This document shows, piece after piece, positions 1 through 64,000 of a stretch of 64,000 nt of DNA; the first letter of the stretch is position 1; each line of letters starts with the position of its first letter. Made by a program: the position numbers and the translations under genes. Under the pieces are notes generated by a model. The model was not told the origin of the DNA and did not search any database. It was given only the letters and a program-made list of their open reading frames with translations. The stretch covers positions 248,001 to 312,000 of the forward strand of contig NZ_JAAQQR010000003.1 of assembly GCF_011742555.1 (NCBI RefSeq). Direction: 5' to 3'. The DNA is from Luteibacter jiangsuensis. GTDB lineage: Bacteria > Pseudomonadota > Gammaproteobacteria > Xanthomonadales > Rhodanobacteraceae.

Positions 1-20
1 TCTTGGACTCGCCGCCGCCT

Positions 21-58
21 GTGGGAGCCGGCTCTGCCGGCGATCCCGCGGCAGCGGC
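21..58. repeat. REP-like half element (family A)
   Basis: The stretch opens with GTGGGAGCCGGCTCTGCCGG and continues into a CGATCCCGCGGCAGCGG block. The same order of blocks recurs near 7878, 8921 (inverted) and 26344. It holds a short hairpin (GCCGGCTCTGCCGGC). It lies just past the stop codon of the ada-like gene, a typical REP position. Only one half of the 81-bp composite element seen elsewhere is present. Bases 1-20 hold nothing I can assign. Confidence 0.75.
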
Positions 59-61
59 CAG

Positions 62-1120
62 CTACGGCAAGCCCGCGAACTTGCGCTCGTGCCGCAGCAG
101 CCAGTCCTTCCGCCACAGCCCGCCGCCGTAGCCCGTCAGCGAGCCGTCGGCACCGATCACCCGGTGGCACGGAATCACAATGGCGATCTGATTCGCCCCA
201 TTTGCACGCGCCACGGCACGCACTGCCGTATGCCGGCCCGCCGCCGCGGCAATCTCCGAGTAGCTCCGCGTCGTGCCTGGGGGGATCGCCATCAGCTCGT
301 CCCACACCGCGCGGGTGAAGGGCGAGCCATGCATCGCCAACGGCGTCTCGAACGTGTGGCGAGTACCCGCGAAATACTCGCGCAGTTCCGCTTCGATCCG
401 CTCGATGGCGGCCGTACGGCCGAAGGCGATCGTGGAACGCGTGGCCGCACGCAGGCGTTTCAGTTCGTTCGGCAAGGCGGCACGGTCGAAGAATTCGAGC
501 AGGTGCAGCGATCGTGCGTCGGCCACCGCAAGCATGCTGCCGATCGGTGTCTCGACCCACTCGGCCTTCAGCCATTCGCGGCCGCGCAGTTCGGTCGGAC
601 AGTCGCCCAGCAGTCTGGCGATCGCTTCGCGGAAGCCGCTACCCGACGCATATCCCGCCTCCTGCTGCGCGTCGATCACGCTGGCGCCGGCCGCCAGCCG
701 GTCCATGCCTCGGCCGGCACGGCGCAACCGGGCCATGTCGAGGAAGGTGAGGCCAAGGTGGCGCTTGAAGCTGCGCCGCACCGTCGACGGGTCATAGCCG
801 AGGCGCACCAGGTCGTCCTCCGACCATATCCGCTCCGGTTCGTCCTCGAGATGGCGCAGCAGGGCCGAGACCATCGGCTCGCGCTGGCCCAGGGGGTCGA
901 GCGGCCGGCAGCGCAGGCACGGCCGGAAACCGGCCTCGAAACAGCCTGCGACGGAATCGAAGAAGCGGGTGTTCTCCAGCCTGGGCTTGCGCGCGGGGCA
1001 GGTCAGCCGGCAGAACACGCCGGTGCTCGTCACGCCGACGTACACGTGCCCGTCGTAAGCGGGGTCACGGTCCAGCAGGGCCCGGTAGAGGGTGTCGTGG
1101 TCGGGGAGGTCGAAGAGCAT
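62..1120 (-). CDS. ada: Ada-type bifunctional alkylation repair protein and regulator
   Basis: This 352-residue protein repairs alkylated DNA and probably activates the adaptive response. The N-terminal zinc domain has Cys37, Cys41, Cys68 and Cys71, matching the Cys38/42/69/72 quartet of E. coli Ada, whose first Cys accepts methyl groups from phosphotriesters. An AraC-like helix-turn-helix region follows (about 85-180). The C-terminal O6-methylguanine methyltransferase domain (about 188-350) carries the active-site PCHRV motif with Cys318 and a downstream GYGGG loop. Length and domain order are those of full-length Ada, so both suicidal methyl-acceptor activities should be intact. The gene stands alone, with a repeat on its 3' side and a 106-bp palindromic element upstream. 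No alkB or alkA lies next to it in this window. Confidence 0.95.
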   Translation of the reverse strand: MLFDLPDHDTLYRALLDRDPAYDGHVYVGVTSTGVFCRLTCPARKPRLENTRFFDSVAGCFEAGFRPCLRCRPLDPLGQREPMVSALLRHLEDEPERIWSEDDLVRLGYDPSTVRRSFKRHLGLTFLDMARLRRAGRGMDRLAAGASVIDAQQEAGYASGSGFREAIARLLGDCPTELRGREWLKAEWVETPIGSMLAVADARSLHLLEFFDRAALPNELKRLRAATRSTIAFGRTAAIERIEAELREYFAGTRHTFETPLAMHGSPFTRAVWDELMAIPPGTTRSYSEIAAAAGRHTAVRAVARANGANQIAIVIPCHRVIGADGSLTGYGGGLWRKDWLLRHERKFAGLP

Positions 1121-1204
1121 GGGCGCTAGGGTAGCGCCCGAACGGCCGGCCGCGCCGCCGGAGATCGGGCGGCTATTTCGGACGCCCGGCGCGGCAAGAG
1201 ATGG

Positions 1205-1310
1205 GTAGGAGCGCGCCTTGCGCGCGACATGTTTTGAGTCCGTGCCCGGGAGCTGGCGCGCCAGCTCAAAGCCACCGCGAAACGATGTCGCGCGCAGGGC
1301 GCGCTCCTAC
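1205..1310. repeat. 106-bp triple-palindrome element, copy 1
   Basis: The element begins GTAGGAGCGCGCCTTGCGCG and ends with a near-perfect inverted copy (…GGGCGCGCTCCTAC). The two arms are about 30 bp each. The centre holds an 18-bp perfect palindrome, GAGCTGGCGCGCCAGCTC. A second copy of exactly the same length and architecture lies at 14977-15082. It sits between the MFS gene and ada, both on the minus strand, so its transcript could fold into a large cruciform-like hairpin. No coding potential is apparent. The design resembles REPIN elements, paired REP sequences mobilised by RAYT transposases, but no such transposase lies in this window. Confidence 0.85.
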
Positions 1311-1337
1311 GGGAGCCGCCCAGGTCACCCTCGGGGC

Positions 1338-2681
1338 TTACGCCTTGTTCTTGTCGGTTTCCAGCGCCCGGTTGATGCGCAGGGCCAGCAACGTGCAAGC
1401 CACGCCGGAGAGCAGGTAGAGGCTGACCGCGCCCAGGCCGAAGCGCTGGGACAGGCCCAGGGCCACCAGCGGCGCAAAGGCGGCGCCCACCAGCCAGGCG
1501 AAGTCGGAGGTCAGGGCCGCGCCCGTGTAGCGGAAGCGGCGGGCGAAATTGGCGGTGACCGTGCCGGCCGCCTGGCCGTACGACAGGCCCAGCAGCGCAA
1601 AACCGATGACCAGGAAGGCGTCCTGGGCCACCTTGCCGCCGCCCAGCAGCCACGGGGAGGCGATGGCGAAGAGGCCGATCAGCACGGCCATGGTGCCGAG
1701 CGTGTTGCGACGGCCCACCTTGTCGGCGATGACGCCCGAGGCCACGGTGGCCAGGATGGCCACGAAGGCGCCCACGATCTGCACGATCAGGACGTTGTTG
1801 ATGTCCTGCGAGCGGGTGAGCGAGATCCACGACAGCGGGAAGATCGTGACGATGTGGAACAGGGCATAGCTGGCCAGGGCCGCGAAGGCGCCGATGAACA
1901 GGTTGTACCCCTGGGCCCGCACCATCTCGATGATGCCGATGGGCTCGAGCTGGCCTTCTTCGAGAAGCTGGGTGTATTCCTCGGTGACCACCAGGCGCAG
2001 ACGGGCGAACAGGGCCACCACGTTGATGGCGAAGGCCACGAAGAACGGATAGCGCCAGCCCCAGCCGAGGAAGTCTTCACGCGACAGCTGGGTGTTCAGG
2101 AACAGGAACAGGGAGGCGGCGATCAGGAAGCCCGTGGGGGCCCCCAGCTGGCCGAGCATGGCGTACCAGCCGCGGCGGTGCTTGGGGGCGTTGAGCGACA
2201 GCAGGGAGGGCAGGCCGTCCCAGGAGCCGCCCAGCGCAATGCCCTGCAAGAAGCGCAAAACGGCAAGAATCACAATCACCGCGTAGCCGTGCGAGGTGTT
2301 CGCGGGCAGGAAGGCGATACATACCGTGGAGGTGCCGAGCAGGAAGAGGGCGGCGGTAAGCTTGGTGCCGCGGCTCCAGTTGCGCTGGATCGCCATGAAC
2401 AGGGTGGTGCCGATCGGCCGGGCGATGAAGGCGAACGAGAAAATGGTGAAGGCCAGCAGGATGCCGTCCAGCTGGTTCAGGAACGGAAAGAACACCGACG
2501 GGAACACGAGGACGGACGCGATGCCGTACGTGAAGAAGTCGAAGTACTCCGAGGCGCGGCCGATGACCACGCCCACGGCGATCTCGCCGGGCGCGACCGC
2601 CGCGTGGCTGGTCTGGTGCTGGCGCCGGACGTCGCGTTCGGCGCCCTCGGCGGCATGGTGATCGGCGTGTGAAATCGACAT
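1338..2681 (-). CDS. MHS-type major facilitator superfamily transporter
   Basis: A 447-residue integral membrane protein with about 12 hydrophobic segments after a roughly 35-residue polar, His-rich N-terminus. The early stretch VVIGRASEYFDFFTYGIASV and the cytoplasmic-loop motif DKVGRRNTLG are typical of the metabolite:H+ symporter branch of the MFS, which takes up organic acids and related solutes; the substrate cannot be read from sequence. It is divergent from the cyoABCD oxidase operon, sharing a 143-bp control region. An MFS gene next to cyo is also seen in other proteobacteria, so shared control by oxygen or carbon state is plausible but unproven. The gene appears intact. Confidence 0.85.
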   Translation of the reverse strand: MSISHADHHAAEGAERDVRRQHQTSHAAVAPGEIAVGVVIGRASEYFDFFTYGIASVLVFPSVFFPFLNQLDGILLAFTIFSFAFIARPIGTTLFMAIQRNWSRGTKLTAALFLLGTSTVCIAFLPANTSHGYAVIVILAVLRFLQGIALGGSWDGLPSLLSLNAPKHRRGWYAMLGQLGAPTGFLIAASLFLFLNTQLSREDFLGWGWRYPFFVAFAINVVALFARLRLVVTEEYTQLLEEGQLEPIGIIEMVRAQGYNLFIGAFAALASYALFHIVTIFPLSWISLTRSQDINNVLIVQIVGAFVAILATVASGVIADKVGRRNTLGTMAVLIGLFAIASPWLLGGGKVAQDAFLVIGFALLGLSYGQAAGTVTANFARRFRYTGAALTSDFAWLVGAAFAPLVALGLSQRFGLGAVSLYLLSGVACTLLALRINRALETDKNKA

Positions 2682-2749
2682 CGTATTCGGCCCGCTCGGG
2701 GAAGGTGGATGGCAGGATAGCCAAGGATCGCACTACTCGGCTTGCAGGG

Positions 2750-2772
2750 CCATGGGACAAAGTGTCCTATGG
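2750..2772. promoter_or_regulatory. Operator-like dyad in the MFS/cyo divergent control region
   Basis: Two 10-bp arms, CCATGGGACA and TGTCCTATGG, match at 9 of 10 positions and flank a 3-bp AAG spacer. The dyad lies 69 bp upstream of the MFS start and 52 bp upstream of the chosen cyoA start, where a regulator could govern both genes. It does not resemble FNR (TTGAT-N4-ATCAA) or ArcA sites. Binding by any protein is inference. Confidence 0.45.
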
Positions 2773-2824
2773 TGGCCGCGAGCCGTTCGGCGTATTTTTT
2801 CGTGTCCCCACGGTTGCCTCCATC

Positions 2825-3898
2825 ATGCGAATGTCCATGAAGATGTTGCGCGGATTACTCGTCCCCGCCCTGGCCCTGCTCTTGTCGGGCTGCGACGCCG
2901 TGCTGCTTTCCCCGTCCGGCGACATCGCCCGGCAGCAGCGCGACCTGATCATCATTTCCGTGGTCCTGATGCTGATCATCATCGTCCCGGTGATCGTGAT
3001 GATCCTGGCCTTCGCGTGGAAGTACCGCGAGTCCAACAAGGCGGCCCATGCCGAATACGATCCGGACTGGAACCACTCCACGGTGCTGGAGCTGCTGATC
3101 TGGTCGGCCCCGCTGCTGATCATCATCGCCCTGGGCGCCGTCACCTGGACCAGCACGCACAAGCTCGACCCGTACCGTCCCGTGGACCAGATCGACCACG
3201 CCCGCGCCCTGGCGCCGAACACCAAGCCGCTGGTGGTCGAGGTCGTGGCGCTCGACTGGAAATGGCTGTTCCTTTACCCGGAGCAGGGCATTGCCACCGT
3301 GAACGAGATGGCCGCGCCGGTCGATCGTCCCATCGAGTTCCACATCACCGCCTCCACCGTCATGAACGCCTTCTTCGTCCCGTCCCTGGCCGGCATGATC
3401 TATGCCATGCCGGGCATGGAAACGAAGCTCAACGCGGTCATGAACAAAACCGGCGATTTCGAGGGCATTTCGGCCAACTACAGCGGCGCCGGCTTCTCCG
3501 ACATGCGCTTCCGCTTCCACAGCCTGTCCGACGCCGACTTCCAGGCCTGGGTGGCCAAGGCCAAGGCCAGCGGCACGGCCCTGGGCCGCGAGGACTACCT
3601 GAAGCTCGAGCAGCCCAGCGAGAAGGAACCGGTGCACTACTACGCCTCGGTGGCCCCGGGCCTGTACAACGCCATCCTCAACCGCTGCGTCGAGTCCAAC
3701 CGCATGTGCATGAGCGACATGATGGCGCTCGATGCCCAGGGCGGGCAGGGCATCGTCGGCACCTACAACGTCACGTCGCTCGATGCAGCCACGCGCACGC
3801 GGGTGGGCATTGCCGACGACAAGCGCTACGTGGGCGCCCTGTGCGTCGCCAGCAATGCCGGCGGCCAGCCGATGACGCCTGCCGGACGGCCGCTTTGA
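2825..3898 (+). CDS. cyoA: Cytochrome bo3 ubiquinol oxidase subunit II
   Basis: Subunit II of the terminal quinol oxidase of the inner membrane, 357 residues. A lipoprotein signal ends at the lipobox LLSGC (Cys23). Two transmembrane helices follow (about 37-60 and 80-100), then a periplasmic cupredoxin-fold domain with [11 protein letters not shown] and [13 protein letters not shown]. The CuA ligands of cytochrome c oxidases are absent, as expected for a quinol oxidase. The reading frame stays open upstream, but the lipoprotein signal fixes the start in the cluster of Met codons at 2825-2843; I chose the first, with no strong ribosome site to decide. It is the first gene of cyoABCD-SURF1. Confidence 0.95.
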
Positions 3899-3941
3899 GC
3901 GCCCCGGCTTCCAACGAACTCAAGCCTTGCCGAGCCCGGTA

Positions 3942-5942
3942 ATGAACATGCCCGATCTAGCCAAACTGATCTTCGGACGCCTCACCCTCGAGGCGATTCC
4001 GTACCACGAGCCGATCCTCATCGGCACCTTCATCGCGGTGGCCATCGGCGGCATCGCGCTGCTGGCGCTCATCACGAAGCACAAGCTCTGGGGTTATCTG
4101 TGGAGCGAGTGGTTCACCAGCATCGACCACAAGAAGATCGGCATCATGTACATGGTGCTCGGCATCGTGATGCTGCTGCGAGGCTTCTCCGACGCCATCA
4201 TGATGCGCGCCCAGCAGGCCATCGCCTTCAACGGCAATCCCGGCTTCCTGCCACCGCACCACTACGATCAGATCTTCACCGCCCACGGCGTGATCATGAT
4301 CTTCTTCGTGGCGATGCCGCTGGTCACGGGCCTCATGAACTACGTGGTGCCGCTGCAGATCGGCGCGCGCGACGTGGCGTTCCCGTTCCTCAACAACTTC
4401 AGCTTCTGGATGACCGTGGCGGGCGCCATGCTCGTCATGGCGTCGCTGTTCGTGGGTGAGTTCGCGCGCACCGGCTGGCTGGCCTATCCGCCGCTGTCGG
4501 GCCTGGCACAGAGTCCGGATGTCGGTGTCGACTACTACATATGGTCGCTACAGGTGGCCGGCGTCGGGACCACGCTATCGGGCATCAACCTGATCGCCAC
4601 CATCGTGAAGATGCGCGCCCCGGGCATGTCGATGATGAAGATGCCCATCTTCACCTGGACCTCGCTCTGCACCAACGTGCTGATCGTCGCCGCCTTCCCG
4701 GTGCTGACGGCCGTGCTGGTGCTGCTCTCGCTCGATCGTTACGTAGGCACCAACTTCTTCACGAACGACTTCGGCGGCAACGCCATGATGTACGTGAACC
4801 TCATCTGGATCTGGGGCCACCCCGAGGTCTACATCCTGGTGCTGCCGGTGTTCGGCGTGTTCTCCGAAGTCACCTCCACCTTCAGCCGGAAGCGCCTGTT
4901 CGGCTATGCGTCCATGGTGTATGCCACGGTGGTGATCACGGTGCTGTCGTACCTCGTGTGGCTGCACCACTTCTTCACCATGGGCTCGGGTGCCAGCGTC
5001 AACTCGTTCTTCGGCATCACCACCATGATCATCTCGATCCCCACGGGCGCGAAGATCTTCAACTGGCTGTTCACCATGTACCGCGGGCGCATCAAGTTCG
5101 ACGTGCCCATGCTGTGGACGGTTGGCTTCATGGTCACCTTCGTCATCGGCGGCATGACCGGCGTCATGCTTGCCGTGCCGCCGGCCGACTTCCTGCTGCA
5201 CAACAGCCTGTTCCTGATCGCGCACTTCCATAACGTGATCATCGGTGGCGTCATCTTCGGCTTGTTCGCGGGCATCAACTACTGGTTCCCGAAAGCGTTC
5301 GGCTATCGGCTCGATCCGTTCTGGGGCAAGGTGTCCTTCTGGTTCTGGCTGGTCGGTTTCTGGGTCGCCTTCATGCCGCTGTATGTCCTCGGCTTCATGG
5401 GCGTCACCCGCCGCATGAACCACTTCGAGGACCCGTCGCTGCAGATCTGGTTCCAGATTGCCGCCTTCGGCGCCTTCCTCATCGCGCTCGGCATCGGTGC
5501 CTTCCTGGTGCAGCTCTGGGTCAGCTACAAGCGCCGCGACGAACTGCGCGACGTTACCGGCGATCCGTGGCACGGCCGCACGCTGGAGTGGTCCACCTCG
5601 TCGCCGCCGCCGGAATACAACTTCGCGTTCACCCCGGTCATCCATGACATGGACGCCTGGTGGGACATGAAGGAGCGCAACGCCGGCCGTCGCCTCGAAG
5701 GTTACCTGCCCATCCACATGCCGAAGAACACCGGCGCGGGCATCATCCTCGCGGGCCTCGCCTTCGTGTTCGGTTTCGCCATGATCTGGCACATGTTCCT
5801 GGTGGCCGGCCTTGCCTTCGTGGCCCTGATCGTCACGGCCATCGGCCACACCTTCAACTACAAGCGCGACTACCACATCCCCGCCGACGTCGTGGCACGG
5901 ACCGAGGCCGCCCGCACGGAAGAGCTTGCCGCCCATGTCTGA
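3942..5942 (+). CDS. cyoB: Cytochrome bo3 ubiquinol oxidase subunit I
   Basis: The 666-residue catalytic haem-copper subunit, which reduces O2 to water with quinol electrons and pumps protons. Recognisable elements are the [11 protein letters not shown] and PPHHYDQ quinol-site motifs (the Arg, Asp, His and Gln known from E. coli CyoB), HGVIMIFF with a haem ligand, [12 protein letters not shown] with the cross-linked His-Tyr pair, LHHFFTMG with CuB ligands, and FHNVIIGG. Length matches E. coli CyoB (663). An in-frame TTG at 3927 would add five residues, but the ATG at 3942 matches the family better. It lies 43 bp after cyoA and overlaps cyoC by 8 bp, so translation is probably coupled. Confidence 0.97.
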
Positions 5943-6570
5943 TATGCACGCCACGCCTTCCGCCGCCATCGCGGAACAGGACATCGAATTCTGGATGTCC
6001 AAGGACCACCACCCGGCCAACGGCACGTTGCTCGGGTTCTGGATCTACCTGATGAGCGACTGCCTCATCTTCGCCTGTCTGTTCGCCACCTATGGCGTGC
6101 TGGGGCGGAGCTATGCGGGCGGTCCGTCCGGTGCCGATCTCTTCGACCTGCCGCTGGTGGCGGTCAACACCACCATGCTTCTGCTGTCTTCCATCACCTA
6201 CGGCTTCGCCGTGCTGGAGATGCAGAAGAACCGCCGCGGCACGATGATGGCCTGGCTTATCGTCACCGGGCTGTTCGGTGCGGCCTTCCTCGGCATCGAG
6301 CTCTTCGAGTTCGCACATCTGATCCACGAGGGCGCCGGTCCGCAGCGCAGCGCGTTCCTGTCCTCGTTCTTCACCCTGGTCGGCACCCACGGCCTGCACG
6401 TGACCTTCGGCATCATCTGGCTGATCACGCTGCTGTTCCAGGTGGGTCGCTTCGGCCTTACGCCCGCCAACAAGCGCCGCATCATGTGCCTGTCGATGTT
6501 CTGGCACTTCCTCGACGTGGTCTGGGTTGGCGTCTTCACCTTCGTTTACCTGATGGGAGTGCTGCCGTGA
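5935..6570 (+). CDS. cyoC: Cytochrome bo3 ubiquinol oxidase subunit III
   Basis: A 211-residue inner-membrane subunit with five hydrophobic helices and the heme-copper oxidase subunit III signatures [20 protein letters not shown] and [11 protein letters not shown]. It stabilises the catalytic core and has no redox centre. The start at 5935 overlaps the last 8 bases of cyoB. An in-frame upstream ATG at 5926 is possible, as is the ATG at 5944, but none has a better ribosome site. The stop overlaps the GTG start of cyoD. Confidence 0.95.
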
Positions 6571-6980
6571 GCGCGCACATCGAATCGCACGACCACCACG
6601 ACGCGCACGATCACCACGAGCACGACGACGGCCACGCGCCCAGCACGCTGAAGGGCTACATGATGGGGTTCTTCCTCGCCGTGGTGCTAACGGCGATCCC
6701 CTTCTGGCTGGTCATGGACAAGGTCATCCCGAACTCGCAGACGCTGGCGGTGGTGATCCTCACCTTCGCGGCGATCCAGATCGTGGTGCACATGGTCTAC
6801 TTCCTGCACATGAACACGAAGGCCGAAGGCGGCTGGAGCATGCTGGCGCTGATCTTCACGCTGGTCATGGTGGTGATCACGCTGTCGGGCTCGATCTGGG
6901 TCATGTACCACATGAACTCGAACATGATGCCGGGCATGTCGCACGAGATGACCGAGCAGCAGGCCAAGAACCTGCCTTGA
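6567..6980 (+). CDS. cyoD: Cytochrome bo3 ubiquinol oxidase subunit IV
   Basis: A 137-residue small subunit with three transmembrane helices (about 32-52, 60-80 and 93-113). I chose the GTG at 6567 because it overlaps the cyoC stop (GTGA) and because residues before it look like out-of-frame cyoC. The N-terminus is unusually rich in His and Asp ([16 protein letters not shown]), far more than in E. coli CyoD, and could bind metal; that is inference. The core sequence [10 protein letters not shown] and the helix [10 protein letters not shown] are typical of the family. No cyoE (haem O synthase) follows; a SURF1-like gene takes its place. Confidence 0.93.
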
Positions 6981-7762
6981 GCGCGCGCGTGGACACGGGT
7001 AACGACAAGCAGACGCCGCGCCCACCGCGCGGCGTCTTCGTTCTGGGGTCGCTCGCGCTGCTCGGTGCGGTGCTGTTCGCCGGCTTCATGGCGCTGGGCA
7101 CGTGGCAGGTGCATCGGCGGGCATGGAAGCACGACCTCATCGCTCGCGTCGACGCGCGGGTACACGCGCAACCGGTGGACGCGCCGGCTCGCGGCCAATG
7201 GCCGGTCGTGAGCGCGGCGAACGACGAATACAGGCGGGTGCGACTCACGGGAACGTTCCTGCAAGACAAGAGCGTGCGTGTGCGTGCCAGCACGGAGCTG
7301 GGCATGGGCTCCTGGTTGCTGACGCCGCTCCGGCTGCGCAATGGCGACGTGGTGCTGGTGAACCGCGGCTTCGTGTCGCCTGGCTGGTGCGGCGGCAAGG
7401 CCACGTGCACGCCCGGTCCGTCCGGCGAGACCACGATCTCCGGGCTGCTGCGCATCAGCGAGCCGCGAGGCGCCTTCCTCCAGGCGAACGATCCGGCCAA
7501 CGACCGCTGGTATTCCCGCGACGTGGCTGCCATCGCGGCTGCGAAGGGCCTGGACCACGTGGCTCCCTACTTCGTGGATGCCGACGCGGCCTCGTCTCCC
7601 GGCCGTGGCGGTGGCGACGACGGCCCCGTGGGCGGGCTCACGGTGATCGCCTTCCCTGACAACCACCTGATGTACGCCATCACCTGGTACGCGCTGGCCC
7701 TGCTGACCTTGCTGGGGGCCTGGATCGTCTGGAAGGACGAGCGGCGCAAGCGCGGCGCTTGA
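6977..7762 (+). CDS. SURF1 family oxidase assembly protein
   Basis: A 261-residue protein with the SURF1 layout: one N-terminal transmembrane helix (about 17-38), a large periplasmic domain with VLVNRGFV and a C-terminal helix (about 233-252) followed by WKDERRKRGA. SURF1/Shy1 proteins help insert haem into haem-copper oxidases, and the position as the last gene of the cyo operon supports that job here. The TTG at 6977 overlaps the cyoD stop (TTGA), and a GTG at 6989 is the alternative start. The gene is probably translated by coupling. A family A repeat follows within about 10 bp of the stop. Confidence 0.9.
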   Translation: MSARVDTGNDKQTPRPPRGVFVLGSLALLGAVLFAGFMALGTWQVHRRAWKHDLIARVDARVHAQPVDAPARGQWPVVSAANDEYRRVRLTGTFLQDKSVRVRASTELGMGSWLLTPLRLRNGDVVLVNRGFVSPGWCGGKATCTPGPSGETTISGLLRISEPRGAFLQANDPANDRWYSRDVAAIAAAKGLDHVAPYFVDADAASSPGRGGGDDGPVGGLTVIAFPDNHLMYAITWYALALLTLLGAWIVWKDERRKRGA

Positions 7763-7768
7763 GGCAGC

Positions 7769-7794
7769 CCCATCGCCGCTGAAGCGGCTCCCAC
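7769..7794. repeat. REP-like half element (family A), right half
   Basis: The block CCCATCGCCGCTGAAGCGGC followed by TCCCAC matches the right end of the 81-bp element at 26344-26424. It contains the hairpin GCCGCTGAAGCGGC. It lies 6 bp after the SURF1-like gene and could protect or end the cyo transcript. Confidence 0.75.
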
Positions 7795-7877
7795 ACAAAG
7801 CTCGCAGCATGCGGCGGCACTTGGGCCAGTATGGGGTGCCAGCGTGTGTCGTAAGCAGCGGGATCGTCCGTCGAACT

Positions 7878-7919
7878 GTGGGAGCCGGCTATCTGCCGGC
7901 GATCCCGCGGCAGCGGGCC
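7878..7919. repeat. REP-like half element (family A), left half
   Basis: GTGGGAGCCGGCTATCTGCC followed by the CGATCCCGCGGCAGCGGG block matches the left half of the 81-bp element. With the right half at 7769 it forms a pair in back-to-back order about 83 bp apart. It lies in the leader of the DUF535 gene, so the in-frame codons before 7967 are repeat sequence rather than protein. Confidence 0.75.
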
Positions 7920-7966
7920 ATCTCGCAGTGGATTTCAATTTTTCGAGCCTCGCACGTCTTGTAGGC

Positions 7967-8905
7967 ATGCAGTCCCGATATCAGCACAGTGCGCCTTACG
8001 ACGACCTCGCCCTGGGTTGGCCTCAGGAGCGCCCCGAGCGCGGCCCTCTCGCGCTGGTTCTCGACCATGCCCGCCGGCGCGCGGCGCTGCGGCGGTTGCG
8101 GCCGATGCCCGAGCGCCGGCTGACTTACCTGCTGCGCACCCTTGCCGCCTTCCGACGCCAGGCCCAGTGGCTGCGCCTCGTCGGGGCGTCCCGCACGATG
8201 CGGGCGGCGGCCGAGTCCAACCCGCGGGTGTACGAGCGCTGGCAGTCGCACTACATCTCGCGGTCTTTCGACCTGGCGACCCGTGCGCGGCTCATCGAGG
8301 CGCACTATCGCTTCGTGGCGCGCGAGTTCCCGGAGCGGCTGCGCAGCCGCCTGCTGAAGGGCCACGACGTGCGCCTGGCCACCCTGCCGTTAGGCGGGGG
8401 CGAAGTGGCCTACCTGCACGCGCGGGCACCCGAGCACGAATGCACGGGCGAGCTCGGCCTGTTCCTCCTGAACGGCGACAAGGAAGTGATCTCCTCCTGC
8501 ACCATCACTTTTGGTGGGGATGACGGGCTGCTCATCGGCGCGGTGCGGGGCTCCTGGGCCTACCTCGGCCGCGGTGCGATCGCGCGATTCACGCGCGCCA
8601 CCGGCGGCGTCCGCCCACGCGACCTGTTGCTGTCGGTGGTGCGCGCGCTGGCCGGGCATTACGGGTTCGCACGGTTGCGCGGCGTGGGCCATGAGGCGCA
8701 TCCCCTCGATCGTCGCGCCGGCGTTACCGTGGCGGCGTATGACCGGTTATGGCGGCGTCACGGGGGTGTCGTAGGTGACGACGGTTGCTACGACATTCCC
8801 CTTGTTGATGGACCGGCCGGTTTCGCCGGGAACGATGCGTTTCGCAGGGAGGCATGCGATGTCGCGCTGAAGACGTTCGGCAAGTCCGCGCCGGTTCCCA
8901 CATAG
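7967..8905 (+). CDS. DUF535/VirK-YbjX family protein
   Basis: A 312-residue soluble protein of the DUF535 family, which includes Shigella/Salmonella VirK and E. coli YbjX. Some members are linked to envelope-stress and antimicrobial-peptide tolerance, but no molecular activity is established. Family-like features are an Arg-rich N-terminal helical region (about 25-100), the segment RLIEAHYRFVAREFP, and a C-terminal domain with GAVRGSWAYLG and GHYGFARLRGVGHEAHP. The frame is open further upstream, but that part reads through a repeat element; the Met at 7967 gives a normal family N-terminus. The gene stands alone between repeat elements. Confidence 0.85.
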   Translation: MQSRYQHSAPYDDLALGWPQERPERGPLALVLDHARRRAALRRLRPMPERRLTYLLRTLAAFRRQAQWLRLVGASRTMRAAAESNPRVYERWQSHYISRSFDLATRARLIEAHYRFVAREFPERLRSRLLKGHDVRLATLPLGGGEVAYLHARAPEHECTGELGLFLLNGDKEVISSCTITFGGDDGLLIGAVRGSWAYLGRGAIARFTRATGGVRPRDLLLSVVRALAGHYGFARLRGVGHEAHPLDRRAGVTVAAYDRLWRRHGGVVGDDGCYDIPLVDGPAGFAGNDAFRREACDVALKTFGKSAPVPT

Positions 8906-8920
8906 GGCAGGCTGGCATTT

Positions 8921-9001
8921 GTGGGAGCCGCTTCAGCGGCGATGGGTGCTCGTGGCAAGTTTGCCCGCTGCCGCGGGATCGCCGGCGTAGCCGGCTCCCA
9001 C
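8921..9001. repeat. 81-bp composite REP element (family A), inverted copy
   Basis: The 81-bp unit starts GTGGGAGCCGCTTCAGCGGC and ends GCCGGCGTAGCCGGCTCCCA plus C. It is the reverse complement, with minor changes, of the unit at 26344-26424, which has the same length. Each end forms its own hairpin, and the two ends together form an inverted repeat. It fills the space between the convergent DUF535 and TonB-receptor genes, a common REP position that may help terminate both. Confidence 0.85.
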
Positions 9002-9006
9002 AAAAA

Positions 9007-11460
9007 TTAAAAGTCGTAGACGCCGGTGAGGAGTACCACGCGGCCTTGCCGGATCGGCACGAAGGTCTCGTCGAAGTTCACCGCGTAGAGCGTTCGCGCG
9101 AAAAGGTTCTTCACGCCGAGCGTCACGCGCCAGTTCGAGCCGTAGCGCGTGACGTTCGTCTCCACGCTTGCCTGGCCAGGAATGCCGAAATACTGGCCGT
9201 CCGCACTCGTGCGGCCCAGACTGCGGCTGCGCGCCAGCACGCCGGCTCCTACGCCCCACGGTTTCAGCGGGCCCGCGCCGAAACGGTAGCTTGCCCATAC
9301 CGCAGCCTGGTGCTTCGGTGCGCCGGTGGGGCGGGTGTCGTCGTTGTTGCGGATGCGCGCCTCGGTGAGGCTGGCCAGCACGTCCAGCCCGGGCGCGATC
9401 CGTCCCGCGAATTCCACTTCGAGACCGCGGTTGGTCTGGCCCGGCCCTGGCGTGGCGAAGAAGGGCGGTTCCGGCGATACCAGATCCACGCTGTGGTCCA
9501 CACGGATGCGGTAGAGCGCGGCCGTGAGCCGTGCACGCTGGTCGAACAGGTCGAACTTGCCGCCGACCTCCAGCTGGCGCGACGTCGCCACGGGCAGGGG
9601 TTGGCCGTCCTTGCCCAGCAATGGGTCGGGTTGGAAACCCGTGGACGTGTCGGCATAGAGAGAGACCTCCGGCGACACCTTGTAGACCACGCCCAGCTTC
9701 GGTATCCAGCGCGATTCGTCCACGCGGCGCGGCGACCCGTCTTGCCAGCGCGTGTCCAGGCGATAACTGGTGCGACGCAGGGCGGCAAGCAGGTTCCAGC
9801 GATCGGCGATCGCCACCTGGTCCTGGAAATACAGCCCGGCGTTCGTCTGCCATGAACCGCCCAGGTGCTGCACCGTGGTGTCGAGCGGTGCAACAAACGT
9901 GTCGAATTTCTTCGAGAAGGCATCCGTTGCACGCAGGAAAGCGACCGGCCGCGTGACGATCACCGCACTGCGGTTGCCGTCGTCCACGACGTCGCCTTCC
10001 TCGATGCTGCCGCTGCCGTTGTCGCCGGCGTGCGTGCGCGCCAGGTCGAGGCCCACGAGAACGTTGTGGGTGACATTGCCGTGGCGGAAGCTGGCGCTCA
10101 GGTCGTTCTGCCAGGTCCAGTAGGTGCCGGAATAACGGAAGCTGCGCGCCACGGCATCCAGCGAACCGACGAAACCGGTGGAGAGGTAGGACAGACTGCG
10201 GCCGTCGCTGCGCTGGCGCACGTATTGCCCCTGGCTGTGCAGCGTCCAGTCGCCGCCGAACTCGTGTTGCAGTTCGAACACGGCGCGGCTCGTGCGGAAA
10301 CGCGAGACGTCGTTGGGATCGTCGCGGGTGCGCGTCGCGAGCGTCGCGGTGGACACCGTGGGCCCGAAGAGCACCGAGTGGTCGGGGCCGGGAACCCGGT
10401 TGTCCACGTATTCCAGACCCGCCATCACGCGGGTGTTCGCGCCCTGCCAGGCGAGCGACGGCGCGAGGTACGCGCCGCGCCCTCCGCCATAGCCTTGCGG
10501 AGTCTTCTCGCCGCGCTGTCCGGCGGCCACGAGGCGATAGCTCAGTGCGCCGTCGCGCGATGCCGCGCCCGCCAGGTCGACGCCGAGCCGTCCGCCATCG
10601 TATTCGCCGAGCGAGTAGGTGAGGGTTCGCACCGGGTCCGCCTGCGGACGCTTCATCACCACGTTGATCGAACCGCCGAAATTGTTGTTCTGCGACGCGT
10701 CGCCCAGGATGGCTTCCGGCCCGCGCAGGACCTCGACGCGCTCGATACCGATGAGCGGCGGAAGATCTTCCGTGCGCGCGATGCCGTTGGGCATGCCATC
10801 GGTCAGGCCGTGCCCCGCGTCGAATCCACGAATGAGGAACAGCGGCGAGCCACCGTAGCCATCGACGTACTGCACGCCGGCCACATAGCGGGCGACGTCG
10901 CCGATGTCGACCGCCTGCTGCGATTCGATCACGTCCCGTGTCACCACCGTGACCGATTGCGGCACGTCCGCCAGCGCCGTTTCCTGGCGCGTCACGGTGC
11001 GGGTGGTGTCGGCCTTGAAGCCGGTGTCGGACACGAGGCCCTGCACATCGACGGTGGCCAGGGGCACGACCGTGGTGGGGTCGAAGGGCGCCACCGGGTC
11101 GACGGGCGTGGGGGTGGCGTCGTTGGGATTCTGCCGCTGCCTTACGACCACCGTGCGCGGGTCGTAGCGCTCGCGCTCCAGGTCGGTGCCCTGCAGCAAT
11201 TCGTCCAGGGCGGCATCGGGTGTGAGGACGCCATGGGCGCCGCCGGAACGCCAGTTGGCGATGGAACCGGACGCGGTGAGCACTTGCACGTTGGCCTGCT
11301 TGCCCCACGCGAGAAGCGCCGTGGCGAGGGGCTGCGGGGCAATGGCGAAAGCCATGGCGGGAGGACCGCTGTCGCCGGAGCCCTCGGCGGCACCGGCGGC
11401 CCGGGCGACGAGGGCCAGCGCGAGCGCGCCGGTGAGTACGCGCCGACGCCCGCGAAGCAT
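9007..11460 (-). CDS. FecA-like TonB-dependent receptor with signalling domain
   Basis: An 817-residue outer-membrane receptor for a ferric chelate, probably a siderophore. A signal peptide ending near ARAAGA is followed by a secretin/TonB short N-terminal signalling domain (about 35-105; FAIAPQPLATALLAW…ALDELLQGT), a plug (about 145-265; VPQSVTVVTRDVIESQQ and ERVEVLRGPEAILGD), and a 22-strand barrel ending in a C-terminal Phe (LLTGVYDF). The signalling domain fits the adjacent fecI/fecR-type genes: ligand binding would be relayed to the antisigma factor. A TTG 24 bases upstream is an alternative start. It lies 38 bp after the antisigma gene. The ligand cannot be told from sequence. Confidence 0.92.
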   Translation of the reverse strand: MLRGRRRVLTGALALALVARAAGAAEGSGDSGPPAMAFAIAPQPLATALLAWGKQANVQVLTASGSIANWRSGGAHGVLTPDAALDELLQGTDLERERYDPRTVVVRQRQNPNDATPTPVDPVAPFDPTTVVPLATVDVQGLVSDTGFKADTTRTVTRQETALADVPQSVTVVTRDVIESQQAVDIGDVARYVAGVQYVDGYGGSPLFLIRGFDAGHGLTDGMPNGIARTEDLPPLIGIERVEVLRGPEAILGDASQNNNFGGSINVVMKRPQADPVRTLTYSLGEYDGGRLGVDLAGAASRDGALSYRLVAAGQRGEKTPQGYGGGRGAYLAPSLAWQGANTRVMAGLEYVDNRVPGPDHSVLFGPTVSTATLATRTRDDPNDVSRFRTSRAVFELQHEFGGDWTLHSQGQYVRQRSDGRSLSYLSTGFVGSLDAVARSFRYSGTYWTWQNDLSASFRHGNVTHNVLVGLDLARTHAGDNGSGSIEEGDVVDDGNRSAVIVTRPVAFLRATDAFSKKFDTFVAPLDTTVQHLGGSWQTNAGLYFQDQVAIADRWNLLAALRRTSYRLDTRWQDGSPRRVDESRWIPKLGVVYKVSPEVSLYADTSTGFQPDPLLGKDGQPLPVATSRQLEVGGKFDLFDQRARLTAALYRIRVDHSVDLVSPEPPFFATPGPGQTNRGLEVEFAGRIAPGLDVLASLTEARIRNNDDTRPTGAPKHQAAVWASYRFGAGPLKPWGVGAGVLARSRSLGRTSADGQYFGIPGQASVETNVTRYGSNWRVTLGVKNLFARTLYAVNFDETFVPIRQGRVVLLTGVYDF

Positions 11461-11498
11461 GTGTTGCAAGACCAGCGGCCCCAATGGGTTCTACATGT

Positions 11499-12515
11499 TC
11501 AGCGCGGTCGGGCACCCCGCGCGGCGGTCGTCTGGCGTGCCAGCTCCAGTCGGTCGGGATAGGCGTCGACGCGGACCGGGAACACCCGCGGGAGTGCCGC
11601 CACCCAGCTGTCGATGGTATCGACCTGGACGGTGCCGGTAAACGTCATCCGGCCCAGCGACGGATCGGCGAGGCGGATGGGGCGGGCGCTGTAACGGTTC
11701 ACGTTTTCCACCACCGAGGACAGCGGCTCGTTGACGAATTCAAGCCGATGGCCGCGCCAGGCCGTGGCGGTGGCCGGATCGACGTCCAGGATGCGCATGG
11801 CCTGGGTTTCCGGATCGAAGGACACCTCCCGGCCGGCGCCGAGTTCGACGGTGGCGGCATCGCCCTGGCCCGCCAGCGGCGAGACCCGCACCCTGCCTTC
11901 CGTGACTGCGACGGTCACCCGGTCGCCGGTGCGGCGCACATTGAATGCGGTACCGAGGTCGCGAATGCGCAGCGGCCCGGCGTTCACCACGAACGGGCGC
12001 TCGGCATGGGCCACGCGGAAGAAGGCCTCGCCGGATTCCAGGTCGATGGCGCGTTCGTCGCGCCCGTAGCGTGCGGTGACCGACGTGGCGCCGCCCAGTT
12101 CGATGCTGGAGCCGTCCGGGAGATCGATGTCGCGATGGCCCGCGCGCTCGCTGGTGTATTGCTGGGGAGCGCCGGACAGGCCGGGGCGCAGTCCGAGGAA
12201 GAGGCCTGCCCCGAGCACGACCAGGGCGACGGCGGCGGCCAGGCTCAGCACGAAGCGCGAGGGGCCGCGGCGGCCACCGCGGGCGGAGGCGAAGCGGCCT
12301 ACGAATGCGCTGCGCGTCGCGGCGTCCATGGTGGAGGCGGACTCGGCCAGGGCACAGGCACGGTCGAAGGCGGCGGCGTGGCGGGGGTCGGCTTCCAGCC
12401 ATTCGCTCCATTGCAGGAGGGCCGGTTCGGGCAGGGCCGGATCGCGCAGGCGTGCCCACCAGTCGGCGGCGGCATGCTCGATCTGCCGGTCGAAGGAATA
12501 AAACGTGGCGGTCAT
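11499..12515 (-). CDS. FecR-like antisigma/sigma regulator
   Basis: A 338-residue inner-membrane regulator. Residues 1-80 form the cytoplasmic FecR N-terminal domain (DWWARLRDP and LQWSEWLEADPRHAAAFD), one transmembrane helix spans about 86-108, and the periplasmic FecR domain follows (HRDIDLPDGSSIELGGATS and GEAFFRVAHAERPFVVNAG), with a secretin-like C-terminal domain that would contact the receptor signalling domain. It would hold or activate the sigma factor depending on the receptor state. Its start overlaps the sigma-factor stop by 4 bp (ATGA). Confidence 0.92.
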   Translation of the reverse strand: MTATFYSFDRQIEHAAADWWARLRDPALPEPALLQWSEWLEADPRHAAAFDRACALAESASTMDAATRSAFVGRFASARGGRRGPSRFVLSLAAAVALVVLGAGLFLGLRPGLSGAPQQYTSERAGHRDIDLPDGSSIELGGATSVTARYGRDERAIDLESGEAFFRVAHAERPFVVNAGPLRIRDLGTAFNVRRTGDRVTVAVTEGRVRVSPLAGQGDAATVELGAGREVSFDPETQAMRILDVDPATATAWRGHRLEFVNEPLSSVVENVNRYSARPIRLADPSLGRMTFTGTVQVDTIDSWVAALPRVFPVRVDAYPDRLELARQTTAARGARPR

Positions 12516-13075
12516 TGGGAGTTCTCCGCGTGGTCGCGGCGTTGGCGGCAGTGCGCCAGGGCATTGCCGACGTGGTAGCGCACCATGCGCTCACTGAGGT
12601 TCATCTCACGGGCGATGGCGGCGAAGTCGCGGCCGTCGATCACATGCATCACGAAAGCCCGGCTCGTCTTCGGCGGCAGTTCGTCCAGGGCCTGGCGCAA
12701 GTCGCGCCACTGTTCGTGGGCCGAGGTGTGCTGTTCCGGCATGGGCGTGACGTGCCAGTCGTCGTTGTCCGGATCGGCCGGCGCGGTGGCCCGGACGTTG
12801 CGCATGCGCAGGCGGTCCACGGCCAGGTTTGCCGCGGCTCGGAAGAGAAAGGCGCGAGGCGAATCGATCTTCGTGCCCTCGTCGAGCGAGAGCAGCTTGA
12901 GATAAACCTCCTGCGCCACCTCCTGTGCGTCGGCCAGCGAGTTGAGCCGTACGCGAAGGAATGCGACAAGGGCCGCGTTGTGCTCACGGAACAGGGCGAC
13001 CACCTGGGCCGCCCGCGTACCCGGCGGGGACGCGCCCGTCTCCGATGGATCCATGGTCTGCCTGACTGCGTTCAT
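12512..13075 (-). CDS. FecI-like ECF sigma factor
   Basis: A 187-residue extracytoplasmic-function sigma factor of the FecI group. Region 2 (about 28-95) includes ADAQEVAQEVYLKLL and SPRAFLFRAAANLAVDRLR, and region 4 (about 125-175) includes LDELPPKTSRAFVMH and a helix-turn-helix with IAREMNLSERMVRYHV. It should direct RNA polymerase to the receptor operon when the receptor senses its ferric ligand. It is the first gene of a three-gene operon (sigma, antisigma, receptor). A sequence GGAAAT-N17-CGTA lies 43 bp upstream and resembles an ECF promoter. I saw no convincing Fur box. Confidence 0.93.
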   Translation of the reverse strand: MNAVRQTMDPSETGASPPGTRAAQVVALFREHNAALVAFLRVRLNSLADAQEVAQEVYLKLLSLDEGTKIDSPRAFLFRAAANLAVDRLRMRNVRATAPADPDNDDWHVTPMPEQHTSAHEQWRDLRQALDELPPKTSRAFVMHVIDGRDFAAIAREMNLSERMVRYHVGNALAHCRQRRDHAENSQ

Positions 13076-13102
13076 GGGGCGGTAACTAATGGTCGCACGG
13101 TG

Positions 13103-13144
13103 GGAAATCGGCGCCCGTACGGGCAGGGACGAACGCCGATTTCC
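13103..13144 (-). promoter_or_regulatory. Nested inverted repeat with ECF-like promoter before fecI-type gene
   Basis: Perfect 11-bp arms GGAAATCGGCG and CGCCGATTTCC enclose 20 bp that include a perfect palindrome, CCCGTACGGG (13114-13123). Read on the minus strand, GGAAAT (13144-13139), 17 bases and CGTA (13121-13118) have the spacing of ECF promoters, and E. coli fecA also uses GGAAAT at -35. The inferred start would leave a leader of about 35 bases before the sigma gene. Sequence and spacing are seen directly; promoter use is inference. Confidence 0.45.
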
Positions 13145-13288
13145 GCACCGGCGAAACCCTTAGACGTCCCAGCCCCGAAAAATTGAAATGGGTGCCTGCC
13201 GAATTCGCGCGACGCCCGCTAAGGAAACGATAGGGCAGGTGACGCGACGGTCCGTTAGGATGCGTCGATCATTCGACCAGACCCCGCC

Positions 13289-14980
13289 ATGCCTCCCATC
13301 GACGAACGCTCCTCCCGCCGCGAGTTCGGCTGGTTCATGCTGATCGCCCTGGTCGTGCTGGCGGCGGGCATCGGCCTGCGTTCCCCCTGGCCGCCCGACG
13401 AGCCGCGCTTCGCCCTGGTGGCCCGGCAGATGCTCGAGTCCGGCCAGTGGCTGTTCCCGCACCGTGGCATCGAGCTGTATTCGGACAAGCCGCCCATGCT
13501 GATGTGGACGGAAGCCTTCTGGATGTGGCTCACCGGCGGGTGGCGCGGCGCCTTCCTGCTCACGTCGCTCCTTTCCGGCCTGGGCACCCTGGCCCTCGTC
13601 TGGCACCTGGGGCGCCGTCTCTGGAACGATCGCGTGGGCCTGATCGCCGCCACCCTGGTGCTGGCGACCATGCAGTTCGTGGACGTGGTCAAGCACGCCC
13701 AGATCGATCCGCTGAACCTCTTCTGGATCACCCTGGGCAACACCGGCATCCTGCTGCACTGCCTGCGCGGCCCCAACTGGCGCATGTACTGGCTGGGCTG
13801 CTTCGCTGCCGGCCTGGGGGTCATCACCAAGGGCGTGGGCGTCATCGCCCTCTTCATGCTGCTGCCCTATGCGGTCATGCGGATGCGCCAGTGGCCCGGG
13901 GTCGTCCGCACGCAAGGCGACGGCTGGCGCTGGGCGGGCGGCGCAGTGGCGTTCCTGCTGGCCATCGCGTTGTGGCTTGTACCCATGCTCACGGCCGCGT
14001 ACGGGCTGCGCACGCCGGAATACCTGGCCTATGTGCAGGACATCCTGTTCCGGCAGACGGCCGAGCGCTATGCCAATTCCTGGCAGCACGAGGAAGCCCC
14101 GTGGTTCTTCCTGGTGGTGATTCTCCGGGAGTGGATTCCCACCTGGCTGCTGTTGCCCTTCGTCGTGGCGGGCTGGCGCGCTGCCCTGCGGTTGCGCGAC
14201 CCGCGCGTGTGGTTGCCTCTGGCGTGGGTTGTGCTCGTGCTGGTGTTCTTCTCCATACCCAGTGGCAAGCGTGCCATCTACATCCTGCCCGCGCTGCCCA
14301 TGCTGGCGCTGGCGATGGCGCCGGAGGTGGCCGCGCTGCTCAAGACCCGCTGGCTGCCCCGCGTCGCGTTCGGCATTGCTTCCGTCTGTGCCGTCGTCTT
14401 CGTCGGGGTCGGCGCATGGGCGCTGCTCAAGGCGCCCAAAGCCGCGCGGCGGATCGCCGAGGGCTACGAGCTGCCCGGCCACGGCGAGCCCTTGTGGTGG
14501 TGTGTGATCGCCGTGGGCGTCGGCTTCCTGGTCGCGGCAGCGGTGTTCCGGCCGCGCCGTGGCGTGGCCGCGTTACTCGCGGGCATCGGCCTCGGCTGGA
14601 TCATCTGGCCCGTGGGCACCTATCCCTTGCTGGACGCGAACCAGTCCACCCGGCAGTTGATGGAAGAGGCCGATCAGCGCATCGGCCCGGACGGCCAGTT
14701 GGGTCTGGTCCTCTGGCGCGAGGAACTTCTGTACCAGGCGCGCCGCCCGGTGGCCGAGTTCGGGTTCGCGCGCGACGCCGCGGACCAGCTCCGAGACGGC
14801 CGGGCCTGGCAGGCCGCCGATCCGGCGCATCGCTGGTTGCTGATCAACGACGAAGCGCTCGATGCGTGCGTAGTGACGGAGAAAGTGGTGCCGCTGGGCG
14901 TCGCGAACCGCACCCGGTTCTCGCTGCTGCCCGCGGACGCGTCGAAGCCCGGCTGCGTTCCGACTGCCCCGAAGCCGTAG
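13289..14980 (+). CDS. ArnT-like family 39 glycosyltransferase
   Basis: A 563-residue polytopic inner-membrane enzyme of the GT39/ArnT class, which transfers sugars from undecaprenyl-phosphate donors to lipid or protein acceptors on the periplasmic face. About 11-12 helices are visible. The first periplasmic loop has WPPDEPRFALVARQML, carrying the conserved acidic residue, followed by YSDKPPMLMW as in ArnT. A C-terminal periplasmic domain starts near residue 430. The sugar and acceptor are unknown; L-Ara4N on lipid A is one possibility, but no arnA/B/C genes are beside it. The stop codon lies inside the 106-bp repeat that separates it from the convergent yrbL-like gene. Confidence 0.85.
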   Translation: MPPIDERSSRREFGWFMLIALVVLAAGIGLRSPWPPDEPRFALVARQMLESGQWLFPHRGIELYSDKPPMLMWTEAFWMWLTGGWRGAFLLTSLLSGLGTLALVWHLGRRLWNDRVGLIAATLVLATMQFVDVVKHAQIDPLNLFWITLGNTGILLHCLRGPNWRMYWLGCFAAGLGVITKGVGVIALFMLLPYAVMRMRQWPGVVRTQGDGWRWAGGAVAFLLAIALWLVPMLTAAYGLRTPEYLAYVQDILFRQTAERYANSWQHEEAPWFFLVVILREWIPTWLLLPFVVAGWRAALRLRDPRVWLPLAWVVLVLVFFSIPSGKRAIYILPALPMLALAMAPEVAALLKTRWLPRVAFGIASVCAVVFVGVGAWALLKAPKAARRIAEGYELPGHGEPLWWCVIAVGVGFLVAAAVFRPRRGVAALLAGIGLGWIIWPVGTYPLLDANQSTRQLMEEADQRIGPDGQLGLVLWREELLYQARRPVAEFGFARDAADQLRDGRAWQAADPAHRWLLINDEALDACVVTEKVVPLGVANRTRFSLLPADASKPGCVPTAPKP

Positions 14981-15082
14981 GAGCGCGCCCTGCGCGCGAC
15001 AGCTTTTCGCCCCTGTTCCCGGCCTGGCGCGCCAGCTTCCAGGCATCCGCGAAAAACTGTCGCGCGCAAGGCGCGCTCCTAC
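14977..15082. repeat. 106-bp triple-palindrome element, copy 2
   Basis: The ends are GTAGGAGCGCGCCCTGCGCG and, inverted, GCGCAAGGCGCGCTCCTAC. The centre has the 12-bp palindrome CTGGCGCGCCAG. Length and order equal those of the copy at 1205-1310. It lies between two convergent genes and supplies the TAG stop codon of the glycosyltransferase gene (14978-14980). It may act as a two-way terminator. Confidence 0.85.
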
Positions 15083-15093
15083 CGGGCTGGCAG

Positions 15094-15717
15094 CTACGCC
15101 GATGTGGGCGCTTCCGCCTTTGTCCTCCGCACCATCCGTTCGTACTTCTTCTTCGTGCGCGATGCGTTGTGCGCGCGGCTCATGGAGCAGTGCGGGATGA
15201 TGTTCTTCTCGCCGAAGCCGTCGATCATCACCAGGCGCGGTCCGCCGCGCGAATCCTCGCCGTACACGACGTTCCATGCATGAAGATCGGCGGCGATGGT
15301 GTCGTGCGAGAGCAGTCGCGCGTAGAACGCCTCCAACTCGGCCTGCGTCTTCCCGGTGAACCCCTCGGCCTTCACCCAGTCGTGCAGCGTCGGCGCGAGC
15401 CCGCCGTCGGGTGCGCGCACCTTCTCGACGATCTGCCCCAGGCCGATGTCGGTCATTTCCAGTCCGACCACACGGGCGATGGGGGACGTGGCATAGCCCC
15501 CCACGTAGATGCCCGTGACGTATTCACGGAACTCGCGGACGAAATCCTTGTAAGGTCCGCTGCGCGCCATGCGGCGGTACCACGGGGCCTTGTTCCAGCG
15601 CTCTTCGATGGAGCCGCTGGCGATCACCTTGATCAGCAGATCGGCGTCGTCCGGGTGCTGGTACACCTCACGGACGTGCCCGGTGGCGATCGGCGTGGCC
15701 TCGGCCAGTCTGAACAT
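15094..15717 (-). CDS. YrbL-like protein (PhoP network family)
   Basis: A 207-residue protein matching the YrbL family, named from a PhoP-regulated E. coli gene. The fold is related to small-molecule or protein kinases: an early Lys in DLLIKVI (about 28), an HDTIAADLHAWNVVYG catalytic-loop-like segment (about 137-152) and LVMIDGFGEKN, where the Asp replaces the DFG-type metal Asp. Target and activity are not established. It stands alone, convergent with the glycosyltransferase gene, and is divergent from the sulfatase gene across 129 bp. Confidence 0.85.
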   Translation of the reverse strand: MFRLAEATPIATGHVREVYQHPDDADLLIKVIASGSIEERWNKAPWYRRMARSGPYKDFVREFREYVTGIYVGGYATSPIARVVGLEMTDIGLGQIVEKVRAPDGGLAPTLHDWVKAEGFTGKTQAELEAFYARLLSHDTIAADLHAWNVVYGEDSRGGPRLVMIDGFGEKNIIPHCSMSRAHNASRTKKKYERMVRRTKAEAPTSA

Positions 15718-15846
15718 CGTCGGTCCTCGCGCGGCGGCCGAAAGGCCCCCGTAAGTTGTCGAAAAGACCGTCAGTGTAAAGTCTCAGGCCTGTAACATGC
15801 CTCTTTCACGCGTGGCGGCTGCCGCGCCCACCCCGGACCACTCAAC

Positions 15847-17754
15847 GTGCGCAAGCTTACCTGGCGCTTCATCGTCGCCGCCCTCGTGTTCCTGACCCTG
15901 TCCCGCGTGGGGCTTTCGCTGTGGCAGTGGACCCGCGTCCACGACGCGGGCGGGCTGTGGCCGATCCTCCTTGGCGGCTGGCGTATCGATCTTTCTCTGG
16001 TGGCCATGATTGTCGCCTGGCCCGCGCTGCTGTCGCCCTGGCTCGGGCATCGCGCCTGGCCCACGCGCATCGCCGCGTGGTGGCTGCGCTTCTGGTGGCT
16101 GGCCTTCGTGCTGCTGGAAGTGTCCACACCCCAGTTCATCGTGGAATACGACACGCGTCCGAACCGTCTGTACTTCGAGTACCTGACCAGCCCGAACGAA
16201 GTGCTGGCGATGCTCTGGCACGGCTACAAGGTGGTGGTGGCCGGTGCGCTCATCGTCTTTGCGTTGGTCGGGTGGGTGGGCTTCCGCCTGTTGCCCACGC
16301 GTCGTCCCGACCCTGTGCCGATGCGCGGTTGGCTGCGCCCGGTGGCGACGGTGCTGGCCTTCGTCGTCCTTTTCCTGGCCGGCCGCGGCACCTTGCAACA
16401 TCGTCCTTTGAACGCGTCGCAGGTGGCGTTCACCAACGACGCGATGGTGAACGCGCTGCCGCTCAACTCCCTTTACAGCGTGCTCAACGCGGCCATCGCT
16501 CTGGGCAACGAGCGCTCGGCGTCCGCCGTGTACGGCAAGATGCCCGAAGCCGAGATGCAGTCCATCGTGCGCGCCACCGCCGGATTCGAAGGCGCGCCGC
16601 TCGATCCGCAATACCCGAGCCTGCACCGCCAGCAGGCCACGCGGCAAGGCGACAAGCCGCTCAACCTCGTCATCATCCTCGAGGAAAGCCTCGGTGCGCA
16701 GTTTGTCGGCAGCCTGGGCGGCGCGGGCTACACGCCCGAACTCGACAAGCTGTCGAACGACGGCTGGTGGCTCACCCGCACGTATGCCACGGGCACGCGC
16801 AGCGCGCGCGGCCTGGAAGCGGTGACCACCGGGTTCCTGCCCACGCCGGCCGAGGCCGTGCTGAAGCTGCCGCGCAGCCAGCGCGACTTCTTCACCCTGG
16901 GCGCGCTGCTGGATACCTTCGGTTACCACACCCGGTTCCTTTACGGCGGCGAGGCGCACTTCGACAACATGCGCTCGTTCTTCTTCGGCAACGGGTTCAA
17001 CGAGGTCGTCGACCGCGCCACCTTCAAGACGAAGCCGGCCTTCGTCGGTTCCTGGGGCGCGTCCGACGAGGACATGTTCAACGAACTGCACCAGCGCCTG
17101 CTCGACGACGGCGACAAGCCGACCCTGACCGTCGCCTTCTCCGTATCCAATCACACGCCGTGGGAATACCCTGCCGGCCGCATCAAGCCGGAAGGCGATC
17201 CGGCGAGCAACGCGAACGCGGTGCGCTACGCCGACTGGTCCATCGGACAGTTCTTCGCCAAGGCGAAGCAGTCGCCGTACTGGAACCACACCGTGTTCCT
17301 CGTGGTGGCCGACCACGACGCGCGCGTGTTCGGCGCCAGCCTGGTGCCGGTGCGCCACTTCCACATCCCGGCGCTGATCATCGGCGCGGGCGTGCCGGTG
17401 AAGAAGGACGATCACATCGTCAGCCAGGTGGACCTCGCGCCGACCCTGCTCTCGCTCATCGGCATCAGCAGCGAACACCCGATGCTCGGCGCCGATCTCA
17501 CCCGGCATTACCCTGACCGCGCCATCATGCAGTACGGTGACAACTACGGTTATCTCAGCAAAGACACCCTCGTGGTATTGCGCCCGAACCAGCCTGCCGC
17601 GCAGTACCACTACACGGTGGAGGGGGAGAAGCTGGAACCGGAGGCGGTGGACCCGCAGCTCGAAAAGGTGGCGCTGGCACACGCGCTGTGGCCGAGCTGG
17701 GCCTACGGACACCAGCGATACCGCCTGCCGCAGGCCATCGGCAAGAAGGACTGA
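15847..17754 (+). CDS. LtaS/OpgB-like membrane sulfatase-fold phosphotransferase
   Basis: A 635-residue protein with five N-terminal transmembrane helices (to about 185) and a periplasmic alkaline-phosphatase/sulfatase domain from about 270. The metal-site elements are LNLVIILEESLGA (first ligand Glu), GTRSARGLEAVTTGFLP with the Thr nucleophile region, FSVSNHTPW and VVADHDARVFG. In this family such enzymes move phosphoglycerol or phosphoethanolamine groups from phospholipids to glucans or polymers; the exact substrate here is open. The start is GTG (15847). The gene is monocistronic and convergent with the ABC-F gene, whose stop is 63 bp away. Confidence 0.88.
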   Translation: MRKLTWRFIVAALVFLTLSRVGLSLWQWTRVHDAGGLWPILLGGWRIDLSLVAMIVAWPALLSPWLGHRAWPTRIAAWWLRFWWLAFVLLEVSTPQFIVEYDTRPNRLYFEYLTSPNEVLAMLWHGYKVVVAGALIVFALVGWVGFRLLPTRRPDPVPMRGWLRPVATVLAFVVLFLAGRGTLQHRPLNASQVAFTNDAMVNALPLNSLYSVLNAAIALGNERSASAVYGKMPEAEMQSIVRATAGFEGAPLDPQYPSLHRQQATRQGDKPLNLVIILEESLGAQFVGSLGGAGYTPELDKLSNDGWWLTRTYATGTRSARGLEAVTTGFLPTPAEAVLKLPRSQRDFFTLGALLDTFGYHTRFLYGGEAHFDNMRSFFFGNGFNEVVDRATFKTKPAFVGSWGASDEDMFNELHQRLLDDGDKPTLTVAFSVSNHTPWEYPAGRIKPEGDPASNANAVRYADWSIGQFFAKAKQSPYWNHTVFLVVADHDARVFGASLVPVRHFHIPALIIGAGVPVKKDDHIVSQVDLAPTLLSLIGISSEHPMLGADLTRHYPDRAIMQYGDNYGYLSKDTLVVLRPNQPAAQYHYTVEGEKLEPEAVDPQLEKVALAHALWPSWAYGHQRYRLPQAIGKKD

Positions 17755-17817
17755 GCCCGCCGGACCCGGCACTGCGCGACTACCTCGTGCGCAACCTGCG
17801 CCTCGGCGGCAAGGCCC

Positions 17818-19431
17818 TCACCATGGCAGCAAGCGCCAGCCCTCCGGCGTCGGCGACAGCCGGTCCGTGAGGGCAAGCCGGTCGAGGAACGCCTCGTCGT
17901 GCGATACGACGACGAGTGCACCCTCGTACTGCATCAGCATCGCCTCCAGGGCTTCCAGCGAAGCGATGTCCAGGTGGTTGCCCGGTTCGTCGAGCAGCAG
18001 CAGCTCGGGCGGCGGCTCCGCCACCAGCGCCTGGGCAAGGGCCGCTTTCAGGCGCTCGCCACCGCTGAGCGAGCCCGTCGGTATACCGATCTTCCGCGCG
18101 TCCAGGCCGAGCAAGGCAAGGCGCAGACGCAAGGTGTCCTCGGCGACCGAAGGCGCGGCCTCGCGCATCTGCACGATGAGTGGACGTGCCGGGTCCAGCG
18201 TGGCAAGGCGCTGATCGAGCCAGGCGACGCGCACGGGCACGTCGATGCTTCCGGACAGGGGCGCGATCCGCCCTGCGAGCACATGCAGAAGCGTGGACTT
18301 GCCGCTGCCGTTTCGACCCGTGATTCCGACGCGCTGGTTTCCCCTGAGCACCACATCGATGGTTCGCGCACCGCCACGCACGTGGGGGAGCACCACGTCC
18401 TGGAGCACCGCGACACGCCTGCGGGCAACCCGAGCGGTGCCGGGTACCAGCAGCGCGGGTGCCACGTCCTCGTTCACGCGGCGTGCCGCGTCAGCCACCT
18501 TCGCCGCAAGGGCTTCGCGAGTCGCTTCCCGCTGCTGCTCCAGCTTGCCGGCGGTCGCTTCGCTGCGGCTCTGCCTTCCACCGAGCATGATGCGCGGCAG
18601 GTTGGCGTCGCCGGCGTCGCGCCTGCCACGCGACTGTCGCCGCACCTGCCTTTCCTGTTGTTCGCGCATCGCCTGTTCGGCCCGTTTCCGTTCGAGCTTG
18701 CTCGCATCCAGCGAGCGCTGCGCAGCGTCCCGTTCCTGGGCGCTGGTTTCCGCATAGAACGCGTAACCGCCACCGTAGCTGCGCAACCCCTGTGGCGATA
18801 GTTCGACGATGCGCGCCATGTCGCCGAGCAATTCGCGATCGTGACTCACGACCAGCAACCCTCCGGTCCATGTGCGAAGCCAGTTGCGCAGTTCGCTTCG
18901 CGCCTCGCGGTCGAGGTGGTTGCTGGGCTCGTCGAGGATCAGGTAGTCGGCGCCGCACAGACGCGCGCCGAGCAGGCCGACACGCATGGCTTCGCCACCG
19001 CTCAGCGCGCTCGTACGCGCGTCGGGAGTGAGATGACCAAGCCCCTCGGCCTGCAATGCATCGAGCAGGCGCTCGCGCATGTCCCAACGCTCGTCCACCG
19101 CGTCGAAGTCGCGCTGATCGCTGCTTCCCGCTTCGATGCGTGCCAGCGCGGCGATGGCTTCGCCTACGCCGGCAAGCTCGGCCACCGAACTTGCACTGTC
19201 GTCGGCGGCACGTTGCGCGAGGTAATACGTGGTGGCGGCCCGCCCGATCCTGCCGCGCGCGGGCGCCTCGTGTCCGGCCAGCATGCGGGCAAGCGTGCTC
19301 TTGCCCACGCCGTTACGGCCGACGAGGCCCGTCGGGCGATCGTCGAACGATTCGTGGAGATCGGAGAAGAGCGTCCGGCCGTCCGGCAGGACAGAGGCGA
19401 CGCCGTCCAGCGTCAGAAAGGTATTCGCCAT
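17818..19431 (-). CDS. ABC-F family ATPase (ribosome-associated type)
   Basis: A 537-residue soluble protein with two ABC ATPase domains and no membrane segment. Domain 1 has GRNGVGKST, LSGGEAMR and LILDEPSNHLD. A charged helical linker (about 225-320), rich in Arg and Gln, follows. Domain 2 has GRNGSGKST, LSGGERLK and LLLDEPGNHLD. ABC-F proteins such as Uup, EttA or antibiotic-resistance factors act on the ribosome rather than in transport; which subgroup this is cannot be decided by eye. The ATG at 19431 follows a GGAAAA ribosome-site-like stretch. It is downstream of, and in the same direction as, the hybrid kinase gene, with a gap of about 120 bp. Confidence 0.9.
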   Translation of the reverse strand: MANTFLTLDGVASVLPDGRTLFSDLHESFDDRPTGLVGRNGVGKSTLARMLAGHEAPARGRIGRAATTYYLAQRAADDSASSVAELAGVGEAIAALARIEAGSSDQRDFDAVDERWDMRERLLDALQAEGLGHLTPDARTSALSGGEAMRVGLLGARLCGADYLILDEPSNHLDREARSELRNWLRTWTGGLLVVSHDRELLGDMARIVELSPQGLRSYGGGYAFYAETSAQERDAAQRSLDASKLERKRAEQAMREQQERQVRRQSRGRRDAGDANLPRIMLGGRQSRSEATAGKLEQQREATREALAAKVADAARRVNEDVAPALLVPGTARVARRRVAVLQDVVLPHVRGGARTIDVVLRGNQRVGITGRNGSGKSTLLHVLAGRIAPLSGSIDVPVRVAWLDQRLATLDPARPLIVQMREAAPSVAEDTLRLRLALLGLDARKIGIPTGSLSGGERLKAALAQALVAEPPPELLLLDEPGNHLDIASLEALEAMLMQYEGALVVVSHDEAFLDRLALTDRLSPTPEGWRLLPW

Positions 19432-19553
19432 GCGTTTTTTCCAGTCATGCCACACGTTCTCCCGAGGGGGAGAGTTCGTTGTCGGCCCGAAGATCGGGCG
19501 GGCATTACTGGCGCATCGGACGAATACCTCGTTGGATGATCTACGAAATCATA

Positions 19554-21290
19554 CTACGGCATCACCTGCTCCACCATGCTCGCCAGCGCCGCCTGGGAAT
19601 AGGGCTTCGCAAGGCGCGGGAGGTCGATCTGCGGTCCCGCGGGCAGATCGGCATAGCCGGTGGCAAGCACGATGGGGAGCGTGGGATACCGTTCGCGCAG
19701 CCGGATGGCGAGTTGCGTGCCGGTCATCTGCGGCATGGCGTGGTCGGTGATCACCAGGTCGACCGCGGCTTCCTCGATCAGGTTCAGCGCCTCCGCGCCG
19801 GAGCGCGCCGCGATCACGGCGTAGCCTAAGTCTTCCAGCATCTCCACTGTGGTCGCGCGCACCAGCTCGTCGTCGTCGACGGTAAGGATGCGCAGGGTCC
19901 GCGTCGTGGGAATGCGGCAGAAGGACGGCGCGGTGGCCGGCGCAGCGGGTGCGGCGGCCTGGAGCGCAGGGGCGGCCGGAAGCCAGATTTCCGCCGTGGT
20001 GCCTTCGTCCTTCTTGCTGCGCATCACCAATGCGCCGCCGAGCTGTTCGGCGAGGCCGTGCACCATCGACAGGCCCAGACCGGTGCCCTTGCCCACGCCC
20101 TTCGTCGTGAAGAATGGCTCGATCGCGCGATTCAACGTGGCTTCGTCCATGCCCGAACCCGAGTCCGACAACGACAGGCGCACGTAGTGCCCGGGGCGCA
20201 CGGGTCCGTCCGTGTTGCGGACCCACTTCTCCGCGGTGGAAATGACGATCGTGCCGGCGCCGTCCATCGCATCGCGCGCGTTCACGGCCAGATTGAGCAG
20301 TGCCGATTCCAACTGGTTGGCATCGGCCTCCACGGGAGGAACGTCGGGGGCGAAGCGCGTTTCGACCACGATCGTGCCGCCGAGCGAGCGCTGCATCAGC
20401 TCCTTCATGCCCTCCACGAGCGCGCGCAGGTCCACTCGCTCGGCCTTCAGTTCCTGCTTGCGTGCATAGGCGAGCATGCGCCGCGTCAGCGTGCTGCCGC
20501 GCTGTGCCCCGGCCATCGCGTTGTCCAGCAGGCGAAGCAGCATCGGGTCCTGCGGCATGCGTTCGCGCAGCAGTTCCAGGCTGCCGTGCACGGCCATCAG
20601 CAGGTTGTTGAAGTCGTGCGCGATGCCGCCGGTGAGGTTGCCCAGTGCCTCCATCTTCTGCACCTGCATCAGCGCCTGTTCGGCCTTGCGGATGTTTTCC
20701 TCGCTGCGCTCCAGGGCGGCGGTGCGCTCCGCCACCTTCGCCTCCAGTTCTTCGCGGAAGCGCCGCTCGCTTTCGCGGACCTCCGCTTCGGCCAGCACGC
20801 GCTGGGTGGTCTCCACGACGATGGCGATGACGCCGGCCGGCGTGCCGTCCTCGCCCAGCACGGGCGAATAGTCGAGGTTCATCCAGACCGGTTCGGGTGC
20901 GCCGTGCCGGACCAGGGTCAGTTCCTGGTCCTTGTACGCCAGAGTTCCGCCGGCCAGGCCCACCCGCATCACGTTGTCGTTGAAGTCGGCGACCTCGGCC
21001 CAGCCCTTGCGGACTTCCGAGCCGAGCAGCGACGGGTGGCGGCTGCCGGCGAAGACGGAGTAGGCATCGTTGTAGATCATGATCCCCTTCTCGCCCCACA
21101 GCAGCACCAACGGCACAGGCGAAAGCAGCAGCAGCGCGGTAATGGAGCGCAGGCTCTGCGGCCAGGTTTCGATCGGCCCGAGCCCGGCAGCGTTCCAGTC
21201 GAACGCCCGGATCAGCGCCCCCGCCTCGCCACAGCCGTCGAGCCAGGCCAGGTCGCGGTTATCGGGCGGGGAGTTGCTGGGGGGCGTCAT
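19554..21290 (-). CDS. Hybrid sensor histidine kinase with C-terminal receiver
   Basis: A 578-residue soluble kinase with no membrane span. A PAS-like sensor region (about 25-165, with LLWGEKGIMIYNDAYSVF) leads through a short coiled coil (about 165-215) to a HisKA domain with phospho-acceptor His225 (GGIAHDFNNLL), then an HATPase domain (LNLAVNARDAMDG, GLGLSMVHGL) and a C-terminal receiver with VDDDE, LVITDHAMPQMTG and LAKPYS. The HDFNN type is common in kinases without a dedicated partner. Signal and output are unknown and no response regulator gene is adjacent. I chose the Met at 21290; more in-frame codons upstream look non-coding. Confidence 0.9.
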   Translation of the reverse strand: MTPPSNSPPDNRDLAWLDGCGEAGALIRAFDWNAAGLGPIETWPQSLRSITALLLLSPVPLVLLWGEKGIMIYNDAYSVFAGSRHPSLLGSEVRKGWAEVADFNDNVMRVGLAGGTLAYKDQELTLVRHGAPEPVWMNLDYSPVLGEDGTPAGVIAIVVETTQRVLAEAEVRESERRFREELEAKVAERTAALERSEENIRKAEQALMQVQKMEALGNLTGGIAHDFNNLLMAVHGSLELLRERMPQDPMLLRLLDNAMAGAQRGSTLTRRMLAYARKQELKAERVDLRALVEGMKELMQRSLGGTIVVETRFAPDVPPVEADANQLESALLNLAVNARDAMDGAGTIVISTAEKWVRNTDGPVRPGHYVRLSLSDSGSGMDEATLNRAIEPFFTTKGVGKGTGLGLSMVHGLAEQLGGALVMRSKKDEGTTAEIWLPAAPALQAAAPAAPATAPSFCRIPTTRTLRILTVDDDELVRATTVEMLEDLGYAVIAARSGAEALNLIEEAAVDLVITDHAMPQMTGTQLAIRLRERYPTLPIVLATGYADLPAGPQIDLPRLAKPYSQAALASMVEQVMP

Positions 21291-21371
21291 CGGGTCGATC
21301 CGTGCGAGTGGATGGCCGATGGAGTTTAGCCAAGGCAGATGTGACGAGGACCGCAACGCCTGGTGTGTCCG

Positions 21372-22247
21372 TTAAGGATGCTTCGACACCCGGCTGCGGG
21401 CTTCGTCGAGCACGCGACAGAGCGTGGTCACACCCGACAGTATCGAGGGGGAGGGCAGGGCCAGGGTCGGCGCGTCGAGGGAAAGCACGTTGCCGTTCCG
21501 CGCGGCCGGGAGGAAGCCCGTGCGCTTCCAATCGTCCAGGGCGCCGCCGTCGCCGCCGCCGAGGATGACGTCGGGGCGGCGGGCGATCACGGCCTCGCGC
21601 CCGACGGTGGGCGCGGCCTGGGTGAGGTCGGCGAAGATGTTGTCGCCGCCGCAGAGATCCAATGCGTCGTCGATGATCTGGGCGTGTCCGACGGTCATCA
21701 GGGGGCGGTCCCACACCTGATAGAAGACCCGCAGCCGCCGCTTCCCGGCGTAGGCGGTACGCAGGGTTTTCAGGGACGACTCGAAGGCGCGGGCGCGCCG
21801 TTCCGCCGTGTCTTCCGTTCCCGCCAGCACGCCGAAGCGCCGTACCGCGGAAGGAATGTCGGCGAGTCGTGTCGTTTCCGCATAGAACACGGGCAGGCCC
21901 AGGCGAACGAGCTTGTCGACCTGCGCGGCGGCGTTTCCGCTTTTCCACACGATGACGATGTCGGGCTTCAGGCCCACGATGCGCTCAAGGTCGATCATCG
22001 TGGCGTCGCCCACCACCGGCACCTTTTTCGCTTCCGCCGGGTATTCCGTGAACCGCGAGGTGCCCAGCACGTAGTTTCCCGCGCCAGCGGCGAACAGCGT
22101 GTCGGTGATGTTGGGAGCGAGGCTGACGATGCGCCGCGCGGGTGCGGGCAGCACGACGGTTCGCCCCGCGTCGTCGACCACGCTGACGGAGGCCACGGCC
22201 GGTGTGCAGGCAACGAGCAGGGCAAGGCAGGCGAGCAGGCGTTTCAC
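21372..22247 (-). CDS. btuF: BtuF-like periplasmic cobalamin-binding protein
   Basis: A 291-residue periplasmic binding protein with a cleaved signal peptide (VKRLLACLALLVACTPAVAS). It has the family pattern RIVSLAPNITDTLFAAGAG, the Tyr-Pro pair in RFTEYPAEA, ERIVGLKPDIVIVWKSGN and QVDKL, which follow E. coli BtuF closely. It should deliver vitamin B12 to the adjacent permease. The GTG at 22247 overlaps the btuD stop (GTGA), so translation is coupled. A related haem or ferric-siderophore role is possible but fits the motifs less well. No btuB receptor and no cobalamin-riboswitch motif is seen nearby. Confidence 0.85.
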   Translation of the reverse strand: MKRLLACLALLVACTPAVASVSVVDDAGRTVVLPAPARRIVSLAPNITDTLFAAGAGNYVLGTSRFTEYPAEAKKVPVVGDATMIDLERIVGLKPDIVIVWKSGNAAAQVDKLVRLGLPVFYAETTRLADIPSAVRRFGVLAGTEDTAERRARAFESSLKTLRTAYAGKRRLRVFYQVWDRPLMTVGHAQIIDDALDLCGGDNIFADLTQAAPTVGREAVIARRPDVILGGGDGGALDDWKRTGFLPAARNGNVLSLDAPTLALPSPSILSGVTTLCRVLDEARSRVSKHP

Positions 22248-23032
22248 GTGGAGGTTCCATGCAGCCGCGCGGCGCGAAAGAAGGGCTCGTTGCCGAGCAG
22301 CACGCCATGGATGGGATGGTGGAAGGCAGCGGTCAGATGCTCGCTGGTTATCACATCGTCCTTCAACCCCGCCAACGCACCGCCCTTGCCGTCGAGCAGC
22401 ACGGCGTGCGTCGCATGCTGGAAGGCGAGGTTGATGTCGTGCACGGTGTAGACCACCGCTTTGCCGTGCACGGACGCCGCGCGCATCAGTTCGTGCAGCG
22501 TCTTCATCTGGTGGTGAAGGTCCAATGACGACAGCGGCTCGTCGAGGAGCAACACGTCCACATCCTGCGTGAACAGCGTGGCGATGTTCACGCGCTGGCG
22601 TTCGCCTCCCGACAGGGTGGTCACGTCGCGATCCGCCAGGGATTCCAGTTCGAAGGTGTGCAAGGCGTGTTCCGCCGGGCCGGTGTCGCGCTCTCCCCAA
22701 GCCCAGAACGGCAGGCTGGGATGACGTGCCGACATCACGGCTTCCATCACGGTGAGGCTGAACGCGTCCACGATCGTTTGCGGCAGGAAGCCACGCCGAC
22801 GCGCGAGTTCGATGGGGCGATAGCCGGCGACGTCGCGGCCGCCCAGCAGCACGCGCCCGCCGTCGGCCGCACGCAAACCGGCCAGCGTGCGCAGGAGTGT
22901 GGATTTGCCCGCGCCGTTGGGGCCCAGCACGCACCACACCTGCCCCGGCGCCACACGCATATCCAGCGCCCGGATGAGCGTGCGGCCGCGCATCGACAGC
23001 GCGAGCGAGTCGGCGACGAGATCGAGGCTCAT
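22244..23032 (-). CDS. btuD: BtuD-like ABC transporter ATPase
   Basis: A 262-residue cytoplasmic ATPase of the iron/B12 importer type. It has Walker A GPNGAGKST, the Q-loop GFLPQT, the signature LSGGERQRVNIA, Walker B VLLLDEPLSSLD and the switch His in VYTVHDIN. It energises import through the BtuC-like permease. The start overlaps the btuC stop by 4 bp and the stop overlaps the btuF start by 4 bp. The cobalamin assignment rests on the BtuF-like neighbour. Confidence 0.87.
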   Translation of the reverse strand: MSLDLVADSLALSMRGRTLIRALDMRVAPGQVWCVLGPNGAGKSTLLRTLAGLRAADGGRVLLGGRDVAGYRPIELARRRGFLPQTIVDAFSLTVMEAVMSARHPSLPFWAWGERDTGPAEHALHTFELESLADRDVTTLSGGERQRVNIATLFTQDVDVLLLDEPLSSLDLHHQMKTLHELMRAASVHGKAVVYTVHDINLAFQHATHAVLLDGKGGALAGLKDDVITSEHLTAAFHHPIHGVLLGNEPFFRAARLHGTST

Positions 23033-24090
23033 CGCCGCCGTACCAGCAGGAACATGAAGGTCGGGACGCCGATGACGGCCATCACCGCGCCCACAGGCAG
23101 CTGGATGGGGTCGGCCACGACGCGCGAGATGGTGTCGGCAACGGTGACCACGATGCCGCCGCCGATGGCGCAGGCGGGCAGAAGCACGCGCTGGTCGTTG
23201 CCGACGAGGCGTCGCAGTGCGTGCGGCACCACCAGGCCGACGAAGCCCACCGTCCCCGCCGTGGTCACGGCGACGGCGGTAGCGAGGGAAGCGACAACGA
23301 AGATGGCGGACTTGACGACATTCGGACGCACACCGAGTGCGCTGGCCGATTCTTCGCCGCGCATCAGCAGGTTCAGCTGGCGGCCGAGCGGCGCGACGAA
23401 GAGTACGCATGCCAGCAGCATGACCACGGGCAGCCACGCATGCGCCACGCCGCTCAAGTCGCCCATCATCCAGAAAAGCATGCCGCGCAGGTTCCTGTCG
23501 GGCGCGAGCACCAGCATCATGCTGACGATAGCGCCGAAACCTGAGGCGAGCATCACGCCGATCAGGATGAGGTCGGTGGAATCCTCGCGTTGCGCCGCGC
23601 GGGCGCGAGCGAGCAGGTCGCGATGGGCGAGCACGAACACGGTGACGCACGCGAGCAGCGCGCCGGCCGCGGCGCCCATGGCGGTGATCGCCGCTCCCGC
23701 TCCGGCCAGCATGGCGGCCAGCGCGCCGACGGCGGCACCGCCGGACAGGCCGAGCGTATAAGGGTCGGCGAGCGGATTACGCACGAGGATCTGCATGAGG
23801 CACCCGGACACCGCCAGCAGGCCACCCACGCCATAGGCCGCGACGGCGCGCGGCACGCGCAGCTCCCACACGATGGCGTGCATGGCGGTATCCGCGGGCG
23901 ACACCAGCGCCTGCCAGGACGCGGCGATGCTGGAATCGGCACCGCCCAGAAGCACAGAACCCAACAGCACTCCCAGGCCGCACGCAAGCATCACGGCCCA
24001 CAGGCGAAGGGCCGAGGCGAAGGTGGTCGTGCGGGGTAGCGCCGGCTCGCGACGGGCGGCTGCCAGGTCCGGGTGGTGTCGTCGATGCAT
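23029..24090 (-). CDS. btuC: BtuC-like FecCD-family permease
   Basis: A 353-residue inner-membrane permease of the FecCD family with about ten hydrophobic helices. Family landmarks are RVPRAVAAYGVGGLLAVSG, RNPLADPYTLGLSGGAAVGA and the late VGLVVPHALRRLVGNDQR, then IQLPVGAVMAVIGVPTF. It forms the translocation path for the btuCDF importer. It is the first gene of the operon, and its start lies 63 bp from the divergent aldo/keto reductase start. The first 25 residues are polar and Arg/His-rich; a start further in is possible. Confidence 0.88.
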   Translation of the reverse strand: MHRRHHPDLAAARREPALPRTTTFASALRLWAVMLACGLGVLLGSVLLGGADSSIAASWQALVSPADTAMHAIVWELRVPRAVAAYGVGGLLAVSGCLMQILVRNPLADPYTLGLSGGAAVGALAAMLAGAGAAITAMGAAAGALLACVTVFVLAHRDLLARARAAQREDSTDLILIGVMLASGFGAIVSMMLVLAPDRNLRGMLFWMMGDLSGVAHAWLPVVMLLACVLFVAPLGRQLNLLMRGEESASALGVRPNVVKSAIFVVASLATAVAVTTAGTVGFVGLVVPHALRRLVGNDQRVLLPACAIGGGIVVTVADTISRVVADPIQLPVGAVMAVIGVPTFMFLLVRRR

Positions 24091-24153
24091 GCCTCGGGAA
24101 GCGTAACATGAGGGGCTTCATCCGGCCGTCCCCACATCCCAGCGGAGCCCCCC

Positions 24154-25185
24154 ATGACCTACCAGGCAGCCTCGGATCGTTACGACAACCTCATGCCCTA
24201 TCGCCGCTGCGGACGCAGCGGCATCGACCTTCCCGCCATCTCGCTCGGCCTGTGGCAGAACTTCGGCGGTGCCGACGTGTTCGAGACGGGCCGCGCCATC
24301 CTGCGCCGCGCCTTCGACCGGGGCGTGACCCATTTCGACCTCGCGAACAATTACGGCCCGCCGTATGGCTCGGCGGAAGAGAACTTCGGCCGGGTGATGG
24401 CGAGCGACTTCGCGCCCTACCGCGACGAGTTGATCATCTCCACGAAAGCCGGCTGGGACATGTGGCCGGGCCCCTATGGCGGCATCGGCGGCAGCCGCAA
24501 GTACCTCATCGCCAGCCTGGACCAGTCGCTGAAGCGCATGGGCCTCGACTACGTCGACATCTTCTATTCCCATCGCGTGGATCCCACGACGCCACTCGAG
24601 GAAACGATGGGCGCGCTTGCGCACCTGCACCGGCAGGGCAAGGCGCTGTACGTGGGTATTTCCAGCTACTCCCCGGAACTGACCCGGCAGGCAGCGGCCA
24701 TCCTCGCCGACGAGCGTGTGCCGCTGTTCATCCACCAGCCGAACTACTCCATGTTCAACCGCTGGATCGAGGACGGCCTCCTCGACACGCTGGAAAGCCT
24801 CGGCACCGGTTGCATCGCGTTCTCGCCGCTGGCGCAGGGTCTGCTCACGTCGAAATACCTCGGCGGCATCCCGGCCGACGCTCGCGTGACCCGCGAGGGT
24901 TCGCTCGGCAAGACGCAGTTGAACGAGACGAACCTCGCGCGCGTCCGCGCCCTGAACGCCATTGCGGAGCGCCGCGGCCAGACGCTCGCGCAGATGGCCA
25001 TCGCGTGGGTGCTTCGCGATCCGCGCGTCACCTCGGCGCTCATCGGCGCCCGCACGGTCGCCCAGCTCGACGATTCCCTGGGCGCCCTGCGCGGGCTGGC
25101 CTTCTCGACAGAGGAACTGGCCGAGATCGATCGCTACGCGAGCGACGGCGGAACGGATCTCTGGAAGGTATCGGCGGAGCTCTGA
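24154..25185 (+). CDS. Aldo/keto reductase, YghZ/GAP-reductase type
   Basis: A 343-residue NADPH-dependent reductase of the subfamily of E. coli YghZ (L-glyceraldehyde-3-phosphate reductase) and Kv-beta-like proteins. The catalytic tetrad is visible: Asp in THFDLANNYGPPYGSAE, the Tyr in the same segment, Lys in ISTKAGWDMWPGPYGG and His in DIFYSHRVDPTTPLEETM. The C-terminal cofactor region has SALIGARTVAQLDDSLGAL. It probably detoxifies reactive aldehydes. It is followed 7 bp later by the convergent ion-channel gene. Confidence 0.9.
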   Translation: MTYQAASDRYDNLMPYRRCGRSGIDLPAISLGLWQNFGGADVFETGRAILRRAFDRGVTHFDLANNYGPPYGSAEENFGRVMASDFAPYRDELIISTKAGWDMWPGPYGGIGGSRKYLIASLDQSLKRMGLDYVDIFYSHRVDPTTPLEETMGALAHLHRQGKALYVGISSYSPELTRQAAAILADERVPLFIHQPNYSMFNRWIEDGLLDTLESLGTGCIAFSPLAQGLLTSKYLGGIPADARVTREGSLGKTQLNETNLARVRALNAIAERRGQTLAQMAIAWVLRDPRVTSALIGARTVAQLDDSLGALRGLAFSTEELAEIDRYASDGGTDLWKVSAEL

Positions 25186-25192
25186 GCCGCGC

Positions 25193-26056
25193 TTACACGG
25201 AAGTGTCGAGCACGGCACCGCAGCGGCGGCAGAACCTTGCATCCGCTTCGTGCTCGTCGCAATGGCAAACGCCGCAGCGTGCGTGGGTTCTCGCCTCGCG
25301 CATGCCTGCGGCAAGCTCGGCGGCGAAGATGCCCGTGGGTACCGCGATGATGCTGTACCCGACCAGCATGATCACGGACGTGAGCAACTGTCCAAGCACG
25401 GTGTGTGGCGTGATGTCGCCGAATCCCACGGTGGTCATCGTCACGACGGCCCAGTACATGGACGTGGGTATGCTAGTGAAGCCATGTTCCGGCCCCTCGA
25501 TCACATACATCAGGGCACCGAAGATCATGACGAGGGTGAGGATCGCGCACACGAAAACCAGAATCTTGTGCCGGCTGCGCGCCAGCGTGGACACGAGCAA
25601 GTGCGACTCGTCGACATAACGGTTGAGCTTGAGTATGCGGAAGATGCGCAGCATCCGCAGCGCCCGTATCACCAGCAGGTACTGGCTCCCGGCGAACAGC
25701 AGGCTGAGGTACGCCGGAAGCAGGGACAGCAGGTCCACGCAGCCGAAGAAACTCCGCATGTACCTGACCGGCCGGTTCACAACGGCGATGCGCAAGACGT
25801 ATTCCACACTGAACGCCGCCGTGAACAGCCATTCCAGGACGTAGAACGTGCGGGCATAGCCGCCATGAAGCGCAGGCACCGAATCGAGGATCGTCACCAG
25901 CACACTGGCCAGGATGGCGACAATGAGGACGACGTCGAACGCGCGGCCAGGCGCGTCGTCGTGGCCGAAGATGATATGAAACCACCGGGACCGCCAAGGG
26001 GCTCCTTCCGCCGGGCCATAAGGCAGTTCCTCCGTGCTGTGTGACGCTCCGCTCAT
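25193..26056 (-). CDS. Voltage-gated-type potassium channel with C-terminal zinc ribbon
   Basis: A 287-residue channel subunit with six transmembrane helices, a voltage-sensor-like S4 with regularly spaced Arg (IRALRMLRIFRILK, about 130-143) and the K+ selectivity signature TTVGFGD (208-214). After S6 the tail ends in a CxxC…CxxC cluster (Cys261/264 and Cys276/279, plus Cys266), probably a zinc ribbon, which is not general for bacterial Kv channels. The ATG at 26056 has a perfect AGGAGG 12 bases upstream. The reading frame continues upstream without support. Gating in vivo is unknown. Confidence 0.88.
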   Translation of the reverse strand: MSGASHSTEELPYGPAEGAPWRSRWFHIIFGHDDAPGRAFDVVLIVAILASVLVTILDSVPALHGGYARTFYVLEWLFTAAFSVEYVLRIAVVNRPVRYMRSFFGCVDLLSLLPAYLSLLFAGSQYLLVIRALRMLRIFRILKLNRYVDESHLLVSTLARSRHKILVFVCAILTLVMIFGALMYVIEGPEHGFTSIPTSMYWAVVTMTTVGFGDITPHTVLGQLLTSVIMLVGYSIIAVPTGIFAAELAAGMREARTHARCGVCHCDEHEADARFCRRCGAVLDTSV

Positions 26057-26254
26057 ATGCGATCGCTTCCTCCTGGAGGGTGCCACGGCATCATAAGCCA
26101 CGGGCACGGCCCCGGTTCCCCGATACGGAATAGGTGCCTTGATGCGACATGGCGATCACCGGCGCCATGGCTGCCGGCGGGCATTCGTGTTCCGTATCGC
26201 AATTGGTGAGGAGCAGGGTGCGCACGCGCCTGTGGCGACCTTCCGCGCTTGAGT

Positions 26255-26286
26255 CGCCGGGTGCCTGCCTTTGCAGGCATGACGAT
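26255..26286. repeat. Short palindromic repeat (family B), copy 1
   Basis: The core GGTGCCTGCCTTTGCAGGCA forms a hairpin (TGCCTGC…GCAGGCA). It is an inverted relative of the copy at 26464-26494. Similar tracts are widespread REP-type sequences in Xanthomonadales genomes. Confidence 0.65.
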
Positions 26287-26343
26287 ATGGCGGCAAGAAG
26301 ACCGACCCCGATCCCCACGAAATACGAGTACTTCGTGCTCTGT

Positions 26344-26424
26344 GTGGGAGCCGGCTTCGCCGGCGATTCCGCGGCAGCGGGTGAGCTTGCCACGAGCACC
26401 CATCGCCGCTGAAGCGGCTCCCAT
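26344..26424. repeat. 81-bp composite REP element (family A)
   Basis: The unit starts GTGGGAGCCGGCTTCGCCGG, passes through TTCCGCGGCAGCGGG and CTTGCCACGAGCACCC, and ends GCCGCTGAAGCGGCTCCCAT. It has the same length as, and is inverted relative to, the copy at 8921-9001. Both ends form hairpins, and the outer 9 bp are complementary (GTGGGAGCC / GGCTCCCAT, one mismatch). Confidence 0.85.
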
Positions 26425-26463
26425 AAGAGCGCGATGCGACGGTTTCGCAGCGTCCCCACCTAC

Positions 26464-26494
26464 CGTCGTGCCTGCGAAAGCAGGCACCCAGCGC
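26464..26494. repeat. Short palindromic repeat (family B), copy 2
   Basis: The core TCGTGCCTGCGAAAGCAGGC followed by ACCCAGCGCC is an inverted copy of the unit at 26255. The two copies face each other on both sides of the family A element. Confidence 0.65.
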
Positions 26495-26553
26495 CTCGGT
26501 CGGCAAGATGCGAGAGCACACCGTTGGGAGAGTCGAAGCATGAGCCGATGGAG

Positions 26554-26823
26554 TTATCGGTCGCTGCCCCGCACCGGATGCGCGATGCGGTAATGCTCGT
26601 CGGCGTTGAAGAAAACCACGTGATTGGCGTCTGCCACGGCCTGATCGCGGCCGACATGCCGCACGTAGACGCCGCGGTAGGGAAAGACGAGGTACGTCGC
26701 GGCGGCGCATTCCTCCGGTCCGCGGTGCGCGCATCCGCCATGGCAGACCATGTTGCGCACGGACACGCTCGCCGTATCCAGCGAAGCGCTGACAGTCAAC
26801 TCGTTCGTGTCGGCTTGCGGCAT
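26554..26823 (-). pseudogene. N-terminal fragment of an AraC-family regulator
   Basis: The 89-residue frame resembles the cupin-like N-terminus of AraC-type regulators: VCHGGCAHRGPEECAAATYL, then VFPYRGVYVRHVGRDQ and VVFFNADEHYRIAHPV. In full-length relatives (about 270-290 residues) the sequence continues through the cupin into two helix-turn-helix motifs. Here it stops after HPVRGSDR, and none of the frames downstream shows AraC-like sequence; the DNA passes into repeats. I read it as a truncated remnant rather than a working regulator. A functional short cupin protein cannot be excluded. Confidence 0.65.
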
Positions 26824-26881
26824 CGGAGGGCCTCCGCCGCGAGCCTAGCATGTGGGTGTGTGCCGCGCTCCGATACCCGGA

Positions 26882-27523
26882 TCAGCCGCCCGGACGGGAT
26901 CGCAGGTCGGCGAGATAGGCGCACACCATGTCCGCCATCGCGTCGGCATACGTTTCGATTTCCTCGTCGCTGCGCGGTCGTTCCGAGAACTCCTTGCCCA
27001 CGGCGCTCAGCGTCGTCTTGAGCAGGTCGCCGACAAGGGCCCGAACCGATGCCGGAGTGTCGGGCAGCGCTTCCGCCATGAAGTCGGCCACGATACGCGC
27101 GCCGGCGGCGCGCACCTCGTGCGCCTCCGGCGCGTCGCGATAGAGCGGCGCGGCATCGTTCAGCGCCACACGCATGTCGGCTTCTTCGCATTCCGAACGG
27201 ACGAAGGCGTGAACCAGCGTGCGCAATCGCTGCGGCGGCGATTGCGACGTGTCCTCGAGAATGCCCCGCAGCATGTCCGTGGTCTGACGCCACTCGTCGC
27301 TCTGCAAGCGGAAGAGGATGGCGGCCTTGTTCGGAAAGTACTGGTAAAGCGAACCGACGCTCACGCCGGCCTTCTCGGCAACCCGTGCCGTGGTGAAACG
27401 TTGCGCACCCTCTGCCGCCAGAACCTGAGCAGCCGCCTCGAGCACCGCGGAAACCAGATCGTTCGAGCGGGCCTGTTTCGGCTGTTTTCGCGAGGAAATA
27501 AGAGGATTCGGTCTCTTGGCCAT
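26882..27523 (-). CDS. TetR-family transcriptional regulator
   Basis: A 213-residue repressor-type protein. The N-terminal DNA-binding domain (about 20-68) has ILEAAAQVLAAEG-like sequence and the helix-turn-helix TTARVAEKAGVSVGSLYQYF followed by PNKAAIL. The C-terminal ligand domain is of the broad TetR_C type. The ATG at 27523 starts a natural N-terminus; the frame stays open further upstream but there it overlaps the methyltransferase gene on the other strand. It is divergent from the O-methyltransferase gene across 93 bp and probably controls it and itself. Confidence 0.9.
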   Translation of the reverse strand: MAKRPNPLISSRKQPKQARSNDLVSAVLEAAAQVLAAEGAQRFTTARVAEKAGVSVGSLYQYFPNKAAILFRLQSDEWRQTTDMLRGILEDTSQSPPQRLRTLVHAFVRSECEEADMRVALNDAAPLYRDAPEAHEVRAAGARIVADFMAEALPDTPASVRALVGDLLKTTLSAVGKEFSERPRSDEEIETYADAMADMVCAYLADLRSRPGG

Positions 27524-27535
27524 GGGGGTCCCGGC

Positions 27536-27570
27536 AATGCGAATAGGAAACCTGACGAATCCGTCGCATT
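27536..27570. promoter_or_regulatory. Possible TetR operator in the divergent spacer
   Basis: A 7-bp inverted repeat, AATGCGA and TCGCATT, has a 21-bp spacer and lies between the TetR gene and the methyltransferase gene. Its position suits an operator for both promoters. The arms are short, so this is a weak call. Confidence 0.3.
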
Positions 27571-27616
27571 CTACTTCGGCCGGCACTTCCTCGTATTCCG
27601 ACTGGAGCACGTTCCC

Positions 27617-28282
27617 ATGACCATCCTTTCCTCCGCGCCCCTGGCGTCCCTGCTCGACCGCCTGTTCGAGGAGGCCGATGCCAACTCGCCGATGGCGGTG
27701 CCCTCCATTGCCGCCATGCCCCGCGACGAGCACGAGCGCCTGATGCGCAGCAAGACCGACTACGCCGAATTCTATGGACGGCTGAAAGACTTCCCCCTTG
27801 CCGTGTCGCGATCCACGGGCCGGCTCCTCTACATGCTTGCCCGCGGTTGCGGGGCGCGCAGCATCGTGGAGTTCGGCACGTCGTTCGGCATTTCCACCAT
27901 CCACCTGGCTGCCGCGCTGCGCGAGAACGGTGGCGGGCGGCTGATCACCAGCGAGTTCGAGTCGTCCAAGGTGACGCGCGCCCGCGGCAACCTCGAGGCT
28001 GCCGGGCTCATGGATCTCGTGGAAATCCGCGAGGGCGACGCTTTGCAGACGCTGGCGACGAACCTCCCCGAGACCATCGACCTCGTGCTGCTGGACGGTG
28101 CGAAGGCGCTCTATCCCGAGATACTGGATCTTCTGGAAAGCCGCCTCCGCCCCGGTGCGTTCGTCGTCGCCGATAACGCCGATTACAGCCCTGACTACCT
28201 GGCGCGCGTGCGCTCGGTGGACGGCGGCTACATGTCGCTGCCGTTCGACGAGGACGTGGAAATGTCGATGCGACTCGGTTGA
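27617..28282 (+). CDS. Class I SAM-dependent O-methyltransferase
   Basis: A 221-residue methyltransferase of the O-MT/COMT-like type. The SAM-binding fold is seen in SIVEFGTSFGISTIHLAAAL (about 88-107), the acidic residue in RLITSEFESSKV, GDALQTL, and the DLVLLDGAKALYPEIL segment typical of metal-dependent catechol-type enzymes; the late DNADYSPDYL fits the metal site. The substrate is unknown. It is divergent from the TetR gene, a common arrangement in which the regulator senses the compound handled by the enzyme. Confidence 0.85.
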   Translation: MTILSSAPLASLLDRLFEEADANSPMAVPSIAAMPRDEHERLMRSKTDYAEFYGRLKDFPLAVSRSTGRLLYMLARGCGARSIVEFGTSFGISTIHLAAALRENGGGRLITSEFESSKVTRARGNLEAAGLMDLVEIREGDALQTLATNLPETIDLVLLDGAKALYPEILDLLESRLRPGAFVVADNADYSPDYLARVRSVDGGYMSLPFDEDVEMSMRLG

Positions 28283-28313
28283 GCCGACCCGGCTGGCGTG
28301 ACACGATTCGTGC

Positions 28314-28763
28314 ATGTCCAGCCGGCCCGCCACCGCCCAACACCTGCGCGATCTTGCCCGTCTTCGCCGCGTCCGCGACCGTATCGATCGCGACTATGCG
28401 CAGCCGCTCGACGTGGAAGCGCTGGGCCGTGCCGCGGGCATGTCGGCAGGCCACCTGAGCCGGCAATTCCGGCTGGCGTATGGGGAGTCGCCGTATTCGT
28501 ACCTCATGACGCGGCGCATCGAGCGTGCCATGGCGCTATTGCGTCAGGGCGAACTGAGCGTCACCGAGGTTTGCTTTGCTGTCGGTTGCGCATCGTTGGG
28601 AACCTTCAGCACCCGTTTTGCCGAACTGGTAGGCGTGCCGCCAAGTGTCTACCGGGCGACGGAAGCGCGAGCCACGGAAGGGTTGCCCGCCTGCGTGGCG
28701 AAGCAGGTGAGCAGACCCGTCAGGAATCGAGAAGCGCCCATCGAGGAGTCAACCGTAGACTGA
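28314..28763 (+). CDS. Short AraC-type helix-turn-helix regulator
   Basis: A 149-residue protein consisting mostly of an AraC DNA-binding domain: the first helix-turn-helix around LDVEALGRAAGMSAGHLSRQ, the second around LSVTEVCFAVGCASLGTFST, then the conserved FAELVGVPPSVYR. It lacks the usual N-terminal sensor domain. The VOC-fold gene starts 33 bp downstream in the same direction; such AraC/VOC pairs are common, so the regulator probably controls the pair. The C-terminal 35 residues are polar and low in pattern. Confidence 0.88.
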   Translation: MSSRPATAQHLRDLARLRRVRDRIDRDYAQPLDVEALGRAAGMSAGHLSRQFRLAYGESPYSYLMTRRIERAMALLRQGELSVTEVCFAVGCASLGTFSTRFAELVGVPPSVYRATEARATEGLPACVAKQVSRPVRNREAPIEESTVD

Positions 28764-28796
28764 TCGCCGTGGAATTCGCCACGCATGGGAACACTC

Positions 28797-29210
28797 ATGA
28801 TGGATATCAGCATCTACTCCAGCTTCCTTCCGCAGGTCGACCCCGAAGCTTCTCTGGCCTTCTACCGCGACACGCTCGGCTTCGAGGTGCGCAAGGACGT
28901 CGCCTATGGCGGCATGCGTTGGATCACGGTGGGCCCCAAGGGCCAGCCGGACACATCCATCGTCCTGCATCCGCCCGGCGCGACCCCTGGCCTCACCGAC
29001 GACGAACGCCGCACCATCTCAGAGATGATGGCCAAGGGCACGTACGCCATGATCATTCTCGCGTCGCGCGACCTGGATGCTACCTTCGAGCGCATTCAGG
29101 CGACGGGCGCGGAAGTGGTGCAGGAACCGACCATGCAGCCTTACGGCATACGCGATTGCGCCTTCCGCGATCCGGCCGGTAACCACGTGCGCATCAACGA
29201 AGTGACGTAA
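28797..29210 (+). CDS. VOC-superfamily (glyoxalase/dioxygenase fold) protein
   Basis: A 137-residue protein with paired beta-alpha-beta-beta-beta modules: DPEASLAFYRDTLGFEVRKD at the start and IRDCAFRDPAGNHVRINEV at the end, typical of glyoxalase/bleomycin-resistance proteins. Metal ligands and substrate cannot be settled by eye. I preferred the ATG at 28797, with GGGA a few bases before it; the ATG at 28785 would add four residues. It probably forms an operon with the short AraC gene. Confidence 0.87.
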   Translation: MMDISIYSSFLPQVDPEASLAFYRDTLGFEVRKDVAYGGMRWITVGPKGQPDTSIVLHPPGATPGLTDDERRTISEMMAKGTYAMIILASRDLDATFERIQATGAEVVQEPTMQPYGIRDCAFRDPAGNHVRINEVT

Positions 29211-29238
29211 CGCGCAAGGCGTGGCTCGCGACGATCAC

Positions 29239-29252
29239 CCAGCCGCGGCTGG
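29239..29252. other. 14-bp perfect palindrome
   Basis: CCAGCCGCGGCTGG lies 29 bp after the VOC gene and about 100 bp before the DUF3348 gene. There is no T-run, so it is at best a weak terminator or a protein site. Confidence 0.3.
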
Positions 29253-29352
29253 CCCTCCTGGTGGGATGCGCCATGGTGCTACATGAACGGCCCCGGCGGG
29301 GTGAAGCCGGCAATACCGTGTAAAATCGCGGTTTTGTCTCAATAAGTTAACC

Positions 29353-30063
29353 GTGCAAGCTCTCCAGCGGACGACCGTCCGCGGCCCGACCTTCATCCGC
29401 CTGCTCGCGCGCCTCACGGCCGTCGAGGCCGGGGCATCGGGTCCGTCCCTGCCCGACCGGCTCAGCCGGTGGCTGGACTGGACCCACGCCATCGCGCTCT
29501 CCACGGCCCTCGACGGGCGTACGCCCCCGGCGCCGGACGACGTCCCCCCGTTCGAGAGCCGGGAGGACGCCGAGTGCGCGCGTGCCCGGGCCACGCTGGT
29601 GAAGGCGATCGAAGGCGCACGGGAGCTGGCGCCCCGGGCGGCGAGTCGCTCCGGCAAGGTCGACGCGCTCGCGGACTTCGCGCCGTTCCGGCAGCGCTAC
29701 CTCACGCTCCAGCGATCGATGCAAGGCACCACGGGGCAGCTGCGTGGCCGCCTGCGCGACATGCTGGCGCAGGTTTCGCCGTCCATGGCCCGCCTGGCCG
29801 AGGTGGATGCGGTCATGGAGATGGCATTGAGCCCCCGCGAACAGAAGCTGCTGGCCACGGTGCCGGCGGTGCTCGGCGACCACTTCGACCGGCTGCGTCG
29901 TGCGGGCGAGGCGGAAGCCGCCTCCCTGGAAGAGGGCACGGTGCCTTCGCAGGACAGTTGGCTGGACAGGTTCCGCGGCGACATGCGCAGCGTGCTGCTC
30001 GCCGAGCTGGACGTACGTTTTCAACCGGTGGAAGCGCTGCTCGCCGCGCTTCGCACCCGCTAA
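29353..30063 (+). CDS. DUF3348 family protein, first gene of motor-like cassette
   Basis: A 236-residue soluble, mainly helical protein that I assign to DUF3348 by its pattern (FIRLLARLT near the start, LADFAPFRQRYLTLQRSM in the middle, FQPVEALLAALR at the end). No signal peptide or membrane span is present and no catalytic motif is recognisable. It starts with GTG and ends 10 bp before the MotA-like gene, so it belongs to the four-gene unit through 33019. A cytoplasmic partner of the motor-like membrane complex is the natural inference. The function is unknown. Confidence 0.8.
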   Translation: MQALQRTTVRGPTFIRLLARLTAVEAGASGPSLPDRLSRWLDWTHAIALSTALDGRTPPAPDDVPPFESREDAECARARATLVKAIEGARELAPRAASRSGKVDALADFAPFRQRYLTLQRSMQGTTGQLRGRLRDMLAQVSPSMARLAEVDAVMEMALSPREQKLLATVPAVLGDHFDRLRRAGEAEAASLEEGTVPSQDSWLDRFRGDMRSVLLAELDVRFQPVEALLAALRTR

Positions 30064-30073
30064 TCGGGTAGTC

Positions 30074-31951
30074 ATGGTCAAGAATCTTCTCTACATCGCC
30101 GTTTTTGTCGTGGGCTTCATCGCCGTGGGCTGGATCGGAGTGGGCTATGTCGGCTCCAACCCGCTCGGCGCCCTCGTCGCGGCGCTCATCGGCGCCTGCT
30201 ATCTCGCGGGCGCCGTGGAACTGCAGCGATACCGCCGCGCCACGCACACGCTGCGCGACGCACTGGCTGGCCTGGACGACGTGCCGCCCACGCTCGGACC
30301 TTGGCTGGAGCGCCTGCACCCGAGCCTGCGCAGCCCTGTGCGCCTGCGCATCGAAGGCGCGCGCATGGCCTTGCCCACGCCAGCAATGACGCCCTACCTC
30401 GTCGGCCTCCTCGTGCTGCTGGGCATGCTCGGCACGCTCCTCGGCATGATGGCCACGCTACGCGGCACCGGCGTCGCGCTCGAAAGCGCCACCGACCTGC
30501 AAGCCATTCGCGGCTCGCTCGCCGCACCCGTGAAGGGTCTGGGCTTCGCCTTCGGCACATCGATTGCCGGTGTCGCGAGTTCCGCGATGCTCGGCCTGCT
30601 GTCCGCGCTTTGCCGCCGCGAACGTCTGCTTGTGGTGCAGCGTCTGGACGCACGCATCGCCACGACCCTGCGTCCCTATTCGCAGGCCCACCAGCGCGAC
30701 GAGGCGTTCAAGCTGTTGCAGCAGCAGACCGCCTCGCTGCCCGTGCTGGTCGAGCGGCTGGAAGCGATGATGGCGGCGATGGAGCGGCAGAACCTCTCGG
30801 CCAGCGAGCGCCAGCTGGCGAACCAGGAAGCTTTCCACTCGCGCACGGAAGCGGTGTACGCGCGCCTTGCGTCGTCGGTAGAGCAATCGCTCCGCGACAG
30901 CGTGACCGAGAGCGCCCGTGCGGCCGGCGCGGCATTCCAGCCCGTCGTGGAATCGACCATGGCCGCGCTCGCTCGCGAAACCGCTGCCTTGCACGACACC
31001 GTGACCCAGTCCGTGCAGCGCCAGCTCGACGGTCTGTCCGGGCATCTCGACGCGTCGTCGCGGTCGGTGACGGGCGCATGGAAGGACGCCGTCGCCGAGG
31101 CCACCGTGGTGTTCCGCGAAGGCGGCGCCTCGATGCTCCAGGCCGTGCAGCAGTCCCAGGCGAATCTCGAGGCGACTCTCGCCGCACGCGACGCCGAACG
31201 GCTGGCCGCATGGACGGATGCCCTCGCTGCCACCGCGGCGGAACTCAATGGGCGCATCGACCGCTCCGGCGAAGAAGCGGCCAACCGCCAGAAGGAGATC
31301 TGCGACACCCTGGCACGCACGGCCGCCGAGGTGGCGGAACGCACGCAAGCGCACGCGAGCCATACGATCGCGGAGGTGTCCCGACTGGTGGACGCCGCGA
31401 CGGAAGCGCCGCGCATCGCGGCCCAGGTGGTTGCGGAGCTTCGCGAGAAGCTCTCCGAGAGCATGGTGCGCGACACGGCGATGCTGGAGGAACGCAGCCG
31501 CCTGCTTGCCACGCTGGAAACCCTGCTGGACGCCGTGAACCACGCGTCGACGGAACAGCGCACCGCCGTCGATGCGCTGGTGGCCACCTCGGCCGATCTG
31601 CTCGACCGCGTGGGCTCGCGTTTCGCGGAGCAGGTGGAGGCCGAAACCGGCAAGCTCGCGAACATCGCTGCCGGCATCACGGGCAGCGCCACCGAGGTGG
31701 CGAACCTCGGCGAGAGCTTCGGCGCGGCCGTCGAGGCCTTCGGCAAGTCCAACGAGTCTCTCATGGAGCGCCTGGACCGCATCGCCGGCGCGCTCGACGC
31801 CTCGCTGGCGCGCAGCGACGAACAGCTTGCGTACTACGTGGCGCAGGCGCGCGAGGTGGTCGATCTCAGCGTGCTGTCGCAGAAGCAGATCATCGAAGAC
31901 ATGCAGCGACTCGGCAGCCGTCCCGAGACGGCAGGAACCGACGCGGCATGA
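30074..31951 (+). CDS. MotA/ExbB-like membrane protein with long helical tail (DUF802)
   Basis: A 625-residue protein with four hydrophobic segments (about 4-27, 30-50, 106-128 and 154-180). The last two carry a MotA/TolQ/ExbB-like pattern, LGMLGTLLGMMATLRG and GLGFAFGTSIAGVASSAMLG. A cytoplasmic tail of about 435 residues is rich in Ala, Glu and Arg, nearly all helical, with repeats of the kind assigned to DUF802 (for example SVEQSLRDSVTESARAAGAA). A proton-channel subunit with a very long tail recalls ZorA of Zorya defence systems. Its stop overlaps the start of the MotB-like gene (ATGA). Role and partner proteins are untested. Confidence 0.8.
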   Translation: MVKNLLYIAVFVVGFIAVGWIGVGYVGSNPLGALVAALIGACYLAGAVELQRYRRATHTLRDALAGLDDVPPTLGPWLERLHPSLRSPVRLRIEGARMALPTPAMTPYLVGLLVLLGMLGTLLGMMATLRGTGVALESATDLQAIRGSLAAPVKGLGFAFGTSIAGVASSAMLGLLSALCRRERLLVVQRLDARIATTLRPYSQAHQRDEAFKLLQQQTASLPVLVERLEAMMAAMERQNLSASERQLANQEAFHSRTEAVYARLASSVEQSLRDSVTESARAAGAAFQPVVESTMAALARETAALHDTVTQSVQRQLDGLSGHLDASSRSVTGAWKDAVAEATVVFREGGASMLQAVQQSQANLEATLAARDAERLAAWTDALAATAAELNGRIDRSGEEAANRQKEICDTLARTAAEVAERTQAHASHTIAEVSRLVDAATEAPRIAAQVVAELREKLSESMVRDTAMLEERSRLLATLETLLDAVNHASTEQRTAVDALVATSADLLDRVGSRFAEQVEAETGKLANIAAGITGSATEVANLGESFGAAVEAFGKSNESLMERLDRIAGALDASLARSDEQLAYYVAQAREVVDLSVLSQKQIIEDMQRLGSRPETAGTDAA

Positions 31952-32598
31952 GCGACGAACTGGAGATGGAAGGTGAGGCCGGCGTACCCATCTGGGCAGC
32001 CTTCGGCGATCTGATGTCGGTGCTGCTGGGCACGTTCGTGCTCATCCTCGTGGGCGTGATCGGCGTGCAGCTGCAGCTGTCGCACCGCCTGGACGAGGAA
32101 GTGAAGCAGCGACAGGCCGAGCAGCAGCGCCGCACGTCGCTGGAACAGGCCCTGGCCGCACCGCTGGCAGCGGGCCGGGTCACGCTGGTGGACGGGCGTA
32201 TCGGCATTCGCGGCAACGTGCTCTTCGCGTTGAACTCCGACCAGCTCCAACCGGAAGGCCGAGAGCTGTTGAAGAGCCTGGCCGGTCCGCTGACACGCTA
32301 CCTCACGTCGCGCGACGAGATCCTGATGATCAGCGGATTCACCGACGACCAGCAGGTGCACGACGGCAACCGGCACTTCGCCGACAACTGGGAACTCTCC
32401 GCCGAGCGTGCGCTCACGGTGACCCGCGCCCTCGTCGCCGAAGGCGTGCCGGCGTCTTCCGTGTTCGCGGCCGCGTTCGGTTCGCAGCAGCCGGTGGACT
32501 CGAACCAGAACGAAGAAGGCCGCGCGAAAAACCGTCGCGTCGAGATCGCGCCCATCCCGAAGCCTTCCGACACCGCCGCGACGTCCCATGGCCCGTGA
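31948..32598 (+). CDS. MotB-like OmpA-domain protein
   Basis: A 216-residue inner-membrane protein with one N-terminal helix (about 14-42) that has an Asp in the MotB-like context WAAFGDLMSVLLGTFVL (Asp21), equivalent to the ion-carrying Asp of MotB and ZorB. A short coiled coil follows, then a C-terminal OmpA-like peptidoglycan-binding domain (about 85-205) with NVLFALNSDQLQPEG and LSAERALTVTRALV, ending NEEGRAKNRRVEI. It should anchor the MotA-like partner to the wall. The start overlaps the upstream stop and the stop overlaps the DUF2894 gene by 11 bp. Confidence 0.87.
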   Translation: MSDELEMEGEAGVPIWAAFGDLMSVLLGTFVLILVGVIGVQLQLSHRLDEEVKQRQAEQQRRTSLEQALAAPLAAGRVTLVDGRIGIRGNVLFALNSDQLQPEGRELLKSLAGPLTRYLTSRDEILMISGFTDDQQVHDGNRHFADNWELSAERALTVTRALVAEGVPASSVFAAAFGSQQPVDSNQNEEGRAKNRRVEIAPIPKPSDTAATSHGP

Positions 32599-33019
32599 GC
32601 AGGACAAGGCCGGCACGTGCGCGGAGCGGCCACGCGGCCCGCTCGGCCGTCTCGTCGACGAACTCGCCGGCTCGGCACAGGCCTCCGCGTACCCCGAGCT
32701 GCCGGCGTTGGGCGAGTTCCAGAAGATCTGGTCGCGCGTCCGCGCCGAGAGCCAGCTTCGGCAGTCGCTCGAAGACACCCCCGAGAACGCGGGCCCGCTC
32801 AATTCCAGCGCACTCGTGCACCGGTCGATGGCCCTGATGCGCGAGACCGCGCCGGGCTACCTCCGCCATTTTCTTTCCTACATCGACGACCTGTCCTGGC
32901 TGGAGCGGCTGGGCGAAGGCAAGGCCGCCGTGACCGCTACGGGCCAGACGGCGGCAAGCATCGGAAAGCGGCCAAAGAGCCCCAAGGCCCGAAAGTCTCG
33001 CGCGAAGCCGCCGGGCTGA
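32588..33019 (+). CDS. DUF2894 family protein, last gene of motor-like cassette
   Basis: A 143-residue soluble protein that I assign to DUF2894 by its pattern GPLGRLVDELAGSA, then AYPELPALGEFQKIWSRVRA and PENAGPLNSSALVHRSMALM, ending in a Lys/Arg-rich tail (GKRPKSPKARKSRAKPPG). The basic tail could bind nucleic acid or membrane. It overlaps the MotB-like gene by 11 bp, so it is part of the same operon. No enzymatic motif is visible and its function is not known. Confidence 0.8.
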   Translation: MAREQDKAGTCAERPRGPLGRLVDELAGSAQASAYPELPALGEFQKIWSRVRAESQLRQSLEDTPENAGPLNSSALVHRSMALMRETAPGYLRHFLSYIDDLSWLERLGEGKAAVTATGQTAASIGKRPKSPKARKSRAKPPG

Positions 33020-33039
33020 TCGCCGAACTGGCGCGCGTG

Positions 33040-33978
33040 CTAGCGCGCGGTGGCGTTCGCTTTCCCGTCGCCGGCGTCGAGCGTGCCCGACCGGACGAAT
33101 TCCACGAACGCACGCAAGGGCGAGGGAAGGTGCTTGCGGCCCGGATAGTAGAGGAAGGCCCCTTCGAACGTCTGGCACCAGTCGTCCAGCACGGTCACCA
33201 GCGCGCCGCTGGCCACCTCCGGCGCCAGCCAGTCGTCGAACAGGTGGACGATGCCCAGGCCCGCCACGGCGGCCTGCACGGCGAGGTCGAATGCCGCGCC
33301 GGTGCGCACGAGCAACGGGCCGGGCGCATCGACACGGATCACCTCGCCGTCGCGCTCGAACTCCCATGGCGGCGTTGCGCCGCCGGAGAACTGGCCGCGC
33401 AGGCAGGCATGTTGCAGCAGGTCGCGCGGATGCCGCGGGACGCCGTGTGCCGCCAGGTATGAAGGCGCCGCCGCGGTGATCAGGCGTTGCGCGCGCGGCC
33501 CGATGGGCAGGGCGATCATGTCCTGCTCCAGGCGTTCGTCATAGCGGATACCCGCGTCGCAGCCGGCCGCGATGAGATCGACGAAGCTGTCTTCCACCAC
33601 CACCTCCAGCCGTACGTCGGGATATCGCCGGAGGAAAGGGACGGCGATGGGCGCGAGCACCGTGCGTGCGATGTTGGCGGGCACGTTGATGCGCAGGGTG
33701 CCGGCGGGGCGGTCGCGATAGAGGTTCACCACGTCGAGCGCCGCCTCCACCTCGCCGAGGGCCGGTACCAGGCGTTCCGCCAGCCGCGCCCCCACTTCCG
33801 TCGGCCGCACACTGCGGGTGGTGCGATGGAGCAGTCGCACGCCCAGGCGAGTTTCCAGACGGCGCACGGCCTCGCTCAGGCTGGAAGCCGACATGTCCCC
33901 TGTGCGCGCGGCTTCGCGGAAGCCCCCGGCGCGCAGGACGGAGAGGAAGGCGAGAAGGTCCTGGGGATCGGCGTTCAT
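33040..33978 (-). CDS. LysR-family transcriptional regulator
   Basis: A 312-residue regulator. The N-terminal winged helix-turn-helix (about 1-62) has FREAARTGDMSASSLSEAVR and LETRLGVRLLHRTTRSVRPT, and a periplasmic-binding-like effector domain (about 92-300) has GTLRINVPANIARTVLAP and VVEDSFVDLIAAGCDAGIRY. It belongs to the CrgA-like LysR branch. It is divergent from the aldo/keto reductase gene with 106 bp between starts, the usual LysR arrangement, so it very probably controls that gene. Confidence 0.92.
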   Translation of the reverse strand: MNADPQDLLAFLSVLRAGGFREAARTGDMSASSLSEAVRRLETRLGVRLLHRTTRSVRPTEVGARLAERLVPALGEVEAALDVVNLYRDRPAGTLRINVPANIARTVLAPIAVPFLRRYPDVRLEVVVEDSFVDLIAAGCDAGIRYDERLEQDMIALPIGPRAQRLITAAAPSYLAAHGVPRHPRDLLQHACLRGQFSGGATPPWEFERDGEVIRVDAPGPLLVRTGAAFDLAVQAAVAGLGIVHLFDDWLAPEVASGALVTVLDDWCQTFEGAFLYYPGRKHLPSPLRAFVEFVRSGTLDAGDGKANATAR

Positions 33979-34084
33979 TGTTCGGTATTCCGTACAACCC
34001 GTGCCGATTCCACCGGATTATCGAGCGACGGGTCAATCCCTATCCTCTGTGGCGTCCAACCCACATCATCTTCTGGAGACGCAC

Positions 34085-34945
34085 ATGAGCAGCTTGAGCA
34101 AGGCGGGTACGTACACCCTCGGCGACCGCGCCGTGAATCGCATGGGCTATGGCGCCATGCAGCTGGCCGGGCCCCAGGTGTTCGGGCCGCCGAAGGATCA
34201 CGCGGGTGCCCTGGCCGTGCTCCGCGAGGCCATCGCCGCCGGCGTGAACCACATCGACACCAGCGACTTCTATGGCCCGCACGTCACCAACCGGATCATT
34301 CGCGAGGCGCTCGCCCCCTATCCGAAAGAGCTGACCATCGTGACGAAGGTGGGAGCGGTTCGCGGCGACGACGCCTCGTGGTTGCCGGCCCTCGAGCCGC
34401 ATCAACTGGAACAGGCTGTCCACGACAACCTGCGCAACCTCGGGGTCGACGTGCTGGACGTGGTGAACCTCCGGCTCATGGGCGATATCCACGCGCCCAA
34501 GGAAGGCTCCATCGAAGCGCAGTTCGCCACGCTGGCCGCGCTACGCGAGAAGGGGCTCATCCGTCATCTCGGCCTCAGCAACGCCACCCTGACCCAGGTG
34601 AAGGAAGCCCAGGCCATCGCGCCGGTGGTCTGTGTGCAGAACCAGTACAACCTGGTGCAGCGTGGCGACGACGCCATGATCGACGCGTTGAACGGTCTGG
34701 GGATCGCCTACGTGCCGTTCTTCCCCCTCGGCGGTTTCTCGCCGCTGCAGTCGGACGCGCTCAACGCCGTGGCGGCAAAGCTGGGCGCCACGCCCATGCA
34801 GGTGGCGCTCGCATGGCTGCTGCAACGTTCGCCGAACATCCTGCTGATCCCCGGCACCTCTTCCGTGGGACATCTTCGCGAGAACCTCGCCTCGGCGGAG
34901 CTGGTCCTGTCGGCGGAAGTGCGGGCGGAACTGGAGACCATCTGA
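34085..34945 (+). CDS. Aldo/keto reductase
   Basis: A 286-residue NADPH-dependent reductase. It has the start pattern YTLGDRAVNRMGYGAMQLAG, the tetrad segment NHIDTSDFYGPHVTN with Asp and Tyr, the Lys in TIVTKVGAV and ILLIPGTSSVGHLRENLAS near the end for the cofactor. The usual active-site His position reads NLRLMGD, so His appears replaced by Arg or Leu, as in some members of this subgroup. A good ribosome site (GGAG) lies 7 bases before the ATG. The LysR gene is divergent. The substrate is unknown. Confidence 0.88.
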   Translation: MSSLSKAGTYTLGDRAVNRMGYGAMQLAGPQVFGPPKDHAGALAVLREAIAAGVNHIDTSDFYGPHVTNRIIREALAPYPKELTIVTKVGAVRGDDASWLPALEPHQLEQAVHDNLRNLGVDVLDVVNLRLMGDIHAPKEGSIEAQFATLAALREKGLIRHLGLSNATLTQVKEAQAIAPVVCVQNQYNLVQRGDDAMIDALNGLGIAYVPFFPLGGFSPLQSDALNAVAAKLGATPMQVALAWLLQRSPNILLIPGTSSVGHLRENLASAELVLSAEVRAELETI

Positions 34946-34952
34946 TCGATCC

Positions 34953-34976
34953 GGGCCGGCGGCGCAGCGCCGGCCC
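34953..34976 (+). terminator. Hairpin after the aldo/keto reductase gene
   Basis: A perfect 9-bp stem, GGGCCGGCG / CGCCGGCCC, has a 6-base loop and begins 8 bp after the stop codon. There is no U-tract, so it may end transcription weakly or only stabilise the 3' end. Confidence 0.5.
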
Positions 34977-35043
34977 GCTCATCCACAAGGTCTTCACATG
35001 CCGCTGGGCTTAAATTCACGGTTGCCTTCAGCCAGCGAAGACC

Positions 35044-38000
35044 ATGGATTCCCATCTCCGGACGCGTGACGGTGTCGTCCTTGCCACCGTAGCGCTCATT
35101 TTGCTGTCGACCCTCGTGGCGGACGCCGTTACGCCCCTGGGCTACGCGGTCTGGTGCCTCTATTTCATTGCGGTGGGGCTGACGCTCTTCCAGCGCCGCC
35201 TTGCCTTGCCCTTCATGACCGCCGCCGTCGCCACAGCGTTCGTGATCCTCGGCATGAAACTGTCGCCTGACGGCGCGAGGTCCGGTTACTCGTTCGTCAA
35301 CCGGTTCATCGGCGTGATTTCGGCCTGGGCCATGGCGGCTGTGGTGTGGCAGGCCTTGCGGGCTCGCGAAGGTGCCACCCGCCTGTTGTGGTTGCAGGAA
35401 GGCCAGACGGCCCTGGCCGCGGCCTTGCGCGGCGAGCAGACGCCGCAGACCGTGGCAGCGAACGCCGTGCGCGCGCTTGCCGCTCGGGTCGGCGCTGTCG
35501 TGGGCGCCCTGTACCGAGTGGAGGGCGACCGGCTGGTGCTCGCGGGAGGCATGGCATTGCACGGTGGCCAGCCGAAGTCGTTGCCCTTGCACGAAGGGCT
35601 GCTGGGCGAAGCGCTGGCACAGAACGGCGTTCGCCGCCTCGACAACCTGCCCGGCGACTATCTGCCGCTCGCCTCCACGCTGGGGCAGGGCAAGCCCGTG
35701 GAAGTACTGCTCATGCCCGTCACGGCCGACGGCGTGCCGATGGGGGCGATCGAACTCGGTCTGCTCGACGCCGACGATCCTTACCTCGCCCGCGAGGCGC
35801 TCCTGGAACAGAGTGCGGAAGTGGTCGGGATAGCGATGCGCACCGCGCTCTTCCGCCAACGCCAGGCCGAGTTGCTCGAGGAAACGCAGCGTCAGAGCGA
35901 GGAACTGCAGACGCAGCAGGAAGAACTGCGTGTGGCCAACGAGGAACTCGAAGAGCAGAGCCGCGGACTGCAACAGTCTCAGGCCTCGCTGGAAGCGCAG
36001 CAGGCCGAACTGGAGCAGACCAACGTGCAGCTCGAAGAGCGTACGCACGAACTAGAGGCGCAGCGGCAGGCCCTGATCCGGGCCCAGACGGAACTCACCC
36101 GCAACGCCCGCTCGCTCGAGGCCACCAGCCGCTACAAGTCCGAGTTCCTGGCGAACATGTCGCACGAACTCAGAACGCCGCTGAACAGTTCGCTGATCCT
36201 CGCCAAGCTGCTCGCCGACAACAAGTCCGGCACGCTCACCGAGGAACAGGTGAAGTACGCCCAGGCCATCCACGCGTCCAACAACGACCTGCTGGCGCTG
36301 ATCAACGACATCCTCGACCTGTCCAAGATCGAGGCAGGCCACGTCGAGTTCGCCGCCGAACCTGTGGCCATACCGGCGGTGATGCAGCGTCTGCGCGAAA
36401 CGTTCGAGCCGCTCTGCCGCGAGAAGAGGCTGGGCCTCGTCATCGAGCAGGCGGTGGGCGCGCCCGACGAGCTGACCGGCGACATGCAGCGCCTTCAGCA
36501 GATCCTGAAGAATCTGCTCGCCAACGCCCTGAAGTTCACCGAGGTGGGCCAGATATCGCTGCGTATCGAAGGTGCGGGCAATCGCATTCGTTTCGTGGTG
36601 TGCGACACCGGCATCGGTATTCCGGCCGACCAGACCGAAGTGATCTTCGAGGCTTTCCGCCAGGCTGACGGCAGCACCAGCCGTCGTTTCGGCGGCACCG
36701 GGCTCGGGCTTTCCATCTCGCGCGACCTCGCGCGGCGCATGGGCGGCGACATCACGGTGGCGAGCGAGCCTGGGCGCGGCAGCTGCTTCACGCTCGACGT
36801 GCCGCTGGAGCCGCCGGCCGACGATGTGGCACCGCGCGCGGTGTCGCCGGTCGCGACGCCGCCCGTGCCGGTCTCCGGCCCGAGCGAAACCGCCGTGTCC
36901 GCAGTCGCTCCGGCATCGGAGCCGGCCTCGCTCGTGCCCGACGACCGCGCAGGGCGTTCACGGCCTGGCAGGTTGATCCTCGCCGTGGAAGACGATCCCG
37001 TGTTCGCCGAAGCGCTGGTGGGACTGGCGCACGAGCTGGATTTCGACTGCGTCGTGGCCGGCACGGCCGACGAGGCGCTGCGGCTCGCCGCCGACATGGG
37101 ACCGAGCGGCATCCTGCTCGACATCGGCTTGCCGGACGTTTCCGGACTCAGCGTGCTCGAACGCCTGAAGCGCGACCCGGCCACGCGGCATGTGCCCGTG
37201 CACGTGGTGTCGGCGATGGAGCGCTCGCAGGTGTCCCTTGAGCTCGGCGCCGTCGGCTACCTGCTGAAGCCGGCGAGCCGCGACAAGCTTGCCGCTGCCA
37301 TCCGCCAGCTGGAGGAACAGCATCAGCGCGTGGTGCGGCGCCTGCTCATCGTCGAAGACGACGAGCAGCTCCGCGCCAACCTGAAGCTCCTGCTGGCGAG
37401 CCACCAGCACGAGATCGTCGCGGTGGGCACCATCGATGCCGCACTGCGCGAACTCACGACGTCCACGTTCGACTGCATGGTGACCGATCTGGCCCTTCCC
37501 GACGGCACGGGTTACGACCTGCTCGAACGCATGGCCGGCAGCGACGCCTTCGCCTTCCCGCCGGTCATCGTCTACACCGGGCGCTCGCTCACGCGGGACG
37601 AGGAACAGAAGCTGCGCCGCCATTCGAAGAGCATCATCATCAAGGGCGCCCGCTCGCCCGAGCGTCTGCTCGACGAAGTAACGCTCTTCCTGCACAGTGT
37701 CGAGGCCTCGCTGCCTTCCGACCAGCAGCGCCTGCTCAAGGAGGCACGCCAGCGCGACGCCATGCTCGACGGCCGCACTGTGCTCCTCGCCGAGGACGAC
37801 GTGCGCAACGTCTTCGCGCTCACGAGCGTGCTGGAACCGCTGGGCGTGAAGCTGGACATCGCGCGCAACGGCGTGGAAGCCCTGGAACGGCTGACTGCCA
37901 ACGAGCCCGACCTCGTGCTGATGGACGTGATGATGCCGGAGATGGACGGCCTGACCGCCATGCGGCACATTCGTGCCGACCCGCGCTGGAAGAACCTCCC

Positions 38001-38139
38001 CATCATCGCGCTGACCGCGAAGGCCATGGCCGACGACCGGGAGTCGTGCCTGCAGGCAGGTGCCAACGATTACATGGCCAAGCCGATCGACATCGACAAG
38101 CTGGTGTCGCTCTGTCGCGTATGGTGTTCGCGGAGATGA
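35044..38139 (+). CDS. Membrane hybrid histidine kinase with three receivers
   Basis: A 1031-residue kinase. Three hydrophobic helices lie in residues 10-104, then a GAF-like domain (about 115-265), a long Glu/Gln-rich coiled coil (about 270-360), a HisKA domain with His374 in NMSHELRTPL, and an HATPase domain (about 480-590; LLANALKFTE, DTGIGI, GGTGLGLS). A Pro/Ala linker leads to three receivers with phospho-acceptor Asp693, Asp815 and Asp961. In the second receiver the usual Lys-Pro pair reads IIIKGARS. The layout resembles multi-receiver kinases that work with CheR/CheB. Its stop overlaps the cheR-like start (ATGA). Confidence 0.92.
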   Translation: MDSHLRTRDGVVLATVALILLSTLVADAVTPLGYAVWCLYFIAVGLTLFQRRLALPFMTAAVATAFVILGMKLSPDGARSGYSFVNRFIGVISAWAMAAVVWQALRAREGATRLLWLQEGQTALAAALRGEQTPQTVAANAVRALAARVGAVVGALYRVEGDRLVLAGGMALHGGQPKSLPLHEGLLGEALAQNGVRRLDNLPGDYLPLASTLGQGKPVEVLLMPVTADGVPMGAIELGLLDADDPYLAREALLEQSAEVVGIAMRTALFRQRQAELLEETQRQSEELQTQQEELRVANEELEEQSRGLQQSQASLEAQQAELEQTNVQLEERTHELEAQRQALIRAQTELTRNARSLEATSRYKSEFLANMSHELRTPLNSSLILAKLLADNKSGTLTEEQVKYAQAIHASNNDLLALINDILDLSKIEAGHVEFAAEPVAIPAVMQRLRETFEPLCREKRLGLVIEQAVGAPDELTGDMQRLQQILKNLLANALKFTEVGQISLRIEGAGNRIRFVVCDTGIGIPADQTEVIFEAFRQADGSTSRRFGGTGLGLSISRDLARRMGGDITVASEPGRGSCFTLDVPLEPPADDVAPRAVSPVATPPVPVSGPSETAVSAVAPASEPASLVPDDRAGRSRPGRLILAVEDDPVFAEALVGLAHELDFDCVVAGTADEALRLAADMGPSGILLDIGLPDVSGLSVLERLKRDPATRHVPVHVVSAMERSQVSLELGAVGYLLKPASRDKLAAAIRQLEEQHQRVVRRLLIVEDDEQLRANLKLLLASHQHEIVAVGTIDAALRELTTSTFDCMVTDLALPDGTGYDLLERMAGSDAFAFPPVIVYTGRSLTRDEEQKLRRHSKSIIIKGARSPERLLDEVTLFLHSVEASLPSDQQRLLKEARQRDAMLDGRTVLLAEDDVRNVFALTSVLEPLGVKLDIARNGVEALERLTANEPDLVLMDVMMPEMDGLTAMRHIRADPRWKNLPIIALTAKAMADDRESCLQAGANDYMAKPIDIDKLVSLCRVWCSRR

Positions 38140-38969
38140 CCGACGACGCCACCGAACTGTTCGACATCGAGCTGAAGCTTCTGCTCGATGCCGTGTACAT
38201 GCGCTACCACTACGACTTCCGCGGATACGCCATGAGCTCGCTGCGGCGGCGCATGCGCCATGCCATGGGGCGGTTCGACTGCGAACGCATGAGCGACCTG
38301 CAACATCGCATCCTGCACGAGCCTGCGTTCTTCGCCGACGCCATGCAGTACTTCACCGTGCAGGTTTCGGAAATGTTCCGCGATCCGGCGTATTTCCTCG
38401 GCCTGCGCGAGCAGGTACTGCCGGTGCTGAAAACCTATCCGTCGATCAAGGTATGGGTGGCCGGTTGCAGCAGCGGCGAAGAAGTGTGGTCGCTGGCCAT
38501 CCTGCTCGCGGAGGAGGACCTGCTCGACCGGTCCGTGATCTACGCCACGGACATCAATCCGGAAGCGCTGGCGAAGGCGGAACACGGTACCTTCGCCGCC
38601 GACCGGATGCCGCTTTTCAGCCGTAATTACCTCGCCGCGGGCGGGCGCGGTTCGCTGTCCGACTACTACACCTCCGCTTACGGCAACGCGATGTTCGACC
38701 GCCGGCTGAAGAAGCAGATGGTCTTCGCCGACCACAGCCTGGCGACGGATTCCGTGTTCTCCGAAGTGCACCTGGTGTCGTGTCGCAACGTGCTCATCTA
38801 CTTCAATCGCGAACTACAGGACCGGGCCGTGGGACTGTTCCGCGAAGCGCTCGTGCGCAGGGGCTTCCTCGGGCTGGGCGGAAAGGAATCGCTTCAGTTC
38901 GGCGCCCATGCCGATGCCTTCGAACCCTTCGTGGCGAACCAGCGCATTTACCGGAAGGTGGCGCCGTGA
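38136..38969 (+). CDS. CheR-type protein methyltransferase
   Basis: A 277-residue SAM-dependent methyltransferase of the chemotaxis CheR family. The N-terminal helical domain includes YHYDFRGYAMSSLRRRMRHA, and the catalytic domain has the SAM motif VWVAGCSSGEEVWSLAILL, IYATDINPEALAKAE and VHLVSCRNVLIYFN. Its expected substrate is glutamate on a receptor-like protein, but no methyl-accepting protein is encoded nearby. It may instead act on the kinases of this operon. The ATG at 38136 overlaps the stop of the hybrid kinase. The stop overlaps the GTG of the cheB-like gene. Confidence 0.92.
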   Translation: MTDDATELFDIELKLLLDAVYMRYHYDFRGYAMSSLRRRMRHAMGRFDCERMSDLQHRILHEPAFFADAMQYFTVQVSEMFRDPAYFLGLREQVLPVLKTYPSIKVWVAGCSSGEEVWSLAILLAEEDLLDRSVIYATDINPEALAKAEHGTFAADRMPLFSRNYLAAGGRGSLSDYYTSAYGNAMFDRRLKKQMVFADHSLATDSVFSEVHLVSCRNVLIYFNRELQDRAVGLFREALVRRGFLGLGGKESLQFGAHADAFEPFVANQRIYRKVAP

Positions 38970-39553
38970 GCGCGGACATGGCATGGCCCAGCCCTTTGGA
39001 AGCGCTGGTCATCGGCGCTTCCGCCGGCGGCGTGGCCGCACTGCAGACCATGCTCGGCAGCCTCCCCGGGTCGTTCCAGGCGCCGGTGTTTGTCGTGCTG
39101 CACGTGCCCAAGGATCGTCCCAGCGGCATTCCGGAACTCCTCGGAGGGTACTGCGCGTTGCCCGTGCTGGAGGCCGACGACAAGCAGCCGGTTCGGCCGG
39201 GCCACGTGTATTTCGCGCCGCCTGACTACCACCTGCTGGTGGAGAGCAGGGACGCCCTGGCGCTGTCGATGGATGAGCCGGTGCTCTTCTCGCGTCCGTC
39301 GATCGACGTGCTCTTCGAGTCCGCGGCGGCCGTTTACGACAGGGGCCTGCTCGCGATCCTGCTCACCGGCGCCAGTTCCGACGGCAGCGAAGGTGTCGCC
39401 GCCGTTCGCGCGGCAGGCGGCAAGGCCTGGATACAGTGCCCTGTCGAAGCCGCAGCCCCCGCCATGCCCAACGCCGCGCTGGCCCATGCGGGGGCCGACG
39501 CGGTCCTTCGCCTCGGCGAGATGTGTGAACGCCTCAAGGGAAGCCCCGCATGA
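38966..39553 (+). CDS. CheB methylesterase domain protein (no receiver)
   Basis: A 195-residue protein equal to the catalytic half of CheB. The triad is visible as Ser19 in IGASAGG, His46 in VVLHVPKD and Asp139 in LLTGASSDGSEG. The N-terminal receiver that controls standard CheB is missing, so control must come from a partner or there is none. It would remove methyl groups or deamidate Gln on the CheR target. The GTG start overlaps the cheR stop, and the end overlaps the next kinase gene by 4 bp. Confidence 0.92.
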   Translation: MSADMAWPSPLEALVIGASAGGVAALQTMLGSLPGSFQAPVFVVLHVPKDRPSGIPELLGGYCALPVLEADDKQPVRPGHVYFAPPDYHLLVESRDALALSMDEPVLFSRPSIDVLFESAAAVYDRGLLAILLTGASSDGSEGVAAVRAAGGKAWIQCPVEAAAPAMPNAALAHAGADAVLRLGEMCERLKGSPA

Positions 39554-40683
39554 GCCTCGCTCCTGACATCGTATCCGTGTCGCCCGCCGGCGCGCCGGAA
39601 ACGCATATCCTCATCGTCGACGACGTGCCGCAAAACCTCGTCGCGCTGGAGGCGCTGCTGGCGCAGGACGGCGTCGATATCCTGAAGGCCGGTTCGGGCG
39701 CCGAGGCGCTGGAACTCCTGCTTCGGCACGATGTGGCCCTGGCATTGCTCGACGTGCAGATGCCCGAAATGGATGGCTTCGCGCTGGCCGAATTCATGCG
39801 CGGCTCGTCGCGCACGCGCCACGTGCCCATCATCTTCCTCACCGCGTCGCCGAATGACCCGGCACGCTCGTTCAAGGGATATGACGCCGGAGCGGTGGAT
39901 TTCCTGCACAAGCCCCTCGATCCTCGCGTGTTGCTGGGCAAGGTGAACGTGTTCATCCAGTTGCATCGCCAGCGGCTCGAACTCAAGGAACGCAACGAGC
40001 GGCTCGAGCGCTCGCTTCAGCTCAACGAAACGATGATCGCGGTGCTTACCCACGACCTGCGCACGCCGCTGTCGGCGATCAGCCTCTGCGCCGAGCGGCT
40101 GGTGGAGGAAGCGGACGGCACGCCGCTCGCGCGCACAGCCTCGCACGTGATGACCAGCGCCGGTCGCATGGCGCGAATGATCGAGCAGCTGCTCGATTTC
40201 TCCCGCATCCGGTCCTCCGTCCTGAAGATGGACTTCCAGAAAGGCGACCTGGGCCAGGTGTGCGAGGACGTTGTGGCCGAGATGCGCCGCGCGCACGACG
40301 GTCTTCCCATCGGCCTGTCGATCTGCGGCAACCTGCACGGCGTCTTCGACGTCGTAAGGATCGCGCAGGCCGTGTCCAACCTCATCGGCAACGCCGTCCA
40401 GCACGGCGAAGCGGGCGAGGTGAACGTGGCTGCAGAAGGTGTGGACAAGGACTGGCTGGAGGTTTCCGTGCGCAACGCGGGCAGGATTCCGGAGCCGGTG
40501 CTCGGCCGCCTCTTCGAGCCGTTCAAGGGCAGCTTCCATCCAAGCAAGGGACTCGGTCTCGGGCTCTACATCGCGGACCAGTTCGTGCGCGCGCACGGCG
40601 GAACGCTTCGCGCCGAAAACCTTTCGTCCGAGGTCTGCTTCCGTCTCAGGCTCCCGCGTGTTGGGGTCGCGGCGCAAGGTTAG
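39550..40683 (+). CDS. Receiver-histidine kinase fusion
   Basis: A 377-residue soluble protein: an N-terminal receiver (about 18-135, phospho-acceptor Asp68 in LLDVQMPEMDG, Lys-Pro at 121-122), a short coiled coil, a HisKA domain with His168 (VLTHDLRTPL) and an HATPase domain (GNAVQHGEAG and GLGLGLYIADQF). The receiver probably accepts phosphate from the upstream hybrid kinase and gates this kinase. It is the last of four genes joined by 4-bp overlaps. The final output is not encoded in the window. Confidence 0.9.
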   Translation: MSLAPDIVSVSPAGAPETHILIVDDVPQNLVALEALLAQDGVDILKAGSGAEALELLLRHDVALALLDVQMPEMDGFALAEFMRGSSRTRHVPIIFLTASPNDPARSFKGYDAGAVDFLHKPLDPRVLLGKVNVFIQLHRQRLELKERNERLERSLQLNETMIAVLTHDLRTPLSAISLCAERLVEEADGTPLARTASHVMTSAGRMARMIEQLLDFSRIRSSVLKMDFQKGDLGQVCEDVVAEMRRAHDGLPIGLSICGNLHGVFDVVRIAQAVSNLIGNAVQHGEAGEVNVAAEGVDKDWLEVSVRNAGRIPEPVLGRLFEPFKGSFHPSKGLGLGLYIADQFVRAHGGTLRAENLSSEVCFRLRLPRVGVAAQG

Positions 40684-40778
40684 CTATGCTGGCGCCGGTC
40701 CATCCGGCCAGACATAGGCATTCCGACGCTTCGTGACTTCGTCGAACCACAACGCATGCGGCAGGGACGGTCGCCGCC

Positions 40779-42347
40779 ATGGATGAGCTGGAACGGAGTT
40801 CCGAAAGGGTTGCGGCCGTTTTCATTGCGCTGATGTCGCTACTGACGCTGGCGGCCCTCAGCGCGCCGCGTTACGAGCAGGAACGGTTGGCGGCCGCGCA
40901 AGCGGCCGACGTCGCGCCCATCATGCCCGTGGTGGAGGTCTGGCTGAGCACCACGGGCGGCAAGCTCCGGCTGGCGCCGCAGCCACACCTGGCGATGGCC
41001 GCACGGGGCGATGCGCCCGTCGACATCGCCATCGATGTCGACGCCAGGTACCAGACCGTCACCGGCTTCGGGGCGGCGATGACGGATGCTTCGGCGTGGC
41101 TGATCCGCAACCGGCTCGACGAGTCGCACCGACAGGCCCTCCTTCGTGAGTTGTACGGGCCGCCGCCCGGTCTCAATTTCAACATGATGCGCCTGACCAT
41201 CGGCGCGTCGGACTTCTCGTTGAACCTCTACACCCTCGACGACATTCCCTTCGGGGAATCGGACCAGGAACTGCGCTACTTCAACGTCGCGGCCAACCTG
41301 CGTGACCTGATTCCGACGGTGCGGGACGTGCTGGCGGTAAACCCCGGCCTTCTCATCGTCGCATCGCCGTGGAGCGCACCCGCCTGGATGAAGGACAGCC
41401 AGAACCTGATCGGCGGCGAACTGCTGCCCGAGTACGAGAGCGCATTCGCGGACTACCTCATCAAGTACGTCGACACCTATCGCAGTCACGGCATTCCCAT
41501 CTTCGCGCTCACCTTGCAGAACGAGCCGGCGTTTTCGCCGATCAGTTATCCGGGCATGCTCATGGGCGCGGCGACACGGGCGCGCATCATCGCGAACTAC
41601 CTCGGGCCCAAACTCGCGAAGCGCAAGCAGCGGACGCGCATCCTCGACTGGGACCACAACTGGAGCCATCCCGAACAGCCGCTGGCGGTGCTCGGCGACC
41701 CTGCCGCCGCGCCTTACGTCGACGGCGTGGCCTGGCATTGCTATGAGGGAAGCCAGCACGCACAGGGGCGCGTGCACCGCGAGCATCCCGACAAGGACGC
41801 CTATATCACCGAGTGCTCCGGTGGCGACTGGTCGTTGAACATGAATGGCGAACTGCTCTGGGCGGCACGCAACCTGCTGGTGACCGGCATGCGTCAGTGG
41901 GCGCGAGGGGTGATCTACTGGAACCTTGCCCTCGACGAGAACCACGGCCCGCACTTCGGCGGGTGCACCCTGTGCAATGGCGTGATCACCATCGATTCGG
42001 TGTCCGGCGAGGTGACCCGCACGGACGAATACTATGCATTGGCCCACTTCAGCCGATTCGTGTTGCCGGGTGCTTTCCGGGTGCGATCTACCGACACCGA
42101 CGCCGACAAGGGCATCGCCAATGTCGCCTTCCAGAATGTGTCCGACGACTCCGTCGTTCTGGTCATGGTGAACATCCGGAAAGAGGCGCGTACCGTCTCC
42201 GTGGCGCAGGGACAGACGCGCTTCGAGTACACCATGCCGGCGGAAAGCGTGGCCACGCTTACATGGAACCCGAACCCGGTGGGCGTATGGATGCGCCGGG
42301 CCCTCGGTTGGCTGGGCAGGCCCGGCGTGCCCCCTGGGACAGATTAG
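40779..42347 (+). CDS. GH30 family glycoside hydrolase, N-terminally anchored
   Basis: A 522-residue glycosidase related to glucosylceramidase/GH30 enzymes. One hydrophobic helix (about 11-30) near a charged N-terminus suggests an inner-membrane anchor or uncleaved signal, with the enzyme outside. The (beta/alpha)8 domain has YQTVTGFGAAMTDASAWLI, the acid/base Glu249 in TLQNEPAF and the nucleophile Glu345 in YITECSGGD. A C-terminal beta-sandwich (about 430-505) has VLVMVNIRKEARTVSV. Substrates in the family include beta-glucosides and beta-1,6-glucans; which one applies here is open. It is convergent with a small secreted-protein gene 3 bp away. Confidence 0.88.
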   Translation: MDELERSSERVAAVFIALMSLLTLAALSAPRYEQERLAAAQAADVAPIMPVVEVWLSTTGGKLRLAPQPHLAMAARGDAPVDIAIDVDARYQTVTGFGAAMTDASAWLIRNRLDESHRQALLRELYGPPPGLNFNMMRLTIGASDFSLNLYTLDDIPFGESDQELRYFNVAANLRDLIPTVRDVLAVNPGLLIVASPWSAPAWMKDSQNLIGGELLPEYESAFADYLIKYVDTYRSHGIPIFALTLQNEPAFSPISYPGMLMGAATRARIIANYLGPKLAKRKQRTRILDWDHNWSHPEQPLAVLGDPAAAPYVDGVAWHCYEGSQHAQGRVHREHPDKDAYITECSGGDWSLNMNGELLWAARNLLVTGMRQWARGVIYWNLALDENHGPHFGGCTLCNGVITIDSVSGEVTRTDEYYALAHFSRFVLPGAFRVRSTDTDADKGIANVAFQNVSDDSVVLVMVNIRKEARTVSVAQGQTRFEYTMPAESVATLTWNPNPVGVWMRRALGWLGRPGVPPGTD

Positions 42348-42350
42348 ACA

Positions 42351-42782
42351 TCAGGGCTCGGGGGATTCCGTCCAGATACCCTTGATCTGCGACACCTTCA
42401 ATCCACTGATGAGGCAGTGGTTGGGGTTGCCCGGCTGGGCGTCCTCGACCACCTTGGCGCCGAGACCGGTGGCCGTGGACACGCGCGCGATCCACCACGT
42501 GGGGCCGTCTCCCCACTTTCGCGTCTTGTCGCTCTGCACGAATTTCTTCACGCTGTCGGCGTCCACGTCCTTCGGCTTGATGTCCTTGCACAGCGCCGAC
42601 ACCTGTTGCAGCTTGCCGGTGATGTCCTCGTCTTCGCCCTCGTAGTTCTTGTCTGTGTTGGCGGCGCCGCTGCGTGCCATGAGATACGTTCCGGGAACGG
42701 GATCGCCGTTCTTCGCCACGGCGCTGGCGCTGCCGGAAAGGACGATCAAACCGACGAGCAGTGCTTTGCTGGTGCTCTTCAT
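42351..42782 (-). CDS. Small secreted protein of unknown function
   Basis: A 143-residue protein with a clear signal peptide (KALLVGLIVLSGSASAVA, cleavage near residue 23). The mature part has an acidic stretch (NYEGEDEDI), a single Cys pair (CKDIKP and HCLISG, possibly one disulfide) and GPTWWIARVS in the middle. I recognise no family. The start at 42782 has AGGA upstream. It stands alone and is convergent with the GH30 gene. Two dyad sequences lie 30-60 bp upstream. Confidence 0.75.
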   Translation of the reverse strand: MKSTSKALLVGLIVLSGSASAVAKNGDPVPGTYLMARSGAANTDKNYEGEDEDITGKLQQVSALCKDIKPKDVDADSVKKFVQSDKTRKWGDGPTWWIARVSTATGLGAKVVEDAQPGNPNHCLISGLKVSQIKGIWTESPEP

Positions 42783-42812
42783 GAGGACTTCCTCGATGTC
42801 ATGGATGCGCGG

Positions 42813-42839
42813 CCGTTCGGGACGGTTCCGTCCGGACGG
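42813..42839 (-). promoter_or_regulatory. Tandem dyads upstream of the small secreted-protein gene
   Basis: CCGTTCGGGACGG (42813-42825) and the perfect palindrome CCGTCCGGACGG (42828-42839) lie in tandem with centres about 14-15 bp apart, 31-57 bp upstream of the start codon. They look like two operator half-sites for a dimeric regulator. The rest of the 42783-42965 spacer holds nothing recognisable. Confidence 0.35.
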
Positions 42840-42965
42840 TGGCTGGCCGACACGACGCCATCCGCCCGCCGTCAGCGTCGCTGTGCGGGCGTGCGGGGCG
42901 TATCGGCCATATGCTGATTTGCGGCGCGATCCTTGCCGATCGGGCAATGGAGATTTCGCGTGGGG

Positions 42966-43178
42966 CTACTTCGGCCGCAAGGGGTCGAGCAGCCGCTTCA
43001 GGCCGTTGTGATCGAGTTCCAGTGCGAGCGCGAGCAGGCTGCCGAGGCGGCCGGGCGGGAAGCCCTTGCGCGCGTACCAGGCCAGGTACGCGCCCGGAAG
43101 GTCCGCGATAAGGCGTCCCTTGTATTTCCCATAGGGCATCGCGGTAGTGACGAGGCTTTGCAGGTCTTCGGGTTGCAT
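42966..43178 (-). CDS. DUF3820 family small protein
   Basis: A 70-residue protein with the DUF3820 pattern TTAMPYGKYKGRLIADLPGA then YLAWYARKGFPPGRLG and an end LALELDHNGLKRLLDPLR. These small proteins are widespread in proteobacteria and have been named putative quorum-sensing-regulated virulence factors, without a known activity. The Met at 43178 gives the usual family length; a longer frame upstream is not supported. It is divergent from the exporter operon, with 82 bp between starts. Confidence 0.85.
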   Translation of the reverse strand: MQPEDLQSLVTTAMPYGKYKGRLIADLPGAYLAWYARKGFPPGRLGSLLALALELDHNGLKRLLDPLRPK

Positions 43179-43260
43179 GGCCTCAGGGTAGCCGGAACCA
43201 TTCTGAAAGGTAGGCCCGCCACAATCTTGCGACCCACGTTCTTGCGGCGGCATTCACCCC

Positions 43261-44655
43261 ATGGCCAGATACCTGGTCTTCGCCCTGCTGGTCGGGGCAG
43301 GCTTGGCCGGTTGCGCCAGCCAGCCACTGCCCGATCTCCACGCACCCGTTCCCGGCGAGTGGCGGCACCCCGTGGCCGACGCTCCCGCAGGCGCGCCCGT
43401 CGACCTTCGCGGCTGGTGGCACAGCTTCGCCGACCCCTCCCTGGACGCGCTGGTGGATCGCGCGCTGGCCAACAACCTCGATGTGGCGCAGGCGGCGGAA
43501 CGCGTGCGCGCGGCGCGGGCGCTGCATGGCGTGGCCAGTTCGGCCCTCCTGCCGCAGCTGCACGCGAAAACCGAGGACGTGGACGCCCCGGATGCCAGGG
43601 CCTCGTATTTCGTGGCCGGATTCGACGCTGTCTGGGAGCTGGATCTCTTCGGCCGTGGCACGGCCTTGCGCCGCGCTGCCCAGGGCGATCTCGATGCGGC
43701 GGCGGCGGATCTCCAGGGCGCCAGGGTTTCCCTTGTGGCCGAGGTGGTGCGCGACTGGCTGCAACTGCGCGCCGCGCAGCAACAGTTGCAATGGTTGCAG
43801 CAGATACGCGATGCCCGCCAGCACCAACTCGATCTGGTGCAGGTTCGCGAGCGCCTGCGGCTCGCAGGCGCGGAAAGCGTGCAAAGGGCCGTCGCCGCGC
43901 TCGCGCAGGCGGACGCGGCCATGCTCGAACCGCGCGAGACGATGGACGCGAACGCACAGCGCCTGGCCGTCCTGCTCGGCACGGCGGAGCCGGACCCGGC
44001 CTGGATGACTACTGGGCCGCTTCCCACGCTGGGTGCATGGAGCCTGCAAGCCGCTCCTGCCGACCTGCTCCGTTCGCGGCCGGAAATCAGGCATGCCGAG
44101 GCCGATGTGTTGCGCGCCGCCGGTGCCGCCGGCATCGCTCACGCCGATCGCTATCCGCGCGTTGCCATCGGCGGCTCGCTGACCTGGTCGGCCAGCTTGC
44201 AGTCGAGCCGTGGTGGGGGAGCCAGCCCGGTTGCTTCCATCGGCCCGCTGATCGACATTCCGCTGTTCGACTGGGGCATGCGGGCGGCACAGGAGGATGC
44301 GAAGCGGCACGAATTGCAGGCGAGTGTGCTGGCGTACCGGCAATCGGTGCTGGAAGGCGTGGCCGACGTGGAAACCGCGCTCGGACGCCTGCAACGGCAA
44401 GGCGAGCAGGAACGGCAGTGCACCGAAGCGACGGTGGCGCTCGCGCACGCCGACAGCGCGGTGGCGAAACGTGCCGCGTTACATCTCGCCGGTGCGGACG
44501 AGGAGATCGAAAGCGCCATCGCACACGACGAGGCATCGCTGGCGCTCGTGCAGGCACAGGCCGGACGTGATCTCGCGTTCGTGTCGCTGTTCAAGGCACT
44601 TGGCGGCGCACCGCTCCCATCCGTGGATAGCGCGACCACGGAGGACCGGCACTGA
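43261..44655 (+). CDS. Outer-membrane efflux lipoprotein, TolC/OprM (NodT) type
   Basis: A 464-residue outer-membrane channel subunit. A lipoprotein signal ends at the lipobox LAGC (Cys18). Two repeated outer-membrane-efflux domains follow: the first begins WWHSFADPSLDALVDRALAN with DVAQAAERVRAA, the second begins near PADLLRSRPEIRHAEADVLR. This is the trimeric exit duct of tripartite exporters. Here its operon partners are an ABC permease, an ATPase and a periplasmic adaptor rather than an RND pump. The stop overlaps the permease start by one base (TGATG). Confidence 0.92.
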   Translation: MARYLVFALLVGAGLAGCASQPLPDLHAPVPGEWRHPVADAPAGAPVDLRGWWHSFADPSLDALVDRALANNLDVAQAAERVRAARALHGVASSALLPQLHAKTEDVDAPDARASYFVAGFDAVWELDLFGRGTALRRAAQGDLDAAAADLQGARVSLVAEVVRDWLQLRAAQQQLQWLQQIRDARQHQLDLVQVRERLRLAGAESVQRAVAALAQADAAMLEPRETMDANAQRLAVLLGTAEPDPAWMTTGPLPTLGAWSLQAAPADLLRSRPEIRHAEADVLRAAGAAGIAHADRYPRVAIGGSLTWSASLQSSRGGGASPVASIGPLIDIPLFDWGMRAAQEDAKRHELQASVLAYRQSVLEGVADVETALGRLQRQGEQERQCTEATVALAHADSAVAKRAALHLAGADEEIESAIAHDEASLALVQAQAGRDLAFVSLFKALGGAPLPSVDSATTEDRH

Positions 44656-45788
44656 TGGTCGCCCTGGCGCGCAAGACGCTCGTGCACGAATGGCGCCGCT
44701 TTCTGCCGGCGATCCTCGCGGTGGGCTTCGCGGGCCTGTTGCAGCTGTTGCAGGCTGCCCTGGTGCTGGGCATCTTCAGCAGCGCGAGCATTTACGTCAC
44801 GGGCTCGGCGGCGGACCTCTGGGTGGGCTATCCAGGTACGCAAAGCGTCAGCCTGGGGCGGTCCATCGACCCGAACGTGGAGGGGCGCCTGCTCATGGAT
44901 CCCGCGGTCGAGCGCGTCGAACCCTTCCTCTGGGTCGACGCCGACTGGCGCGGCCAGTCGGGCACGGGCGGCGAATCGGTGTACGTCTCGGGCGTCGACC
45001 CGCGTCCCGACGGGCTCGTGTTCGCGCGTGTACTGCCGCCCGCATTGCGCATGCGGTTGCGAGAGCCCGATGCCGTGATCGTCGACCAGGCCGATATGGA
45101 CAAGCTCGGCGTCAGGGTGGGAGACAGCGCCACGATCAACAGCTATCGGGTACGTGTCGTGGGCGCGAGCAGCGGCTTGCGTGCGCTCGGCGGCGTGAAT
45201 GTCGTCGCCTCGTTGGATACCGCTCGCGTGCTCGATACGGACCCCGCCGATCGCGACCGCCCGACCTACCTCGTTGCCCGGCTGCACGACCCCGCCGCGG
45301 CCGACGCGGTGGCGCGGCGAATCTCCGGAGCCCGCGGGTTCGACCGCTACGAGGTGTGGACCGCTTCCGCCTTCGCTCGCCGCTCGGTGCTCTACTGGAT
45401 GCTGGACACCGGCGCGGGCGCCGGAGTGCTCTTTCTCGCGGGCGTCGTGTTCGTGGTGGGGGCGATCATCACCAGCCAGACCCTGGTAGCCGCCGTGGCC
45501 GGTTCGGTGCGCGAATACGCCACGCTCAACGCCCTGGGCGTGGGTATGCGGGCCCTCCGCTGGGTGGTGCTGGAGCAGGCAACCTGGGTCGGTGTGTGCG
45601 GGCTGCTCTGCGCCAGTGTGTTTGGCGCCGCGTTGCTCGCCCTCGCGCGGGGACAGGATGTGCCGGTGGTGCTGGACGTGCCGGTCGCGCTCGCGTGCGC
45701 GGTGTTGACGATGGGACTCACCACGGTTTCCGGGCTCGCGGCGATTCGCAGCCTTCGCCACGCCGATCCGGCGAGTCTGCTGCGATGA
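44655..45788 (+). CDS. FtsX/MacB-type ABC permease (DevC-like)
   Basis: A 377-residue inner-membrane permease with one N-terminal helix (about 18-42), a large periplasmic domain with ADLWVGYPGTQS and VYVSGVDPRP, and a C-terminal FtsX core of three helices (about 255-370) with YATLNALGVGMRALRWVVLE. The single four-helix layout of about 380 residues is closer to cyanobacterial DevC than to MacB, whose ATPase is fused. It should take substrates from the periplasm or outer leaflet. The stop overlaps the ATPase start (ATGA). Confidence 0.87.
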   Translation: MVALARKTLVHEWRRFLPAILAVGFAGLLQLLQAALVLGIFSSASIYVTGSAADLWVGYPGTQSVSLGRSIDPNVEGRLLMDPAVERVEPFLWVDADWRGQSGTGGESVYVSGVDPRPDGLVFARVLPPALRMRLREPDAVIVDQADMDKLGVRVGDSATINSYRVRVVGASSGLRALGGVNVVASLDTARVLDTDPADRDRPTYLVARLHDPAAADAVARRISGARGFDRYEVWTASAFARRSVLYWMLDTGAGAGVLFLAGVVFVVGAIITSQTLVAAVAGSVREYATLNALGVGMRALRWVVLEQATWVGVCGLLCASVFGAALLALARGQDVPVVLDVPVALACAVLTMGLTTVSGLAAIRSLRHADPASLLR

Positions 45789-46528
45789 TGCCCACCACCT
45801 CCGCCACCCGCGTGACACTTCGGGCCGAAGACATCGGCAAGGCATTCATGTCCGGCAAGGTGCGCACGCCGGTGCTCGACGGTTTGTCGCTATCGGTGCG
45901 GGCGGGCGAATTGACCTTGATCTCCGGGCCGTCCGGCTGCGGCAAGAGTACGTTGCTCGCCATCCTCAGCGGCTTGCAGAGGGTGGACACCGGCCGTGTG
46001 TTCGCGCTGGACCAGCGGCTGGACGATCTGGATCCGAGGGCCCTGGAGCGCTTCCGGTTGCTGCACACCGGTTTCGTTTTCCAGGGCTTCAATCTTTTTC
46101 CCGCGCTGACCGCGCGCGAGCAGGTGGAGTTGCCGCTGCACTACCTGGGCGTCCCTCGGCGCGAGGCGCGCGAGCGCGCGGCGCGTTCGCTCGAAGAAGT
46201 GGGGCTCGCGCATCGCATGGCATTGAGGCCGGCGGAGCTTTCCGGTGGCGAGAAGCAGCGCGTGGCGATCGCTCGCGCGTTGTCGAAAGAGCCGGCCCTG
46301 CTGTTCGCCGACGAGCCGACGAGCGCACTCGACGCCGCCAGCGGGCAGATCGTCATCGACATGCTGCACCGTATCGCCAGGGTGCATGGCACCACCGTGC
46401 TGTGCGTAAGCCACGATCCGCGCCTCATCGGGCACGCCGACCGCGTGTTGTCGATGGAGGACGGACGGATCCTCAACGACCGGCGCGAAACCACGCCAGG
46501 TGTCCCGACGGAAGGTCTGGTTCCATGA
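45785..46528 (+). CDS. LolD/MacB-type ABC exporter ATPase
   Basis: A 247-residue ATPase with Walker A GPSGCGKST, the Q-loop TGFVFQGFNLFPALTAREQV, the signature LSGGEKQRVAIARAL, Walker B LLFADEPTSALD and the switch His in LCVSHDPR. It is of the mechanotransmission type (LolD/MacB/DevA), which works with FtsX-like permeases. It overlaps the permease stop and the adaptor start by 4 bp each. Confidence 0.92.
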   Translation: MMPTTSATRVTLRAEDIGKAFMSGKVRTPVLDGLSLSVRAGELTLISGPSGCGKSTLLAILSGLQRVDTGRVFALDQRLDDLDPRALERFRLLHTGFVFQGFNLFPALTAREQVELPLHYLGVPRREARERAARSLEEVGLAHRMALRPAELSGGEKQRVAIARALSKEPALLFADEPTSALDAASGQIVIDMLHRIARVHGTTVLCVSHDPRLIGHADRVLSMEDGRILNDRRETTPGVPTEGLVP

Positions 46529-47454
46529 CGCATTCCATCTTTCGCCACGCGGCCGCGCTTGCGTTTGCGACGACCCTCCTTGCGGGCTGCGACAGCCATC
46601 ACGACAAGACTCCGCCAACGCAGGCGCCTGCTCCTTCCTATGCGGCCGTGGCCCGTGGCCGCGTCGACGTGGAAGGCGGCCTGCTGAGCCTGGGCATGCC
46701 CCGCGAGGGCACCCTTGCGGAAGTGAACGTGCATGAAGGCGACCACGTGCGGCGCGGCCAGCCGCTGGCGTCGCTGGATCTGGAGCCGGGCACGCTTGCC
46801 GTCGCGGCGGCACAGGCGGAACTGGACCAGGTGCAGGCGCAGCTGAAGCTCCTCGGCGACAAGCTGGCCACGGCGAAAGAGCGTGCGGGGCGCCTCGCCG
46901 CGGCGGAGCGGGCCGGTGCCGGCGACGGCCACAGCGCCGACGAGGCGCGCGCGTTGGCGACCGAACTCGCCGCGCAGCAGACCGCCATGCGTGCGGAGGT
47001 CGCAGGCGCCGGGCAGAAGCTCGCCGCCGCACGCTTCGAGCTTGCACGCCGCACGTTACGTTCCCCGATGGATGCGGACGTGCTGCGTGTGACCGCCCAG
47101 CCGGGCGCGAGCGTCTCGCCGCAGGGCGGCCCCTTGTTCGTGTTGCTGCCGCGCACAGCGAGGATCGTGCGCGCCGAGCTGAGCGAGGCCTACGCCGACG
47201 CGGTACATCCCGGCATGTCGGCGCTCGTGACGGCGGACGCCTCGGCGGACACCGACCCGTGGCCGGCTCGTGTGCTGCGCGTCGGCACGGTAGTGGGACC
47301 TTCCTCCCTCGAGGACGATCCCCAGGTACGTGCCAATAGCCGCACGGTGGAGTGCGTGCTGGCCCTGGACGGCGGGCTGACGCCACGCGTGGGCGAGCGA
47401 GTGATGGTGCGCTTCGGCCCCGGGGATTCGCGGATTCATGCGAAAGGCGAATGA
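46525..47454 (+). CDS. Periplasmic adaptor lipoprotein (HlyD/DevB type)
   Basis: A 309-residue membrane-fusion protein. A lipoprotein signal ends at LLAGC (Cys22). A biotinyl-lipoyl half-domain (PREGTLAEVNVHEGDHVRRG) precedes a helical hairpin (about 95-170) and the second half (RSPMDADVLRV), followed by a beta-barrel domain (ARIVRAELSEAYADAVHPGM). It should bridge the permease and the outer-membrane duct. It is the last member of the exporter set, but the next gene starts only 45 bp downstream on the same strand, so transcription may continue into the esterase and aminotransferase genes. Confidence 0.9.
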   Translation: MTHSIFRHAAALAFATTLLAGCDSHHDKTPPTQAPAPSYAAVARGRVDVEGGLLSLGMPREGTLAEVNVHEGDHVRRGQPLASLDLEPGTLAVAAAQAELDQVQAQLKLLGDKLATAKERAGRLAAAERAGAGDGHSADEARALATELAAQQTAMRAEVAGAGQKLAAARFELARRTLRSPMDADVLRVTAQPGASVSPQGGPLFVLLPRTARIVRAELSEAYADAVHPGMSALVTADASADTDPWPARVLRVGTVVGPSSLEDDPQVRANSRTVECVLALDGGLTPRVGERVMVRFGPGDSRIHAKGE

Positions 47455-47499
47455 AACGGCTGCGTGCGAGCCTTGTGACATCCCATTCGAGGTAGCCGC

Positions 47500-48336
47500 G
47501 TGATCCGCCAAGCCGAATTCTTTCTCGAAGGCGACAGCAGGGGCGTCCTGCTGATCCATGGACTGACCGGCACCCCTACGGAAATGCGGATGCTCGGCAA
47601 GGGACTGAACAAGGCCGGCTTCACCGTCCACGGCATGCAGCTGGCCGGCCACTGCGGCGACGTGGAAGACCTGCTGGCCACCGGCTGGCGCGACTGGTAC
47701 GCCAGCGTGCAGCGCGCGGCCGACGCGATGCTGACGAAGGTCGACACGCTGTTCGTGGGTGGCCTTTCGATGGGCGCGCTGCTCGCTCTGAAACTGGCGG
47801 CCGACCGCCCGGGGCAGATCGCCGGCGTGGGCGTCTACGGTGCCACCTTTCGCTACGACGGTTGGAGCGTGCCCTGGACGGCGAACCTCTCGTTTCTGCT
47901 GCCCATGTTCAAGCGTCTCGGCATCGGACGTAACCGCGCCTTCCTCGAACAGCCGCCCTACGGCTTGCGCGACGAGCGCCTTCGCGAACAGGTGAGCGCG
48001 GCGATGCGCAGCGGCGACAGCACGATGGCCGGGCTGCTCGGCAATCCCTGGCATTCCCTGGCCGACCTTTACCTGCTGTCGGCACAGGTGCGCCGGCAAC
48101 TGCGTGACGTGACCTCACCCTGCCTGGTGGCGCACGCGAGCAACGACGACATCGCCAGCGTGCGCAATGCCGAACTGGTGCTGCGCGAGGTGAACGCACC
48201 CGCGGAGTTGCTGCTGCTCGACGACAGCTACCACATGATCACGATCGACAAGCAACGGCGCACCCTGATCGACCGCTCCGCGCGGTTCTTCGACACGATT
48301 GCCCCCGCGCAGACGCTTTCCGCGATGGCGGGCTGA
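47500..48336 (+). CDS. Alpha/beta-hydrolase (carboxylesterase/lipase type)
   Basis: A 278-residue cytoplasmic esterase similar to Est30-type carboxylesterases. It has the oxyanion segment LIHGLTGTPTEMRMLGK, the nucleophile elbow GGLSMG with Ser90, and a late acid and His (SNDDIAS and DDSYHMITID). No signal peptide is present. The start is GTG (47500). It begins a tight run with the two small membrane proteins and the aminotransferase, so it may hydrolyse an acyl or thioester intermediate of the neighbouring pathway; that is inference. Confidence 0.85.
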   Translation: MIRQAEFFLEGDSRGVLLIHGLTGTPTEMRMLGKGLNKAGFTVHGMQLAGHCGDVEDLLATGWRDWYASVQRAADAMLTKVDTLFVGGLSMGALLALKLAADRPGQIAGVGVYGATFRYDGWSVPWTANLSFLLPMFKRLGIGRNRAFLEQPPYGLRDERLREQVSAAMRSGDSTMAGLLGNPWHSLADLYLLSAQVRRQLRDVTSPCLVAHASNDDIASVRNAELVLREVNAPAELLLLDDSYHMITIDKQRRTLIDRSARFFDTIAPAQTLSAMAG

Positions 48337-48341
48337 CGATC

Positions 48342-48701
48342 ATGACGCCCCTGATTCTCGGTCTCTGGATCGCCAACGTGGCGTTCGACACGGTGGGGCA
48401 GCTTGCATTCAAGGCCGCCGCAAGCGGGACGGAGGAAGATGGAGGTCTGGCGCATTGGCGCGCCATGGCCATGCGCCCCTGGATCTGGCTCGGCATCGGC
48501 TGCTACGGGGTCGAATTCCTCGTGTGGATCGCCTTCCTTTCGCTGGTGCCGCTGTCCGATGGCGTGCTGCTGGGTTCCATCAACATCGTGGCGATCATGC
48601 TCGCGGGCCGGTGGCTGTTTGGCGAGAAGCTCACCGGGCTTCGCGTCGTCGGCATCGGGCTGGTGAGCCTGGGCGTCGCGATCGTGGGGGCAGGCGGATG
48701 A
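48342..48701 (+). CDS. Small EamA/SMR-type membrane protein 1
   Basis: A 119-residue protein with four transmembrane helices and the small-multidrug-resistance/EamA pattern FDTVGQLAFKAA at the start and SINIVAIMLAGRWLFGEKLT late. The closest functional analogues are paired subunits such as ArnE/ArnF, which flip lipid-linked aminosugars. It begins 5 bp after the esterase gene and overlaps its partner by 4 bp, so the two probably form a heterodimer. Confidence 0.8.
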   Translation: MTPLILGLWIANVAFDTVGQLAFKAAASGTEEDGGLAHWRAMAMRPWIWLGIGCYGVEFLVWIAFLSLVPLSDGVLLGSINIVAIMLAGRWLFGEKLTGLRVVGIGLVSLGVAIVGAGG

Positions 48702-49096
48702 GGCGCTTCTACCTGTTCGGATTCCTGCTGCTGATGGCGTTCGACACGCTTGCGCAGCTGTCGTTCAAGCTGGCCGGCAGCCATGCGCTGCCGGTGACGG
48801 CGGACGCCGCCTGGCTGGCGCGCGTGTTCGCGCAGCCGTGGGTCTACGGGGCCGTCGCCGGCTACATCGGCGCCTTCTTCACCTGGATGACCTTGCTGCG
48901 CCACGCACCCATCGGCCCGGCCTTCGCGGCGTCGCATCTGGAAGTGGTGAGCGTGATGCTGCTTTCCGCGTGGTTGCTGCACGAGCCGTTGACCTTGCCG
49001 CGCGTACTCGGCGCGGCCACGATCGTGGCCGGCATCCTGTGCCTTGCCGCCGCGGAGCGGGAGACGCTGGTGGTTGCGCCCGGCCCGGCCGGATGA
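48698..49096 (+). CDS. Small EamA/SMR-type membrane protein 2
   Basis: A 132-residue four-helix protein with FDTLAQLSFKLAGSHALP and LEVVSVMLLSAWLLHEPLTL, matching its upstream partner in pattern. The pair resembles ArnE/ArnF-like flippases or drug exporters. ATGA overlaps join it to the gene before and to the aminotransferase gene after. A role in moving the product, or its lipid carrier, across the inner membrane is inferred from the pairing and the context. Confidence 0.8.
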   Translation: MRRFYLFGFLLLMAFDTLAQLSFKLAGSHALPVTADAAWLARVFAQPWVYGAVAGYIGAFFTWMTLLRHAPIGPAFAASHLEVVSVMLLSAWLLHEPLTLPRVLGAATIVAGILCLAAAERETLVVAPGPAG

Positions 49097-50373
49097 GTGC
49101 CATGCGCAGGCAACCGTTTCGCGAGGTTCCCCCGACCGATGGCCTGCCGCTCCGTCTTGCCGATCTGCTGCCGGGCTCCAGCGACCTGACGGGGACGCTC
49201 GCCGCGCAGCTCGGCACGCCCCCCCTGCTGTTGACCTGCTCCGGCACGGCCGCGTTCATGGTGGCCTTGCGCACGCTATCCGAACGCGCGCCACAGCGCC
49301 GCGACGTGGTGGTGCCCGCGTACACATGCCCCCTCGTGGCGATCGCGGTGCACGCGCTGGGTTTGCGCTTGCGACTTTGCGATACGCGCGCGGGCCACTT
49401 CGACATGGACGAAACCGAGCTGTCCGCCATCTGCAACGAAGAAACGCTCGCAGTGGTGCCCACGCACCTCGCCGGGCTCGTCGCCGATGTGGATGCGGCA
49501 AGCCGTATTGCCCGGCGCGTGGGTGCGTGGGTGATCGAAGACGCCGCACAGGCGTTGGGCGCGCTCGACCATGGGCACAGCGTCGGATTGCGCGGCGACA
49601 TCGGCTTCTTCAGCCTGGCGGCTGGCAAAGGTTTGTCGATCTACGAAGGTGGCCTTCTGGTGTCGCGGGACGAGACGCTTCGCGATGCGATGCGCCGCAC
49701 GCATGAGGCGATGCTGCCGTACGACCGCCGTTGGGAATGGCGGCGCAGCCTGGAACTGCTCGGTCTGGCGGCCCTCTATCGTCCGGTGGGCCTGACCGTC
49801 GCGTACGGCATGCCGTTGAAGCGACGCTTGCGGCGCGGTGACACCGTTGCTGCGGTCGGGGACGACTTTCCCGCACGCATTCCCATGCATCGCGTGGGCA
49901 CCTGGCGCCAGGGTGTGGGGGCGAAGGCGGCAGCGCGCTGGCCCGGCTTCCTCGCCGAACGCCGCGCGAGGGCGGCCCGGCGCATCGACCGCCTGCGGCG
50001 GATCGAGGGCCTGGAGGTGCTGTTGCCGCGCGAAGGCAGCGAGGGAAGCTGGCCCTTCCTGCTGCTGCGTTTTCCCGACGCCGCACGCTGCAACGTGGTG
50101 CTGGGAGACCTGTGGTGCGCCGGTGTCGGTGTCAGCCGGCTGTTCGTGCATGCATTGACCGACTACACCTACCTCGCCGATCGCGTGCCCCGGGTGCCGA
50201 CACCTCATGCGCGCACGTTCGCGCAATGCACGGCTACGTTGAGCAACAGCGCATGGCTGGACGAAGCGACCTTCGAGCGGGTGGCCAAGGCGATCGAGCG
50301 TGCCCTTACGCAGGCTGAAACGCCGGATACGTCTCCGTGCGCTGCGCGATCGCCGCAAGCAGGCGCTCGTTGA
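49093..50373 (+). CDS. DegT/DnrJ/EryC1-type PLP aminotransferase
   Basis: A 426-residue PLP enzyme of the sugar-aminotransferase fold. It has the cofactor-contacting CSGTAAFMVAL near the start, VVVPAYTCPLVAIAV, the PLP-pyridine Asp150 (VIEDAAQALG) and the Schiff-base Lys179 (LAAGKGLSIYEGG). Family members usually put an amino group on a nucleotide-linked sugar, as ArnB does, but no sugar-nucleotide enzymes are near. The C-terminus overlaps the convergent arginase-like gene by 68 bp. It is the last gene of the + strand run. Confidence 0.87.
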   Translation: MSAMRRQPFREVPPTDGLPLRLADLLPGSSDLTGTLAAQLGTPPLLLTCSGTAAFMVALRTLSERAPQRRDVVVPAYTCPLVAIAVHALGLRLRLCDTRAGHFDMDETELSAICNEETLAVVPTHLAGLVADVDAASRIARRVGAWVIEDAAQALGALDHGHSVGLRGDIGFFSLAAGKGLSIYEGGLLVSRDETLRDAMRRTHEAMLPYDRRWEWRRSLELLGLAALYRPVGLTVAYGMPLKRRLRRGDTVAAVGDDFPARIPMHRVGTWRQGVGAKAAARWPGFLAERRARAARRIDRLRRIEGLEVLLPREGSEGSWPFLLLRFPDAARCNVVLGDLWCAGVGVSRLFVHALTDYTYLADRVPRVPTPHARTFAQCTATLSNSAWLDEATFERVAKAIERALTQAETPDTSPCAARSPQAGAR

Positions 50374-51193
50374 GCCGCTGCTGTTGCGCCTGCCACAACG
50401 CCAGCTTCTCCGTGTCCACAGGCGGCTGTGCGTCCCTGGCCGAGAGCAGGCGTTTCCACAGGCTGCGATAGCGGTAGTGGGACACCTCGCCGGTGATGTC
50501 GCTGCCCACGAGCCCGCTGCGCAGGCTGTCGATGATGGCGAGTGCGTCTTCGAGCCGGAACACGCCCTGGTCCCAGTTCGTGCGGGCCACGTCTTCGGCG
50601 AACACATCCTTGTCGATGGAAAGGTAGGCCGGTAGCGGGCGGTGGGCCTGGTATTCGCGGAACGCCTCGATCAGTGCCGCCGCGCTGTCGAACCCCCGGA
50701 ACGCGTGGCCGAGTCCGGAGCGGGCCGCCCACGAAACGTCGACGCCCACGCTCCAGTATGTCAGCCGCCCGTCGCGCAGCGGCGCGCGATAGTTCTCCCA
50801 GGCGTGGGCCGCGCCGATGTCCCCGGAAGTGATGCCCAGCACGTGCACATGGGCGACCCTGGGCACCATGGCCACCCGCCGCACCCACGAACCGCAATGC
50901 ACGCCGAACGGGAACAGCATGTTGTCCGGATGGTTGTCGAGCACGACGACCTGGAACGTTTCACTGCCCGGTACCAGCGCGATCAGGGGCCAGCTGAGGT
51001 GGTGGAAGTCGCCACTGCCGAGCAGTACAGGGCCGCGCAGGGGGAGCTCCGCCAGCACGAGTTCGAAGCGCCTGAGGGTACGCAGCGAACAACCGAAGCG
51101 CAGGGCTTCCTGCCAATGGCCCAGCGGCACCACGAGACTTTCGGCGGGCGGGATGACCGAGTGATCGATGTCCAGGACCGTGACGCGGTTCAT
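50306..51193 (-). CDS. Arginase/ureohydrolase-fold protein
   Basis: A 295-residue protein with the metal-site layout of the arginase/agmatinase/deacetylase superfamily: GDFHHL (His64 or His65) for the GGDH motif, LDNHPDN (Asp86, His88, Asp90) for DAHxD, and SIDKDV (Asp194, Asp196) for SxDxD. All expected ligands are present, though spacing and flanking sequence differ from true arginases, so the substrate is unlikely to be arginine. It may hydrolyse a guanidino, amidino or formimino bond. The start overlaps the FemAB-like stop by 4 bp. It is the last gene of the six-gene - strand operon. Confidence 0.7.
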   Translation of the reverse strand: MNRVTVLDIDHSVIPPAESLVVPLGHWQEALRFGCSLRTLRRFELVLAELPLRGPVLLGSGDFHHLSWPLIALVPGSETFQVVVLDNHPDNMLFPFGVHCGSWVRRVAMVPRVAHVHVLGITSGDIGAAHAWENYRAPLRDGRLTYWSVGVDVSWAARSGLGHAFRGFDSAAALIEAFREYQAHRPLPAYLSIDKDVFAEDVARTNWDQGVFRLEDALAIIDSLRSGLVGSDITGEVSHYRYRSLWKRLLSARDAQPPVDTEKLALWQAQQQRLNERLLAAIAQRTETYPAFQPA

Positions 51194-52257
51194 GCGCAGA
51201 CACCCACACGACCGTTGGCCAACGGCTCGCCTTCGAAGTGACGCGCGAACCGGCGCAGCAGCATCCTTGTCACCGGGTTGCGAAGGTATACGGCGTGTCG
51301 CGTATAGCTGAGCCGCGCGCCGAGCCGCGTCTTCACTTCCGGGTCCGTCCATCCGGCTACGTAGTGGCTCAAGCCGCGCTGGCGCGCATATTCCAGGTTG
51401 TGCATCCAGCTCACGGCGTAGAGGTTGTGCTCGCGTGCCTGCGGGTAGGCGAAACCGATGTACTTGTCGATCAGCATACCGCCGTATTCGTAGCAGAGGT
51501 TCCAGCCGATCAGACCGTCGGCGCTTCGGTACATGAAGACGACGCCGTTGCTGTGCGCGTCGCGCAGTACGGCCGTGAAGAAGGCCTTGCTGAGGAGATC
51601 GAAGTGGATCTCGCTCTGCGCATGCACGTTGCGATAGAGCGCGTAGCATTCGTCGATCGCATCGTCGTCGTCGAAGTACGCGGAGCCCGTGGCCAATGCC
51701 TCCACCTGCACGCGGTCCCGTGCCTTCAGCTTGCGCCGGACATCTTTACGCCGGCTCGACGACAGCCGGGCGATGTACTCGTCGACGGAGTCGAAGTCGA
51801 TCGGCACCCAGGCCAGCGGCATGCCTTCGAGGATGACGAAGCCGCGCGCGGCCAGGGCCGCTGCGAAGGCACCCGTCTTCGCGTTCGCGGAGGCATTCAG
51901 CAGCGGCGAGTCGACAGCCAGGTCCTTGACGATAAGCAGCGGGCACTCGCGGCCATGCGCTTCCAGCAGTTCAGCCACCAGTTCGTCCGCCGCGGGACGC
52001 ACTGGTACGGGTGCGTACTCGGTGACCGTGCAGCCGGCGAAGCGCACGCGCCACTGGAGCAGACGCCCCCACAGGCGATACAGCGGCAGCGACGTGATCC
52101 GCCGGCGCAAGGCTTCGTCGGCCGTGGTGAGTATGTCGAAGCGCGTGTGGAAGGTTGGCATGCCGGACGCGGAGCGACCGGCCGTGAACCCTTCGGGCGG
52201 ATGTTCCAGGAAGTGTTCGACGAGCGACACGGGCTCCAGGGCGGTGCAGAACGGCAT
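51190..52257 (-). CDS. GNAT/FemAB-like acyl- or aminoacyl-transferase
   Basis: A 355-residue protein with two GNAT-like halves as in FemAB/peptidoglycan-bridge-forming enzymes: the central segment DEYIARLSSSRRKDVRRKLK is characteristic, followed by DECYALYRNVHAQSEIHFDL, GVVFMYRSADGLIGWNLCYE and DKYIGFAYPQAREHNLYAVS. Such proteins transfer an acyl or amino-acyl group to an amine. Next to an ACP and a ketoacyl synthase, an acyl-ACP donor is plausible. The Met at 52257 gives a natural start; the frame upstream overlaps the KS gene and lacks family sequence. It begins 11 bp after the KS gene. Confidence 0.78.
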   Translation of the reverse strand: MPFCTALEPVSLVEHFLEHPPEGFTAGRSASGMPTFHTRFDILTTADEALRRRITSLPLYRLWGRLLQWRVRFAGCTVTEYAPVPVRPAADELVAELLEAHGRECPLLIVKDLAVDSPLLNASANAKTGAFAAALAARGFVILEGMPLAWVPIDFDSVDEYIARLSSSRRKDVRRKLKARDRVQVEALATGSAYFDDDDAIDECYALYRNVHAQSEIHFDLLSKAFFTAVLRDAHSNGVVFMYRSADGLIGWNLCYEYGGMLIDKYIGFAYPQAREHNLYAVSWMHNLEYARQRGLSHYVAGWTDPEVKTRLGARLSYTRHAVYLRNPVTRMLLRRFARHFEGEPLANGRVGVCA

Positions 52258-52268
52258 GGCTGTAATAC

Positions 52269-53495
52269 TCAGATCCGTTTCAATGCGAGTACGGCGTTCA
52301 GTCCGCCGAACGCAAAGGAGTGACTCAGCGCCGCGCGAACCGGCCAATCGCGCGCGGTGTGCGGCACGTAATCGAGGTCGCACGCGGGGTCGGGTTGGTC
52401 GAGGTTGGCGGTAGGCGGTACGACGCCTTCGGTCATGGCACCAAGCACGGCGACCAGTTCCAGCGCACCGGATGCCCCGAGCGCGTGACCGTGCATCGAC
52501 TTGGTGGACGACACGGCGAGGTGTCGCGCGTGCGACCCGAACACCTGGTGGATGGCGCGAGTTTCGCTGACGTCATTTGCCTGCGTGCCGGTGCCGTGGG
52601 CATTGATGTAGTCGATGTCTTCGACGTTGAGCCGAGCCTCCGACAGCGCTTGGGTGATGGCCGCGGCGGCGCCGGCTGGGGTCGGCGCCACGATATCGCC
52701 GGCGTCGGCACTCATGCCCACCCCGGCGAGCGCGGCCAACGGCACGGCGCCCCGTGCGTGCGCGTGTTCCGCGGATTCGAGCACGAAGACCCCGGCGCCT
52801 TCGCCGAGTACCAGGCCCCGGCGGTTGGCGCTGAAGGGGCGGCAGGTATCGTCGGAAAGTACGCGCATCGCCTCCCATGCCCGGAGGGCGGCATACGTGA
52901 AGCACGATTCCGTGCCGCCGGCGATCGCCACGTCGGCAAGGCCCGCGCGAATCAGCAAGGCGGCCTGCGCTATCGCATGGTTGGACGAAGCGCAGGCGCT
53001 GGCCACGCCGAAGGCGGGGCCGCGCAGGCCGTGCGCGATGCTGATCTGGCTTGCCGGCGCATTCGCCATCATGCGCACGATGGTGAGCGGGTGCACCCTC
53101 GGCGCATGTTCCGCGTAGAGTCGCTGCGACTGCTCGTCGTGCGATGTCTCGCCACCCGCACCCGTACCGATCACCACCGCCGTGCGCGACCCGATACCGT
53201 TCGACCCGAAATCGATGCCCGACTGTGCAATGGCTTCACGCGCGGCGACCATGGCGAACTGGGAGGTTCGGTCGAGCATGGGCAGAACGCGCTCGTCGAA
53301 CCACATCGACGGATCGAAGCTTTCCGGCACCTGCGCCGCGACCTTCACCCGCAGCTGGCTGGCCTGTGCGTGACGCAGCGGTCCGATGGCGCTGCGCCCT
53401 TCCCGAAGGTTCCGCCACAGGGGGCCCGCGCCCTCGCCGAACGGGCTGACGGCACCCATGCCGGTGACGACGACGCTTTGCGCACCAGGACTCAC
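52269..53495 (-). CDS. Beta-ketoacyl-ACP synthase, FabF-like
   Basis: A 408-residue thiolase-fold condensing enzyme. The active-site triad is intact: Cys168 in GVASACASSNHA, His300 in INAHGTGTQAND and His337 in STKSMHGHALGASG. FabF-type Thr is replaced by His335 in that last motif. The end LSHSFAFGGLNAVLALKR is standard. Its place between a dedicated ACP and a FemAB-like gene, away from fab genes, points to a specialised pathway. It overlaps the ACP gene by 4 bp. Confidence 0.93.
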   Translation of the reverse strand: MSPGAQSVVVTGMGAVSPFGEGAGPLWRNLREGRSAIGPLRHAQASQLRVKVAAQVPESFDPSMWFDERVLPMLDRTSQFAMVAAREAIAQSGIDFGSNGIGSRTAVVIGTGAGGETSHDEQSQRLYAEHAPRVHPLTIVRMMANAPASQISIAHGLRGPAFGVASACASSNHAIAQAALLIRAGLADVAIAGGTESCFTYAALRAWEAMRVLSDDTCRPFSANRRGLVLGEGAGVFVLESAEHAHARGAVPLAALAGVGMSADAGDIVAPTPAGAAAAITQALSEARLNVEDIDYINAHGTGTQANDVSETRAIHQVFGSHARHLAVSSTKSMHGHALGASGALELVAVLGAMTEGVVPPTANLDQPDPACDLDYVPHTARDWPVRAALSHSFAFGGLNAVLALKRI

Positions 53496-53776
53496 ACCGC
53501 CGCCCCGGTACCGTCCGGCCGCGCCGCCAGTGCGGCCTGCACGGCGCTTATCAGGTGTCCGACGGAATCGGACTCGAAGTTCGCACCCTCATCGGGAAAG
53601 TGTATGTCGAAGTGCTCCTCGAGTTCGAAGATCAGTTCGATGGCGTCCAGGGACGATATGCCTAAATCCTTGAGCGTGGCCTCCGGAACGAGCGATGCGG
53701 GTTCCACGTGGGTCTGCTGGGCCACGATGGCTATGATCTGTTCGCCGACATGGTCGGCGAGTGGCGAGACGTTCAT
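53492..53776 (-). CDS. Dedicated acyl carrier protein
   Basis: A 94-residue acidic four-helix carrier protein. The phosphopantetheine attachment site is Ser42 in KDLGISSLDAIELIFELEE, a variant of the usual DSL motif (Ser-Ser-Leu). It differs from the housekeeping ACP in having a longer tail (AALAARPDGTGAAV). It is coupled to the KS gene by a 4-bp overlap, so it most likely holds the acyl chain for that enzyme. The class III aminotransferase gene ends 29 bp upstream. Confidence 0.92.
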   Translation of the reverse strand: MNVSPLADHVGEQIIAIVAQQTHVEPASLVPEATLKDLGISSLDAIELIFELEEHFDIHFPDEGANFESDSVGHLISAVQAALAARPDGTGAAV

Positions 53777-53805
53777 GGTGCATCCTCCGGTGGACGCGCT
53801 CGGCT

Positions 53806-55209
53806 TCAGGCACGCTTTGCGCGCGTCAGCAGCTGGTCGAGCAGGGCGATTGCCAAGTCGATTTCCTCGTGCGTGATGTCGAGCGACGGCGCAAGCGTGA
53901 TCACGTTCTTGTACCAACCGCCCACATCCAGCACGAGGCCAATCTTCTTGCCGTTGTGCTCGAGATCACCGGCCAGGCCGATATCCACCATGCGGTCGAG
54001 CAGGGCCTTGTTCGGCGTGAACCCGTCCTCGGTGCAGATCTCGGCACGGAGCGCCAGACCGAGGCCGTCCACGTCGCCGATTTCCTTGTGGCGCTTCTGC
54101 AGGTCGCGCAGGCCATCGAGGAAATGGGCGCCCTTGGCCGGCACGCTGGTCTCGTAGTCCAGCTCGTAGCCCATGCGGATGACTTCCAGGCCCACGGCCG
54201 TACCGAGCGGGTTCGAGTTGAACGTGGAGTGCGTGGAACCCGGGGGGAACACCACGGGATTGATCAGTTCCTCGCGCGCCCAGAGGCCGGACAGCGGATT
54301 GAGGCCGTTGGTGAGCGCCTTGCCGAACACGAGCACGTCGGGCGTCACGCCGAAATGTTCGATCGACCAGAGCTTGCCGGTGCGCCAGAAGCCCATCTGG
54401 ATCTCGTCCACCACCATGAGGATGCCGTACTGGTCCAGCACATTCTTCAGGTCACGGAAGAAGTTCATGGGCGGGATCACGTAGCCGCCAGTGCCCTGGA
54501 TCGGCTCCACGTAGAACGCGGCATATTCCGCCTGGTTCACCTTCGGGTCCCACACGCCGTTGTATTCGGTCTCGAACAGACGCGCGAACTGGCGCACGCA
54601 GGCGTCCGAGTATTCCTCGGCCGTCATGCCCTTCGGGCGGCGGAACGGGTACGGGAACGGAATGAACATCGCGCGCTCGCCGAAGTGGCCGAAGCGGCGG
54701 CGATAGCGGTAACTGGAGGTGATGGACGAGGCGCCCAGGGTGCGGCCGTGGTAGCCGCCCTCGAACGCGAACATCAGGCTCTTGCCGTTGGACGCATTGC
54801 GGACGAGCTTCAGCGAGTCCTCGATGGCCTGCGCGCCGCCCACGTTGAAATGCACGCGGCCCTTGCGCCCGAACTTGCTTTCCACGTCTTGCGCAATGGT
54901 CTTGGCGAGCTGGATGCGGCCCTCGTGGAGGTACTGGCTGGCCACCTGCGGCAGCACGTCGATCTGGCGCTTCAGCGTATCGTTCAGGCGCTGATTGCCG
55001 TAACCGAAATTGACCGCGGAATACCACATCTGCAGGTCGAGGAAGGGCACGTCCGCCGTGTCGTACATCCAGCTGCCTTCGCAGCGGCGGAAGATCTTCG
55101 GCGGGTCCACGTAATGCACGGTGTCGCCGAAGGAGCTGTACTGGGCTTCGTCGCGCAGCAGCTGCGCGTCGTCGATGGCAGCGGAAGCGTGCTTGTCGAA
55201 TACGTTCAT
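53806..55209 (-). CDS. Class III PLP-dependent aminotransferase
   Basis: A 467-residue omega-aminotransferase-fold enzyme. It has the substrate/PLP segments NVGGAQAIEDSLKLVRNAS and AFEGGYHGRTLGASS, the Asp of VVDEIQMGFWRTG (Asp268) and the Schiff-base Lys297 in FGKALTNGLNPLSG. Relatives transfer amino groups to aldehydes or keto acids (ornithine, GABA, beta-alanine, acyl-linked ketones). With an ACP and a KS downstream it may aminate a ketoacyl intermediate or supply an amino-acid unit. The gap to the HAD phosphatase gene is 14 bp. Confidence 0.9.
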   Translation of the reverse strand: MNVFDKHASAAIDDAQLLRDEAQYSSFGDTVHYVDPPKIFRRCEGSWMYDTADVPFLDLQMWYSAVNFGYGNQRLNDTLKRQIDVLPQVASQYLHEGRIQLAKTIAQDVESKFGRKGRVHFNVGGAQAIEDSLKLVRNASNGKSLMFAFEGGYHGRTLGASSITSSYRYRRRFGHFGERAMFIPFPYPFRRPKGMTAEEYSDACVRQFARLFETEYNGVWDPKVNQAEYAAFYVEPIQGTGGYVIPPMNFFRDLKNVLDQYGILMVVDEIQMGFWRTGKLWSIEHFGVTPDVLVFGKALTNGLNPLSGLWAREELINPVVFPPGSTHSTFNSNPLGTAVGLEVIRMGYELDYETSVPAKGAHFLDGLRDLQKRHKEIGDVDGLGLALRAEICTEDGFTPNKALLDRMVDIGLAGDLEHNGKKIGLVLDVGGWYKNVITLAPSLDITHEEIDLAIALLDQLLTRAKRA

Positions 55210-55223
55210 GAGGGTTCCGTAAA

Positions 55224-55931
55224 TCAGGCGAGGCTGTCTTGGATGGCGGGTAGCGTGAGGTGTTCTTCCAGCGTTCCATCGAGCAACGCGGGCAGAAGCG
55301 CCAGCGCGTCTTCGAAGCCGGTGATGGGCATGTAGGGGATACCAGCGGCGCGGCAGTGCTCGATCAGGCGGTGCTTGGCGAACACGTAGTCGACGTGGTC
55401 GGCGGCGCAGAAGTCCGACGCGCCGTCGCCGATGAGGAGGGTCTTGCGGCCGTTGGATGCGCGGCTGCGCTCGACGCAGGCGCATTTGCAGGTGCCGCTG
55501 CCGCAGCCTTCGGCCTGGAAGGGCGAGCTGAAACTCCAGCGCTGCGGCGGGGTACCCGGCGCCAGGTGGTTCGCCGCCACGGGCAGATCGTCCAGGCCAT
55601 GGCGGCGCAGGATGCGATGGATGGCGTAGTCTAGGCCGTCGCTCACGATGTGCACGGGCACGTCCAGTTCGCGGGCCCTCGCCACGAAGGCGGGGAACGC
55701 ATGGTCGATGCGCACGTTGGCGAGTTCGGCGTCCAGTTCTTCCGCGCTCATGTCGAGCAGCGCCACCTGTCCGCCCATACATGCGCGGGAGCCGATGAGG
55801 CCGGCGCGCCAGTCGCGTTCCAGTGCCTCCCAGCCCGGGCGCCCGTAACGATCCAGCAGGGAGTCGATCACGTCTTCCACGGAAATGGTGCCGTCGAAGT
55901 CGCAGAGGATGGTCCAGTCGCGCAGGCTCAT
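55224..55931 (-). CDS. MtnX/SerB-like HAD-IB phosphatase
   Basis: A 235-residue haloacid-dehalogenase phosphatase of subfamily IB. Motif I is CDFDGTI (nucleophile Asp11, Asp13), motif II is VSDGLDY, the conserved Lys is in GRKTLLIG and motif IV is GDGASD (Asp169, Asp173). A cysteine cluster, CGSGTCKCAC (Cys143, 148, 150, 152), may hold a metal. Family members act on phosphoserine, phosphoethanolamine or MtnX substrates. It is the first gene of the six-gene operon and could make an amino alcohol such as serine or ethanolamine for the pathway. Confidence 0.85.
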   Translation of the reverse strand: MSLRDWTILCDFDGTISVEDVIDSLLDRYGRPGWEALERDWRAGLIGSRACMGGQVALLDMSAEELDAELANVRIDHAFPAFVARARELDVPVHIVSDGLDYAIHRILRRHGLDDLPVAANHLAPGTPPQRWSFSSPFQAEGCGSGTCKCACVERSRASNGRKTLLIGDGASDFCAADHVDYVFAKHRLIEHCRAAGIPYMPITGFEDALALLPALLDGTLEEHLTLPAIQDSLA

Positions 55932-56104
55932 CGAGAGGTCGCAGTGGTTGCAGGTGGATGTGGACGCTAGACCCACGATCTTTCCCGCCCCTTTCCGCGC
56001 TTTTCACGGGGTTCGCGCTAAGGCGCAACTAAGCCGCCCAATACGGCCGCAGGCATACCCGGAAGGTTCCTCGGCGAGGCAGAAGGGAATGCCCGGCGGC
56101 ATCT

Positions 56105-56130
56105 GCGGCTCCGGATATCCGGATAGCCGC
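56105..56130. other. Palindrome near the DUF998 gene end
   Basis: A perfect 14-bp palindrome, TCCGGATATCCGGA (56110-56123), lies within outer arms GCGGCT and AGCCGC. On the + strand it is followed nine bases later by TTTTT, giving a weak terminator look, although no + strand gene ends here. It lies 20 bp after the DUF998 stop. The rest of 55932-56104 shows nothing I can name beyond the probable promoter area of the HAD operon. Confidence 0.4.
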
Positions 56131-56150
56131 GGTGTCGCATTTTTGGAGCT

Positions 56151-56789
56151 TCAGCCTGGTGTTTGCGATCGCAATCGAAGAGATACACCGAACAGCCACG
56201 CGAACAGAACCAGCACGAAAAACCGGTTCGCGAGGCCATATGGCATCCCCTTGTGCAGGGTGAGGAACTGGATGACAAATCCGGCCAATATCAGGGAGGT
56301 GAGCATCCAGGCGGTTCGCCGAAAGGGGCGCCACGCCGGGTGGGTTCCGAAACTTGCCGATAGCAGAATGCTTGCGATGAAGATGCTTCCGACATTCACG
56401 AGGAAGCTCTGGTCGTGGATGGCTCCCGACCGGGTGGACGGCGCGCCAGGGATATCCGTGGGAAACGCGGCCGAGACCACCAGCCCGATCGCGGCAACGA
56501 GCAGCAGAAACATCCCCAATCGGGCGGTGATGGAGCGCAGGCCGCTGGTATGGAGGCCCGCTACGAGCGCCAACAGGCCACAGCTCATCGCGAGGAACCA
56601 GATCGTCATCACCCAGCCATATCGACCCACGGCGTAATTGCTGATGAAGTTGGTTGCCGGTGCGTAATCGGGCCGCAGAAAGTGCAGCGTCAGGAGAGCC
56701 ACCGCGGCGTAGATGAAGCAGGCCAAAGCTGCTGTCGCGAAGGCGACGGATGTTGAACGTGATCCTTTCCCGGCATTCTCGATGGCCAT
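56151..56789 (-). CDS. DUF998 family integral membrane protein
   Basis: A 212-residue protein with six hydrophobic helices. The family pattern is seen in NFISNYAVGRYGWVMTIWF, VVSAAFPTDIPGAPSTRSG, the intramembrane-side IHDQSFLVNVGSI and the end LANRFFVLVLFAWLF. The Asp and His in these motifs recall CREST-type membrane hydrolases, but no activity is proven. The gene stands alone between the HAD operon and the DUF1800 operon. Confidence 0.85.
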   Translation of the reverse strand: MAIENAGKGSRSTSVAFATAALACFIYAAVALLTLHFLRPDYAPATNFISNYAVGRYGWVMTIWFLAMSCGLLALVAGLHTSGLRSITARLGMFLLLVAAIGLVVSAAFPTDIPGAPSTRSGAIHDQSFLVNVGSIFIASILLSASFGTHPAWRPFRRTAWMLTSLILAGFVIQFLTLHKGMPYGLANRFFVLVLFAWLFGVSLRLRSQTPG

Positions 56790-57099
56790 GAGCGAATCTC
56801 CTGGCTTCTGCAGGTTATTGGAAGGCTTCCTGATCCTTTTAGCTGTCGGCTGCGGCCGAGCTTGACGGCAGTGCGGCCGACGCCAGTGGCGACTTTACGC
56901 GATTCGACCCGCACCCTTGGACTGGTAGAGCAGCTTATTGGCCGAAAGGACTAGCTAGGTCACCGTGCGACGCGGCAGGCCGGAGGTCGTTACAAATCCA
57001 TATCGCCCCTGAAGCAAGCTTTTACGAGCGCACCGCTGCCGTAAACCTTCGGGCAACCTGTCCGTTCGTTGGGAGTGTTACCCCTGTAACGGAGGTTTC
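56790..57099. other. 310-bp divergent spacer
   Basis: This spacer lies between the divergent DUF998 and DUF1800 genes and holds no gene. Seen are a GC-rich middle with the imperfect dyad GTCGGCTGCGGCCGAGCTTG, and a short hairpin GTTAC-CCCT-GTAAC (57077-57090) directly followed by the GGAGG ribosome site of the DUF1800 gene. Promoters for both genes must lie here, but none is clear. Confidence 0.6.
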
Positions 57100-58605
57100 A
57101 TGCGATCGCTCGCCGCCTGCCTGCTGGTCCTGGCCGCCCTGCCTGTCCTGGCGGATGACGCTGCACTGCCGAAGGAAGACGCCTATTGGCTCAATCGGGT
57201 TACTTTCGGCGCCGATTCGGCCACCCTCGCCAGCTTTCGCGATCTGGGCAAGCGGCGCTTCCTCGACCGCCAGCTTCACCCGTCGGGTGACGGGCTGCCG
57301 GCGGCGATCCAGGCCCGGATCGCCGGATTCGACGCGGTGAAGACGCCCGTGACCGTGCTGATGGCCCAGGTGCGTGACCAGGCCCAGGTCATCAAGGCCA
57401 TGCCCGATGGCGACGCCAAGCAGGAGGCGCGCAAGGCCCAGCAGAAGCAGGGCAACGAATACGCCCAGCAGGCGCAATCCGCCGTACTGCTCGAGGCCAT
57501 CTACGACGAGAACCAGCTGCGCGAGCAGCTGGTGTGGTTCTGGCTGAACCATTTCAGCGTGTTCCGTGACAAGGGGCGTGTGCGCTGGCTGCTGGCCGAT
57601 TACACGCAAAACACGATTCGCCCGCACGCTCTGGGCAAGTTCCGTGATCTGGTCATGGCCACGCTCAAGAGCCCGGCCATGCTCGAATACCTCGACAACG
57701 CGCAGAACGCACGCGACAAGATCAACGAAAACTATGCGCGCGAACTCATGGAGCTGCACACACTCGGCGTGGGCTCGGGTTACACGCAGGCCGATGTGCA
57801 GGCCCTGGCGCACATCCTGACCGGCGTGGGCGTGAACTTCGACGGCCAGCCGCGCAGGATTCGTCGCGACCTGCAGCCGTATTACCTGCAGGAGGGCGTG
57901 TTCGAGTTCAATCCCAACCGGCATGACTTCAGCGACCAGGTGCTGCTCGGCCACACGATCAAGGGCGGCGGCTTCGACGAGGTGGAGAAGGCCGTGGACC
58001 TCATCGTGAACCAGCCGGCGTGCGCGACATTCGTCTCCACGGGACTGGCGAAGTATTTCGTGGCCGATGACCCGCCGCCCGCGCTGATCGAGGCCATGGC
58101 GAAGACCTTCCGGCACACGGACGGCGACATCGCGCAGGTGATGAAAACCATGCTGACCTCGAAGTACTTCACCGCTTCGCTGGGCAAGCGTTACAAGGAT
58201 CCGACCCAGTTCCTGGTCTCCGCCATGCGCCTGGCCTATGACGGCAAGCCTGTGGAAAACCCGCGGCCGCTGGTGAATTGGGTGCAGCAGTTGGGCCAGG
58301 CACCGTTCGGGCGCATCACCCCGGACGGCTGGCCGTTGGCCAGTTCGGAATGGACCAGCTCGGGCCAGGTGGCGAAACGTTTCGAGATCGCCCGCTCCAT
58401 TGGCAGCGGCGCCAATCATCTCTTCGACCTCAACGACGACGGCTCGCAACACCGCGGCGGCTTCCCGCAGCTGACCACGCCGACCTACTACGCGACCATC
58501 GATCCCTTCCTCGGCCCGAAGACGCGCGACGCGCTCTCGCAGGCCACGTCGCAGCAGGAATGGAACACCTACCTGCTCTCGTCCCCCGAATTCAATTACC
58601 GCTGA
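57100..58605 (+). CDS. DUF1800 family secreted protein
   Basis: A 501-residue exported protein with a signal peptide (RSLAACLLVLAALPVLADD). DUF1800 landmarks are AYWLNRVTFGADSATLASFR near the start, QLREQLVWFWLNHFSVF, ENYARELMELHTLGVGSGYT with QADVQALAHILTGVG, and HDFSDQVLLGHTIKGGGFDE. Such proteins always appear with DUF1501 partners and their biochemical role is unknown; both are thought to act in the periplasm or at the surface. The ribosome site GGAGG is close to the ATG. The partner follows after 8 bp. Confidence 0.9.
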   Translation: MRSLAACLLVLAALPVLADDAALPKEDAYWLNRVTFGADSATLASFRDLGKRRFLDRQLHPSGDGLPAAIQARIAGFDAVKTPVTVLMAQVRDQAQVIKAMPDGDAKQEARKAQQKQGNEYAQQAQSAVLLEAIYDENQLREQLVWFWLNHFSVFRDKGRVRWLLADYTQNTIRPHALGKFRDLVMATLKSPAMLEYLDNAQNARDKINENYARELMELHTLGVGSGYTQADVQALAHILTGVGVNFDGQPRRIRRDLQPYYLQEGVFEFNPNRHDFSDQVLLGHTIKGGGFDEVEKAVDLIVNQPACATFVSTGLAKYFVADDPPPALIEAMAKTFRHTDGDIAQVMKTMLTSKYFTASLGKRYKDPTQFLVSAMRLAYDGKPVENPRPLVNWVQQLGQAPFGRITPDGWPLASSEWTSSGQVAKRFEIARSIGSGANHLFDLNDDGSQHRGGFPQLTTPTYYATIDPFLGPKTRDALSQATSQQEWNTYLLSSPEFNYR

Positions 58606-58613
58606 GGTCCGCC

Positions 58614-59804
58614 ATGGATCGTCGCCAGTTCCTTTTCACCCTCGCTGCCACCGTGCCCGCGCTGACCCTCGGGGGCAAGGTATTCGCCACGCCGGCCACC
58701 TCGCCTCGCTTCCTGCTAGTGTTCCTGCGCGGCGGCTACGATGCCAACAATCTTCTCGTGCCCTACGCGAGCGACTTCTATTACGAGTCGCGGCCGAACA
58801 TCGCGGTGGCCCGGCCGGACCCGCAGGACGACGGCTCGGCACGCGCGCTGGACGCGAACTGGGCCCTGGCGCCGGCCGTGCTGAAGTCGATGGGGCCGCT
58901 GTGGGATCGCAAGCAGCTGGCCTTCGTTCCCTTCGCGGGCACCGACGATCTGTCGCGTAGCCACTTCGAAACCCAGGACAATATCGAATCGGGCGAGGCA
59001 GGCGACGCACGCCGCTACGCCTCCGGTTTCATGGGGCGGCTGAGCGGCGTGCTGCGCGGCGTGCCGCCGATCGCCTTCACGGATGCGCTGCCGCTCTCGT
59101 TTCGCGGCGCGGGGGACGTGCCCAACGTGTCGCTGAAGGGCAACGGCAATGCCACGTTCGACGATCGCCAGTCGAAGATCCTCGCCGGCATGTACCAGGG
59201 CACCGCGTTGCAGGCGCAGGCCGCCGACGGCCTGCAGTTGCGCCAGGACGTGGCCAACGATCTCAAGACAGAGATGACCGCGGCCAGCCGCGGCGCGGTG
59301 AACGCCCGTGGCTTCGCCCAACAGGGCGAGCGCATGGCGACGCTGATGCGCGACCGCTTCCGCCTCGGCTTCGTCGACGTGGGCGGCTGGGACACGCATG
59401 TGAACCAGGGCGGCGCGCAAGGCCAGCTCGCGAACAACCTGGATAACCTGTCGCAAGGCCTCGCGGCCTTCGCCGACGGTCTGGGCGAAAAGGAATGGAA
59501 CGACACCGTCGTGGTCGTCGTCTCCGAGTTCGGCCGCACCTTCCGCGAGAACGGCAACAAGGGCACCGACCACGGCCACGGCACGACGTACTGGGTGCTG
59601 GGCGGAAAGATCGATGGCGGTCGCATCGCGGGGCAGCAGGTCGCGATCAATGCGGGGAACCTGCTGCAGAATCGCGACTATCCTGTATTGAACAACTACC
59701 GCGATGTGCTTGGCGGGCTCATGCGGCGGATGTATGGGTTGTCGGACAAGGACCTCGGCACGGTGTTCCCCGGCGCGAAGCCAACCGACCTCCGCCTGGT
59801 CTAG
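58614..59804 (+). CDS. DUF1501 family protein, Tat-exported
   Basis: A 396-residue protein with a twin-arginine-like signal (MDRRQFLFTLAATVPALTLG). The DUF1501 fold, related to alkaline phosphatase/sulfatase, is seen in LLVFLRGGYDANNLLVPY, THVNQG (VDVGGWDTHVNQGG), VVVVSEFGRTFRENG and TDHGHGTTYWVLGG. These motifs keep possible metal ligands (Asp, His, Glu), but the activity is unknown. The GAGG ribosome site is seven bases before the ATG. It is transcribed with the DUF1800 gene and is convergent with the DUF3617 gene 12 bp away. Confidence 0.9.
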   Translation: MDRRQFLFTLAATVPALTLGGKVFATPATSPRFLLVFLRGGYDANNLLVPYASDFYYESRPNIAVARPDPQDDGSARALDANWALAPAVLKSMGPLWDRKQLAFVPFAGTDDLSRSHFETQDNIESGEAGDARRYASGFMGRLSGVLRGVPPIAFTDALPLSFRGAGDVPNVSLKGNGNATFDDRQSKILAGMYQGTALQAQAADGLQLRQDVANDLKTEMTAASRGAVNARGFAQQGERMATLMRDRFRLGFVDVGGWDTHVNQGGAQGQLANNLDNLSQGLAAFADGLGEKEWNDTVVVVVSEFGRTFRENGNKGTDHGHGTTYWVLGGKIDGGRIAGQQVAINAGNLLQNRDYPVLNNYRDVLGGLMRRMYGLSDKDLGTVFPGAKPTDLRLV

Positions 59805-59816
59805 CGTCGCCCCCCA

Positions 59817-60251
59817 TCAATCTTCCGGGCTGGTGCAGGCGGCGTAACGGTCGCCCTCCACCCGCGTCACCTCGCTGCCGCCTTCGGACGTGACGCTGCC
59901 TGTGTAGTGCTTGGCGCTGTCGAAATCCACATGCGCTGAAGCCGGCGCGGCGGTCTTGCAGGTGAGCTTCCACGCCAGCGAAGTACTGCGGCGTTGCTGG
60001 TCCGTGGCGGTGCACTCGCCGGCCGCCGGCGTCCACGCGGCGAACGTGGTCCAGGGATCGGCACCTTCATCCACGCAATGCCATTGCACTTCCGGTGCAT
60101 CGGCCTTGCCATGGGCCACGTGCCGCACCTGGATCTTCCACAACCCCGGCATGGCACCGAAGTCGCCGGCATCGGCGTGGACGGGGGTGACCGCAGCCAA
60201 CGGGATCAGGGCGATTACGCCAACGACCCATCCGAGCAGGGAAAGCTTCAT
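59817..60251 (-). CDS. DUF3617-like small periplasmic protein
   Basis: A 144-residue protein with a signal peptide ending near VTPVHA. The mature part has the DUF3617 layout: MPGLWKIQV at the start, Cys residues in WHCVDEG, GECTATD and LTCKTA, and GSVTSEGG, ending with YAACTS, which suggests two disulfides. These proteins are widespread in proteobacteria without a known function. It follows the phosphoesterase gene on the same strand, but a clear terminator separates them, so it probably has its own promoter. Confidence 0.75.
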   Translation of the reverse strand: MKLSLLGWVVGVIALIPLAAVTPVHADAGDFGAMPGLWKIQVRHVAHGKADAPEVQWHCVDEGADPWTTFAAWTPAAGECTATDQQRRSTSLAWKLTCKTAAPASAHVDFDSAKHYTGSVTSEGGSEVTRVEGDRYAACTSPED

Positions 60252-60274
60252 CGTCGTCTACTCCTTGCATCGCG

Positions 60275-60302
60275 AAAACCCCGCCCGCTTGCGCGGGCAG
60301 GG
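60275..60302 (-). terminator. Rho-independent terminator of the phosphoesterase gene
   Basis: Read on the minus strand, CCCTGCCCGC, a GCAA tetraloop and GCGGGCGGGG are followed by TTTT. The stem is 10 bp with one mismatch, and it begins 26 bp after the stop codon of the phosphoesterase gene. This is the clearest intrinsic terminator in the window. Confidence 0.85.
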
Positions 60303-60327
60303 TCGTTGTCTCGTTAACAGCGAATGC

Positions 60328-62364
60328 TCAGTCGGCAATCGCGGTGACGTCGCTGACATCCTTGTGGGCAAAGTTGAACATGTCCATGAGGTTGCCGATG
60401 GCCGGCGCGTTTACCGGGACATACGGGTTTTCCCGGAATGACACCGGGTTCGGCAGGTTGTCGCGACTGCGGGCGGAGATCTGATCCCTCAGGTTCCAGT
60501 TGGCCTCGACGAATTTGTCGAACGAGACATGGTCGTAGTACGTATGCACGACCTTGCCGCCAAGCGAGTACTTCGACACCACCAGCAGCGGGATCCGCGT
60601 GCCGTCGCCGAAGAAGTCGATCGGCTGGATGTAGCCGGAATCGTAGTAGCCGCCACCTTCGTCGAAGGTGACCATGATCGCGGTGTCGTTCCATACCCCC
60701 GGATTGGCCTCGACCATTTCGACGATCTTGCGCACGTAGCCTTCAAAGAGGTCAAGCTTCGACGAGGCCGGATGACCATCGAGAATGCCGTCCGGCTTGG
60801 CAATGGAAACGGCCGGCAGCGTGTCGTTCTGGATGTCGTCGTACAGGTCGTTGATGTCCTGGTTCTTGGCACGAAGTTCCGGGTTGGTCATGACCTGGGT
60901 GGAGTACAGGAACGGATTGCAGATGTTGCAGAAGGTGCCGCCCTCGCCGTCTTCCTTGCCGCCGGCGAAGCCCTCGCCGTAGTACTTCCAGGAAACGTTG
61001 TGCTTCTCCAGCAGCAGCGCCAGGTTTTCTTGTGTGGTCGGCGGGATGGTGAACTGGTCGTCGCCCAGCGGAGCCGGCGTGCCGTCGCCCAGGTAGCCCG
61101 GGTTGTAGTTGTTCACCAGGTAGTACGCCTTCGGCTTGCAGTCCGTGCCCCTGAACGTCTGGTACGGCAACGAACGCAGATAGTTCTTGATCTGCTTCAC
61201 GCCCGGCTGGCTTTCGTCGGAGCAATTGACGTAAGAGCCACCGCTGTAACCGTCCTGCACCCACCAGTTGTTCGTACCGAATTGGGAATCCGGGTTCTCG
61301 ATCTGGTTTTCCGGCGGCGTGGCGGGTTTGCCGTTCGCATCGGCGTAGTAGATCAAGGTGCCGTAGCCAAGCATGATGTGATTGGCGCCCGTGCCGCCCA
61401 TCACCGACTGGTGGAAGTTGTCGCTCAACGCGTACTTCTGGGCCAGTTTCTTGAAGTAAGGCGCATCGCCCTGGGCCATGTTCAGGAACTGCATGGCGGT
61501 GGCGCCTTCACCGGTGCTCTGGTCGGTGAAGTTCGCCGGCTGCTCCTTGCCGTTGCTACCCGCGCCGATGGTGGTTTCCACCCAGGGGAAGAGATCGTTG
61601 CGACAGCCGCTGGGGTTGGTTGGGGTAGCGGCCCGGGTGTCGCAATCGAGCTGCTGCCACATCTGGAAGAAGCGATGCACGGGGCTGTTGGCGTAGGCGT
61701 CGTAGCTGATCGACGCATGCAGGTCCACCGGCGCGTTGGGTAGCTCGGCGGGGAAACGGGTGTCGACCACCTTCTTGGGCAGGCCGGTGCCGCCGACAGC
61801 GAGCATGTCGTAGGTACCATCGGGCAGGGCCGGCTCGATGGCCTGTGCCTGCGCTGCCGAAGCGAACGGTGCTTCAGTAGGTGCGCCGCCGGTATTCATC
61901 TGCGGAAGCAGCTTGTACTTGCCGGCCTTCTTCGGCGACATGTCGAACTTGCCGGTGTTCGAAGCCATGAACTGGGCGGCAAGGTCCACGTTCGGCCCCG
62001 GCGTGCCGTCGGCGTTGACGATGCCCTTGGACAGCAGGTTGTCCACGTGCTGCCCCTTCGGCGCGGTGTAGGTGCCGTAGACGTGGTCGAACGTGCGGTT
62101 CTCGCCGATCAGAAGGATCACGTGCTTGATCGGGGTGACGGTGTTGTTGCTGTTGTCCCGACCCCGGGGCGGCTTGTGCAGTACGACGATGCCACCAGGA
62201 AGGCCGGTCTGCCCCTTGAAGGGGGCCACAGGCACGTTCTGGCGGAACTGCGCGTCGTGGTCGGGTGGCGTGGTGTCCTGTGCGCTGACGATGCCGGTAA
62301 GGCCGACGGAAAGCGCGGCGATCAACAGCGGCGAAGGCCGCGTGTGGCGCAACCATGTGAGCAT
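60328..62364 (-). CDS. Secreted phosphoesterase (AcpA / phospholipase C family)
   Basis: A 678-residue exported enzyme of the phosphoesterase family that includes AcpA acid phosphatases and bacterial phospholipases C. A signal peptide ends near IVSAQD. The catalytic start IKHVILLIGENRTFDHVYGT, the middle GGTGANHIMLGYG, SWKYYGEGFAGGKEDG, and MVTFDEGGGYYDSGYIQP with the late YDHVSFDKFVEANW give the expected metal and nucleophile regions. It would release phosphate from organic esters in the periplasm or outside. The ATG at 62364 has the ribosome site AGGGAGAG; a much longer open frame upstream lacks any family sequence. It ends at a strong terminator. Confidence 0.88.
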   Translation of the reverse strand: MLTWLRHTRPSPLLIAALSVGLTGIVSAQDTTPPDHDAQFRQNVPVAPFKGQTGLPGGIVVLHKPPRGRDNSNNTVTPIKHVILLIGENRTFDHVYGTYTAPKGQHVDNLLSKGIVNADGTPGPNVDLAAQFMASNTGKFDMSPKKAGKYKLLPQMNTGGAPTEAPFASAAQAQAIEPALPDGTYDMLAVGGTGLPKKVVDTRFPAELPNAPVDLHASISYDAYANSPVHRFFQMWQQLDCDTRAATPTNPSGCRNDLFPWVETTIGAGSNGKEQPANFTDQSTGEGATAMQFLNMAQGDAPYFKKLAQKYALSDNFHQSVMGGTGANHIMLGYGTLIYYADANGKPATPPENQIENPDSQFGTNNWWVQDGYSGGSYVNCSDESQPGVKQIKNYLRSLPYQTFRGTDCKPKAYYLVNNYNPGYLGDGTPAPLGDDQFTIPPTTQENLALLLEKHNVSWKYYGEGFAGGKEDGEGGTFCNICNPFLYSTQVMTNPELRAKNQDINDLYDDIQNDTLPAVSIAKPDGILDGHPASSKLDLFEGYVRKIVEMVEANPGVWNDTAIMVTFDEGGGYYDSGYIQPIDFFGDGTRIPLLVVSKYSLGGKVVHTYYDHVSFDKFVEANWNLRDQISARSRDNLPNPVSFRENPYVPVNAPAIGNLMDMFNFAHKDVSDVTAIAD

Positions 62365-62537
62365 TGTGAATCTCTCCCTACTGGAAGTCTTCCCCCTGAT
62401 GCTTGTCGAGCCAGGATGTGGGTGCCCGTCGACAGCCGTGAGCATCGGCCTGGCATGTGACGAATCGTTGGCGTGCAGGCGACAATGCGCGAGTGCGTGA
62501 TGACGCTCACGTGTCAACGCAAGATGTTGCGAACAAT

Positions 62538-64000
62538 TCAGACCAGTTCGTAAGGACGCATCATTTCGTTGTCTTCGTGCTCGAGGTAATGGCAGTGCCA
62601 GACGTACTTGCCTGGCTCGCCGTCGAAGCGCGCGACGATGCGGGTGACCATGCCGGGATCGCAGCGCACGGTGTCTTTCCAACCGGCTTCGTGCGCGGCC
62701 GGTAGTATCGGTGGCCCGGTGAACTTCAGTTCTTTCCGCGCGTTCCACGCGAAAAGGTCGAACGGACGGCGCTCCACTATCTGGAAGCGCACAAGGTGCA
62801 GATGCATGGGGTGCGCATCGCCCGTCACATTGACGAACGTCCAGGTTTCTACCGTGCCCTTCCTGGGCTTTTCGCTGATGGGATCGCTCCACATCTTTCC
62901 ATCGAGCAGCATCGTCATCGGACTACCGCCCGAATCGTCTTGCTCGCCCAGTGCGAGTACGCGGTCCTGCACCGCGGTGGAAGGGTCGATGCGCTGTACC
63001 GGCCGCAAGTTGGCCGGCACCACGGAGGTATCGCGGCGGCCCTTGGCGCGAACGCGGAACTCCACGATGCCTTCGGACTGGTGACGCAGCTGCACCGACT
63101 GACCTGCGTAGGCACTGAAGTCCACGATCACCTCGGCGCGTTCGGCCGGGTAGAGTTCGATGTTCGTGCGATCGGTGGGCGCCGCCAGCAGTCCCTGGTC
63201 GCTGCCGATCTGCTGGAACGGCTTGCCGTGTGACAGCGACAGATTGAAGAAGCTGGAGTTGGCGACGTTGATCAGTCGGAAACGGTAGCGGCGCGGCTCC
63301 ACGTCCAGATACGGGTACAGCTTGCCGTTGCACAGCACCGCATCGCCGTGGCATTCGGACACCCAGGGGGCCTCGGGGTCTTCCGAAACCGGGTAGTAGA
63401 GCTTGCCGCTCTTGGCGAGCAGGCGGTCGTACAGCACCAGCGGCATGTCGAATTCGCCGGAGGGGAGGCCCAGTGCCTGCTCTTCGTCGTCGTGCACCAG
63501 GAAGCTGCCGAAGAGGCCTGCGTAGATGTTCAGCCGTGTGATGCCCATGGCGTGATCGTGGTACCACAAGGTGGTGGCGTCCTGGTCACCTGGGTAAAGG
63601 GAGGTTACCGACTTGCCTGGCACGTACCAGTCTTCGGGCCAACCGTCGTTCGGCGCCGAGACACGTGCACCATGCACATGGGTGACGGTGCGAACCTCGG
63701 GTTTGGATTTCTCCGCGCCATGAATGCCGTGATCGATAGGCAGGAAATGACGGACAGGAAGCTCGTTGGCCCATTCCACAAGCACCGGCTCGTCACGTCG
63801 CGTGACGATGGTGGGGCCCGGCGTGCATCCGGCATAGCCCCATTGCGGCGTGGGTGGAAGATCCCGGTGAACCTTGGCGCTGAACGCCCGCATCGGCAGG
63901 CGATAGAGCGGCAGTTGTCGCGCACCGAACGCGGGGTGGGCACGCTTGCCGACGGGCAACGCGATCGGCGGCACCGGCAGGGCATCGACGAACTTTGCCA
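62538..64000 (-). CDS. CotA-like multicopper oxidase, N-terminus beyond window
   Basis: At least 487 residues of a three-cupredoxin copper oxidase of the CotA/bilirubin-oxidase type. All four copper motifs are seen: THVHGARVS, LWYHDHAMG, HPMHLHLVRF and WHCHYLEHEDNEMM, the last with the type 1 Cys and the axial Met. Reading continues to the window edge as AKFVDALPVPPIALP, the usual start region of these proteins, so the true start lies just past base 64000. The GTG at 63974 is not likely the start. No signal peptide can be judged. It lies 173 bp upstream of the phosphoesterase gene on the same strand. Confidence 0.92.
   Translation of the reverse strand, partial: AKFVDALPVPPIALPVGKRAHPAFGARQLPLYRLPMRAFSAKVHRDLPPTPQWGYAGCTPGPTIVTRRDEPVLVEWANELPVRHFLPIDHGIHGAEKSKPEVRTVTHVHGARVSAPNDGWPEDWYVPGKSVTSLYPGDQDATTLWYHDHAMGITRLNIYAGLFGSFLVHDDEEQALGLPSGEFDMPLVLYDRLLAKSGKLYYPVSEDPEAPWVSECHGDAVLCNGKLYPYLDVEPRRYRFRLINVANSSFFNLSLSHGKPFQQIGSDQGLLAAPTDRTNIELYPAERAEVIVDFSAYAGQSVQLRHQSEGIVEFRVRAKGRRDTSVVPANLRPVQRIDPSTAVQDRVLALGEQDDSGGSPMTMLLDGKMWSDPISEKPRKGTVETWTFVNVTGDAHPMHLHLVRFQIVERRPFDLFAWNARKELKFTGPPILPAAHEAGWKDTVRCDPGMVTRIVARFDGEPGKYVWHCHYLEHEDNEMMRPYELV

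What the first reader, a model, noticed from the sequence alone, without database searches (positions are those of the whole stretch)
47500..55931. Convergent ten-gene locus for an unknown amino-acyl product
Seen: a - strand operon of HAD phosphatase, class III aminotransferase, ACP, ketoacyl synthase, FemAB/GNAT-like and arginase-fold genes faces a + strand run of esterase, two SMR-type proteins and a DegT aminotransferase, nearly all coupled by 4-bp overlaps. Catalytic residues look intact throughout. Known: each family makes or moves acyl or amino groups, and paired SMR proteins can flip lipid-linked amino compounds (ArnE/ArnF). Inference: synthesis of an N-acylated or amine-bearing lipid. 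I do not know a described pathway with this set.
Basis: partly seen in the sequence, partly recalled or inferred. Interest (0 to 1): 0.8.

Follow-up and report, generated by a model that had tools for sequence, protein, structure and literature searches.

The report
Widespread putative aminolipid gene cluster
A block of about fourteen neighbouring genes, with relatives in soil, plant and skin bacteria and on plasmids, looks like an undescribed pathway for an amine-carrying envelope compound, probably a lipid, whose identity still has to be shown by experiment.

Summary
The ten genes are real and correctly placed. Four exporter genes directly upstream (43372-47454) travel with them in relatives, so the window holds about 14. 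The set is conserved across Lysobacterales and recurs, rearranged, in other Proteobacteria and on plasmids of Rhizobium, Agrobacterium, Bartonella and Roseomonas, often beside a two-component system or MipA. Eight Stenotrophomonas loci have both halves on one strand; in 17 of 20 same-genus genomes ARG and DegT lie 42-121 kb or a contig apart, yet share one presence pattern. The window's copy is Frateuria-like, and its two native sites are emptied or reduced.

New readings: the FemAB-like protein folds like aminoacyl-tRNA-dependent transferases (streptothricin-type synthases, MprF, FemX); the arginase-fold protein keeps ureohydrolase metal ligands; the class III 'aminotransferase' lacks the usual donor-binding arginine. 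Interchangeable KS/ACP, desaturase and cyclopropane-synthase genes point to an acyl chain. Best explanation (0.4): a stress-linked pathway for an aminoacylated or amine-bearing envelope lipid, in logic like MprF plus Arn but a member of neither. The product is unproven; a secreted metabolite is the main rival. Seven literature searches found no described pathway.

The parts
43372..44655 (+). OMF: TolC-type outer membrane efflux protein (OEP)
   Evidence: PF02321 E 1e-27; lies before EST in many relatives
44655..45788 (+). MacB/FtsX-like ABC permease
   Evidence: PF02687 3.5e-13, PF12704 2.5e-9
45785..46528 (+). ABC ATPase
   Evidence: PF00005 1.5e-32
46648..47454 (+). MFP: HlyD-type periplasmic adaptor
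   Evidence: PF13437 1.9e-13
47500..48336 (+). EST: alpha/beta hydrolase, GLSMG nucleophile motif
   Evidence: PF12146 8.4e-20; conserved Ser/Asp/His motifs
48342..48701 (+). SMR1: EamA/ArnE-like small membrane protein
   Evidence: PF00892 4.8e-6 (27.3 bits, cut-off 28.2); ArnE model 6.9e-7, far below cut-off
48698..49096 (+). SMR2: EamA/ArnF-like small membrane protein
   Evidence: PF00892 1.2e-7; ArnF model 1.1e-7, far below cut-off
49093..50373 (+). DegT: DegT/DnrJ/EryC1/StrS-type PLP enzyme, diverged C-terminal half
   Evidence: PF01041 6.8e-39 over residues 36-206 only
50306..51193 (-). ARG: ureohydrolase (arginase) fold metallohydrolase
   Evidence: AF2 pLDDT 91.7; the 50 listed Foldseek hits are ureohydrolase-superfamily proteins; metal-ligand motifs
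51190..52257 (-). FEM: FemAB-like double-GNAT protein, aminoacyl-tRNA-dependent transferase fold
   Evidence: PF04339 3.1e-11; AF2 pLDDT 92; top Foldseek hits Sbb17/Sba18, L-PGS/MprF, FemX
52269..53495 (-). KS: FabF-like ketoacyl synthase
   Evidence: PF00109 1.2e-51; fabF model 439 bits, cut-off 494; Cys/His/His motifs conserved
53492..53776 (-). ACP: acyl carrier protein
   Evidence: PF00550 6.1e-12
53806..55209 (-). AT3: class III PLP enzyme without the usual donor-binding Arg
   Evidence: PF00202 1.7e-69; T240/T438
55224..55931 (-). HAD: MtnX-like HAD-IB phosphatase with a conserved Cys motif
   Evidence: TIGR01489 96.4 bits, cut-off 81.55; motifs

Best explanation
A mobile, probably stress-linked biosynthetic cluster that makes and exposes an amine-bearing, probably aminoacylated, envelope lipid or amphiphile. 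Proposed order: AT3 (a PLP enzyme that does not look like a standard 2-oxoglutarate transaminase) plus the HAD phosphatase make a small amine or amino-alcohol building block; KS/ACP here, and a desaturase or cyclopropane synthase in other lineages, tailor the acyl part; FEM moves an amino acid from aminoacyl-tRNA onto this acceptor; ARG hydrolyses a guanidino group on the product, for example arginyl to ornithinyl; DegT acts in the same sub-module as FEM-ARG; the SMR1/SMR2 pair flips the product across the inner membrane; EST removes or recycles it; the TolC-MacB-like pump releases it or the stressor. A two-component system and MipA control it in many relatives. Shown: gene content, predicted folds, motifs, conservation, co-inheritance, and a Frateuria-like copy in the window's species. 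Inferred: every substrate, the direction and order of each step, the regulation, and the envelope-stress role.
For: One unit: in the 63 of 81 stretches of at least 19 kb, FEM is in 63 (it was the query), ARG 62, EST/SMR1/SMR2 57, DegT 54, HAD/AT3 51, KS/ACP 50. ARG is in 32 and DegT in 31 of 61 genomes, the same set apart from G023, where DegT is a fragment. All 16 of 398 genomes with ARG are among the 26 of 398 with AT3. FEM+ARG and DegT are missing together from two separate sites in G005. FEM fold: the best 26 Foldseek hits are aminoacyl-tRNA-dependent transferases or LPG-synthase-type proteins, E 5.8e-12 to 4.5e-9; the first enzyme named with acetyl-CoA is at 3.8e-8; ATE_C (arginyl-tRNA transferase) matches weakly, E 0.024. 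ARG fold: the 50 listed hits are all ureohydrolase-superfamily proteins; H64, H65, D86, H88, D90, D194, D196 are invariant in 26 sequences. Lipid link: desaturase and CFA synthase inside the operon in Rhizobium acidisoli and Phyllobacterium, a desaturase in Sinorhizobium. Stress link: a histidine kinase in 40 and MipA in 19 of the 63 stretches; MipA of Pseudomonas aeruginosa is polymyxin-induced and binds polymyxins (PMC10936184, abstract). Luteibacter mycovicinus contains an unnamed aminolipid (PMC11165876, passage).
Against: No product is known and no activity was tested. The window genome has a separate strong MprF-type hit (PF09924, E 2.4e-101, elsewhere), so FEM is not needed for ordinary aminoacyl-PG. 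TM-scores are moderate (FEM 0.47-0.57 for the best 26 hits; ARG 0.40-0.56 for the listed hits, query-normalised). FEM and ARG are not in the stretches read for reduced versions that keep HAD-AT3-EST, so aminoacylation may not be the core step. In the window itself no two-component system or MipA adjoins the set; the genome's one MipA hit is on another contig. The exporter could mean a secreted compound. KS/ACP are missing from the eight one-strand Stenotrophomonas and the chromosomal Xanthomonas stretches, and no KS orthologue was found in genome G057 at E 1e-90.
Confidence: 0.4

Rival explanations
1. The locus makes a secreted small molecule (antibiotic-like metabolite or signal) that FEM decorates with an amino acid, as its fold relatives Sbb17/Sba18 are described to do with streptothrisamine; the TolC-MacB-like pump exports it and the SMR pair is an accessory exporter.
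For: The closest solved folds to FEM are streptothricin-type peptide synthases; exporter genes are in 29-32 of 63 stretches and follow the operon in Agrobacterium; plasmid carriage.
Against: Desaturase, CFA synthase and KS/ACP accessories point to an acyl chain. The exporter is not in the stretches read for the eight one-strand Stenotrophomonas loci, the four Xanthomonas/[Pseudomonas] boreopolis chromosomal loci, L148 or L152; Rhizobium acidisoli has a different FtsX-permease ABC set upstream. Two-component systems and MipA fit envelope homeostasis better (inference).
Confidence: 0.25
2. An Arn-like route: DegT makes a 4-amino sugar, SMR1/SMR2 (ArnE/ArnF-like) flip its undecaprenyl-phosphate form, and it ends on LPS or a polysaccharide.
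For: SMR1 and SMR2 hit the ArnE and ArnF models weakly and DegT hits sugar aminotransferase models, all below cut-off; a Roseomonas plasmid has an undecaprenyl-diphosphate phosphatase beside DegT and L092 a GT9 glycosyltransferase in the DegT position.
Against: No glycosyltransferase, sugar-nucleotide enzyme or ArnT-like transferase among the ten genes or the four exporter genes. DegT is absent from the X. prunicola and X. vasicola loci and from the Rhizobium and Agrobacterium stretches although the rest stays. DegT matches PF01041 over half its length only.
Confidence: 0.14
3. One reading: KS/ACP make a special beta-ketoacyl chain, AT3 aminates it on the carrier, and FEM acts as an N-acyltransferase to give a beta-amino or N-acyl lipid.
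For: KS with intact motifs and ACP; minimal stretches KS-HAD-AT3-EST (L160, L163) and ACP-KS-HAD-AT3-EST (L162) exist. AT3 lacks the usual donor-binding Arg, as might suit a carrier-bound substrate.
Against: KS orthologues are in 22 of 61 genomes against AT3 in 34; the HAD phosphatase has no role; FEM's best fold matches use aminoacyl-tRNA.
Confidence: 0.13
4. Two unrelated operons that face each other by chance; the shared themes are coincidence.
For: In 18 of 31 genomes DegT is more than 40 kb from ARG or on another contig; modules are rearranged freely; ARG occurs without DegT in some Xanthomonas and on rhizobial plasmids.
Against: ARG and DegT have the same presence pattern in 61 relatives. 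Eight Stenotrophomonas loci have members of both halves on one strand; the window genome and G002, which hold a whole cluster, lack the native pieces at two other sites; plasmid operons mix members of both halves.
Confidence: 0.03

Closest known systems
MprF / aminoacyl-phosphatidylglycerol synthase with flippase
   Same: FEM has the double-GNAT aminoacyl-tRNA transferase fold; separate small membrane proteins could replace the flippase domain.
   Different: FEM has no membrane domain and belongs to another sequence family (PF04339); extra AT3, HAD, ARG, DegT; the genome already has a PF09924 protein elsewhere.
ArnBCADTEF (L-Ara4N modification of lipid A)
   Same: A DegT-type enzyme with two ArnE/ArnF-like SMR proteins, and often a two-component system nearby.
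   Different: None of the sugar-nucleotide, glycosyltransferase or ArnT steps; DegT dispensable in several lineages.
Streptothricin-type aminoacyl-tRNA-dependent peptide synthases (Sbb17, Sba18)
   Same: Closest solved folds to FEM (E 5.8e-12).
   Different: Profile similarity is not significant (E 0.63 and 0.94); different gene context.
Peptide arginase OspR and other ureohydrolases
   Same: ARG has the ureohydrolase fold and the DxHxD and SxDxD metal motifs; OspR is a precedent for arginine-to-ornithine conversion inside a larger molecule (PMC10028609, passages).
   Different: Below the Pfam Arginase cut-off (17.8 against 22 bits); the OspR structure 8BRP is not among the 50 hits listed; I saw no RiPP enzyme among the 14 genes.
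Fatty-acid/polyketide-type clusters with KS and ACP
   Same: FabF-like KS and ACP encoded together.
   Different: KS/ACP are accessory: absent from many members.

Membership tests
MprF-type aminoacyl-lipid synthase system | aminoacyl-tRNA-dependent double-GNAT transferase fold | tested here: met
   AF2 model pLDDT 92; L-PGS, A-PGS, MprF and FemX among the top 26 Foldseek hits, TM 0.47-0.57
MprF-type aminoacyl-lipid synthase system | sequence membership in LPG_synthase_C (PF09924) | tested here: not met
   FEM matches PF04339, with ATE_C weakly at E 0.024, and not PF09924 at E up to 10; the PF09924 hits in this genome are on C19 and C17, the locus is on C14
MprF-type aminoacyl-lipid synthase system | aminoacyl-tRNA and a lipid as substrates | not testable with these tools
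   needs enzyme assay and lipidomics
Arn (L-Ara4N) pathway | ArnB-type aminotransferase plus ArnE/ArnF pair | tested here: inconclusive
   hits to ArnB, ArnE and ArnF models, all far below their cut-offs
Arn (L-Ara4N) pathway | ArnA, ArnC, ArnD, ArnT in the cluster | tested here: not met
   none among the ten genes or the four exporter genes; not searched in the rest of the genome
Ureohydrolase superfamily (ARG) | ureohydrolase fold | tested here: met
   the 50 listed Foldseek hits are ureohydrolase-superfamily proteins; profile matches arginase E 1.7e-4, guanidinopropionase 1e-3
Ureohydrolase superfamily (ARG) | motifs GGDHS, DAHXD, SXDXDXXDP (as listed in PMC10028609) | tested here: inconclusive
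   GSGDFHH, DNHPD and SIDKD present, but GGDHS altered and the final DP absent; E236 invariant in 9 sequences but not in the 90% list for 26
Class III aminotransferases (AT3) | PF00202 fold with PLP Lys and Asp | tested here: met
   PF00202 E 1.7e-69; K297 and D268 conserved
2-oxoglutarate-dependent class III transaminases (AT3) | Arg/Glu pair for the donor carboxylate (role recalled) | tested here: not met
   Thr438 for Arg against 7vno and 9wqz, Thr240 for Glu/Asp against 7vno, 9wqz and 2eo5; both Thr in 31 of 31 other AT3 proteins aligned
Type II PKS/FAS-type cluster | obligate KS and ACP | tested here: not met
   KS orthologues in 22 of 61 relatives versus AT3 in 34; no KS/ACP in the eight one-strand Stenotrophomonas and the chromosomal Xanthomonas stretches

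The most novel reading that the evidence does not exclude
A new class of bacterial envelope aminolipid made by a dedicated aminoacyl-tRNA-dependent transferase whose arginyl (or other guanidino) head is then trimmed by its own lipid ureohydrolase, built on an amine from an unusual PLP enzyme/phosphatase pair, flipped by a split SMR flippase, induced by envelope stress, and spread as a partly plasmid-borne module among Proteobacteria.
Probability: 0.22. Interest if true: 0.88.

Novelty: new variant of a known kind. Interest (0 to 1): 0.62.

Why it matters
If true, many plant- and soil-associated Proteobacteria, and some opportunists, carry an unrecognised way of putting amines on their surface, separate from Arn and MprF. 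It would give a genetic handle on unnamed 'aminolipids' of taxonomic descriptions and a testable link between envelope stress sensing and lipid remodelling. Even if the product turns out to be a secreted metabolite, the gene set is undescribed in the papers I could search.

Tried and rejected
Considered and set aside: KS/ACP as the core (accessory by distribution); a RiPP peptide-arginase role (no RiPP enzyme among the 14 genes); the convergent layout as meaningful (it varies); chance adjacency. Serinol-type head groups (AT3+HAD on a triose phosphate) and AcvB/PA0919-like roles for EST are recalled ideas that I did not test. Literature searches aimed at the set: 0 papers; 7; 2; 3; 9; 10; 1; I saw listings, and opened one of these papers (PMC10580965, passages on MprF/LysX). 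Searches were for MipA, aminolipids and peptide arginases. PMC9426598 (12 of 31 passages shown) describes a polymyxin-responsive regulon with a MipA/OmpV gene and a macrolide exporter; the words aminotransferase and arginase do not occur in its main text.

Weak points: the two-component and MipA counts come from tblastn with a few queries at E 1e-8 in stretches of limited length, so they may include unrelated kinases or miss diverged ones, and I have no chance expectation for them; the MipA family is also found in 2 of 14 control genomes. The search for related loci kept 80 of 192 relatives. Gene calls are from my own codon-usage script. The 61 relatives are related to each other, so matching presence patterns are not independent events, and 'different contig' can be an assembly break. 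For KS I dropped 3 of 25 hits (43-45% identity; G041, G046 and a second one in G035) as general FabF-type. The node joining the window with G002 has support 0.28; the node of these with Frateuria terrea has 0.999. Direction of transfer is inferred.


Full report
What is there. The window lies in a 4.33-Mb genome of 20 contigs; the closest named relative found is Luteibacter sp. SG786 (FEM 94%). On the + strand are an alpha/beta hydrolase (EST), two small EamA/ArnE-ArnF-like membrane proteins (SMR1, SMR2) and a DegT-type PLP enzyme. On the - strand, read from the right, are an MtnX-like HAD phosphatase (HAD), a class III PLP enzyme (AT3), an ACP, a FabF-like ketoacyl synthase (KS), a FemAB-like protein (FEM) and an arginase-fold protein (ARG). 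Half of the same-strand junctions (4 of 8) are 4-bp overlaps, and the two facing operons overlap by 68 bp at their ends. Four more + strand genes directly upstream (OMF, MacB-like permease, ABC ATPase, HlyD adaptor; 43372-47454) belong with the set, because they adjoin it in about half of the relatives (29-32 of 63 stretches).

Conservation. The search for related loci with FEM gave 192 relatives in named genomes, of which 80 were kept: Luteibacter, Frateuria, Rhodanobacter, Dyella, Fulvimonas, Oleiagrimonas, Stenotrophomonas, Xanthomonas and others. In the 63 of 81 stretches (these 80 plus one plasmid) that are at least 19 kb, FEM (the query) is in 63, ARG 62, EST, SMR1 and SMR2 57, DegT 54, HAD and AT3 51, KS and ACP 50, a histidine kinase 40, a response regulator 37, exporter genes 29-32, MipA 19. 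Layouts differ. Six loci, mostly titled Rhodanobacter, read MipA, HAD-AT3, KS-ACP, FEM-ARG, DegT-SMR2-SMR1-EST, exporter, two-component system. Eight Stenotrophomonas loci, six of them titled S. maltophilia, have two-component system-EST-SMR1-SMR2-DegT-HAD-AT3-FEM-ARG on one strand and no KS/ACP. The convergent form is therefore one layout of one gene set.

Co-inheritance without adjacency. Among 61 relatives, ARG is in 32 and DegT (E below 1e-100) in 31, the same genomes except G023, which has a DegT fragment beside ARG. EST is in those 32 plus G005, G009 and G019; AT3 is in 34, that is those 35 without G030; KS orthologues are in 22, all of them genomes with ARG. Of the 31 genomes with a full DegT, ARG and DegT start within 5 kb in 13, are 41.7-121 kb apart on one contig in 12, and are on different contigs in 6; of the 20 that are of the window's genus, 17 have them apart. 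In G008 the layout is two sites: two-component system-EST-SMR1-SMR2-DegT, and about 43 kb away MipA next to HAD-AT3-FEM-ARG. In G005 DegT is missing at the first site and FEM+ARG at the second, while the rest stays; G009 also lacks FEM+ARG beside HAD-AT3. So FEM, ARG and DegT look like one sub-module. The link is not absolute: ARG occurs without DegT in X. prunicola and X. vasicola and in the Rhizobium and Agrobacterium stretches.

The window's copy was probably acquired whole. In the window genome the first native site holds only the two-component system and a second EST (58% identical), and the second has no HAD, AT3, FEM, ARG or MipA between its usual neighbours; the same is seen in G002. 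A tree of ARG+FEM puts the window, SG786 and G002 with Frateuria terrea (support 0.999) and away from the other genomes of the genus. AT3 is 95% identical to Frateuria terrea (G027) and 86-87% to the congeners other than SG786 (100%) and G002 (92%), whereas a SufS-like gene at the second site is 87-97% identical to five congeners and 76-80% to four genomes of other genera. That genomes with a whole cluster lack the native pieces is good evidence that they work together; the direction of transfer is inferred.

Wider distribution. A scan of 398 genomes of the phylum found AT3 (E at most 1e-130) in 26 and ARG (E at most 1e-8) in 16, all 16 among the 26. The contexts include ARG-SMR1-SMR2 and HAD-AT3-EST-FEM plus a kinase and NtrC-type regulator (L148); HAD-AT3-ARG-SMR-EST-FEM-SMR plus kinase and regulator (L152); and exporter-HAD-EST-SMR1-SMR2-DegT facing ARG-FEM-AT3 (L155). 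Of the ten genomes with AT3 but no ARG I read seven contexts: six keep HAD and EST near AT3, with KS in three of them (ACP too in one); the seventh has AT3 alone. On plasmids AT3 (E at most 1e-120) occurs in 34 and ARG (E at most 1e-10) in 44 of 72,556 records. The Rhizobium acidisoli operon is two-component system-HAD-AT3-ARG-SMR-fatty acid desaturase-EST-FEM-SMR-cyclopropane synthase, with MipA beside it; Agrobacterium has two-component genes divergent from HAD-AT3-ARG-SMR-EST-FEM-SMR-TolC-permease-ABC-adaptor; Roseomonas and Aureimonas have a glutamate-1-semialdehyde-aminomutase-like protein near HAD-ARG-EST-FEM and no AT3 in the stretch.

What the parts are. FEM: AlphaFold2 pLDDT 92. The 26 best Foldseek matches are aminoacyl-tRNA-dependent transferases or LPG-synthase-type proteins (Sbb17, Sba18, L-PGS, A-PGS, MprF, FemX), ahead of acetyl-CoA enzymes, with TM-scores of 0.47-0.57; sequence profiles alone give no significant solved relative. 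ARG: pLDDT 91.7; the 50 listed structural matches are ureohydrolase-superfamily proteins (metformin hydrolase, formimidoylglutamase, agmatinase, arginase, proclavaminate amidinohydrolase, guanidinopropionase and others; TM 0.40-0.56), and the metal-ligand motifs GDFHH, DNHPD and SIDKD are conserved. A peptide arginase that converts arginine inside a larger molecule is a precedent (PMC10028609, passages). AT3 is very conserved (mean column identity 88% over 9 sequences) and keeps Lys297 and Asp268, but has Thr where 7vno and 9wqz have the C-terminal Arg, and Thr for Glu/Asp in the 'EPIQG' motif, in 31 of 31 other AT3 proteins. I take this as evidence against a standard glutamate/2-oxoglutarate transaminase (the role of the Arg is recalled); the aminomutase-like protein of Roseomonas lacks that Arg too.

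Most likely working. Shown: the set, its predicted folds, its conservation and its co-inheritance. Inferred: AT3 and HAD make an amine acceptor; FEM adds an amino acid from tRNA; ARG trims a guanidino group; DegT adds to the same sub-module; SMR1/SMR2 flip the product; EST turns it over; acyl-chain enzymes (KS/ACP, desaturase, CFA synthase) are interchangeable accessories, which is the main reason to think of a lipid. The frequent two-component system and MipA suggest envelope stress: MipA of Pseudomonas aeruginosa is polymyxin-induced and binds polymyxins (PMC10936184, abstract), and an unnamed aminolipid is reported in Luteibacter mycovicinus (PMC11165876, passage). Against: no activity is known; the genome has its own MprF-type protein; in the window no two-component system or MipA adjoins the set, and the genome's one MipA hit is on another contig; FEM-ARG are not in the reduced stretches read; and the exporter would also suit a secreted metabolite.

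Verdict. It works like MprF/Arn in logic but fails tested membership features of both. Seven full-text searches of an open-licence library showed no described pathway with this set, which is not proof of absence.

Noticed in passing
G000:C13:92170-95228 (L167:6171-9229): A two-component system (RR, 2CSK_N kinase) with a second EST paralogue (58% identical) stands alone at the native Luteibacter site, without SMR1, SMR2 or DegT.
   Followed up: yes
G000:C19:108245-109111: Strong LPG_synthase_C (MprF-type) hit in a 907-aa open frame elsewhere in the window's genome.
   Followed up: partly
L174:6268-7611, L175:6430-7767: Roseomonas and Aureimonas plasmids carry a HemL/GntE-like class III protein near HAD-ARG-EST-FEM, with no AT3 in the stretch.
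   Followed up: partly
window 55224-55931: The HAD phosphatase family has a conserved GC.sGTCKC cysteine motif, unusual for a phosphatase and possibly a metal site.
   Followed up: no
window 40779-42347: GH30-type glycoside hydrolase left of the exporter genes, downstream of CheB and a response regulator/kinase hybrid (38966-40683).
   Followed up: no
window 57100-59804: DUF1800-DUF1501 gene pair right of the locus, and a phosphoesterase-family protein at 60328-62364.
   Followed up: no
L079: A record titled Bacillus subtilis SK7B5 holds a Stenotrophomonas-like version of the locus, probably a contaminated assembly.
   Followed up: no
L092:7107-8279: A GT9 (heptosyltransferase-family) gene lies in the DegT position in a Salinisphaera MAG.
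   Followed up: partly
L182-L184 (G030): One relative has the pieces scattered over three contigs (DegT-SMR2-SMR1; FEM-ARG; KS-ACP-EST) and no AT3 at E 1e-100.
   Followed up: partly
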